A stretch of DNA of 48,235 nt from Chromera velia. Lineage: Eukaryota; Sar; Chromeraceae. Below the pieces are notes generated by a model. The model saw nothing but the letters and a program-made list of their open reading frames with translations, ran no database searches and was not told where the DNA came from. Numbering within the stretch: position 1 is the stretch's first letter; each line of letters opens with the position of its first letter. This document shows positions 1 to 48,235 of the stretch, piece after piece. The translations under genes and the position numbers were made by a program. The stretch covers positions 8,150 to 56,384 of the forward strand of contig JAHBMJ010004619.1 of the NCBI GenBank assembly GCA_018398765.1, written 5' to 3'.

Positions 1-3000
1 CCCCTCCTGACCCAAGAGGGTGGAAGCACTACTCCTTCCTTTCTTCCTTCCAACGCCACTCCTTGGGCATTTGCGACGACTGTCTCGTCTCGTCTCACTC
101 TCTGTCTGTCTGTCTGTCATTGAAGAAGGGAATTAAGAAACTTCAAAACAACATTGACTGAATGCACAGAAATGATGGAGAGAGAGAGAGAGAGTTGCGT
201 TGGCAGAGACAAGGTTGGGCAGTGCAGTTCCTTCAACACTGCTCGAGGGGTAGGAGAGGGAGGAAGACGAGGTGAGGGATAAGAAGACAGAGACAGACAG
301 GCGCAAAAGTCCCTCCCCCCCCTCTTCTGAAAAGACATACATCTCTGGGGAGACTGTTTCTCCGATCCACGCACTAAAAGGAACGAAACCAGACGGGCAG
401 ACAGATGCGCACACAGTTGGTGGAGTGGGCCAAAGAAAGAAAGAGCCCTTTCCTGCAGGCAGGCACGCAGGTCCCTCCCTCAACCAAATGCCTTCTTTGC
501 TTCACGACTAAGACCACTGTTCTTGCAGCTGACTGTTTGCCGTCCGGTGGCATCGGGGGCGGCCCTGCAGCCGTCCTTCCTTCCACCAGAGACAGGGAAG
601 GAGGAGGCAATGAGGGAAGACTGCTGATGGCGTATGTGCTGATTGATTGATTGTTGTAAACCAGAAAGAGAGACGCGAAACGGCGATGGTCGGCCCCTCC
701 TCTCTCCCTCTTCTCTTTTTCTCTGCGCACTGCAGGAGGGAAGGAAAGGCTGCAGCTGCCGTTGCTCCCTGGTAGAACTCATGTGAGGTAGTTAGGGGGA
801 CTGTTGATGTTCTTGTTGAGGTAAGGGGGGTTGGCTGAAGGAAGAACGCTAGTTGGTCGTTTCTATCAAGGGGTGGTTGGTCTTCACCTTCCCGATGTCA
901 CAGAGCGAGTGGTCCGGGAAAGAGAACAAAGGCACAGAAGAGCAGAACGACAAGCGCTTCCCGTCTCAAGTCCGTCTGTCCACAACTCTTCCTGAGTCGC
1001 GCCATGAGGCACGAGACGGAAAGACAGGCAAACAGCTAGACGTCCGTCGGTCGGTCAGAGGCACGAACAAAAAAACACTGACTGATCAAAGTGAGGAAGG
1101 AAGAGACAACCAACGACGAGGGGGATCGGTCGGGGCATTTTTTTTTATTTGATATGGGCTGATTCGCCCGTGCGTGGTCGGTCGGTCGATCTCGCTCTGC
1201 TGCTGGCCCCTTCCCTTCCAGCCACACACAGGGGCAAGAGAAGGCCTGGGCACACAGAAGAGCTCTAAACAGCTCTCCCTTGCCCTCCCTTGCCAAACGT
1301 TTGTGGCCAGGCCGCAGCACAGCAGTGTCGGCGCAACTTGTCATGCAACAGAGAGAGAGCGTACACTCCCACCCATGCAGCTGACCAGATCTTACCGGAC
1401 CCCCCCACATACGCCGATCGCATCATGAGGCCCTGCCAGGCAGGAATGAAGGAATGAAGGGAGTCCCAAGTTGATCTTCTCTTCGGCAGTGTGTGTTCTC
1501 GCGGGCGGGGGTTTGCTCTTGAATGACTTGATGGGGGAGAGGAGGAACATGAAAACCATTCTCCCTCTGTCAGTCTCTCTCTCTCTGCGCCCTTTCCTCC
1601 CTCACCCCCGACTGAGATAGATCACCAGTGAGAGAGAATAAAAAATAATCCATGCACCCCCCTCACCTCAGTCCCAAGCGCTGTCTTTACTCTCCGTCCG
1701 TCCGTCTCTCTCTCTCTTACCCTCCCGACAGATTCTCCGACGCTGCAACAAAATTCTGCTCTTCTCTTCTCGACCCTCTCTTCTGCTCCTGCCTGCACGC
1801 TTCTGCTTCTCGTCCGTGTGTGGAGTGACTGACTGACGTGTCCCGCAGGAAAGAAAGAAAACAGAAAAACAACTGCTGAAAGAATGAATGGCTGGCTGGC
1901 TGCTTCCGAACTCGATCCGCTGGTCTGAAGTTGCCGCCCCCTCTCGTCGCACCTACCTCGTGCGCAGACAGAGAAAGCGCACAAGCTTTCTCTGAAGAAA
2001 GCGCACAAGCTCTCTCTCTACACGCATCACCTGCTGCATCACAAATGGGGAGCGGGTTGGACGCAGGGCGTTTGTAGCTCTACTTGGGGTTCGGCTGAGC
2101 TTGGTTCTTGATGCCCTTTTCTGTTGTGTTGTGTGTGCTTGTTCCTGGCTGTCGTTGTGGACCATCGCAAAGCTCAGAGAAGGCTCACCTCTCCTGTTTT
2201 TCTCTATGCCCCCTTCCTTTCCTTTCCTTTCCCCTTTTCTCTGCTCTCCTCCGTTCCTTCCGAGGCTCTCCCTCAGGTGGCTGCGGCAATGGAGTGGAAG
2301 GTTCGTTCGGTTGCTGCGCTTCCCTCATGAATGGCGGGATAGATCCTTGCAAGGGGAAGGAGGAAGAAGGGAGGGAGGGCGGAATGCTCCTTTCCTTTCC
2401 GCTCCTTGAGGAGGGCTCTCTGGTCCGCCCGCCCTCGGCTGCTTTGGTTGTTGGTCTTCGGTCGTCTGCTTTTGCCGGGAGGGCTGCCTATCGTCTGGTA
2501 GGAAAAACGCACCTTCACACTCACACCAACAAAATCTTCCTGCCTGCGCGCGCGTGTGAGAGAAATTCAATGCAGATCGAGTCATCTTCACTTCCCTTCC
2601 CTTGTTGGTTGACTTTTTGATCTCTTCTCTGCAGCTTGCTTGCCTGCAATCAGGGTCTCGAAAGGGCTCATACTCTCTCACTGACTGTTTCAGCACGCAC
2701 ACAGGGGGGGGGAGAACACACGCAAATGAGAAAAAGGGAAGAAATTGAGAGGGTATCAGGGTAAAAGTAGGTAGGGAAAAAGTGAAAGGAAGAAGGAAGG
2801 AAAGGAGGAACCGGGCAGCCTCGACAGTTCCCTTTCGTTTAGATAAGCGAAAACGGCATGAGTTAAATAGGTTGGCGTTGCCTGATCTGCACAACACCGA
2901 TGCTCCCTTCGTCCGCCCCCTTTTTTCGCTTTGCTTGACGACGCCCGGACTGAGAGGAAGAGAGAGAACACCGGAACGGAACGAACGTCTTGACTGGATG

Positions 3001-4782
3001 GATGAATGGATGATCTAAATGACTCGTCTTCCTGCGCATTCAATGCATCACTAGCGGATGGATGGATGGATTGTGGAGAGAGAAAACAGGAAGGCGAGGG
3101 AGAGAGAAAAAAGGAAGGACAAGGAAAAAGAGGAAGAGAAACCAGGCCTGTCTATCAGGAGAAGAAAAGGAGGGGAGGGGAGCAGAAAGGGTTGCTTTGG
3201 ACCGGTCAGCCGCCACTCACCATACAAACGCACACACAAAATACACACAGATGGAAAGGCCAGCCAAAGACAACTTGCCTTTCTCTCGTCTCTCTCTCCG
3301 TCTAAGAGACGGACAATGGTAGGCGTTACAGTCCTTTTGCCTTCTTCTGTCAGCGCACTTCGGTAGAGAAAGAGAGAAGGGAGGGAAAAGCATCACAGGT
3401 GACGCAAGCGAAGAGAAGAAGAGAGAAAGAGATTTACGCAAAAGCAACTTACGAACAACCAAGAGCAAAACTTGAAGGCAGGTAGGCAGGCAGAGGAGCT
3501 TCTTTTTCATCTCTCTTCATTCCGACCTCACTCCTTCTCTTCTATCAAGAATGGTTGAGGGCGGAACCCACGAACACGACTACCACAAAAAAGAAAGAAA
3601 GGGGCGGCTCTCTCTTTTTCCTCCACACCGTCTGCTTGCCTGCACGGCGGTGCCCTATGTTTCGCTTTCTGTTTTTTCACGAGTTTCTCCCCCCCTCCCC
3701 CTCTCTGCCCTTCTCTCTTTCTTTTTTCTGGATAGAAAGGGAAGAACGAATGTCGAGAGACATAAGAAGGGGGAGAAAGGGGAAAAGGGAGAGGCGGAGA
3801 CGCGGCATTTTTGCGATGATCTAGTTTCCTTCGCTCCCTCCCGAAAGCCCCTCTTCTCCTTCCATGCTTTGCTGTTTCTTTCCTCCGTACTTTCTTTGAC
3901 CTCGACGGTGGGTCTGAGTCTACTTCTTTTTCTGTTCCCACCAAAGACACAGACAGACACAACTCGCTTGATATGGGGAGGAGCTGATAAAATTCCTCCC
4001 TCTCTTGTTACTCAGACAAAAACAGACACAGAGATGACCAGCAGGAATCCTGGTACTGAGACAGCATCGGAATGCGGACAGAGAGACAGACACACACACA
4101 GACACACGGAAGGACAGGGGGAAAGGAAGGAAGAGGGCAAAAAGAAAAGGAAAGGACGCCTTTTGCCGAGGGTAAAGAAATCGCCACACGTTTTTTTGTT
4201 GTTGCAACCTGCTTCTTGCTTGAAGAGAGAAGAGAAAACTGCATGAGGACAAACGGACAAACGGAGAACACGCGTAGAGACGGGAGCGAGAGCCTTGCTT
4301 CCTTTTCGATCGTGTACGTTCCAGGCTCCCTCTGCCTCTGTCTCTGTTTCAAGGATACCAGCCAGCATGTCGGGTCGAGGTCGAGGTTGGGAAGGGCCAG
4401 CCACAGTGAAGGATAGATGGCGCCCCTTCTCTTTGATAGTCGACTGAGCGGAGAAGGAAATGCTCCACCGTCAGTCAGGCCGTCTCCCTGGCACCTTTTT
4501 TCCCTGCTCGAGGCAGGAAGGAACAGTTGTCTTCACAGACAGACACAGACAGACAGACATGCATCTTCACTCTCTTTCTCTTCCAACAAATCCACAAAGA
4601 CCGGCAGGCAGAAAGTGGCAGGTGTGGGAACACCAACCACCAACCACACGCAGACAATTAACGCAAAATGCAAACAGGTACACGCAGGCAGCAGCAGTCC
4701 ATGCAATCAGGCGTCCCGTTCCAGCCCCCTTCCTCCTTCGCCATCAGCACCCCCCCACCCCACCCCACCCTCTCCTCCTCTC
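1..4782. other. Left flank, simple-sequence rich, no gene resolved
   Basis: Long purine/pyrimidine tracts and TCTG, GGAA and GA repeats dominate. Many open frames here are low-complexity readings of such tracts (Arg/Glu/Lys-rich on one strand, Ser/Phe/Leu-rich on the other), and I do not accept them as genes. Some splice-like junctions on the minus strand (near 1392, 1957, 2031 and 2510) hint at a gene with small exons, but I could not chain them into a recognisable protein. No tRNA, rRNA or conserved domain was seen. The convergent 3' end of the next gene lies at 4783. Confidence 0.5.
1957..2094 (-). CDS. Possible small-exon pair of an unresolved minus-strand gene
   Basis: Read on the minus strand, 2094-2031 is bounded by a ctcag acceptor and a CAGCAG|gtgatg donor. 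1991-1957 is bounded by a pyrimidine-rich ttcttcag acceptor and a CACGAG|gtaggt donor. The two join in phase (first ends phase 0, second ends phase 2) and give a basic, Arg-rich peptide with no recognised domain. The intron between them ends in a 16-bp sequence that is repeated inside the second exon (1972-1987 and 1996-2011). The downstream continuation was not found. This may be chance, and only transcript data would settle it. Confidence 0.22.
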
Positions 4783-7700
4783 TCAGTTATCCACAGGCAC
4801 TGCCCAGTCCCCCCCCGCGGACTGCGACTGTGCCGATCCATCGGTGGGACCTGACAGCATAACCGCATCCTCCTCGTCGTCCTCCACGCAGATGGCGGTG
4901 GCCTGAGACTTGCCCTCATCGGCCCACCTGAACAGGTTATCGTCTGCCCCGTCTCTCCCCTCAGCCGGGGCCCTTGAGTTAATCACCCCGCCGGGGTCCT
5001 TGTCAAGGGTCTCAGGGGGAATCCACCTAGAGCCCTCCACCAGGTGGAGGAACGGACGCTGAGCAAGGTGGCGCGCTGAGTAGCGGCACCAGCCTGTCAG
5101 GCTGTTCTGCGGTGTGAAGAGACGGGTGAGACCCATCTGCTCGGCCAAATTGAACCAGTGGACGGGGCCACGGTTTCGGATGGCCTCCTCCTCCGTCTCC
5201 CCGGGCTCGAGCTTCACCCCCTCCTCCCCTCCTCTCTTCACCCCCATGCAGAACACCCCGTCCACCCCATCACCAAAATTGAACCTCAACATCCCGGGGT
5301 AATTCTCCTCCGCGTCTTTGTTGATCCCCGTGCACTCCAACACTCCCGGAGCTGCACGGAGATTGCCCTCCGCATCGACCAGGACCAGCCTCTTCGCTGC
5401 CTCCAACGCAACAGACTCGGGGTCTTCACCGTCGACATCGATGGGGCCCTGGGAGGCACTGAAGGTGGTGGCGGGGGTGGGTCCTCCTGCCATCTCGACA
5501 TCCTGGGAGGGCTTTCCACCATCCCTCTTCCTCTTTCTGTCAGGGTAGTAGTGGCTGGCCTGCTTGGCCAACACATCGAGGGCGGTCCACTCAGCGAGGT
5601 CCATGGGGATCTCCTCTCTCGGCACAGGCCAAGGGGCAGCGATGAGGCCGAACACCTTCTGCATGTCCTCTGCGCACAGGCCAATGTCCAGGGCCTTCTC
5701 TCCGGACTCCGTCTCGTACACCATCAGGTAGGGCCGCACCCCCTGGAAGGGCCCGCCCATCTGGGGCATCACCTTCATGGCCTCCCGCTCGGCCTCTGAG
5801 TTCGTGGCCGCGGTGGTGGTGCGGAGGGACTCGGCGATCAGTTTGAGAAGTTCGGGGACGCCGTGGGCGGGCAGCGTCTGCTTCATCATCTGTAGGATCG
5901 ATCTCTCACACACACCAGGGGGGAGTGTGGAAGCACACAAGGAACACAAGAAAGAAGAAGGAACAGAGACAGAGAGGGTCAGAAAGACAGCAGCAGCGGA
6001 GAGGGACACACAATGAAGGAAGATATTCAAATACAGATCATCACTTCAATCAAAGAGATGGCAAGGAGATGATGCACGGGAACCGGCACGATCACGAGCA
6101 GACAGAAAACCAAACAAAAAGGGAAAAACTGACTGAGTGAATTCAGGATTATTCGCAGAACGAAAGAATGGATCACGGAAGGGATCCACAGAAAGAAAAA
6201 AAGAAAGACGACGCATAAAGAAAATGAATCCAAGTCTCTCGTCTCACTTCATTTTATTTTACGTGACCAAACTGCTTCAGTTGATTCTTCCTTCGCCGTC
6301 CCCTTTTGCATCTCTTTCATCTCCTTGTGGAAGGAAAATAGATCCCTGCATTTCCTTCTATCTTTCCGTTTATTACCGCCACCTTGTAACGCAGGCGGAC
6401 TTCGAGGAAAGTGAGTGCATCTTCTTTCCCTCCTTCCTTCTTTCCCTCCTTCCTTCCTTCCCTCCTTCCTTCCTTCTTTCCCTCCTTCCTTCCTTCCTTC
6501 CCTCCTTCCCTCCTTCCTTCCTTCCCTCCTTCCTTCCTTCCCTCCTTCCTTCCTTCCTTCCTTCCTTCCTTCCTTCCCACATCCGCACACGACTTCTTTT
6601 CCTTTCTGCTTTCCCTTTCCCTCCTCAGCTTCGTCTAACTAACCCCCCCACCCCTCCACCTACCTTGTGGAGTAGGCAGAGTCTGTGGCAGTGCAGGGCG
6701 ACGATCACCCTCTGGATTCTCTGTGCCCTCAGCGTCTTCTTCCTGTCGTCCAGGGTCTCCAGGGTGAACTCGTATCGGTATCTGCAGAGAGAGAGAGAGA
6801 GGGGGGNGGGGGGGGGGGGGGGGGACAGGTCGTCCTGTGATATGAAGAGAGAAGGAAGCACAAGACGACCCACGAAAAAGCATGCACCCACAGCCTGAAG
6901 GTGCTTCACCGAGGGACTTCTGTGTTTCTCCTTCCTTCTCTGTTTCTTCTTTCTTCATGTCTGTGCAAAGTGAGTGAGTGCACTCAAGTCAAGTCAGGCA
7001 AACACAACATAAGCTGCGGCGATGGGAAGAGAAAAGAAAAGAAGTCGGGTTCACCGTTCTCACCCGTTGACGCAAGTCGACGTACGTCAATTCATCTTTC
7101 TACACTCTCACTGACCGGCTGGCTGCCTTGCTGGCAAACTGACTTTTTGGGAAGGCAGTAGGGTGCGATTCTCTGTTTGATTTTTTCTTCTCGTGGGAAT
7201 CTCCAGAAGTTTCGCTTGATGCCGTTCTGCTCCCCGAGCTGCACGCGCTTGTCGAGCCACGCCCTGAGTCCCAACGTCCCGTCGACCTCAAAGAAGGACC
7301 TTGCGAACCTGACCACTGTGTTGGCGCCCTCCTCCACCTTCACGAGCGTCTCTCTCTGTGCCCCACTCGACCACTCCTCGGGCCCGTTGCCCTTCCAGGA
7401 GTGCATTGCGAAACAGAAGTCGAAGCCCGAGGAGGCCAAAAGACTCTGCAGAGAGGAGACGCCTGTGCTTTCCTGAATGGCAAACATGGGGGCGATGTAG
7501 TTGCCCTGCTGTCCGACGAGTCTGCAAACAACCCCGAAGGGAGGGGGGGAGGGAGGGAAGGTTGTGTTTGTACGGAAGAGACGGACGAACCTCCACATTG
7601 CAAGAGACAGAGAACCAGGAAGAGAGAAGCCCGCTCGGTTCGTCTGAGGGGCACAACAAAGTATCTGAAAATATGAAAGTCCCTTTACACCTCACAGAAG

Positions 7701-9647
7701 GCACAAAAACTGTCTCCCCTTCACCAAAAGGAACAAGCGCAAAGGGGGAAGGAGAAAGACGGACGGAAACGACCGAAAGATTCATGCCGAGAGACTGGAA
7801 ACAAGAAAGAAGCTACTCACCCCACACCGCCCTGAGTGTAGAGATCCACTGTCCGAAGCCACGACTCGATTTCTGCCATCCACGCGAACCCGAAAGTTGA
7901 CTCCGCTCTAGTCAGCGCCAGGCACACGAAGAACGCCAACAGGAACCTGCACTCACTCAGACACACACAGAGAGTCAGGGAGGGAGGGAGGGAGGGAAGC
8001 AATTATGTGGGCAATGCCATCCAGAACACTGTGGAAGGACAAGAGTAAGAGAACGAGAAAAAAAAAGAATGGAGAGCCATCAACACACACAACACAACAA
8101 CAGAGTGACAAGAATCACCATTCCGTCATGTTCCTCTATCTGCCTCTTTGGCCCTTTCCCCCGCGCCCTCACTGCACCCCCTCCTTTCCTGCTGACTCAC
8201 TCACTCACTCACTCACCGTCCTTGTTCTCTCGTCAGATCTCTCGTCTGAAGTGTTGTGGTGAGGCCGGGCTGAGAGAAGAGATTCTTCAAATGGGACCGG
8301 GACCCAGAGGCACCTCCGCTGGTCCCCTTCACTACCACAGAGGCCTCTGTAGATGTCGTCTGGTTCCTCCCCTGCTCGTTCTTGTAGTTACCCCCGTACC
8401 CTGCACCCTTGTTCTCGTAGGGGCGATTCTGACGATACTGCGCACCACCACCTCCATAGCCTCCACCGCCGTATCCGTTCGCGCGTCCGTAGCCGCCGCC
8501 ACCACCGTAGCCGCCACCTCCAGAACGGTTGTAAGGTCCTCTGGCATTGTCGTAGTCATGCCTGCGTCCCCCTCCTCCTCCGCCTCCCCCGTACGGATGC
8601 GCCCTTCTCTGGTAGTTGCTGTAGTTGCCTCCCCTGTTGTACTGAGACCCTCCTTTGTAACCTCCGGCGTTCCCTTGCTTGTGGTCGCCGTTCTGCTTGG
8701 CGATTGAGGTCGCACTCTTCACTTGCTGAAGGAAGGAAGGAAGGCACAGGAGGGGGAGAAGGAAGAAGGGAGGGAGGGAGAAGTAGTGAGAAACGGCAGG
8801 GACATCTCAAACAGAAAGCTCTTCTACCTTACACAAGAGAGAAGGGCAAGAAACCTTCTTTTGCCTCTTTTTCCAAAGGGGTGTCCCGGTCTTCGTGTCG
8901 AAAAGCAAAGAACGAATGCTTGACTGAGGTCTCACGACAGTCGAGAGAGGGCAGAGGGACACCAGGCAACCAAACGAAACAAAGAAAAGCACAAGGCAAA
9001 ACAGAGACTGGCTCAGCAAGTAAGAGGATGTCAAAAGGTCACAGAAGACAGGGCCCTCTCTTTACACAGAGTGCGGCAGGAAAGGCCACTATGAAGGAGG
9101 CTAAAGTCTGGTTTCCCCCCTGCTGACAAACGACAGACGGGAGGCCAAGAAAGACTTCCAAGAGGCAGAGACGAGAGAGGAGACTGGAGACTGGACAGGA
9201 GACTGGGGGGAATTTTCAACTGTGGAAACTGCACAGAGACTGCCACGCCTGGCAAGGTGAAAAGAGGGAAATGAAGAAGCAAGAGAAAGGGCAGCAACGA
9301 CGGACAGCGCCTCCAACGTCTTCCCCATCGGAATCGGAAAGAATGTCTCCTTGGTCCCTGAGGTAGTAGAACCTTTTCTTGAGGTACTCCACTTTTTCCT
9401 TCTTCGTCTCAAACGGAGTTTTTCCCTGCAAGAAAAAGGGGAAAAGAAAAAGGAATGACGAATGTCTACACAAAAGCTCATCAGGGAAAGAAAATTCAAC
9501 CAATGAGACAAAAAGCAGACCGTAGTTTTCAACAAGAAAGGAGAAAATGTTTGTCTCCTCCACACAGAAAAAAAAATCAGAGACACGCTCACAAAAAGTT
9601 TCACAAAAAGCCTCTGACTGCGTGAACAAACTGACTCCTCTTTTCAT
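4783..9647 (-). CDS. Unrecognised Gly-rich, acidic-tailed protein (7-exon model)
   Basis: Minus-strand model, all phases compatible: 9647-9636 (MKRG), 9425-9306, 8725-8217, 7946-7821, 7521-7144, 6781-6664, 5889-4783 (stop). About 789 aa. The order of features is: a basic N-terminus; a SIM-like acidic motif DILSDSDGED; a Gly/Arg/Tyr-rich RGG-like region (third exon); a hydrophobic stretch FLLAFFVCLALT (possible membrane segment or buried helix); a conserved-looking globular part; a KRKR basic cluster near 5521-5538; and an acidic C-terminus with ICVEDDEED. Two psi-K-x-E SUMO consensus motifs occur: VKVE (7332-7343) and VKLE (5206-5217). I do not recognise the family. The third exon's donor is a (gtga)n array. 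The start and the end of the second exon (gttgga at 9317 is an alternative donor) are the least certain parts. It is transcribed away from the SUMO ligase gene at 10456. Confidence 0.6.
6418..6577. repeat. (TTCC)n microsatellite with TCCC variants
   Basis: About 160 bp of imperfect CTTC/CCTT units lie in the last intron of the 4783-9647 gene. They create several long fake frames (Pro/Ser/Phe-rich on plus, Lys/Glu/Gly-rich on minus) that are not genes. Confidence 0.9.
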
Positions 9648-10455
9648 TTTTACAAGCAGTCAAGTTCTTTCGCCTGGTGGCCGAATTCACTTTCCTTGCT
9701 GAAAGCCACAAGAGAGAAAATTGAACTGAGTTGGAGCAAAGATCGGCCTTTTCGATCGATCGATCGATCAATAGATCAAGAAAGGAGAAAAAACGAACTC
9801 CGAAGTCAAGAAATGGCCTTTTTGTGGGCGCAGAGGGCCACAGACGAAACTGTCGCAATATGCCAACTCGAAAGGCAAAGAATGACCTTCGGTGATCGTT
9901 CCAAAGGAGACAGGAGCCTGGACTTCTTTTCTGTTGGATAACAGCTCAGCAGAAAAGTGGCCGCGGCCTTTTTGAAAAACGTTCGTCATCCATTTTTTGC
10001 GGGGCCAAGTGCATGGTCCCGGAAAGCGAACAAACTTCGATCCCGCGCGTCTCTCGGGACCCAAAATGCAAAGTTATAAGTTCGATCGCGGCATGCCCCA
10101 TGCATAAGTGCATGGGCCCTAGCTATTATTCTCATCGTGGGGCCCGCCATGGGCCCGCCAGCCCAATCTTGAGCCCACAAAAGGACTATTAATACTATAC
10201 GTTCCAGCAATTTGCAGCATTCAGCAGTTTTTTCGGAGCGTTTCCTTCCGTTCAGAAATCAAGGCGATCTTCTTGACGAGGTGTTTCTACTGTTATACGT
10301 GAGGAGACAGTGCGAGACGTACAGTTTCGCTGCTGCCTGATCGATTTTTGTGAAGAATTCGTCCGGATTAAGTCTTCTGTACTTTGTCATATTAATTTCT
10401 CTTCTCGCTTTGCAAGAGGCAAAATTTTTGGCGAGAGGGCGTGGAGCCCTCAAGT
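9648..10455. promoter_or_regulatory. Shared upstream region of two divergent genes
   Basis: About 800 bp separate the proposed ATG of the minus-strand gene (9647) from the proposed ATG of the plus-strand SUMO ligase gene (10456). This interval must hold both promoters and 5' UTRs. It contains a (CGAT)n run (9755-9770) and a GGCC/GCATG-rich block (10000-10160) with several copies of atgcat or gcatgc-type palindromes. A TATA-like tattaatactata lies at 10188-10200. No element was proven. TGCATGC-type motifs bind ApiAP2 factors in apicomplexans; whether that applies here is inference. Confidence 0.4.
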
Positions 10456-12315
10456 ATGAATCTGGACGACTTGGTAAGTTGTTTCTTTGATCTCTTTGTC
10501 TCATCCTGGAGAACTAAATTTGGGAATTCTGCACTTTTGTGCAAATCAAAAGAAGTCATTTGAATGGATCAGCAGCCGTCTCTGACGGAGGCCAGTCCAG
10601 GCAGGGCTTTTTCTCTTTTGCTTCTGCCGCTGGAGTAGTGTAGCTGTCGTCTTGTGACTTTTCTCTGATCAGACATGCATCTGGCAATGCCACTTTCGTG
10701 CACCTTCTTTCAATGACGACCACCTGCACTGACTCTTCCCCGTCTCCCTTCTCCTCTCTCTTTCTCTCCCTGTTCCGGGTGAATCGACCGTCCCTCCAGT
10801 GTCTCTCTCTTCTTTTGTTCCCACTTGCATTGAATTCCTTGAAGGCGGCAGTCAACTGGACTTGCCACCCGCCAGCTTTCCCATTCGTCAGACTGACTCT
10901 ATCTATCGAAGTGCACAGCCAAGCGAACTCATCCGTGTGCCTGTCTGCCTGCCCCTTGTGTGAGAGCAGGATAGAATTCCAGCCGAAGAGCAACTCCAAG
11001 ACCTGATGCACATGTTCTCCTTCTTTTCGGGTGCCCAGACCACCAGTGGGGGTGGGGGTGGGGGCGACAACGTTAGCGAAGTCCAGGAACAACCCCCCTC
11101 TGCTGCCCTCGGGGGTCAGCCCTCTTCTGCGGCTGCCCCTGCTCACGGGGGGGGCGGCAATGGGCAGGGGGGCGGGCAGGGGACCAGGCGGGAGGGCGGA
11201 GGCAGAGACGCGAACCGGGGACAGGGAGGAGGTACCCGAGGTGGGGGCGGTGGAGGTGCCGGTGGGGGGCGGGGGGGCCGAGACGAGGAAGACGGCAGCG
11301 ACAGAGATCCCCCTTCCGATTCTGAGGAAGATTTGGAGTCGGAGGAATCTGAATCCGAAGATGAGGAGGGGGACGACGGGTACCTCGGAGACGGAGTCTA
11401 TAAAGTCGAGGTAGGTAGGTGGGTGCGTCTATAGAGTGGGTGGGTCCTTGAGATGGCAGATGTGACCCGGAGGAATGAATGCATGGTAGAAACTGCACCA
11501 CCACAGAAAATGCACATCAGCAGAGCAGGCGGGATCGTCGGCTGCTTGTCCGTTCCCTTCTCTGGCTGCTTTTCTTCCGAGTATGATCAACCGTCGACGT
11601 CCCCCTCCCCCCTCATCTGACTGATAACCAGGAAGGAAGGAAGAAAAGAGAGAAGGGCAAACGAGCAGATGACTGAATGAATCAGGTTGGGGTTGCTGCT
11701 AGGAAAGCACAGTCTGCCTGCCTGCCTGGGTGTGCAGGCACCCCTCCCGTTCCCTTCCCTTTCCTCCGTCCTTTGGGCTGGCTTTCCAAGACAGCAGTGT
11801 GCACAGGGCGGGTGCGGGTGCCAGTGTAGAAAATGAGAATGCGGTTCGGTGCGTGTACACATCCATTGATCTTATGTATGGGTCTCTGTCTGTTTGACGG
11901 AAAGAGTGGAATGACTTCTTTCATGCATGCAGAACCTACAAGGGTACAAAAAGCAATACAATTCGACTACCAACAAACTAGAGGACTCCTACTGGGTTAA
12001 GTGGAAAGTCAGTGAGTGAGTGAGTGAGTGAGTCAGTGGGTCTACCTGCCTTTGTCTCTCTAAGTGCCTTTCTGCCCTTTTGTCTGTTTGCCCCCCTTCT
12101 TTTGTCTTCCGTCAACGCAAAAAACCTCTGGTCTTTCGGTCTGTTTGTGAAGGACGAAAAAAAAAAAAAAAAAAAAGGTCTGCCTGTTTGTCCGTTGGCC
12201 TGTCTGTCTATCTTTTTGGATATCCCTTTGCAAGTCTGCATTTTTGTCTATCAGTCAGTATGTATTCGTTCATCTGTCGGTCTGTCCGTCCCATGTATCT
12301 TGTTCTTTGGTTCCT

Positions 12316-12379
<64 letters not shown>

Positions 12380-13454
12380 CGTGCGTGCTTGTGTGTGTGC
12401 AAACTCTGCATGCAGGGGTATTCCGAATCCGACAACACATGGGAGCCCCGGGCAAACATCCTGGCCTTTCCCGAGTGAGTCGGGGAGGGAATCTGTTCAA
12501 TGATTTAGGTAGAGGGAGAGGGAGAAAATGAGAATGGGGGAGTGACTGAAAAAGCTCGAAAAGTGCAGCTCCTTGTTGCGTCTGTCTGTCCGTCCGTCTG
12601 TCCGTCCGTCTGTCTGTATGTCTGTCTTCTGAAAGAAAAGAAGAGAAAAAGGAAGGAAAGGACGATATAGTTTGTCTCGGTGTCTTTCTGTCTATCTTTG
12701 TTTCTTTCTTTCTCGGTCTGTCTCCAATTCGCTTCACTCATGCCCTCTCCCCCCCCCGCCATCTGTCTTCACGATGCTTCCTCTCAACTTCCGTTGTCCC
12801 CGGGGCCACTTCGAACACACTGACAAGTTCAGCCTGCATTGACTCACGTGCGTCTGGGTTTTCTTGTCTTTGTAGCTTTGGATGAGTCAGGACGAAAGTA
12901 GATGAGGTGAAGTCTTTTGTCTTCTTCTTGTTCAGGTCGAAGGTAGAGGAGGTGAAGGCTTGCTACCGGGGCAAGAAGAGGTTCAAGGAGAGGGAATCGT
13001 GGGTGAAGGAACGTCTGAAGAAGGGCAAGAAACTGCCGGTCAGTGCGTGCGTCAGTGAGGCAGAGATGGAGGCAAGCAGGCAGGGAAGCGGGAAGGCGGC
13101 CATGCAGGCAGTCGGAAGAGTAAGCGAGGAAATTGGAAGGTTGGGAAGGGGCAAATAAGGAGAACAGCGCGTGTCCGTTTTGCCGCCCGGTGGCTCCTTT
13201 TTTCTTACTGGCGTGAAGGTCCAAAAAGTGCACAACGAAGACGAAATGGGAGAGAGCCAAGAAGGGCACTAGGCAGGCAGGCACGGAAGAAGGAAAGACG
13301 GAAGTGAAGAATACAGGAGAGAAAGAAGACAGCTAAGGAACGAGCAAGCCAGCAAGCAAGCACGAAGGAAAAAAGAAGGGAAGAAAGAAAGAAAGAAAGA
13401 AACAAACAAACAAACAAACAATTAAAGAACGAAAGAAAGGAAAAAAAAAAAGGA

Positions 13455-13485
<31 letters not shown>

Positions 13486-13654
13486 GAAGGAAGGAAGAAA
13501 GAAAAAAAGAAAGAAAGAAAGAAAGAAAGAAGGCAGGACGGAAAGAAAGAAAGAAAGAAAGAAAGAAGGAAGGCAGGACGGAAAGAAAGAAAGAAAGAAA
13601 GAAAGAAGGCAGGACGGAAAGAAAGAAAGAAAGAAGGAAGGAAGGCAGGACGGA

Positions 13655-13686
<32 letters not shown>

Positions 13687-16600
13687 AAAAGAGAGAGAGA
13701 GAGAGAGAGAGAGAAACAAAGAATTAAAGAAAAAAAAAGGAAGAGAGGCAGAAAGACAAACGTGCAAACATTCCGGACAGACGGACGGACGGAAGGTGCC
13801 TTCATGCATACAGAATGAACAGATGAAGGACAAGAGCACCAGCTTGAACCTGAGAATCATCTCTCAAGATATATAAGTAAATGCATGACCCACAACACAT
13901 CTTTACGTGAATGGACCAATGCAGAAAGCGTACATCGATGCCGACCCAGGGCTAGCGGAATTCCGGAAGAAGTGCCGCAGCAAGAGGAAGCGGCAGAGTG
14001 ATACGTCCTATCGTAAACTAGAAGCGCGGCGATCTGAGGAGAAAAAAAGAAGGAGCGGTTTCTTTGAAAGCCTTATGGCTGCGTCCAGAGGGGGGAAGCC
14101 AAAGAAGAAACATGGTAAAAAGAAAGACGACAAAAAGCGAAAAGAAAGGGAAGGGCGTCTGCTGAAAAAAGGTTCAACGAAAAAGAGGAAAGCGAAGGAT
14201 ATGACTTCTTCTTCCTCTGACGATGACAGTGACTCCTCAAGTGATGCAGCATCTGATTCCTCCCGTTCGGTCTCCTCCTCTCGTTCCGTCTCGGAGAGGG
14301 AGTCAGATTCAGATTCGGAGATGTCCCCAGAGGCATTTGCGAGGAAGGAAAGAAAGAGAAGAGAGAAGGATCTCAGAGACAAAAAGAGACGAGGCAAAGA
14401 GAAAGAGAAAGGCAAGAAACTGAAGAAGCGACCAGAGAAAAGAGCACGAAAAGATCACACCAGGGACAGAGAGAGGGAACAAGAAGGCTCCCGACGCCAC
14501 CGCACAGAGAGAGAGAGGGACTCAGGTAAGTCCAGCGGAACGTCCATTCATCGTCTCTCCAGACTGACTGTCCCCCTACCAACGTTCAGACAGACAGACA
14601 GACAGACAGACAGGCAGGCAGGCAGGCAGGAAGGAAGGAAGGAAAAAAGGCCAATGCAGGGCAGGGCGAAGCGTGAGACAGATACTACAGCGACTCACTC
14701 TTCTTCGCGTTCCTTCATTGACCTCTCTTCACCGATTATCCTCTTCGTCTAGTGTAGTCTCTTATCCTTCCCTCCCTCCCTTTGTCTCTCTTTTTCTTTT
14801 TCTCCTCTCCTTCAATCTATCCTCTCTCCCTGCAGTCAATCAACCCCCAATTGTCTGTTCTTTCTTTCTTTCTTTGTACTTCCTCTGCAGACCCGCCATC
14901 TTCGTCCTCTGCTTCGGCCTCTGCATCCGCTTCGGCTTCCGCTTCAGCGTCGGCCTCCGCAGGAGCAGTCAACAGGGGGCTCCAGGGCCCCCAACAGCTC
15001 CCGAATTCCTCATCGTCTGCCTCTGCCTCTGCGGCTGCGGCTGCGGCGGCGGCAGCCAATGGGGGCGGCGTGAACGTGGCAGCTGGCGTGAACGGTCAGA
15101 GCTCCATCGGCCACTTGAGCTCAATGTCGTCCTCCCTCCCGGACCCTGAGCAGGACGACGAGTGGCCCACGTGCTCTCCTCTCAAGTTGGAGCGCAGGGA
15201 GACCAGGCAGAAGTTCAGCGACAAGTTCTCATGCATCTGTCCGCAGGTGGGAGGGAGAAGAAGGGGGGGGGGGTGTCGAGAGCATGCAAGCGAGAAACAA
15301 AGAGGAAAAGAACTGGAAAAGGACGGGTTTGTTGGTGTGTCTGGCTGTGTGTGCGTGTTCGTGTGAGGATGGTTTGTGGGGAGTGTAGAGAAGACTCCTT
15401 TTTTTCGCTTTTCTTTCTCATTTGTCCTTTCAGGTTCCCCTGGTGACCTCACAGGCATATCAGGCGTTCATCGACTACTTTGAGAAGACAGAGTGGGACG
15501 ACATGGTAGCTGGGCAAGACAGACTTGGTGTTTCTTTCTTTTCTAAGCTCTGCTCTCTGCTTAATTTCGTTTTGAGTCTGTCTTCCTGCTTTCTGCTTTC
15601 TTTCTCCCTTTCTTCTTTTCCGTTTTCTTCTCTTTCCGGCTCTCTTTTCTTGTGTGTTCCATTTTGGCTCTTTTGATTTCTCTTTTTCGCTCTCATTTTA
15701 CGGCTTTCTTTGCTCTGCTGGTTTGCTTGCTTCATTTCCTTTTTCCTGTGCCCTCCGCCCTCTGCCCTTTGTGTACGTGCGAGACAGAGACTGTGTGTAT
15801 GCGTAGATCTACGCTTCTGTGTGTCTGTATCTGTCTGCTACGCGCATGCGGAACCCTCGAGGGGGGTGCACCTCTCTCGTACCCCCATTATTGTTTCTCC
15901 CAAGGAAGGGGGGGACGGAATGGCAATTCCCTCTCATGCAGTCTGCATGTGCGTTTGCTGAATTGCCTCAATGCCTGCCTGCCTGCCTTCCTGCCTGTGT
16001 GTGCTTGCGTGGATGCATACAGCACATCGTCAAGTGTCTCACCTGCCGCGCCGTCAAGCACGCCGACTGCCACCTCCAGTGCATTAACGTGAGTGAGTAA
16101 GTCAGCCAGAGGGAGCCGCGCTCTCTCTTCACATGCAGCCAACCGCCCGCCTGCCTGCCTCTCTCTCTCTCTCTGTGCTTCCTAACCCGACCCGATGTCT
16201 TCTCTTCTCTCTCTTCTCTTCTCTTCGTGCACATCTACAGGAAGGAAGGAATTAAGGGGGGGGAGGGAGGTGGATGCATCAATGAAGAAAAAAAGTAAAG
16301 CGATTGATTTCTGCCTGGGTCTTTCTTGCGCTCTCTCTACCGCTTCTCTGTTTGCCGCTAGTCGACAGCAGAAAAAATCATTTCGCTCGGATCCTTCCTT
16401 TCCTTTTTTCTCATTGATACGGAAAGAGAGATCACACATGCCTTCCGACAAAGCGAAGCACTAATCAAATGCACTTCCGCAGACAGCAATCTCCCTCTGC
16501 TTCACAAAACATAAAGACAGACAGACAAAGAGACTGACTGATTGAGAGAAAGGGAAAGTGGGAGCAGATCCAGTCGCGTCCCTTCCCTCCCCTCCCTTGA

Positions 16601-17476
16601 TCGAAAAATTGGACCAAGAGACCAACCTATACACCTGCCTGACGCACGCACGCATGCCCATACACTCACTCCCTCGCGTTCATTCATTACAGGACGGAAG
16701 GAACCTCGAGAATGTGCCCCCGCACTATCTGGAGACGATGGCACGAATCATCAAACACACATTCAAGTGCCCCACGTGCAGAATCTTCGAGACGGTCGGT
16801 CAGTGAGTTGGGTCGTTGGTTATTTCTACCTATCCTTCTCGAAAGACAGGCAGAAAGGGCGAACGTGCGTGCATTTCTTCTGTCGGGGTCCGTCAGCTCA
16901 CAACTCCCCGTTCTCTTTCCTCAGCCTGTCTTCGTTCGAAGAATTATTCAAGGCACTGTGCGACGACAAGTCACTCTCTTGCGGAGAAAGACTCTCTGGT
17001 GCTCATGCACTTTCTTGTTTTTTTTTCTTTTACGAAAGTGAATGCACACGTCGTTCTCCTTCCTTCCCTTCATTCCTGCAGGACCCTTTGAGTCTAGTCA
17101 CAGAGGTCTTCTTTCATACAGAAAAAGAATTCTGCAAAAACGCATGCAAAATTCCTGCAGGACCCTTTGAGTCTTGTCACAGAGGTCTTCGCGTTGAAGC
17201 TGGTGACCGCCGAGATGAGGGGTCCTTCTACAAGGGACGGGTACCGGAACATTTTTTTGAACCTGGAGAGACACGCGTTCGAGTCCGCAGCCACCCAATT
17301 CAACTGCATCCAGCAGGGCGCGCTGGCAGCAGCCCAGACCGGAGAGGAGCACTCGGCCACGCCTGACCACCCCCTGCCTGACCATCCTCTGATGGACCCC
17401 ACAAACAACAACAGGTGGAGCAAGGACGGCCTGGCGTTGGAGGATTTTGCCCCGGATAAGCTGGGTGCGTGTGTGT

Positions 17477-17513
<37 letters not shown>

Positions 17514-17521
17514 CGTGCGTG

Positions 17522-17552
<31 letters not shown>

Positions 17553-20525
17553 AGAGGGATTAAGAAATAAACTATGATGCATTCATTCATTCAATTATCG
17601 AGGGAAGGGACGGGAGAATTGATGGCACTTGCAGTACAGCGTGGAGGAAAATATGTGGCATTTTTATTTGTGTGCGTGTACACATGCGCGCACGCCCTTG
17701 GTTGCTTGCGCTGGTTTACCAGAGACCCTCTACAAGTCGAGACGAGACGACAGGGTTCCTGTGGGGGGAGCACGAAGGAAAAAGGAGAGAGAAAGAGAGA
17801 GAGACTGCTGCAGATGCGAGCAGACGTTTTGTCCGTGCGCAGAAAGAATGGACGGCCCCCGCGACCAGACATGCAGGCAGGCAGATGATTTGTACCGGCA
17901 TGATGATATGCTTGAGCAGTTACCCGTTTGTGCTTGTTGACTCGTCCCTTGTAAATCCGTCCTTCCTTTCCTTTCCTTTTTCACTCTTGTCTGTATCTGT
18001 CTGTGGCTGTTCCTGCGTGTGTATGCATGGATGTGCAGAGTCTGTGGAGGTCCGGTGCGTGAGTGTGGACCCGGACCCGAGGAAAGAGTGGCCAGAGCAC
18101 AGATGGCCCGCAGCAGGGAAACTCTGGGTGAGTTTGTGGGTGCATNNNNNNNNNNNNNNNNNNNNNNNNNNNNNNNNNNNNNNNNNNNNNNNNNNNNNNN
18201 NNNNNNNNNNNNNNNNNNNNNNNNNNNNNNNNNNNGGGGGGGGGGGGGGAAGGAGAAACAGAGCGCTTGCGCTCTGACTTATTTTCTTGCTTTTCCTTTT
18301 TTTCCCCCCCGTCTTTCTGTCTGTCCTTCTCTTTCCTGTTTTGCACCGTGATTGATTGCCTTCCATGCATAGGTCCTCTCGGATTCTGCGGGTGACTTCA
18401 TGGAGGAATGAATCAACTGATTGGTCTTGCAGTCAGAATTCTCTATGATGGACTGGTTGGGTCTCTCACGCTCTCTTCTTTCTCTTGCTTCTTGCCATCC
18501 TTCGCTCTTCTTTCTTGTCATGTGTTTTCTTTCTTTCTTTTCAGTTCCGCATCAGAGTGATGAACAGACAACAGCGGAGCTTTATGGCCAACGTGAACCC
18601 GTGCGTGGTGGATTTCTCTGAGCCGGCCCTGGTAGATCAACACGGAGACAAAGATGGAGTTTTCCCTGAACTCCTGGCGAACCATCTGAACAGGTCTCTC
18701 TCTCTCTCTCTCTCTCCCTCTCTCTCTCTATCTCTCTATCTCTTTGTGTGTGTCTCCGCCCTCATGCGTGTCTCTGTCTATCTGTTTCGCGTGCATGTCT
18801 CTCTCTTCGTTCTCTTCTCTCTGCGCGTCGAAGCAATGAATGAAGGACCTTCTCTCCCCCCGCCCCAGGGGAAAGGTTTTTTCCCCACAAAAATCTTCAC
18901 GCGGAATGTTGCACTTCACCTTCTGACCTGAAGGACAAAAATTTCGACTGCACACGTGCGTCTGGATGGATGCTGAAGGAAAATTAAGAAAAATGAACTT
19001 CCAGGCCTGCCTTCACTCCCCCCACCCATAGACGCCTGTCTCCCTGCCTGCCTGCAGAAGAAAAGACACGCCCCTGAACCTGGGCCATTGCCTCAAGGCG
19101 CAGGCGCACACGATGTCGGTATTCAGTACAGTGAACTCCCGTCCTTTCAAACTGGACGCGGCTGGCAACCCTGAGGTGGAAATACGGTGCACCAGCTTCG
19201 GGGTCCGTTTTTTTTATTTTCATACAGAATAAATGCATGTATAAGAATAAATGCATGCTGAGGTGGACGTGCGATGCAGCAGCTTCGGGTCCGTTTTTTT
19301 TGTGCGTCTTTCTCTTTCTTTATCTCCTTTCTCTACCCATTTCTGTTCATGTTCAGCTCTGTCTCTCTTATGTGTGTTAGGATGTGTGTGCGCGTGTCTC
19401 TCTCTCGCAATTGCGTTCGTTTGTTGCAAATGACGGAATAAAAGTTGGCCCAGAAAAGAGAAGAGAAGAGAGGAGAAGAGGGGCCTTGCTCAGAGAATGA
19501 CGAGACCTCCGAGGGAGAAAATGTCATGAGGGGATTTTCCCGTTGGTTCGTTGTCTCTCTCTCTCTCTCTCTCTCCCCGTCTACCAATATAGCCTTCCGC
19601 ATTTTTCCGTCTCTGTCTCTGACGGCATCGAGTTGAGGACAAGAGAGGGAGGAATTCCTTCTTCCTTCCTGTTTTCTTTCCTTCAGTCTCTCTCTCTCAT
19701 CGTTTCAACCTGTCAATCCACCCATCTCGATCTGTCTGAAAGTGCTGTCCAGTCCGATCAAACACTACTATTCCGTCCTTCCCTCTGTGCCTGCCTGCCT
19801 GCCCATGGTCGGAATGGACTTTCTTTTGTTTTGCATAATTGCAGATGAGGGTCAGAGAGGACCCCCCAGTGGCTCCCTATCCCTCAGGGAAAGCGGTGGC
19901 GGCCATTGCGGGGAAACCCTATGGGAAGGGCTACGGGTGGGTAGATGGGTAGTGGGGTGGTGCCAGGGTATTCCTTCCACAGGGTCGACAGAGGATCGCA
20001 TGTGTGAGGGGTGGTTGTTCTGTGGGCGTGAGGTTCGATGTGTGCTCCCTCTCTTCCTTTTTTTTTTTTCTTTCTGTTTTGTCTATTTGTGATCCGAATT
20101 GATCGCCTTGCGGGTGTGTTCGCACCCCTCCCTTCCTTTTATTCTGACATGATTCTGCTGGCAAAGACACACACCGAAGCTTTGTCCTGATGCATGCCAT
20201 GCAGGTACGTTGTAGCGGCAATGGCCACAACAAAGAAGACGGTGGAGGAACTGGCAGATCTGGTCGTGCAGAAGGCCACAATGCCTCTTGACGTAGCAGA
20301 ACAAGTTGTCAGTCCTCCCTTAATTCTTCTCTTTTTTTTGTTTATTTCTTGCTCCTTCGATTCTTTCTTCTGCTTTCTTCAGTTGCTTTTGTTTTCATCC
20401 TCGTTTCTTTCTTTCGTTCTTTCGGGGTCGTTTGATGAGCAAATCTCGGGCTCCTTGGATGTGTGGATGTATGTGCATTGGGACGGTGAGATGGATGGAA
20501 CAGGATACGGTGGTCTGTCCGATCT

Positions 20526-20556
<31 letters not shown>

Positions 20557-20798
20557 GTGTTCATTTGATCTCTCCCTCCCTTTCTGTGTGTGTTCAAACC
20601 GCTGCCTACCGCACTTACAAAGACAGAACAAAGATAACATTGTGATCTTTCCAAGTCGAATCACTGCATCTGCCCTAGCTGCAGGACCTGGATCTGGTGG
20701 CAGGCACAAACCAACAAGACGAGGACGCCGAAGTGATGGTCGGTGGGGGGATGGGGGGGGGGAGTGAAGGGGTGTGCGCCTTGACTTTCTTTTTCTGC

Positions 20799-20829
<31 letters not shown>

Positions 20830-23800
20830 GNGGGGGGGGGGGGTTGAGATCCAGCGAGGGCTGAGTGAGAGAGAGTCTCCGTTGCCCCCTGCAGGCTGTC
20901 TGTCTTTCATCCGAGTGACTTCATGAGGGGCCTCTTTATTCCTTCCTTCCTGGCTGCGTTTCCTGTTCTGTCTGTCCCTTTTCTTTCTTTCTTTCTTTCC
21001 TGTCTCTCTCGTTCCCTTTAGCCGTTGGTTGATCCTCCGAGGGGCTGCTTGCTCGACTGGTTGCATGACTGCATGCAGGAGATTTGTATTCGGGAGAATC
21101 TGAAGCTGAAAGATCAACTGGTAGGGGGCAAGATTCGCACTCCCGTCCGGACTTTCAAATGCAAGTGAGTGAGTGAGTGAGTGGATTACTGCACCATTGT
21201 GTAGAGAAGCAGGGAAAGGGAGGGTTAGAGGGGGGAGAGGAACAATGGTTTTGTTTTGAAGGGGTTCGTTTTGTTGAGAAACCTGAAGAGACGTCACGTT
21301 TTTCTTTTTTCGGGAATCCTGACGGTATACAGACGGAAGAGGAGGAACGGAAGAAATCGAAAGAACAAAGGGAAATGAATTAAAGGATGACACACACACG
21401 GTTTTGTTGGTTTTTTTTTTTTTCATTCTCCTAGCTCTCTAAATTTGAGGCCCTTTCGACTTTCATCATCTCATCCTTTAGCTTATTGTTTCTTCCTTCT
21501 TTTCTTCCCTCCCTGCCTGCCTGCCTCAATTCTCTCTCGTCTCCCCTCTCTCCCCCCCGCAAATCCAAAGCAATGAAGTCGTCTTGCATGTCCTCACTTT
21601 CTGTCTTCTGTATCTCTCCTCTCTTTTGCCCTTCTTTTCTGGCAACCCCTCGCCCTTTGGCTTGAATTCTCTTTCTTTCTCTCTCTCTCTCTCTGTTTCT
21701 CCCCATGTATGTGAATACATATGTGTATGTGTGTGTGTGAGTGTGTGTGTATGTGTGTGCAGACATGTCAATTGCTTCGACCTTCACAGCTTCATTGCCG
21801 TTGGGAAAGGAATCAAGTCAGTACTTTTCTTTTGAGTCAGACGGATAGTTTGAGACGGTCATCAAGAACATCAATGCCCTTTAGAGGGAGAGACAGAGAG
21901 AGGGAGAAGGGAGGGGCGATTGTGTGCGCGGTCTTCCTTTGTTGCTCTATCTGAAGGGAGGAAGACGAGGAGGACTTTATGACTCTTCTTTGATCCTCCA
22001 GAAGCATTCAATTTCCTTTCGTCTTCCTCGGATTGCAGACATTAATCAAAACTTTATCCTTCAGCCTCCTTCCCTCCGTCCCTCTCTGTGTTGCGGCGTG
22101 CCGTGGACCCATGTGAAACTTGTGCATGCATATCGATATGCATCCATGTTAGTTTGTATGTGTCTATGTACCCCCCCTTTGCATTCGTGAGTGCAGGCCC
22201 GGCTCCTCCGTGTGGCAGCAGAAGATGACGCCCCTGGTTGCCTCGCGACTCCAGTGCCCCGTGTGCCACATAAAGGTTGGCAGGGAGGTAGGGGGGTGCA
22301 GGGGGTTAGGGTGCTGTGGGGGTCTCTGTCTGTCTCCCCCCTTTGTCCTCGTGTATCGATTCTTTCCCGATTGCCTTTGCGACTTCAGGTCTGCGATCTT
22401 TATGTTTTTTTGTTAAGTGAAGGAAGAACGGATACGCTTTTCTTGACGCTCAGTTGCAATTCTGCTGTTCTGGTGAGGAGGCAAAAAAGGGAAAAGAGGA
22501 ATGCGTGCAGGTGCGTGACCTCTCCGAACTGTTTGTGGATTCCTTCGTGATGGAGATCCTTCGGCAAACCAACGAACGGGAAATTGGGGTCAGTCGTTGT
22601 GCCTGGTTTTCTCTTCTGAAGATCTTATAATTTGGATCTGTCTGTTGTGGTGTCTCATGAGGGTCTGGACAAGTTTTCTTTTTGCGTTTTTGTATGTGAG
22701 CTCCATTTATTTCTGCGCCGGGGAGTGAGCATTTGCTTTTTACCCCTGGTTCTCGGAGTAGGACGGTACAGAGTGCTTTGAAGCCGAATCCTTTCTGTCA
22801 ATCCAATTCTGCTTTTCCTTTCTGGACTGTTCAATAAATATTCTTCAAGACGATGCAGTCTCTGTGACACGAAAAAAGAGATCGGAGAGCAGACTGCATG
22901 CGGTGTGGTGTGCTCACTTTGTCTCTCTCTCTCTCTGTCTCTCTCTCTCTCTTTTTATGGGAAGTCGTGGAAGTCCGTTCGTGTTTGCCTGCCTGCCTGC
23001 CTTCCTTCATGGCTGCATGGCTGTATGGCCCCTCGGCTTGTCCCTGCAGGTCCTCCTGAAGCCCGAGAACCGAGGCCAGCCAGGAGCGAAGCTTTGGGAG
23101 GTGTGTCTCTGTCTGAATGACGTTCATGTGTTTCTTCTGTCTCTTTGGCTTTTTATGCTGCCTTCATGGAGACAGAGAGAAAAGGCATCGATTGTTGTGT
23201 CCTTTAATTTCCGCTATCTTCCTTAAGTCTTTCTTTTGTTCTTTCCCCCTCCCCCTCTCTCCCTCCCGCTTCCCGGACAAGCTCCCAAGCTCTCTTCTTT
23301 CTTTTCTATTCTCTCTCCTGCAGGTCTCAGAGAGAGAGAAAGACGAGCACATGAATGGTCAGTCAGCGAGTCAGTCAGTCAGTCGGTCAGTCAGAGAGCG
23401 AGAGAGTCAGTCAGTCACTCAGTCAGTCGGTCAGTCAGTCAGTCAGTCAGAGAGTGAGCGAGTCAGTCAGTCAGTCAGAGAGTGAGCGAGTCAGTCAGTC
23501 AGTCAGTCAGCGAGTCAGTCAGTCAGTCAGTCAGCGAGTCAGTCAGCGAGTCAGTCAGTCAGTCAGTCAGTCAGTCGGTCAGTCAGTCAGTCAGTCAAGT
23601 CCCTCTTGTGAGAGGGATGAATTGAGAGGGAGGATTTGTCGGATGCCTGTTGCGGTTTTGAATTCGTATACTTATTCTCTCTTTTTCTCTTTCTCTCTCT
23701 GAGCATGTGTGTGGGCGCGCGCAAGTGTTGAAAATACGTGGGTGTTTGGCCGTTCGGAATTGATTCCATTGTAAGTGCACATGCGGAAGACGAGACACAA

Positions 23801-24076
23801 ATTTCACTCAGCACGTTCTCCTATTTAAAAAAACAGAGAGCCACAGAGAGACAGAACAAAAGCGACCTATCTTTCTGCCGGTGTCCAGAGCGTGAGTTCC
23901 AACGAAGTCTTGTGACAGTCGTGTACCTGGAGTGTGTGTCTCGGCCCCTTTCTTCTTTCCCATGCCCTAGTTGTCTCCCTCTCTCTCTCCGTGTTGCTGT
24001 CCTGGATGCATGCAGTGGACTGACTGATGGGTCGCGCGAGCTGTACGAGGGAATCGACGAGGAAGAAGAAAAATAA
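10456..24076 (+). CDS. Chromodomain-PHD-PINIT-SP-RING protein, putative SUMO E3 ligase (SIZ/PIAS type)
   Basis: Exon model (plus): 10456-10473, 11039-11410, 11933-12007, 12416-12474, 12936-13038, 13925-14525, 14891-15246, 15434-15505, 16023-16088, 16693-16794, 17161-17464, 18039-18127, 18545-18693, 19058-19202, 19845-19936, 20205-20307, 20685-20738, 21022-21164, 21763-21816, 22197-22275, 22511-22588, 23050-23100, 23324-about 23360, 24016-24076. Nearly every junction keeps phase; about 1,090 aa. Order: Gly-rich and acidic N-terminus, chromodomain, Lys/Ser linker, PHD, PINIT, SP-RING, short acidic tail. PHD-PINIT-SP-RING is the plant SIZ1 layout, where the SP-RING recruits SUMO-charged UBC9. 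The SAP domain usual in SIZ/PIAS was not seen; a chromodomain stands at the N-terminus instead. Expected to be nuclear and chromatin-bound. Uncertain points: first exon (an ATG at 11006 is the alternative), a 90-N gap at 18146-18235 that may hide a PINIT exon, and the last donor. Confidence 0.8.
11393..12474 (+). other. Chromodomain of the SUMO ligase gene, split over three exons
   Basis: The domain starts with GVYKVE at the end of exon 2, continues through the 25-codon exon 11933-12007 ending YWVKWK, and finishes with GYSESDNTWEPRANI in exon 12416-12474. This matches the canonical pattern (YxVE ... YLVKWKGY ... NTWEP..N). The three aromatic-cage positions of HP1-type methyl-lysine readers are all present: Tyr of VYKVE, Trp of KWK and Tyr of GYS. 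Exon phases are 0, 0 and 2, and the next exon (12936) restores Glu then SKVEEVKACY. A basic, helical-looking stretch rich in Lys/Arg/Glu follows. Methyl-lysine binding is inferred from the cage only. Confidence 0.88.
13384..13735 (+). repeat. (GAAA)n-rich purine tract
   Basis: About 350 bp of GAAA units, with a 20-odd bp block containing aaggcaggacgg interspersed about four times and a GA run at 13689-13714. It lies in the intron before the Lys/Ser-rich exon. It is the source of long fake Phe/Leu/Ser frames on the minus strand. Confidence 0.9.
13925..15180 (+). other. Lys/Glu-rich and Ser/Ala-repeat linker exons of the SUMO ligase
   Basis: Exon 13925-14525 (601 bp) encodes KAYIDADPGLAEF, then an almost uninterrupted charged region with KKKHGKKKDDKK, a Ser/Asp run, and RDREREQEG. 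Exon 14891-15246 opens with alternating Ser-Ala repeats and an Ala run, then a conserved-looking stretch leading into the PHD finger. These look like a disordered linker with several nuclear-localisation-type clusters and possible SUMO-acceptor lysines. The exon joins with phase 1 at 14525/14891. Confidence 0.75.
15232..16794 (+). other. C4HC3 PHD finger of the SUMO ligase, over four exons
   Basis: Zinc ligands in order: CIC (end of exon 14891-15246), CLTC and HADC (exon 16023-16088), and CPTC (exon 16693-16794). Exon 15434-15505 supplies the loop between the first and second pairs. This gives the full Cys4-His-Cys3 set. The residues after the last pair, RIFET|DPLSLV, match the CR...DPF continuation typical of plant SIZ1 PHD fingers, which ties it to this family and not to a generic PHD protein. 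All four junctions are phase 0. In plant SIZ1 the PHD binds methylated histone H3 and helps orient E2 or substrate. Binding specificity here is unknown; the conserved Trp of many H3K4me readers appears to be replaced by Lys/Ala before the His. Confidence 0.8.
17072..17190 (+). repeat. 40-bp direct duplication across a 3' splice site
   Basis: 17072-17111 and 17151-17190 are 39/40 identical and offset by 79 bp. Each copy carries attcctgcag followed by the first 30 bp of the PINIT-region exon (GACCCTTTGAGTCT...). The downstream copy is in frame with the rest of the exon (DPLSLVTEVF). The upstream acceptor shifts the frame, because 79 is not a multiple of 3. Confidence 0.9.
18146..18235. other. 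Assembly gap (90 N)
   Basis: A run of 90 N followed by a G homopolymer lies inside the SUMO ligase gene, just after the donor of exon 18039-18127. Single N bases also interrupt G runs at 6807 and 20831. The gap could hide a PINIT exon. Confidence 0.99.
19171..19299 (+). repeat. Direct duplication across a 5' splice site
   Basis: 19171-19213 and 19258-19299 are diverged copies of an exon end plus its donor (ctgaggtgga...agcttcggg, then tccgtttttttt). The first encodes VEIRCTSFG and the second VDVRCSSFG. The first has four G before tccg and the second has three, so the two donors leave different phases. Confidence 0.8.
21022..22588 (+). other. SP-RING (MIZ) zinc-binding domain of the SUMO ligase
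   Basis: Exons 21022-21164, 21763-21816, 22197-22275 and 22511-22588 give ICIRENLKLKD...RTPVRTFKCK, HVNCFDLHSFIAVGKG, a VWQQ segment, then SRLQCPVCHIK and VRDLSELFVDSFVMEIL. The Cys-x-His-x2-Cys-Phe-Asp-Leu and Cys-Pro-Val-Cys motifs are the SP-RING zinc site of PIAS, SIZ and MMS21 SUMO ligases. The hydrophobic helix after CPVC matches the DGLFMEIL/VDPYFNRI element that follows SP-RINGs. The segment after it, EREIGVLLKP (22511-22588 into 23050-23100), parallels the SIZ1 EVTEIEVKPDGSW strand. All zinc ligands are present, so the domain should be functional. Confidence 0.88.
23355..23597 (+). repeat. (GTCA)n array at the 5' end of the last intron
   Basis: About 240 bp of gtcagtcag units with gagc interruptions begin directly at the exon end ...CACATGAATG. 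Every gtcagt in the array resembles the donors used elsewhere in this gene, so the exact splice site cannot be fixed by eye. Using the first donor (phase 1) ends the protein after four more bases (Val-Asp-stop). Using a phase-2 donor inside the array joins to the acidic tail ending DEEEEK at 24076. Confidence 0.8.
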
Positions 24077-25309
24077 GAAAAGGAAAGAAAAGGAAACAGC
24101 ATGATGAGTGGCAGGGAATGAGGAAGGGGGGATCGAGAGTTTTCCTCTTTTTTTTGCAGACAGAAGGAGGGAGGGAGGGAGGGAGGGAGGGAGACGGAAA
24201 AGGAGGAGAGACACTCGAGTGAGACAGGCAATGCTCTTCCATCTTCCTTCCTTCCTGCCTTCTTTCCTTTTCTTTGTCTCTCTCTTTTTCTTCTTCTTCT
24301 GAACCGTGTGCCACCACCGAGAGAAGGAAGGCAAGAAGGGAAACACCGACAGGAGGGGACAGAGAGTGAGGAGAAAATGTACAAATATTATCTGGACAGA
24401 CAGACAGACACACAGGTGGAGTGAGAGGCCGGTCAGCTTTTTGTATTAATGAACACAGCAACCCCGGTCCTCGTTTTTTCTCTCTTCTCTGTTGTGGGTC
24501 TGCCAAGATGTCCTCATCTCATCTCTCCTGATGGCTCTCTGTCTGTCTGTCTGTGCATAGATTGTCTCTGGATGGGTGAAGGGGGAATGCATGGGAGAAG
24601 TGTTTGCTTCGTTCTGCGTGAGCGTGGAAATGGAAAGGGCTGACGGAAATGCTGGAGGCACCTTCTTGGATCATTGACCTTTCCCTGTTGCAAACTTTCC
24701 CTCTGGTAGCATGGAACAAAGCAACGATGGATGCGCGGCTAAGTTGGAACTTGGAAGAGGGGTTGTCTGAATGTATATCTCAATGTATCTCTCACACTGT
24801 AAGCGATGGACTTGTTCTCTGCACCGTCTTACTTGTACTGCATGTCTGTCATTGATCGAGTGACTGAATGAACACGGACAGTCCATGGTGTAGCATCGAT
24901 GTCTAGATCGATGTATGTATCGATGCCCTATTTAATTCTAGATTTACTTGTTCTCGGTCCTGCATGCATGGTCTTTCTCAGCCTGTGTCAGTCGCAACTT
25001 ATTAGATTCAACCACATGGAAACCGCTTCAAGCTGCATGATGCATCGCAAGAATGTATATTGTTCCGATAAAGCTTTCGACTTGATCGATCATATATGCC
25101 AAGAATGGAGCCAGTTATATGTATATACATTTATAAATGTCACTAGAAATGTCATCAATAAAAAAAAAGGTTGTACTTCAATTAAGGTACAAAGCCTATA
25201 CGGTATACTGCGGTACTTGGCAGGGGTCGAGGCCGAAAAAATATTTAGTAAAATACGGAAAATACTAGGAAACTAGCTAGGAAAATATCATAATAGTAGT
25301 AGTATAATA
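24077..25309. other. Intergenic, 3' flank of the SUMO ligase gene
   Basis: Contains GGAG and TTCC repeats (24160-24300), then progressively AT-richer sequence with ATCGAT-type palindromes (24890-24925). Presumably holds the 3' UTR and poly(A) site. No gene, RNA or domain was seen. Confidence 0.6.
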
Positions 25310-26620
25310 TTTATGAATTTTAATATTAGTGATTAGTGATTTTTGATTTTTTGATTTGATGATTGATTTTGGTAGAGCACTGTCACCGTTCTACCAGAAG
25401 TCGCCCCTGCGAACAGCAAAGATGCGCCCCATTGCTGAGGCTTCAGACCGCACCCCGCAGCCTGCCTGAGGTTTCCCCCAGACCGTCAACGACCAACATT
25501 CTTCAAGTTTGTTCACTTTGTATGCTCTGGGTTGGTAGCTGATTGCTAGAGCCGAATCCAAAGATCGATCCAATTGCAGATGACGCTAGGACACCTCTAC
25601 TTTCTACGTACGCTTTTTCAATCTTTTCTTTCACCTTCCTCTTTCCCTGTCTTCCAATTCTTCTTCCTTCTTCCATTCGATCGAGTATTGTTTTGTATTC
25701 TTTTCTTCTTTCTTCCCCCTCTCTTTTCCTCTTTGTGATAGCTTCATGCCTCTGCGCTAACACCGTCTCTGCGCTAACACCGTCTCATCTAATAGGCTGC
25801 CTGCCCCATACCTTCCCGGACTTTCCTCAAACACTCGTCTCCTGAATGCCGCCTTCCCTAAAAACTCATGCACCGCTGCGTATCCTTCGTTCAGCAGGAA
25901 TGCAAATTATGCAAAGAGAGCGTGTGTGTCTTGAATGTTTTCTTCCTGCCTACTGTTTTTCCTTTCCTTGCATATCTCTCTTACCCTGTCTTCTCTCTTT
26001 TCATTCCAGCTCTTCTTCAGTTTTCTAAGCATTTCGGCTCTTTCTTTATCAAAGATGGGACACTCTGTTATGACATGCACTTCGTCTTCTAACACTTCTG
26101 CCTCCACCCATCCTCTGCAGAACTGACACACTCTCTCTTCCAACGGTACTCTTTGTCCTCCCCTTTTTGGAATTCTTCCTCATGTTACAGCAAACGCCCT
26201 GTCTCCCACTTGGCTTGCTGCCCTCCTCTTATGCTCACTTCTAGGCGCTACTCTTCTGTAATAAAAAGAAACCCACCCCAGTCTCTTTTTTTTATTCTCA
26301 ATTCCATCCAGGCCGTCTGTCTTTCTTCCACCGTGTCTTCAAAGAGAGAGAGATGCAATCAAAAGCAGCAAATTGAATCTGTTTCTATTTGTCTGTCTGC
26401 GGTAGATTTTTGCCATGTGTACTCCCCCTATTCTCTTTGTTTCTCTCTCGTCTCTCTGTTTCATTCCTCTATCTATCCTCCATTTGAACATCACCCTCTT
26501 TTTCTTCTTCATCTCTCCCTCCTTTCTGCTTACTATCCATCTTTCCATCCTGTCTACTTTTTCATTCACCACGTGTATTCCAATCTCTTCTTTTCACCCC
26601 GCTTAGACGTCGGCTAAAGA
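25310..26620 (-). mobile_element. 3' fragment of a non-LTR (LINE) retrotransposon
   Basis: On the minus strand a broken reading frame runs through 26572-26339 (RMERWIVSRK...HMAKIYRRQ), 26143-25907 and 25763-25503. The middle part has RVCQFCRG...VHVITECPIFDKER, the C-x2-C...H-x4-C knuckle that follows the reverse transcriptase in many LINEs. The RT itself is missing, as in 5'-truncated copies. A non-coding 3' end follows (25470-25370) and finishes with cactaatcact-type short repeats near 25330. The same 3' end occurs in the plus-strand copy at 42505-43824, showing one family. Frameshifts separate the pieces, so it is dead. Confidence 0.72.
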
Positions 26621-27720
26621 AAAAAAAAAAAGATCCCCCAAAATCCTTTATTTTTTTTCTTTTTCGGCCAAACAACTGTTGTTTAAGTGTTGTTAATGAT
26701 TGTTAATTAAAGTTTTTGTTATACATGCCACGTCCCCGTATATGAGGGGCGGATCTAGCCTAGTCTGTCAAAAGGTTCCGGTTCGTTCCGTCTGTTCTGA
26801 ATCTAGAAACACTGCTTATTGATCACTTTTACTGCGGGTTATTTCTCAAGCACGGTAGAGTGGGACTCGGAGAATAACGAAAAGAGGGGAGAGGCAGGGC
26901 AAAAACTTTCTAAAAGTTTGTCCCCTTGACAAAGGCTACCCTTTGACGTTGTTAATGTGTTGCGCAACTGTTGTTAAGTGTTGTTCAGGGTAAAAAAAGT
27001 TTTTTTTTTTAAAAAAAAGATCTCCTTGGATCACTTATTTTTTTTCTTTTTTTTTTTCTTTAATTAGCTGACACCTAGCGCCCCGCCTGTTATGAACCAC
27101 CCTGGTTTATACCTAACGTCTGGCTTATGTATGCTTGTATACGTCGCGGGTTAGCCTCGTCCCTTACGGTGCATTGCCAACTAGTGCGCCGCCCCTGCAG
27201 TGCCTGTCAGTCGGCCCCGGATGGCATGCATGCAGGCCTATCGCATTCATTGGTATGCAGCGACTGATTGATCGATGTGTATCCTCACACTCAAAGACTG
27301 TGATCGTTGTCTTTGAGACTTTGTCTAGTGATTGTGCTTAGTACTGGATTGACACTCCTCCTGACTGATAGTGTCCAGCCTACGTGAATCTGTCAGCTAA
27401 GCCCACTAGTCGATCCTCCACCTAAATGGTTCTTATCACCGCCAGCTTTTCTCATAAAAAGAGGTGAAGCCCTCTGTCTGTATACAGCGTCTCTGTACAC
27501 CTTTTCAGGTTGAGAAAGAAATTCAATGGATAAAGTTCTGTCTTCCTGCCCCGCCTTCACTCATCTCATCTCATTCTACATAAAAATAAGTAAAACAAAC
27601 TGATAAAAGAAATTAACTTAAAAAGCAAATTTGACTTAATACATTTATTTCAAACTATATAGGCTAGAAACTAAGTTTTAAATCGTTTCTAGAATCGTTT
27701 GCTATATTTTATTTTTTTCA
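26621..27720. other. AT-rich intergenic spacer
   Basis: No gene seen. Two related blocks, about 26612-26720 and 26940-27062, share a poly-A/aaagatc...cttattttttttc sequence and nearby ctgttgtt(t)aagtgttgtt motifs, so a local duplication is likely. No tRNA cloverleaf was recognised, though none can be excluded by eye. Confidence 0.45.
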
Positions 27721-28215
27721 CACAGTGTACATAGGAGTAAGAAAAATAAGACGGTTAGCGGCCGCCTGGTTACCAATTTTGTGGTTACGGTAGTACTGTT
27801 TCAATGGTAGTGGTAGTAGCTAAAAACAGGCAGATTTGGCCATATTCTGAGTCAAATTTAACCCACAAAACTAATTTTTAACTAGTAACAATCATATTTT
27901 TGGCATTTATTAAAAGTTTATTCTAGGAAAATTCAATGTTCATCATTTTATGACTGAAGTCTAACTAGTATATCACTTTGTATAGCATATATTATTTGAG
28001 TATGATCATTTCAGGGCTTTAAACTGGTAATGAGTTAAGTAGTCAGGCTTCAAAATAGGTTTAGCAACTATTTTTACCAAAGTTTTTCCTTGAACTACCA
28101 TGGTAGTGGTACACGCCTTCAAGTCCACCAGCCGGTTACCATCTTACGGTTACCAAACTGACGGTAACTCGCTACTGGCTAAAAGAGGCCGCTAGTAACT
28201 CCTAACCATACTGTG
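27721..28215. mobile_element. Possible non-autonomous DNA transposon (MITE) with inverted ends
   Basis: The left end reads cacagtgtacataggagt then ttagcggcc. The right end, reverse-complemented, reads cacagtatggttaggagt then ctagcggcc. Internally, ggttacc and ggtagtggta motifs also occur toward both ends. About 495 bp, AT-rich, no coding frame. Size and CACAGT-like ends would suit a hAT-type MITE, but I found no clear 8-bp target duplication. Confidence 0.4.
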
Positions 28216-29011
28216 TAACACAGTGACTATGCTAGTTGTTGAGTTGCAATCACAATCATAAACATGTTTAACAATCTGGTCGGGCTCTAGGCCGGGTTTC
28301 ACGGCTTATATATGGGCGATCGATTGCTAGATCGATTGATTGATCCTAGGATTGATCGATCAAACGCTCGCTAACGAGACCTTGCGAATGTACTGGCAGG
28401 CCGATGCGGTCCAAAGATATTTTTGACTTCGTTTGAACAATAGTTTCTGACTCTGAAATGCACGACGAAGGCAACAGAAATCCCCGAGCTGAGCAGGGCC
28501 CCCCATCAGGCAGACAGACGTGCTCTCACCCTTTTCTTGTGAGGGAACTCAACCAACGGAGTAGAGACGTTCAGTCGGGGGGCGTGAGAGCTGTGTAGAT
28601 TCTCTTCTTTCTTTCTTCTGACCAAATAACCCTCAGGAGGTCGGCTGAAGAATGCAGTGGGGCGTCTTCGTTTTTCAACTCTTTTTTTCCGTATCCCTGC
28701 ACCATCTTTTGTTGGCTACCTCCTCGTCTCTTTCCTGCTGGGGATTCTGACCCGGTCTGTCTGTCTGTCCTGCCTTCTCTAGCTCGGTCAGGTCACTTCG
28801 TCTGCGCACCCAAAGCACCTCCGGGCGGCGGGCTGTCCGCCTGCACGGACGCATAGACATGCACATGGACACACAGAGAGAAGGGTGGGCGAGGAGGGGA
28901 GGGAGGGCGATCGCATTTGTCCCTTATGTGAAAGAGCCCTGAAAGAAATAGTCCTCGTACAGGCGAGAAACCATCAGAGTGCACCACTCCAGAGGAAAAC
29001 CACCAGAGAGC
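28216..29011. other. Intergenic, 3' flank of the TBCCD1-like gene
   Basis: Contains GATCGATT palindromic repeats (28318-28365) and then mixed sequence with no frame I can assign. Ends at the proposed stop of the minus-strand TBCCD1-like gene. Confidence 0.5.
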
Positions 29012-29672
29012 TCAGTGCTTTCGACCATCACCCTGCCCATCGGACATTCCCTCACTCTGTAAATTAAGAGTAAATCAAAACTTCTCTTCATCTGTGAAAG
29101 GAGGAGAGGAACGAGACACAAAGCAATACAGACGGGTAGATGAATCGAGATAAGCCGAGGATATCTTACCTACACTTTTTCTTTCCTCTCGGGCTTCAAG
29201 ACTGAAGGAAAGCAAGCAGACAACCAGGCAGAACGCAAGCAGACACTACTGGACAGACAAAAAGACCAACAGACCGCTTCCATTCGGATGAGATCCAAAA
29301 GAAGCCGGTGACGTCCCTTCTCGTGGAGCCATTCTCTGCAGTCAGGCAGGCAGGCAGTCAGGCAATCAAAGAGACATGAAACGAGGGATCTGTCAGGCCC
29401 CGCAACACACGTATATACTGCCGAGAGAGACACACACAGAGAGAGAAAGATTCCTTACTTCCTTTTCCGCCTTCCCTCCCTCCCTCCCCCCCCCTTCACG
29501 GGCCCACAGACCTGTATCTTGCAAGAATCAGCCGCCGGATTCTCTCCGCCATTTCTGCAGACTCGCCCCCTGCCCCCGACTCCATCGCCCGCAGCTCCCG
29601 GCTGTAGTCTTCATTCTGCTTTCACTCAATCACTCACACCCACACACACCCACACCCACACACACACACAGA

Positions 29673-29720
<48 letters not shown>

Positions 29721-29733
29721 CAAACACACGCAC

Positions 29734-29798
<65 letters not shown>

Positions 29799-32391
29799 TA
29801 CTCTTTGCCGCCCCTCATTTTCCTCTTGCGCACACGAACAGAGGCACCCCAAAATACGCAGGCACGCCGAGAGAGACAGAACGGGAAAACATCAGTACAC
29901 AGTGCCAGTGAAATGAGAGCCTTGCATGATCCACCGAGAGACAGTCTGTTTGCGTGACAAAATCAAGTCAGATCAAAAGTCTTTCAGAAAGAATCGATCA
30001 AATAGAGCTCTACTGCATTACGCAGCTCATGCAACAAGCCAGCAAGCAAGCAAGAAAGAAAGCAGAAGAAAAGAAAAGAAAAGAAAAGAAAAGGACGACT
30101 CGACAAAAGCACACCCACCCCCTGGAGTGTCTCCTCCAACGCCTCTCTGTAGACGTCCGGCAGTACCAACGACGGTTTCTTCCCCTTCCCCCCCCCTTCC
30201 TTCTGGCTCTTCTCAGACGACCCCGCAGCTGCAGAGGAGGAAGGCGCTGAGGTGGTGGAAGAGGAAGAGGATGAGTCCATTCCTGGCAGGGGGAGATCCC
30301 ACCCGGCAGCGAATTCTCTTTCCGGGACCACCAGGGGCTGCAAGCAAACACAGCACACCAACAAATCACACACACACATGCAGAGAGAGAAGAGACGGAT
30401 ATCAACTGAAAGCACTCCTGCCTCCAGACAGAAACACTGCCCACAAAGCGCGCGAAAGGAGCAAGAGATGTGCGATGAGGGAAAGACAGGTCTTCGTAGA
30501 ATCTCCTCTAGGCCACTGACCGCAAATTGTCGTGGGTGCACAAAATGGAAGGACAATGACAGGGCGTCCCCGCCCTTCCCCCCTCCCCCTCCGCCAAGAG
30601 AGGAGAGGGCGTCCCCAGAGTTTCCGCCTCCAGTGCCCGGCACGGGGGAAAGGGGAATGGCGCCGCCACCAAGCTCCCCTCCGGGACCCACCAGGGAGGG
30701 GGACACACCCGTTGGAGACCCACTGGGGCGCGCCACCGCCTTGTCTGAGGTCGGACTAGCCCGCAACGATCCGACACTTGTGGGTGTCTTCAATCCCGCT
30801 GCGGTGCTGCCTGCCGCGTTACTTCCTCCCGTTGTTCCCTTCCCTTCTGCCCCCCCCTCTGTGAGGGCCTGGAGGGTGCAGCAAATGGGGTTGGCCCAAG
30901 AGTCGACTTGGTCCTCTGACAACCTGATGGGTTGATCAGGGGGGGGGAATCATTGAGTGATTCAGTGAGTGGTGAAGTGAAGCGTTCAAACAGAGAGGAA
31001 TGCGGAGATCCGACGCTTGCAGCTGTATTCACACACTCTCACGCCAATCCACGGTGATAGCATCTCACGTAGAGGACCAGAAAGACGAAAATAAAGGAAC
31101 AGAACAGACAGGAAGAGGAAGAGGGAGGGAGACTGACGTCATGCCGGCCTCCTCCAGAATCGAGTCCAGCTCCGAATAGATCGCTGCATCCGTCCATAAA
31201 TACGTCAACCCATCCATCCGCACACACAATATGCATACATCTTCAAAGTATTTACGTACAGTGTCTGTGTTCAACGATCTTATATCCAGAGATCATGCAA
31301 GCTGGGCAAAGGGATCGACCGAGACAAACTTCTTGCACCTGTCTTGTGGGTGCCTCTGTCCTTTTCTTTGCCTCGCAGTGTTTTTGTCGCTATTTATTCA
31401 CCCTGACTGCTTCGCCCCCGCTCCAAATTCTTTCCACGCGGTCCGACGTCTCAGAAAGAAACAGATTTGGAGTCTGAATACGAATCTGCCACCCCTCCTT
31501 CCTTTCTCTCGCCACTACTCCTGTGTCCGCGATTTGCCTTCTTTCCTTCCTTGTCCCTCTGTCTCCTGATGTCTCCAAACTCCAGAGGTCTTCTGCTGGG
31601 GCCCTTCAACGTTCGGGTGGTCTGGTGGGTATCTTGTACATAGCCAGCAACTCAGCAATGCACTGATCAAACAAACTACATATATCCACACACACACCCA
31701 CCAGACCAACCGACCAACCGACCGTTGAAAGGCCCCAGCAGAAGACCTCTCGAGTCGCCTGCCAGCACTGGTCTCCGTCTGCACGCACGAACGAACGAAC
31801 GATAAGAAGAGAGGAAGGAGGAGACAGGAACGGAGTGAACAACAATTCAGGACCCACACCGGCAGCCCGCATGAAGGGAAGTTCTCCCTTGCGCAACAAG
31901 TGAGTAGAGCAAGCAAACAAACCAGGAGCAAAGCCAGAGCCAAGAAGAAGTCAGTATGGAAGGAAATTTTTCCTACAAAAAACCTCTCTTCTTTTCTTTC
32001 CATCTGCGTGTAAGTCAGTCAGTCTTCGGACACGCAGCCGAACGAACGTCAAAGATTTTCTCTCTCATACACCCCCCCCGCAGCCGCTGTGAAAGAGAGA
32101 CCTATTCTGCCCATCAGCTGACAGAAAGAACTCTGGAAGGAACTCAAACCCCCACCACCCAAAACAGGTGCAGGCGGCCGGACACGCAGACAGACAGACA
32201 GACAGACAGACCTGCTGTGGAGGAGCCCCACAGAGTCCACAGAGTTCTCGAACTTCACACACCCGGCCACAGCCACCAGACGCACCCCCTCACAGTTCAC
32301 CACAGAGGCCTGCCCCCCCACAGCAGCCACAAAGATGGTGCAGTGCCGGCAAGCAGCCACGTGGACGTGTGCAACTCTGCAAACACACACG

Positions 32392-32423
<32 letters not shown>

Positions 32424-33393
32424 CACACACATAGACATAAGGAGGAGAAGATAGACACCCAATTTGTTTCAACGTTCTGTACAAGTCAGAAGAGATTCAG
32501 CACTCGGCCCGCACAAGAGACGGGCAACACAAAAAAGGGTAGACGGGACCGCTTCCGCCAATAAGAAGAAAAAGAGACGCAGCCAGAGACCAAAAAGTTG
32601 CACAGACATCCACATTCGCTTACTGCCTGCAACGAATGGGGCATGCAGGGGGATGGACGGACGGGAACAGCAGAACCTGAGGGGGGGCACAATTCAAGGG
32701 CATCTTTGGTTCCTCTTCTCTGCCTCCCTAGTGTGTGTTTTTCGCTCCGTCACGTAAATGCTTCACCGACTCACTTGCAGCAGATGTACAAAGTGCTCTC
32801 CGAGCAGTTGACCACCGACAGCTCAGGCCTGCCCTCCATCTGTTTGGCTGTGCGGAAGACGGTCGTCCTGCTCAGCCCAGAAATCAACGCGGCGCTGCTG
32901 CTCCTCTGCACGGATGGGGGGGGGATGGGTGGATGATTGGCGGGCGTTGGTTGTGTTTTGTCTTCCTTCTGAAATCGCTCGGCATGCGCGGGCACCGTTG
33001 CTCCTCTCAATAAATAAGTGGGGGCGAAGGAGCCAGTATGAATCCCTTCTCCCCCCCATTCCTGCCTGCTGACATAAAGGACTGCCTGCCTGCCCGCCTG
33101 ACTGACTGACTGACCGCGTTGTTCTGAGAGAAGAAGTTAGGCCTCGGGTCCGAGGGCGAAGGAGACGGGTAGAGCGCGTCGTTCCACACCAGCCCCCCCT
33201 CTATCCACTTCCTCAGAGTCCCCCTGCGTGCCCCCCCCGTCTCCTTCGACTCTGTGTGGAGGAACGAGAGAGAACCCCCCTCCCGGGTGAAACTCGCCCC
33301 TCTGCATACGGGGACAGAAGGACAGACACAGACAAGCACACACTAACAGATTAAAGCACACGCACACTCACTCACACAGTCACTCACACAAGC

Positions 33394-33458
<65 letters not shown>

Positions 33459-35175
33459 AAGGAACGGAGAAATTTCCAGCAGAAGCCCGGTGCAAAACAG
33501 AAGACGCTAAGAAACCACTCGAACGGCATCAAGGGCAGAGTGCCACTTCCCCCAGGTCAGTCAGACAGGCCATGCAAGGAGAGAGGGTCGAACAGACAAA
33601 TCGCCGTAATCATGGCTTCCTTGTTTCTCCAAGATGGACAGAAAAGCAAAAAGAAAATCAGGCAAACCGACAGGATGATCATGCACATGAAAGTTTTGTC
33701 CTTCGCTCTGCCTGTACTGAAAAAGAAACACAAGAAAGAGACGAAGGAACACCAAGAGTCTCCCCTGTACACACAGACCTCTCGACTGACTGACCCTGCG
33801 ATGATGAGTCCAAGGAAGTCCAAACTTTTTGTGTCCACTCGTTTCTCCTCCCCCTCTCCCTTCATCTCTCCCGACAACCGCAACGTCCCCCTCTCCTTGT
33901 CCCTCTCCCTCTCTCTGTCTTTCTCCACCCCCCCAGAGGGAGGAGGGGAGAGGTCAAGAGAGGCCAAACGGAGCATGTTCTGCACACATCCAGGTAAAGT
34001 TTCCATCGTTTCACTTTCCCTTTTACCGTCCATTTGACCTGTAAAGCCTCTCGGCTGCATAGGACGACGCGAAAAGAAGCTCCACGAAGGAGAAGACCCA
34101 CAAAAAAAAACGGGAGAAAGAAAGAAAGAGACACACAGACAAGAAGACAAAGGACCAAGGAAACAAACTGATTGGAACAACGGACAGAAGAGAGAAGAGA
34201 GGCGAGAAGATCCAGGGCGCACCCCCGACCCGATAGAGCCCTGCCTCTCTCCGCGTGCGTGTCTATCCATCCATCTATATATATATATATATATATCTGT
34301 CAGTCACTCTCGTCAAAAACCCAGCAGCAGCCGGTTCCCCTATTCCCCCTGACCCCCGCGTTTTGCTGAACGAAGAGGAGGATGCCGTGGTTGTCTCTTG
34401 CACGCGTTGAGGCAGCCACCTGTGATCTGCACAGATGCAGGGCGGGAGGTAGGTAGGGAGGGAGAGAGGGAAGGACGAAAGGGTGAGGGCAGAAGGGACT
34501 CCGAGGGGATTAGAAAAGAAAAACACTGAAATGAGAGTGGAGCAAAGGAGGAGGACAGAGAGGGTCGAGGGGAGACGGGCCGATGGTGGAAGAGAGACGA
34601 GGAGAGAATGTCCGAGCCGATCCACACAGAATTGCTAGGAGAAAGGAGAAGGTAAGAATTTATCGAACACACGAGACGGACAAACCGATACTCCGACTGG
34701 GAGAGACGGACCGAGGAGACGACCCAGCAGACCGAGGGGAGCTCAGAGGGTTCCGTTCAAGGCTTCCACTCGCCGAGCCAGGAACGGAAAGTTCCTTTTG
34801 GGGCCACACAATATCGGCCTTTTGGTCATTCTTCATCCGCTGAGGACTGTACAACTGCACCAGCAGCAAGAGGGCCAACTCACGCACGTCTACCTGTCCA
34901 TCTTCTATACCCCTCACGGCTTCACACAGAGTGGCAAACACGGCCCAGTAAGCTTCCGCCTCCACTGCCGTCAAGGACGTTGGGCCGCCCCCCCCTTTTT
35001 TCGCCCACTCCCCGGCGAAAGTCATCCATTGTGCCGCATCTATGCGTGTCTGCTGGGGGGCTAGGGACTCATGCAGCGCTGCGACACACTCAAAGACGCT
35101 CTGCAGAGTCCACTTGAACGCTGTGCTCAGACAGACATGATCGAAAACCTCCGCTCGAATCCACAATTTGGACAT
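29012..35175 (-). CDS. TBCC domain-containing protein 1-like (TBCCD1), 14-exon model
   Basis: Minus exons: 35175-34712, 34426-34354, 33979-33795, 33545-33466, 33299-33115, 32905-32775, 32376-32212, 31778-31723, 31183-31138, 30923-30521, 30337-30119, 29615-29512, 29335-29275, 29056-29012 (stop). About 720 aa. [11 protein letters not shown] matches the TBCCD1 N-terminus (LWVKAEPF). [10 protein letters not shown] and [10 protein letters not shown] match the helical region. Exons six to eight give the beta-helical TBCC/CAP-C fold ([45 protein letters not shown]). [15 protein letters not shown] and DSWANPI follow, then a Pro/Gly insertion. [15 protein letters not shown] and [17 protein letters not shown] match the family C-terminus. 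TBCCD1 proteins sit at centrosomes or basal bodies and anchor Golgi, nucleus or flagella. The fourth/fifth exon junction is weakest. Reading on past 29275 to a stop at 29170 is an alternative end. Confidence 0.82.
29636..29799. repeat. (CA)n and (GA)n microsatellite
   Basis: Alternating CA and GA dinucleotide tracts in the intron of the TBCCD1-like gene, directly upstream (minus sense) of the exon that starts at 29615. On the transcript these read as TC and TG runs and form part of the polypyrimidine region before that acceptor. Confidence 0.92.
31584..31751. repeat. Inverted repeat spanning a TBCCD1 exon end and its 5' splice site
   Basis: Arm one (31584-31632, intronic) and arm two (31694-31751) are reverse complements over about 50 bp with few mismatches and an 8-bp length difference. 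Arm two contains the last 29 bp of exon 31778-31723 and its donor gtcggt. The loop is about 60 bp. Transcribed from the minus strand, the arms would pair. Confidence 0.88.
33401..33459. repeat. (GA)n microsatellite
   Basis: A nearly pure GA tract in an intron of the TBCCD1-like gene, just 3' (transcript sense) of the 33545-33466 exon. Confidence 0.92.
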
Positions 35176-36249
35176 TCTGTTGGACTCTTCCGAGGGTGTG
35201 AAAAAATCAGATTCACAAATTCGAGTGCTCACCTAGCCTCTTTCAATGTGCTGAACTGTCTCTGCCTGTCAAGCGTGTTCGGGTGGTCCAAGCAACGCAA
35301 AAAAGAGAGAGACGAGGATGCGGGCACACGCCGACGCTTCCCCGTCTCACATAGTGCGGGGTGCGATTTGCCGAGCGGGGAGGGCGAAACGTGTCATGCA
35401 CACGAGAAGTTGGAACACCTATTAATAGGAGATCCTAAGAGCAGGATGGCAAAGATCTGTATACAAGGACAAGCAACTTCACCATACTTCCACCTATCTT
35501 CACTGTAGACTTGAACTAAGACTTCACCATACTTCACCTATACTCGCAAAATCTCGATCGCCGCGCGGCGTCACCGCGCGGCCCCGGCCACGCGCGGATC
35601 GAGCGCCCGGCCATATACGTACACATATGCCGTGGCGCGCCCGCGCTCATGTGCACCGCGCCACCGCCGCGCACCGCGCCACATGCAGTGCAAGTTGTGC
35701 CCATCCATGCATACCGGGGTCCTGGGCCTCAGTATTTGTCCTAATTTAGTAGGAATATTTAATTTTTTTTGTTTAGTTTTTTGTTTATTCATTCATTGTC
35801 AATAATTTTTTTTTGTTAATGCAATTAACTAGGCAATTAAGCTAGATATTAATTATATATAAAATTTGGTAAATATTTAGATAAAATCAACTTTGATTTT
35901 GAATTAATTAGATTTTAAAGTTACATTAATTTATGTCATTAAACTTTTGCATCATGACAAAACACCTTTATCATACAAAAACCTTATTTCAAACTTAAAT
36001 TCAAGTTTGATATTATTTTTTTACGTTGTATTATATCAAGTGATTGAAATTTGGCATTTCAAACTAGATTTCAAGTTTAAATGCATTACAACATGAATTA
36101 TTAGCTAGATTGCAACCGACAGTCAGTTCTATCATTTTACAATCTACCTTATATGGTGTCTGACACTGTGTGTTGCCCAACCCGAGATGCGAAGCTAGAG
36201 GCCCTGTTATCGGCCGGTGGCATTGCCGCGGCAATAGCGCATGAGAATA
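35176..36249. other. Intergenic: short repeat, GC-rich block, then AT-rich block
   Basis: Presumed promoter side of the TBCCD1-like gene (35176-35450). Two copies of cttcaccatacttc..cctat lie at 35477-35500 and 35522-35543. 35555-35700 is strikingly CpG-rich (repeated cgcgc, ccgcgc and gcgccac), and 35735-36150 is very AT-rich (ttaattagat, atttcaaact). No gene recognised. Confidence 0.55.
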
Positions 36250-36524
36250 TGAAGAGTATAGTACTGATACCTGGCGCCACTAACGTGTCATCACCTGATT
36301 ATCGCACCACCGCATGTTTGACGTACACGCTTAGTCTGCCGGCCTGCCTCAGTCTGTATGGTTTTGCTGCATACGTCTTTTCATAGACTAACATCGGTGT
36401 TGTGATATGTTGTGTTTCATGGAGAAACAACAATGTCTAGAAGAAGAACCGACCGATCAGTTCTTTTGTGCGTTCTATGGATGGCTCCAAAAATCCTTCC
36501 TAATTATCCCTTAGCAATCCTACA
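36250..36524 (+). repeat. 5' LTR
   Basis: About 275 bp, beginning TG and ending CA, matching 40508-40778 at roughly 85-90% by eye (shared ctgccggcctgcctcagtct, tgcatacgtcttttca and agaaacaacaatgtc segments). The divergence suggests an old insertion. Confidence 0.8.
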
Positions 36525-36548
36525 GGGTAGCAGAAGCCTTGTTCGACC
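36525..36548 (+). other. Probable tRNA primer-binding site
   Basis: Immediately after the 5' LTR, gggtagcagaagccttgttc continues to a tcgacc. Its reverse complement ends ...ggcttctgctacc and contains a T-loop-like ggtcgaa, as the 3' end of a tRNA would. Which tRNA is not determined. Confidence 0.5.
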
Positions 36549-39500
36549 AGGGGCTATAGTTGATCATATCCATTTGTGTTGTGGTTGCACTAAATAGCTG
36601 AAGGGACATTCAGTCACTTTATTACTCAGGCCGAATGCAACACGCAGTTCCAGGAGCTATGCCAAGAACTTTTCTTGCAGCGCTTTGTGATGCAGAGGCT
36701 GGCAGATGAAGGTTGGGAGCCACGGACGCAAGACTTCTTAGTCGTACCTCCGACCATGGCCGCTAGAGTGGAGACGTCTACCCGCGTCTACCGGTGAACA
36801 TCCTCTGTTACTCGACGGAGAACTGCCTCGAGCCTGTAAAGTGAAGGAGCCCTCCATCTTTGCAAGGGATCGGCATGAGGTCTCTGACTGGCGCAAAGAC
36901 ATGAAGGAGTATTGCCAGGGCATGGGAGTGTCGGAGAGTTGATGGCTCTTTGTTTCGAAGAGCTGTCTGTTGAAGACTCTGAAGAAGTGGGTCCATCGGA
37001 AGCAGAAAAGCGCAACTCCCTTCCATTCCTTCCAAGACTTCACAAAGGTACTGAAAAAGAGGTACATCGACCCGCTTGAGCAGGATCACCACAGAAATGC
37101 ACTGGAGAAGCTCTAGTACTCGAAAGCACAGGGCATAGAGAGTTTTAGGGACGCCTTCCTAGATCTGGTGGAAGAGATCAAAGACACATCAACCCCTACT
37201 GATCTCATCCACACCTTCGAGAAGGCCATTCCCGTTGCGATTTGCCTCAAGGTGAACAAGAAAACTCCTTCCACTCTCAAGGAGGCAGTAGAGGTGGCTT
37301 GTATTGTAGCGGAAACTTTGGAAGGAAGGGGTGGAAACCGAAAGAGGCATACTCAGACTGGGGGCAGCAGACCGAATGGAAAACACCAGGGTAGGTCCAA
37401 CTCTGACGGACCTATTCCCATACAGCTGGACACCGTATGCTCTCTTTCTTCAAAAGAGAGAGCCGAACTGATGCGACAAGGACGGTGCTTCCTCTGCAAG
37501 CAGAAAGGACATGAGAAGAAAGATTGTCCATCCTTGTTGTCTTTGCAGAGGAGGTTCGGATCAAATGTTCCCAGACTGCAGCAGCTGTACGGAAGTAGGC
37601 CATGGGGTCCTTTGGGACTGCAGAGACCTGCGTATGGTGGTCAGGGAGGTCCACCTGTTGGCACCGGCGGTAGAGAAGGACGATGGGTGTGGATATTAGT
37701 CAGACGGACAGGGCTGCCGCGTAGCTCTCCACTAAACATGCAGAGAGGTCGCATACAGGGGGGGCAGAGAGGGTGTGCTTAGAATAGCCGTGCAGCTAGT
37801 ATCTAGACTGCAGGGCAGGAGGGGGATCAGGTTGCTGGAGAAAGAGAGGAAGAATTCTGGTTCGTTGACAACGAGCTCTTGATGAACATTGAGGGAGAGC
37901 AGCCCACTGACCCCTACGTGTACGACCAGGCGAATATGATCGGCACTGCCAATGCTGACGGGAAGGTGAAGATGATTCGCTTCCAGGGCACTGTCGAGGG
38001 CATTCCAGTGAGAGTGCTCTTAGACTGTGGGGTGGGGGAGACATTTCTGTCTGCCAAATTCACTCACGACAAATGTCTTCCCATCAAAAAGATGCAAAGT
38101 TTGCGTCAGTGTAGGGGGGCCATTAAGGGAGAAAACGGGCAGACGGTGGTGACTATGGTCAGTGAGTATACCAGTCCTCTGGCCTTCTCCATTCAGGGGT
38201 ACCATCAGAGAATGAAGTTCACCCTGGCTGACCTCAATGACGACTATGATGTCTATCTGGGCATGAAATGGCTGATCGAACATGAGCCTCGTGTGCATTG
38301 GGGGAAAGGAGAAGTGGAGATGGTGGGAGAGTATCAGGATATCTTTTACGACGAGATCCTCAAGCTATCCCCAAGATGGTCAGTCAAGTTTACGATTGAT
38401 TTGGAGCCTGGACATCCCCCTCCCGCTCGGCCGCCATACCGACTTTCTTTTGGAGAGCTTGATGAGATGAGGAGACAACTGGATGATCTGCTGGCAAAGG
38501 GATTCATCCGTCCCTCTGTCTCTTCGTTTGCGGCACCAGCCTTCTTTGTGGTGCAGAAAGATGGGAGTCTACGGATGTGTATCGACTACTATGCCATCAA
38601 TAAGATCACGATCAAGGATAAGTACGTGATGCCCAGACCAGAAGAATTGTTAGACCGTCTCCACGGAGCAAAGATTTTTTCGGTCCTCGATATGTGGTAG
38701 TTTTTCTACTGGGTGACGAACCGAAGACAGCGATGTACACCCAGTACGGCAACTATGAGTGGCTGGATATGTAATCCACCGCCGACCAGCCAGCAAGCTA
38801 TTCAGGTTCGCCTTCGCAAAGTTCTGGATGACTGCGCATTTACTTGGATCGATGATGTCCTCGTATACTCCCCAACCGTGACGGTCGACCAACATAAAGA
38901 GGATTTGCGGAGAGTCCTTGGATGCCTGAAAAAAGACGAGTATTATGTGAAGACCTCCAAGTACAAATTCTTTGTCCCGAAAGTCATGTACATTGGGCTA
39001 TAGATCTCGGATGTAGGAGTGAGAGTGGAGCCGAAGAAGGCAGAGCTCGTTCAGACTTGGCCAAAGCCTGAGAACAAACATGGGCTCCATGTCTTCTTGG
39101 GACTGTGCAACTGGTTCTGGAGATTCATCTACAAGTACAGTCATATCATAGCCCCGCTCACTTCTCTTCTCTAGGCGAAGGTCGAGTTCATTTAGTCAGA
39201 GGTCTGTGAAGCAGCGTTCAAGGAGTTGAAAGAAAAGATTGCAGAATTGATTCTTCTCTTCATCCCAGATCCCACCCGCCCTTTCGACTTGTATGTTGAT
39301 GCGTCAGAAAAAGAGATCTGTATCGCGGCAGCTCTGATACAGTAGAATCCAAGAGTGAATGGACTGAGAGTTATAGCCCTTGCTTCTACGAAGCTCGTTC
39401 AAGCTGAGCAGAAGTATCCAATTCGGGAGAAAGAGCTTCTGGCAGGAGATCAAAAAAAACTTGCATATCTGTGGTACGGGCCATTTGAAGTAGACCAACG

Positions 39501-39636
39501 GGTTGGAAAGGTCGCATACGAACTGGTGTTTCCTGAGGGGGTCAGAAGACATCCAGTTCTCCACGCGGTCTGGTTGAAGAGATATTTACTGCAAGAAGGA
39601 CAGTCTGAAAAGACCTTCTATACTTGGCTGAAGAAG

Positions 39637-39830
39637 AGCATAAAGTAGAGACAGTCCTCGACAAGAGGAAGATCGGTCGTAGTGTGGAGTATTTGGTACA
39701 CTGGAAAGGGAATTCAGAAGAGAATGCCACATGGGAGCTATTAGAGAATCTTCTGAATGCTCATTCGAAAATCAAAGAGTTTTTGGCGCGGCCTGGAAGG
39801 CCTCTCAGAGGGAGAGGGGGAAAGAAGTGA
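39637..39830 (+). other. Chromodomain remnant at the integrase C-terminus
   Basis: In the frame ending at the stop near 39828, HKVETVLDKRKI...VEYLVHWKGNSEENATWELLENL matches the chromodomain consensus as in chromoviral integrases. It follows the GPFEV...HPVLHAVWLKRY part in another frame, so a frameshift lies between them (about 39600-39640). The first aromatic cage position is not obvious, and WKGN replaces WKGY. Confidence 0.8.
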
Positions 39831-40507
39831 GGGGACTAGGAATCAAAGGGAATGAATGCATGTGAGTAAATGTTTGTGCATGACTTTCTCTCACTCTCGT
39901 TCTATTCCTGAGGGGTCGCGGGAAGGACGGGGGAAGTGAGAATGAATGGATGAATGAATGAATATATGAATGAATGAATGATGCAGTTTTCTTCTCTCTA
40001 TCTTGTGACGACGTCTTCTCTCTCTGTCATCATCTGTGTATCTTTCTCTGTATCTTTCTCTATCTCTTCTCTCTCTTTTGTATGCTTTTTGTTGCTTTCC
40101 TCTTTCCTAGGTTCAGCTTTCCTTCCCAATGCTTTTTACGTGCGCATGCATATATTCTGTTCTCTTCTTCCATCTATCTATTTTTTTTGCACCGTTTAAT
40201 GCACGGAGTCACTTGTCTAGTGACTGAATGTGAAGCATCCAGTCTGAATGGGTGTTCTTCCATGATCGGCTACATGAAGACGTTCATGCAAGCCGATGCC
40301 TGCTCATGTTGTTGGCCGCGGCATGCCAACATGTCGAGGGATGTTTATGTGATGGGTCGTTTGCGGGTCGATTGAGATCGATTGATTCACTGCAGTCTCG
40401 TATGTCTGACTGTCAGTGAACAAATGTCTTGTCCAGCTGCATTTAATAAAAGTGTGTCTGTTCAGGTTTGACTATGTGTGAGGACACACGTCTGAGAGGG
40501 GCAAACA

Positions 40508-40778
40508 TGTTGTAGTACTAATGCCTGGCGCTGCCAACGTGTCATCGCCTGATTGTCACGCCGCCGCGTGTTTGATGCACGCGCTTAGTCTGCCGGCCTG
40601 CCTCAGTCTGCATAGTTTTGCTGCATACGTCTTTTCACATACTGATACCGGTGTTGTGATATGTTGGATTTCATAAAGAAACAACAATGTCCAGAAGAAG
40701 AACCGAACGATCAGTTCTTTTGTGCGTTCTATGGATGGCTCTAGAAATCCTCCCTAGTTATTCTTTAGCAATCTTACA
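40508..40778 (+). repeat. 3' LTR
   Basis: About 271 bp direct repeat of 36250-36524. It begins TG just after a purine run (gagaggggcaaaca, a plausible polypurine tract) and ends ttaca. No 5-bp target duplication matches across the element. Confidence 0.8.
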
Positions 40779-41241
40779 AAGAGAGACGGGATTTCATTGA
40801 CTGACTTCACTGTCCACGTACTTTGTACTGATATACCAAGAAGAGGACGATTGGTGGTGCTGTACACTGCTCTTACCTTGCTCCTTTTTCAGATTATCGG
40901 ATGCGTGTGCATGCGTGTGTATGTGGTAATGCGGTAGAGCAAGAAACTTAGAACGCATCAAAAGATCAAGATGGATAGATATCAGAGAAGGAAGCAGAGG
41001 AGGAAGAGAAAGAAGTGACAACGTGCAGCTTCGACGAGAGAAAGGAAAAAAAGAGCAAAGCAGATGAGGTAGACGGGGAAGTGGAAGCAGACAACGGAGA
41101 AGATCCGGCTGGTGTATGAAGCTCTGAAGAAGAGTTCTGTTGCCCCCTCCCTCCATCCAACCGCCGCTCCGCCCTCTTCAGAACGACTCCGAGCTCTTTA
41201 AGAGAGAGGTCAAAGAGGGAAGGAAGGAAGGCGGCCAAAGT
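40779..41241. other. Spacer after the LTR element
   Basis: Mixed sequence. A minus-strand frame (41238-40966) contains LPSLFDLSLKELGVVLKRAE and then Ser-rich low complexity. It could be a 3' continuation of the zinc-finger ORF locus, but nothing confirms it. Confidence 0.35.
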
Positions 41242-41814
41242 TTAACGGTTGCTTCCCCCCGTTGCCTCTTGAGGCAGTGGGTAGGAGGATGGAGGGTTAC
41301 TTTCTGCCACTGGCTGTATAACCTCCCCCGCAGTGTTTAAGCCATCCGGTATAGAGAAAATCGACTCTTCTTGCAGAGCCTCAGCCTCAGCCTGGCTGGC
41401 CCTACCGAGCCCTTCCTCTTTTCTTTCCGCAGTTCCGGACCCCCGACCGTCCGGACCTTTCCCTTCAGCCTCAGCAGATGCGCGGATCTCGGGCAGCTTG
41501 GTAGAAAAACCTCCGTACTCCTCGTATTTGTGCTTTTCTGGCCCGTGCTCGTAGAAGGAGATGCCTTTGCAGTCCTTACACTTGCTTCGCATCCTGAGGC
41601 TCCCGTGCACACAAATAGAACTACCCCCATACTCCTTACAGCAATACCGAATATGCCTGTGCTCATAGATAAAGCTGCCCCCACAATCCTTGCACACGCT
41701 GCACACCCGGCCATGTTTATAAAGTCCCCTGCCCCCACACTCTTTATAGTCTCTGCACTGTCGTCTGTATTCCCCAGCTCTTCGTCTAATCCCTCGGTCT
41801 TTAAGATAATGCAA
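41242..41814 (-). pseudogene. Degenerate CxxCGG/EHG zinc-finger-like repeat ORF
   Basis: A 190-codon minus-strand frame with about five tandem units of the form C-K-x-C-G-G-x-x-x-x-x-H-G/R (YKECGGRGLYKHG, CKDCGGSFIYEHRH, CKEYGGSSICVHG, CKDCKGISFYEHG, YEEYGG), followed by a polar Glu/Ala/Ser-rich tail. Such Cys/His/Gly-Gly repeats are abundant in some dinoflagellate, haptophyte and related genomes, often as multicopy genes of unknown role. Several units have lost a Cys (EYGG for ECGG), which suggests decay or relaxed constraint. It sits between two mobile elements, so it is probably a gene fragment. Confidence 0.55.
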
Positions 41815-42401
41815 CGCTTAGAAAAAGTGCAGGCAGATAGATTGAGATAGAAAAACTTCTAAATTACAGTGACATATAGTTTAGTCGCAAACTTCACCGG
41901 CAGCGTTCTCTATCTCACATGTAGAGAAGAGCGGAGAGACTAAACAGGCCTTGATACATGCATTGCTTGTTGTACGAAGAGAGCACTTCAGGCAGTCGTC
42001 AATCAATCAATCAATCAATCAATCAACCTAATCCTACCTAATCCTACATACCTGCTGACAATCAATTTCCTTTCTGGCGTTTATATATATACAAGTGATC
42101 GAGGGTCCTCTCCTGTCATTGTTGAATTAAGTCTAAGATTTTGAAAGAAAAACCCCATGATCTACGTGCAGTTCACAGAATTCAGAAAATTATATAAATT
42201 AAGCATAGAGTTAGTACACGAGATATGTGCGCGGACATCGCCTCGTATATATTGCCATCGCTATCGTGGTCACTGTAGCTAAAACCCTCAATCATCATCA
42301 GGATTTAGCTCGGTTCTTTCCCCCCCCCTTGAATCCCTTCAAAAACTGGACTTATGCCCAATCCCAAGTAGAAACTTCACTAGACTTCGATCATTGGACT
42401 A
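41815..42401. other. AT-rich spacer
   Basis: Contains a (TCAA)n run at 41999-42026 and AT-rich sequence. No gene seen. Confidence 0.5.
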
Positions 42402-42504
42402 CACTATTTATCTAGTTATATATAGAAACAGGATTCACGGATTTTGTCTATTTTTTGTAAAGCAAAATTAAATTAAATTAATTATCAATTAATATCTTTA
42501 AAGG
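42402..42504 (+). repeat. Left direct repeat flanking the LINE fragment
   Basis: 103 bp from cactatttatctagttata to atatctttaaagg, matching 43825-43926 with about four substitutions and one indel. Confidence 0.9.
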
Positions 42505-43824
42505 ATGAAGAGGGGCAGAAGAACAGAGTTGTATCCCTTTCACTTCTTTCTGCACTTAAAGAAATGCACACAGATACTATTCACAGAGAGAGGCCTTCAT
42601 CCTTTTTCAAAAGAGAAGCTCGCAGGCCAGTCAGGAGAGATAGGGACACACGCAGTGAATGAAAGAGTAGATAGGATGGAAAGATGGATTGTAAGCAAGA
42701 CAGACAAAGAAATAAAAGAGAGGAAGAAAGAAATCTTCAGGTGGAGAATTGAGAGGGGAGTGAGAGAGAGAGATAGAAGAGAAAGAGAAAAAGGAAGAAA
42801 AGTCCATATGGCACACATACATCGAACAAAAGCAAACGGAAACAGATTGCACCTTATTTTTAAAAAATTATTTGAAAAGGCGTCAGAAGAAAAACTAAGA
42901 GAGGGAATGAAAATAGAGAAAGAAAAACTGGAACGGGTGCCCTTTTCTTATAGAAGGGTAGCACCAAGAGGAGAACATAGAAGGAGAGCAGCCTGCAGAG
43001 TAGGAAACAGGACGTTAGCGGGAACAAAGGGAAAAGTGCCAGAAAGAGAAGGGCAGAGAGTGTCGTTGGATGAGAGACTCTGCCCTTATTGCAAAGGATA
43101 GATAGAAACAGAGGTGTTGGAGGATGAGATCCATATACTGACTGAGTGTCCGATTTATGATAGAGAAAGAGCACACATGTATAGAACATTAGGAGCAGAC
43201 TGGAACGAGGGAAGAGAAAAGAGAGCAAGAGAAGTTTGCAGAGAGAAAAGAGAAGGACAAAGAGGAAGACTGCATACTGAGGCTCTGTTCAAATTCTTGA
43301 TGAACGAAGGGCATAGTGCGGTGGATGAGTTTCTGGGGAGGGCAGCGTTCAGAAGAAGAGTGTTCAAGGAAAGCCCAGGAGGGTACGCACCTGGAAGCTC
43401 GTTAGATGAAACAGTGCTGGCACAGAGACACGGAGTGATCACAAAAAGAAAGGGAGGAACGGAAAGAAGAAAAGAAGAATACAAGACCATCCTGGAAGCA
43501 ATGGAAGCAGGAAGACAGCTGAGAGAGGGAGAAGGAGAAATCGCTGAGAGAAGAATGGAGAGAGGGCGTGCACAAAGCTAAAGCGTCCTTTCGTCCTGTG
43601 TCATTGGATCGATTTTTGGAGCAGTCCCTTCTGAGCAGCCCATAGACCAAAGCATGTAAAGCGTAGATAGATTGTTGCTTGTTAGCGGCCTGGGAAACCA
43701 GGCGGGCCACGGGGTGTGGTCTGAGCCTCAGCGATGAGGTACACCCCCCTGCCGTTTGCGGGGGCGACCTCTATAAGACAAAACGGCGACAGTGCTCTAG
43801 GGCACCACTAATCACTCTCACTAT
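42505..43824 (+). mobile_element. 3' fragment of the same LINE family, plus strand
   Basis: One reading frame runs 42505-43581 with a single in-frame TAG at 43099. It encodes RMERWIVSKTDKE, HMAHIHRTKANGNR, LCPYCKG (stop) IETEVLEDEIHILTECPIYDRER and AQRHGVITKRK. The C-x2-C...H-x4-C knuckle and flanks match the minus-strand copy at 25310-26620, where the stop position is Trp (CRGWVEAEV), so TGG to TAG explains it. The RT is absent (5' truncation). The 3' non-coding part (43690-43824) shares ggtctgagcctcagc, gcgacct and gacagtgctcta motifs with the other copy and ends in ATCACT-type repeats. Confidence 0.75.
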
Positions 43825-43926
43825 CACTATTTATCTAGTTATATATAGAAACAGGATTCATGGATTTTGTTTATTTCTTGTAAGCAAAATTAAATTAAAT
43901 TAATTATCAATTAATATCTTTAAAGG
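43825..43926 (+). repeat. Right direct repeat flanking the LINE fragment
   Basis: 102 bp copy of 42402-42504. The pair exactly brackets the LINE fragment, so it is best read as an unusually long target-site duplication. Confidence 0.9.
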
Positions 43927-44322
43927 GTTCATTTCGATCGATCGAGCATATAATAATGATGATCGGTCGATACCGATACGATAACTATAGCTACCCCTAA
44001 AGTAAATTCTATGATAGATTTCTAGTTAAACTGCATACTTGGTGCGTAGCCGTCAACACAGTAGATTCTAACCAAAAAATAGGCCAATAACGATGAAGTA
44101 TGATCATAATGATGATGAATGAACGAATGAATTTGTCAATGTAGGATCCAAGCTAATTTGACTATAATATTTTTTTGTATAAAACCATCATCTATAGATG
44201 TTTATGAACGAAAGTTCTAACTTTTCAAGTATTTTTCAGATCAGAGCTAGGATCAGAGTCTTCTTGTTTACAAAAACTGTTTCTTTAAAAGTATTGTAAG
44301 TCATAGTGAGTCAACTTCTAGG
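43927..44322. other. AT-rich spacer next to the NOL6-like gene
   Basis: AT-rich, with atgatgat and tagat repeats. It should contain the 3' UTR of the minus-strand gene that stops at 44323. No other feature seen. Confidence 0.5.
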
Positions 44323-45301
44323 TCAACTTTTATCTGAATTTGAAAAATCAGCGCCCGCCACGACAATACGCTGAACGAGACCACCTCCCTGCGCCTGGAG
44401 GCCGGCAAGGAAGAGTATGGGGTTCGCCACCGTGAGAACTCCGGCCCCCTCCCCTCTCTTTTCCTGCTCGCCGTCCCTGTCCACCCCAATCAGACACTGA
44501 GGGAACCCGAACGGCCCCCCGGCGGGACGTGGAGGGATCGGGAGGAAGGCAGAGGGACGGAACCGGATACCGATCTGCCGACACACACTCGGTATCACCT
44601 GCCCCGTCCCTCCCTCCCCGTCTTCCACCCACACTCCCGTCAGGGGATCAACGAACAAATACGCAGCCCCACGCGCATGCCACGCAACAGTTCGTATGAA
44701 ATGACGCAACGCCGCAGCGAAAGGAACCGCTGCCCGCCGCCCCGCCGCCAGGGGCCCCAAAGACTCCCCCGAAGAATTCGGACCGTCTGAGCTTGCGGGC
44801 AGGTTGGCGTACGCGCTGCTGGCCCCAGAAGGCAAAAGTCCGCTCTCCTCCCGTCTCCTCTTCCTTCCCCCCAGACCATCCCCACCCGAGTCCAACCCCA
44901 TATCGTCATGATCCCCAGAAGAGGAAGAGGAAGACGCACAGAGAGAGGGGTCCAGCAAAAGGACGGCGTCGAAGGATCCCTCTTCCCATCTGCATCCAAT
45001 CAATCAATCATTCATTCTTTTATCATATGATCTGCATGCACGACGAGCATCTGCGACAGCGACTTGAATACCGGAGGCGCCTCCAGACAGTCACTGGCCA
45101 AATAGTCAAATGCCGAAGCAAAAGAGGCACCAGCACAGTGGAGAAGAAGAAAACAAAAACGCAAGGGACAACCAAATCATCTGCTCTTCACTCATTAAAA
45201 GACGGAAAAAAAGGTCGGTTCGAGCAGAGACAAAGCAAGAATGAGCCGAACAGGGCCGAACAGCACACACAGACAGATAGATAGACTGACAGACTACATT
45301 G

Positions 45302-45332
<31 letters not shown>

Positions 45333-47501
45333 CCAGACAGACAGACAGACAGACAGACAGGCAGACAGACAGACTGGAATAGGGGTCTCCACATATTTTC
45401 TGCCGTCCTTCTTCTCTCGAGGGCCTTCTCCAACACAGACGAGACGCCTGCACCGAGGCCTCTGCAGAGAGACGCAGAGAGGCAGACGAGCAGACCAATC
45501 ACTCCTCGTGCGTTCACATCAATGAGCGCATGAAAAAGTATAGAGGGTTTTCTAGATCAATGAATGTGTTCGTTAGCGTTTAGACCAGAACGCGAGATGC
45601 GTGAGACAGACAAATGAGTAAAAAATCGCAACAATGCGGGATGTTTGAAACGGCAGCAGCTCAGCCACGCACACGTAAATCTGGAAAAGAGTTTGCTTGA
45701 AGCCGTCCCCATTGCATTCATTCCATCAGCGCATGGAGAGAGAGAGACAGGACACTGTCAGTCAGTCAGCCAGACGCAGAAAGTTTTTCTTCTTTCTCTC
45801 TTGCTTCAAGGTGCGCTACTTTCCAATCTGATCACCGGCCGTCCCCCCCCACCCTTCCAACTCCTAATTTCACTCACGCACCTTGGCGGAGGAGGGAGGA
45901 GGTTCAGTTCCTCGTTCATGCGCATGCGGAGAAGCCCGGCGCTGCGCCGTTATACACACATACACATACGCATTCATGCACACACATGCATGCATGCACA
46001 AACGCACGCACAGCTCCCTGAAGAGAAACAAATCGGAGCAGGGGGGGGAGAGAAGAAAGCGTATCCCAACCTTTTCCCACGATAAGAGGAAGAAAACGAA
46101 GCGGTAGAGCTGAAAAAAAAAAACAGGGAAACCGAAGAACGGCATGGCATGGTTATTTTGCCTTTCCATCCTGCGTGTCTTCCATGTCTTCTTTTTCTTT
46201 TCACAGACAGAGCACGCTGCAAGAGGAAAACAGACGAGGAGGGAATTTGAAACAAGCAACTGCACAGACACACGAGAGATGAGAGAGAGAAAGAGAGAGA
46301 GAGAGCAGACTGACGTAGCTGCCCGTATGAGCGCCAGAGCATAAGGCGAGTCGATCGGAGGTCCCCCCAACAAGAGGCAATGGGGGTCCAACGGAGAGGC
46401 CACCCAGAAGTGAGGGGGGAGGGGGGGGGCCTCCTCCTCATATCCCCCATCTTGCTGCTGTTGGAGGAACTCGGAAACTGCGCGGCGACTTCTGCAAGCG
46501 TAGAAGACCACAAAAATAAAGGGACGCGCACAGAACGAGCGACCGCTTTAAAGTGAAACAACAAGACTTCGATGGATACACAAATCCTGAAGGATTTTCA
46601 GTGAAAAAGGGAGGGAAAGCTCCCGAGACAGAACGGGGCAACAGAACAAAAATGGAGAAAGGCAAGAGGTTCAACTGGAAAAAAAGGTCTGATGGATGGA
46701 CACACGGACCTTTCAAATGCCTCCCTGAGTCTCTTTGCGACTTTCGTTTTTCCTCCCGCTCCCTGTGTCCGTGCTTCTTTTTCTTCTTCTTCTGTCACGC
46801 CAACCATCCCGTCTCTCCCCCCCGTTCCAGGAGGTGAGGGGTCAACCAGGAGGGGCGTTGACGTCCAGTCGCGGGTCGAGAGGAGTAGCAGGAATCTGTA
46901 TATGCCATACACATTCACGTGTGCAACCACACACGCTCATGAGCACACACTGTCTCCGATTTTCACTGGCACATTTTCTCTCACACAGACGGAGAGAAAA
47001 CGGAAGAACAGGTCGTGGCAGAGGGAACCATCGAGCAGACAAACACACAGACCCTATCGTTTCCTCTTTCCCCAGCAAAGAACAACAAGCAGCGACCAAC
47101 CTTGAGAGTGCAACGTGGGGACTCTGGGGAGATCCCGCAAACCCCAAGGGGCATATGCTCTCCCCCCCTCCCTCTTCATCCTCCCCCGTCTCCTTCCACG
47201 CCCCCCCCGCCTCCCCCATAAACAGAGACGCCACGATCATTTCCACAAGCTCCTCGTTCCACGAGAGGGCAGCAGAGGGACAAAGAGACGGATCACCCAC
47301 TGACCCCCCCAGTTCCCTGTCTCCCTCGCCCTCTCCATCAGACACCGATGGAGGCAGGTGCCTCGCAGCCCACTGCTTACAAAGGGCGACAGACGGCGGG
47401 AAGGCGGGACACCGGAGGCCGAGGGCGTGCAGGCGCGACCGGAGGGCAGGGCGCCACCACAGAGTGCGAAGGTCCGCGAAGACAGAAGGCCGGGGGCGCA
47501 C
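44323..47501 (-). CDS. NOL6/Utp22 (Nrap) family protein, C-terminal part
   Basis: Minus exons: 47501-47101, 46895-about 46847, 46491-46315, 45941-45882, 45461-45375, 45093-45058, 44989-44323 (stop). Landmarks in family order: LRSRLHALGLRCPAF, VALCKQWAARHL and EELVEMIVASLFM (compare HPAFSGVARLAKRWVRAQLL and LDLVAAALFL of NOL6); RFLLLLSTRDWTSTPLLVD; HFWVASPLDP...GGPPIDSPYALALI; WRPLFHDC; FDAVLLLDPS; GAAYLFVDPLTGVW; and the C-terminal GGGLVQRIV. NOL6/Utp22 is an SSU-processome (UTP-C) component needed for 18S rRNA maturation in the nucleolus. The last exon has a Ser/Gly-rich insertion with RKRRRE. The link between 46847 and 46491 is incomplete (a small exon is probably missed), as is the donor at 45058. 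The N-terminal half lies beyond the window. Confidence 0.78.
45299..45374. repeat. (CAGG)n/(CAGA)n array, donor-adjacent
   Basis: On the minus strand this reads (gtct)n then (cctg)n and begins directly at the donor of the NOL6-like exon 45461-45375. Confidence 0.85.
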
Positions 47502-47816
47502 CTGCACATGTGCATGCAATGCAGGGGGGCGATTCGGATCGAGGAACTTGACACGTCATCATGTGCTACCAGCACACTTCTCCCTTCTTCAGTCATTTTC
47601 ACACTCTTTCGCTCTCTCTTGTATGTGGGGAGGGGGTGGATGGGTTGGGGTCGGGGTGGAAGGATGTGGGCACTTTGCAGCGGTGATGGAAGTGCAATAG
47701 CACTGAGGATTGGCGTGCTTGGGATATGTACAACATATTTTTTCCCTTCTTCCTTTTTCCAATGGTCCATTCAACCCCTTGTGTTTTGCATTCTATGAGA
47801 GTTGTGCCTACCTGAC

Positions 47817-47897
47817 ATCAGCATCGACAGCCAACGGCCTGTGTCCGGAGGGGGCAGCACATACGCCGTTGAAGTTGGAATCATGAACAAAAACAGT
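47817..47897 (-). CDS. Possible further upstream exon of the NOL6-like gene
   Basis: Bounded by a ctcggcag acceptor and either GAT|gtcagg (phase 0, compatible with the next exon at 47501) or CAG|gtaggc (47812, not compatible in this frame). The frame reads TVFVHDSNFNGVCAAPSGH. Family similarity is too weak to be sure. The interval 47502-47816 looks intronic. Confidence 0.3.
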
Positions 47898-48235
47898 CTG
47901 CCGAGGACACAGAAACAGACAAAGAGCCCTGTGACTTCACAGACAGGCAGACAGACCTTCCAAACAGGTTCGAAGGCGCACGCAAGAGAGGCGCTATTGA
48001 GGAGCTCACGTGGATGGACGACGCGGACCCGGAAGGTTGCCTGAATGAATACACGATGAAACGAATAATCAATCCATCTGGCTCTGCGCTTGTGAGGCAA
48101 AGAGGCGGGTCACAGAGTGCATCTAGCTGTCTCGACTACAAGGGCGGAGGAAAGAGAGAGAGCATAACACGAGGAGTCAGGAAGGAAGGAAGAAGGGGTG
48201 AGAGTGATGAGCGAAAGGAATCGATTTCAGACGAA
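47898..48235. other. Right edge, presumed intron or upstream exons of the NOL6-like gene
   Basis: Purine-rich and CAGA-rich sequence. I could not place an exon with confidence before the window ends. Confidence 0.35.

Follow-up and report, generated by a model that had tools for sequence, protein, structure and literature searches.

The locus at positions 10456–24076 of the window (the whole stretch of Chromera velia DNA that was analysed, 48,235 nucleotides) raises the question of whether a single gene joins a chromodomain to a SUMO E3 ligase of the SIZ type. Splicing by hand produced a 24-exon GT-AG model that reads as a single open frame (1037 codons and a stop; Table 1), with the domain order chromodomain, SIZ-type C4HC3 PHD finger, PINIT-like stretch and SP-RING. 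The splice compatibility of the exons, proposed in the initial annotation, was borne out: all 23 introns of the final model are GT-AG and their phases agree throughout. Within this uninterrupted spliced frame the chromodomain, the PHD ligands and the SP-RING follow one another, and both the cage residues and the zinc ligands are in place. Judging from the sequence, we consider it probable (about 0.7) that this is one gene, encoding a second, diverged SIZ1-type SUMO E3 ligase in which a chromodomain takes the position held by SAP in SIZ1.

The gene end at 24076 fits the model, the interval from chromodomain to PHD is free of any N, and an N run (18146–18235) and a single N (20831) fall within introns 12 and 17, respectively. 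The start codon of exon 1 is doubtful, with alternative in-frame ATGs at 11006 and 11012. Splice sites were picked by eye, and the site statistics are therefore not independent; most of the Pfam scans, the homologue searches of the PDB and of a large protein set, and the splice-site ranks refer to the first gene model or its pieces, and no scan covers the final model as a whole. Two exons of that first model, exon 12 (18433–18455) and a short exon 16, were replaced in favour of stronger donor and acceptor sequences and SIZ-like residues recognised by eye, and exon 23, which ended at 23357 in an earlier model, now ends at 23361.

Table 1. Exons of the final gene model and the intron on which its unity depends (positions in the window).
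Feature	Position	Strand	Remarks
Exon 1	10456..10473	+	Start codon doubtful; GT-AG join, phase fit; sites equalled or bettered by 15% of GT and 19% of AG sites in region
Exon 2	11039..11410	+	Gly-rich, acidic tail; first chromodomain strand (GVYKVE) at end; ATG 11006/11012 if extended
Exon 3	11933..12007	+	Chromodomain middle, cage Trp
Exon 4	12416..12474	+	Chromodomain end (GYSESDNTWEPRANI), cage Tyr
Exon 5	12936..13038	+	Chromodomain tail, basic stretch; last exon of possible separate gene; donor GTCAGT
Intron 5	13039..13924	+	Purine-rich simple repeat; read-through stop 13156; ATG 13919 if second gene
Exon 6	13925..14525	+	Lys/Arg/Ser/Asp-rich linker; synonymous codons mixed, both serine codon families; codon score low, 0.06 bits/codon
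Exon 7	14891..15246	+	Ser/Ala tract, then PHD cysteines 1-2 (SCIC)
Exon 8	15434..15505	+	PHD insert
Exon 9	16023..16088	+	PHD KCLTC...HADC
Exon 10	16693..16794	+	PHD last CPTCR
Exon 11	17161..17464	+	DP continuation of SIZ1 type, linker
Exon 12	18039..18127	+	PINIT-like start (SVEVRC...WPAAGKLW)
Exon 13	18545..18693	+	PINIT-like (FRIRVMNRQ)
Exon 14	19058..19175	+	PINIT-like (KDTPLNLGHCLK)
Exon 15	19263..19288	+	Micro-exon adjoining tandem duplication; preceding intron 14 weak at both splice sites
Exon 16	20205..20307	+	PINIT-like end (YVVAAMATTKKTVEEL)
Exon 17	20685..20738	+	Linker
Exon 18	21079..21164	+	SP-RING start, zinc ligand Cys917
Exon 19	21763..21816	+	SP-RING HVNCFDL, zinc ligand His919
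Exon 20	22197..22275	+	SP-RING insert and QCPVC, zinc ligands Cys956, Cys959
Exon 21	22511..22588	+	SP-RING end (FVDSFVMEIL)
Exon 22	23050..23100	+	Tail
Exon 23	23324..23361	+	Tail
Exon 24	24016..24076	+	Acidic end, stop codon

The chromodomain is split across exons 2–4, with its tail in exon 5. Pfam Chromo matched the first whole model at 33.6 bits (E 3.6e-8, cut-off 25.1) and the N-terminal piece at 36.4 bits, the match covering profile positions 13–44 of 53. Residues Y127, W154 and Y157, which we take to be the aromatic cage positions, are in place, in agreement with the earlier claim of a chromodomain with an intact cage. A PDB search with the domain retrieved 22 sequences at E ≤ 0.001, with CDYL, CBX3, SUV39H1 and HP1 at the top of the list. 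The Tyr-Trp-Tyr cage positions are shared with HP1 and CDYL, whereas here a SUMO ligase part is attached and a Chromo_shadow domain was not detected at E ≤ 1 in the first full model. Further searches for Chromo_shadow and Pre-SET also gave no match, but the controls gave none either, which makes these searches uninformative. At least 150 chromodomain matches occur in the genome (150 scored of 554), many in long open frames, in a list that omits the window's own gene, as family searches miss intron-split domains. With these matches, presumably members of retroelements, and with a retroelement located within the window itself, the chromodomain could derive from a Ty3/gypsy-type retroelement and may target the protein to elements of this kind instead of to a general histone mark. 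This appears rather unlikely, however, as the domain is intron-split and carries an insert, and, ranked by E-value, the top match elsewhere in the genome shares 31% identity (E 0.0018); such a derivation would concern the origin of the domain more than its function.

The ligands of the PHD finger occur in order (C524, C526, C557, C560, H565, C568, C600 and C603) and are followed by DP at 609–610. Aligned with its counterpart in the genome's own SIZ1, the finger gives a score reached by 1 of 1000 shuffles, which upholds the reading of a C4HC3 PHD with a SIZ1-type DP continuation. Pfam gave no PHD match in the first full model or in the isolated piece, and no PHD was matched in the PDB at E ≤ 10; the identity of the domain is therefore drawn from its alignment to the conventional SIZ1 of the same genome. 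The PINIT-like stretch lies in the expected place and shows some motifs by eye, and its score against the genome's SIZ1 was reached by 118–847 of 1000 shuffles. Pfam PINIT had no match in a 380-residue piece and stays below its cut-off (19.2 vs 27) even in the conventional SIZ1, and a PINIT family search of the genome returned one match, below cut-off and outside this gene; a PINIT domain is accordingly a prediction here.

All four zinc ligands of the SP-RING (C917, H919, C956 and C959) are present. With the zf-MIZ profile (cut-off 33.5), the isolated piece scored 38.9 bits and the 380-residue piece 34.3, and the first full model, at 25.2, fell below cut-off. Among the Pfam families named in the initial annotation, Chromo and zf-MIZ were recovered (the latter above cut-off in the two pieces, not in the first full model), and PHD and PINIT remained unmatched. 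In the PDB, Siz1, Siz2 and PIAS2 made up four of the seven sequences at E ≤ 10 (best E 0.0013), and the SP-RING score against the genome's SIZ1 was reached by none of 1000 shuffles, with PHD and SP-RING in the same order in both genes. Both the complete set of SP-RING zinc ligands and the affinity to SIZ/PIAS proteins are supported by these results. Five SIM-like matches in the model come from a loose pattern used without a control and say little. The divergence of the SP-RING, in which Cys is missing from the position of 'CP' in the genome's SIZ1 and QCPVC is preceded by 13 additional residues, could suggest that the SP-RING of this one gene no longer works as a SUMO ligase and that the protein serves as a chromatin adaptor, with the other SIZ1 of the genome doing the work; the failure of statistics to recognise PINIT points the same way. 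The SP-RING nevertheless retains all of its four zinc ligands as well as the VDSF..EIL end, and we regard the loss of activity as unlikely.

The conventional SIZ1 gene, with the order SAP-PHD-PINIT-SP-RING, lies on contig C1610 of the same genome. No SAP was found in the spliced first model at E ≤ 1, and a SAP profile search listed none on the window's contig; the same search missed the intron-split SAP on C1610, so that a split SAP outside the model could have escaped it. The proposed replacement of SAP by the chromodomain is strengthened by the genome's second SIZ gene, which carries SAP in that place, and by the lack of a SAP match in the present gene's first model; the mechanistic part of the proposal is conjectural. 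The genome list for zf-MIZ holds two matches and omits the window's own gene, and the three SP-RING genes counted in the genome are a lower bound, since the family search misses intron-split domains. One of these, on contig C896, is unlikely to be an intronless 137-residue protein, since its open reading frame offers no start codon upstream of the SP-RING and more probably represents a single exon of a gene yet to be modelled. The genome also contains a SUMO-like open reading frame, so named by eye, that carries QEGG close to its end. In the large protein set, the chromodomain had 21 candidates (none at E ≤ 0.01), residues 505–982 had 7998 scored candidates (none at E ≤ 0.001) and the SP-RING alone had 79 (none at E ≤ 10), and no relative with the same domain order was found; this set probably holds hardly any eukaryotes, because so few word-sharing candidates emerged for such common domains, and these negative results are given no weight.

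The weak link of a single gene is intron 5 (13039–13924), where the model could instead be divided into two genes on the same strand, a small chromodomain protein (exons 1–5, stop at 13156) and a SIZ-like protein starting at ATG 13919, in frame with exon 6. This intron is the second longest of the 23 (886 nt), and exon 5 continues open and coding-like to the stop, at 0.39 bits/codon, where exons range from -0.20 to 0.49 and intron windows average -0.28. However, higher codon scores were obtained in another frame of the same read-through stretch and in the plain repeat further on in intron 5 (not in its last part), and codon scoring did not decide the matter because the region is purine-rich. 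Furthermore, the donor of exon 5 is GTCAGT and is followed directly by another copy, a pattern that several of the introns share, and the hexamer GT[CG][AG]GT is found at the start of intron 5 and of 21 of the 34 introns of the two SIZ genes (20 of 34 once exon 23 ends as in the final model), compared with 3 occurrences in 4651 nt of exon. The ATG at 13919 is part of an ATGCAG abutting the exon, a sequence that also precedes exons 3, 4, 16, 18 and 24. In the first model, the intron 5 sites were equalled or bettered by 2.8% of GT and 7.9% of AG sites in the region. We regard a division at intron 5 as unlikely. A division between the Lys/Ser-rich exon 6 and the PHD, raised in the initial annotation as its own refuting case, is far less credible still: ATG 15124 within exon 7 could start the SIZ part and a start exon might hide between 14525 and 14891, but exon 7 reads as coding without a start of its own before the Ser/Ala tract (in the first tract, of 21 codons, codon position 2 is invariant, entropy 0, and position 3 has an entropy of 1.94 bits; there is no in-frame ATG upstream, back to the stop at 14755), and intron 6 has matching phase and good sites, equalled or bettered by 1.4% of GT and 3.2% of AG sites in the first model.

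Comparison of the single-gene product, predicted to arise from one transcript, with known systems shows that it shares with plant-type SIZ1, including the conventional gene of this genome, the order of PHD, DP continuation, PINIT-like stretch and SP-RING Cys-His-Cys-Cys, with PHD and SP-RING alignable. In contrast to plant-type SIZ1, its N-terminus consists of a chromodomain and long Lys/Ser and Ser/Ala linkers with no SAP, the PHD and SP-RING carry inserts, and its PINIT is beyond statistical recognition. We found no description of a chromodomain combined with a SIZ1-type SUMO ligase. The SP-RING is held in common with PIAS proteins and yeast Siz1 and Siz2, which to our knowledge are without chromodomain or PHD, and we know of no SP-RING in CBX4/Pc2. 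CBX4/Pc2 is a chromodomain protein whose SUMO E3 activity depends on SUMO-interaction motifs, and it thus resembles the present protein in having a chromodomain and an E3 function, predicted here, in one protein (PMC2808386). In Tetrahymena, Chd3, a chromodomain-family remodeller, interacts with Miz1, a MIZ/SP-RING candidate SUMO E3, as stated in a review citing a thesis (PMC6562869); in that ciliate the two partners are separate proteins, Chd3 being a remodelling ATPase, whereas the present gene would encode a fusion.

If this is indeed a diverged SIZ1-type ligase, the chromodomain with its Tyr-Trp-Tyr cage, perhaps together with the PHD, would anchor the protein on methylated histone tails through its predicted binding of methyl-lysine, and the SP-RING, with a putative E3 activity, would place the SUMO-charged E2 (Ubc9), so that nearby chromatin proteins would be SUMOylated. 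The outcome would most plausibly be repression, with transposon silencing as a predicted effect. Tentatively, the gene may represent a new class of SUMO ligase, a SIZ1 paralogue whose SAP anchor was swapped for a chromodomain and which writes SUMO at methylated histones; H3K9- or H3K27-type methylation might then be coupled directly to SUMO-dependent silencing in a retroelement-rich genome, with no need of separate adaptors.

For access to heterochromatin, the SUMO ligases of animals and fungi rely on partner proteins. If the present reading is true, one protein of a single-celled eukaryote would combine the recognition of marked chromatin with the attachment of SUMO at that site, and such a natural reader-writer fusion would be a direct evolutionary hint that methyl-histone reading and SUMO writing belong together. 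The fusion would also offer a compact tool for asking whether the reading of methylated histones suffices to direct SUMO to chromatin, with the normal SIZ1 of the same genome as a built-in comparison.

The gene probably encodes a SUMO ligase, a SIZ1-like paralogue that carries a chromodomain where SIZ1 has SAP, all within one gene. Exons were found by hand-reading of the strand, part of contig C3580 in the genome searched (177,833,721 bases in 4040 contigs), and then joined by script, giving a spliced model of 24 exons in which all 23 introns are GT-AG with consistent phases. The final model comprises 1037 codons with a single stop, at the end; its exon 12, a point of difference from the first model on which several scans were run, contributes SVEVRCVSVDPDPRKEWPEHRWPAAGKLW and has an in-phase junction to FRIRVMNRQ. 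The assignment of exon 1 is doubtful, because its splice sites rank low in site scoring and alternative in-frame ATGs lie ahead of exon 2; intron 14 showed weak sites, donor and acceptor alike, when the first model was scored. At two exon edges, short tandem duplications were recognized by eye; both contain CATACAGAA, which has three copies on the plus strand of the window (48 kb), every one within the SIZ-like gene. The second duplication leaves an 87-nt intron flanked by duplicated AG/GT, as expected of intron gain via tandem duplication.

Table. Locations of the chromodomain gene, neighbouring features and other SP-RING genes
Feature	Location	Strand	Remarks
Chromodomain gene	window 10456-24076	+	
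In-frame ATGs ahead of exon 2	window 11006, 11012	+	
GAAA/GGAA repeat	window 13300-13740	+	intron 5; long, purine-rich on the coding strand
Exon-edge duplication, first	window 17083-17160		
Exon-edge duplication, second	window 19172-19290		
N positions	window 18146-18235; 20831		intron 12; intron 17
Retroelement	window 37117-38700	+	CCHC-type knuckle (by eye); RVP_2 protease 29.9 bits, cut-off 20.3
Conventional SIZ1 gene, L059	contig C1610 15000-24900		12 exons, locus positions 1458-8853
Third SP-RING, L061	contig C896 about 4860-5270	-	zf-MIZ 41.4 bits; exon without own start codon

The chromodomain recognized in the initial annotation is encoded across exons 2-4 and was confirmed by Pfam (cut-off 25.1 bits; 33.6 for the complete first model, 36.4 for its N-terminal piece) and by a PDB sequence search with 22 matches (E 5.1e-5 to 9.1e-4), led by CDYL, CBX3, SUV39H1 and HP1. 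Tyr127, Trp154 and Tyr157, which we take to be the methyl-lysine cage positions, are all present, and the PDB alignment places additional residues between strands 1 and 2. A profile search of the genome, in which the best 150 of 554 candidates were scored, gave at least 150 chromodomain matches, all over the cut-off; among the matches listed, many sit in long, retroelement-like open frames. Introns interrupt the chromodomain of the SIZ-like gene; ranked by E-value, the top match to it elsewhere in the genome shows 31% identity (E 0.0018). Transposable elements account for about 30 Mb of the Chromera velia genome, according to PMC4501334.

A zf-MIZ search of the genome identified two further places, on contigs C1610 and C896. 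The C1610 gene is a plant-type SIZ1 (SAP-PHD-PINIT-SP-RING) and the best yardstick here, with Pfam scores of 44.7 for SAP (cut-off 23.9), 28.9 for PHD (24) and 56.9 for zf-MIZ (33.5), and a PINIT score of 19.2 bits, below the cut-off of 27. PIAS2, PIAS3, Siz2 and Siz1 lead the PDB sequence search with its protein; among 25 PDB sequences at E<=0.1 is 2rsd, a SIZ1 PHD structure, matched by the PHD of this protein. The intron positions of the two SIZ genes, compared by eye, are unlike, as would be expected if the genes diverged long ago. Several introns of both open with donor-like hexamers in tandem (GTCAGTCAGT, GTGAGTGAGT, GTCGGTCGGT), and one C1610 intron contains roughly 1.2 kb of CTGACTGA-type repeat.

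The SP-RING of the chromodomain gene retains all the zinc ligands first ascribed to it: Cys917, His919, Cys956 and Cys959 agree with the Cys-His-Cys-Cys set that PMC11371177 gives for SIZ1. Its zf-MIZ score exceeded the cut-off of 33.5 in an isolated piece (38.9 bits) and in a 380-residue piece (34.3), and was 25.2, below the cut-off, in the whole first model. Among seven PDB matches at E<=10, yeast Siz1 (5jne, E 0.0013), Siz2 (6u75, 0.0067) and Siz1 (3i2d, 0.014) were followed by PIAS2 (4fo9, E 0.18), the remaining three being unrelated, judged by name. The cysteine of the earlier 'CP', present in C1610 SIZ1, is missing from this SP-RING, which is also 13 residues longer ahead of QCPVC; the alignment score of 89 was reached by none of 1000 shuffles. 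The PHD gave no Pfam match, in the first model or as an isolated piece, and no PHD in the PDB at E<=10, the sole match being an alanine racemase (E 0.11). It retains the SCIC start, the Trp ahead of the second pair, C-x2-C-x4-H-x2-C, the final C-x2-C and the DP continuation, and its alignment score against C1610 (52) was reached by 1/1000 shuffles. Because of these retained motifs and shuffle results, both domains are SIZ-like. The PINIT-like stretch scored against C1610 no higher than 248 of 1000 shuffles, and a narrower piece no higher than 118-847 per 1000 across ten runs (five gap settings, local and global), so that part of the initial annotation is putative, drawing on position and a handful of visually recognized motifs (KD.P....LKA, and RV.NR following a Pro). 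A domain search of the spliced protein and of pieces of it upheld Chromo, zf-MIZ in pieces only, and not PHD; chromodomain, PHD and SP-RING do share one frame.

The one-gene model has a real weak point in intron 5 (886 nt), where exon 5 could read through to a stop at 13156 and a second gene could start from the ATG that exon 6 offers at 13919. The extension is coding-like at 0.39 bits per codon (exons range from -0.20 to 0.49; intron windows average -0.28), and the last part of the intron scores lower, with a mean of 0.29. However, a different frame of that extension (0.56) and the plain repeat (mean 0.53) score higher still, exon 5 closes on a GTCAGT donor with a second copy shortly after, and the ATG belongs to an ATGCAG abutting exon 6, as at exons 3, 4, 16, 18 and 24. 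Hexamers of the form GT[CG][AG]GT open 21/34 introns of the two SIZ genes (20/34 with the final exon 23 end), against 3 copies in the 4651 nt of exon sequence and 8 within the 14657 nt of intron body, a statistic that is not independent because exons were chosen partly by such sites. A split separating the Lys/Ser exons from the PHD, the refuting case named initially, might be accommodated by an unseen exon ahead of exon 7, but is argued against by exon 7 reading as coding with no in-frame ATG back to the stop at 14755, so that an upstream exon is needed, and by the fit of exon 6, which joins it in phase (1.4% of GT and 3.2% of AG sites score as well). In the first (Ser-Ala)n tract of exon 7, of 21 codons, the second base is invariant and the third has an entropy of 1.94 bits; the second tract gives 0.61 and 1.84 bits at codon positions 2 and 3, and this pattern is a mark of selection on the protein. 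No N lies between chromodomain and PHD. We estimate a probability of about three in four that the chromodomain and the SIZ part form one gene.

A SUMO-like ORF on contig C560 (L067) ends QEGGAEAR, with QEGG near the end; it was named by eye, because the matching Pfam model also accepts ubiquitin. No description of a chromodomain-SUMO ligase fusion was found in the titles, abstract openings and passages covered by a search of open-access papers, and the words 'SUMO' and 'chromodomain' are absent from the main text of PMC4501334. A dinoflagellate histone study reported no clear HP1 homologue in a Chromera transcriptome, most likely a false negative according to its authors (PMC4751559). CBX4/Pc2 combines a chromodomain and SUMO E3 activity in one protein, its activity depending on SUMO-interaction motifs (PMC2808386). 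In Tetrahymena, Chd3 has an interaction partner in Miz1, which is a MIZ/SP-RING protein and candidate SUMO E3 (according to a thesis cited in the review PMC6562869); these are separate partners, and the parallel is striking because both domain kinds would share one chain in the present gene. The chromodomain, perhaps together with the PHD, would anchor the protein on methylated histone tails, where the SP-RING could recruit SUMO-charged Ubc9 to the proteins present, and the outcome, at a guess, may be transposon repression.
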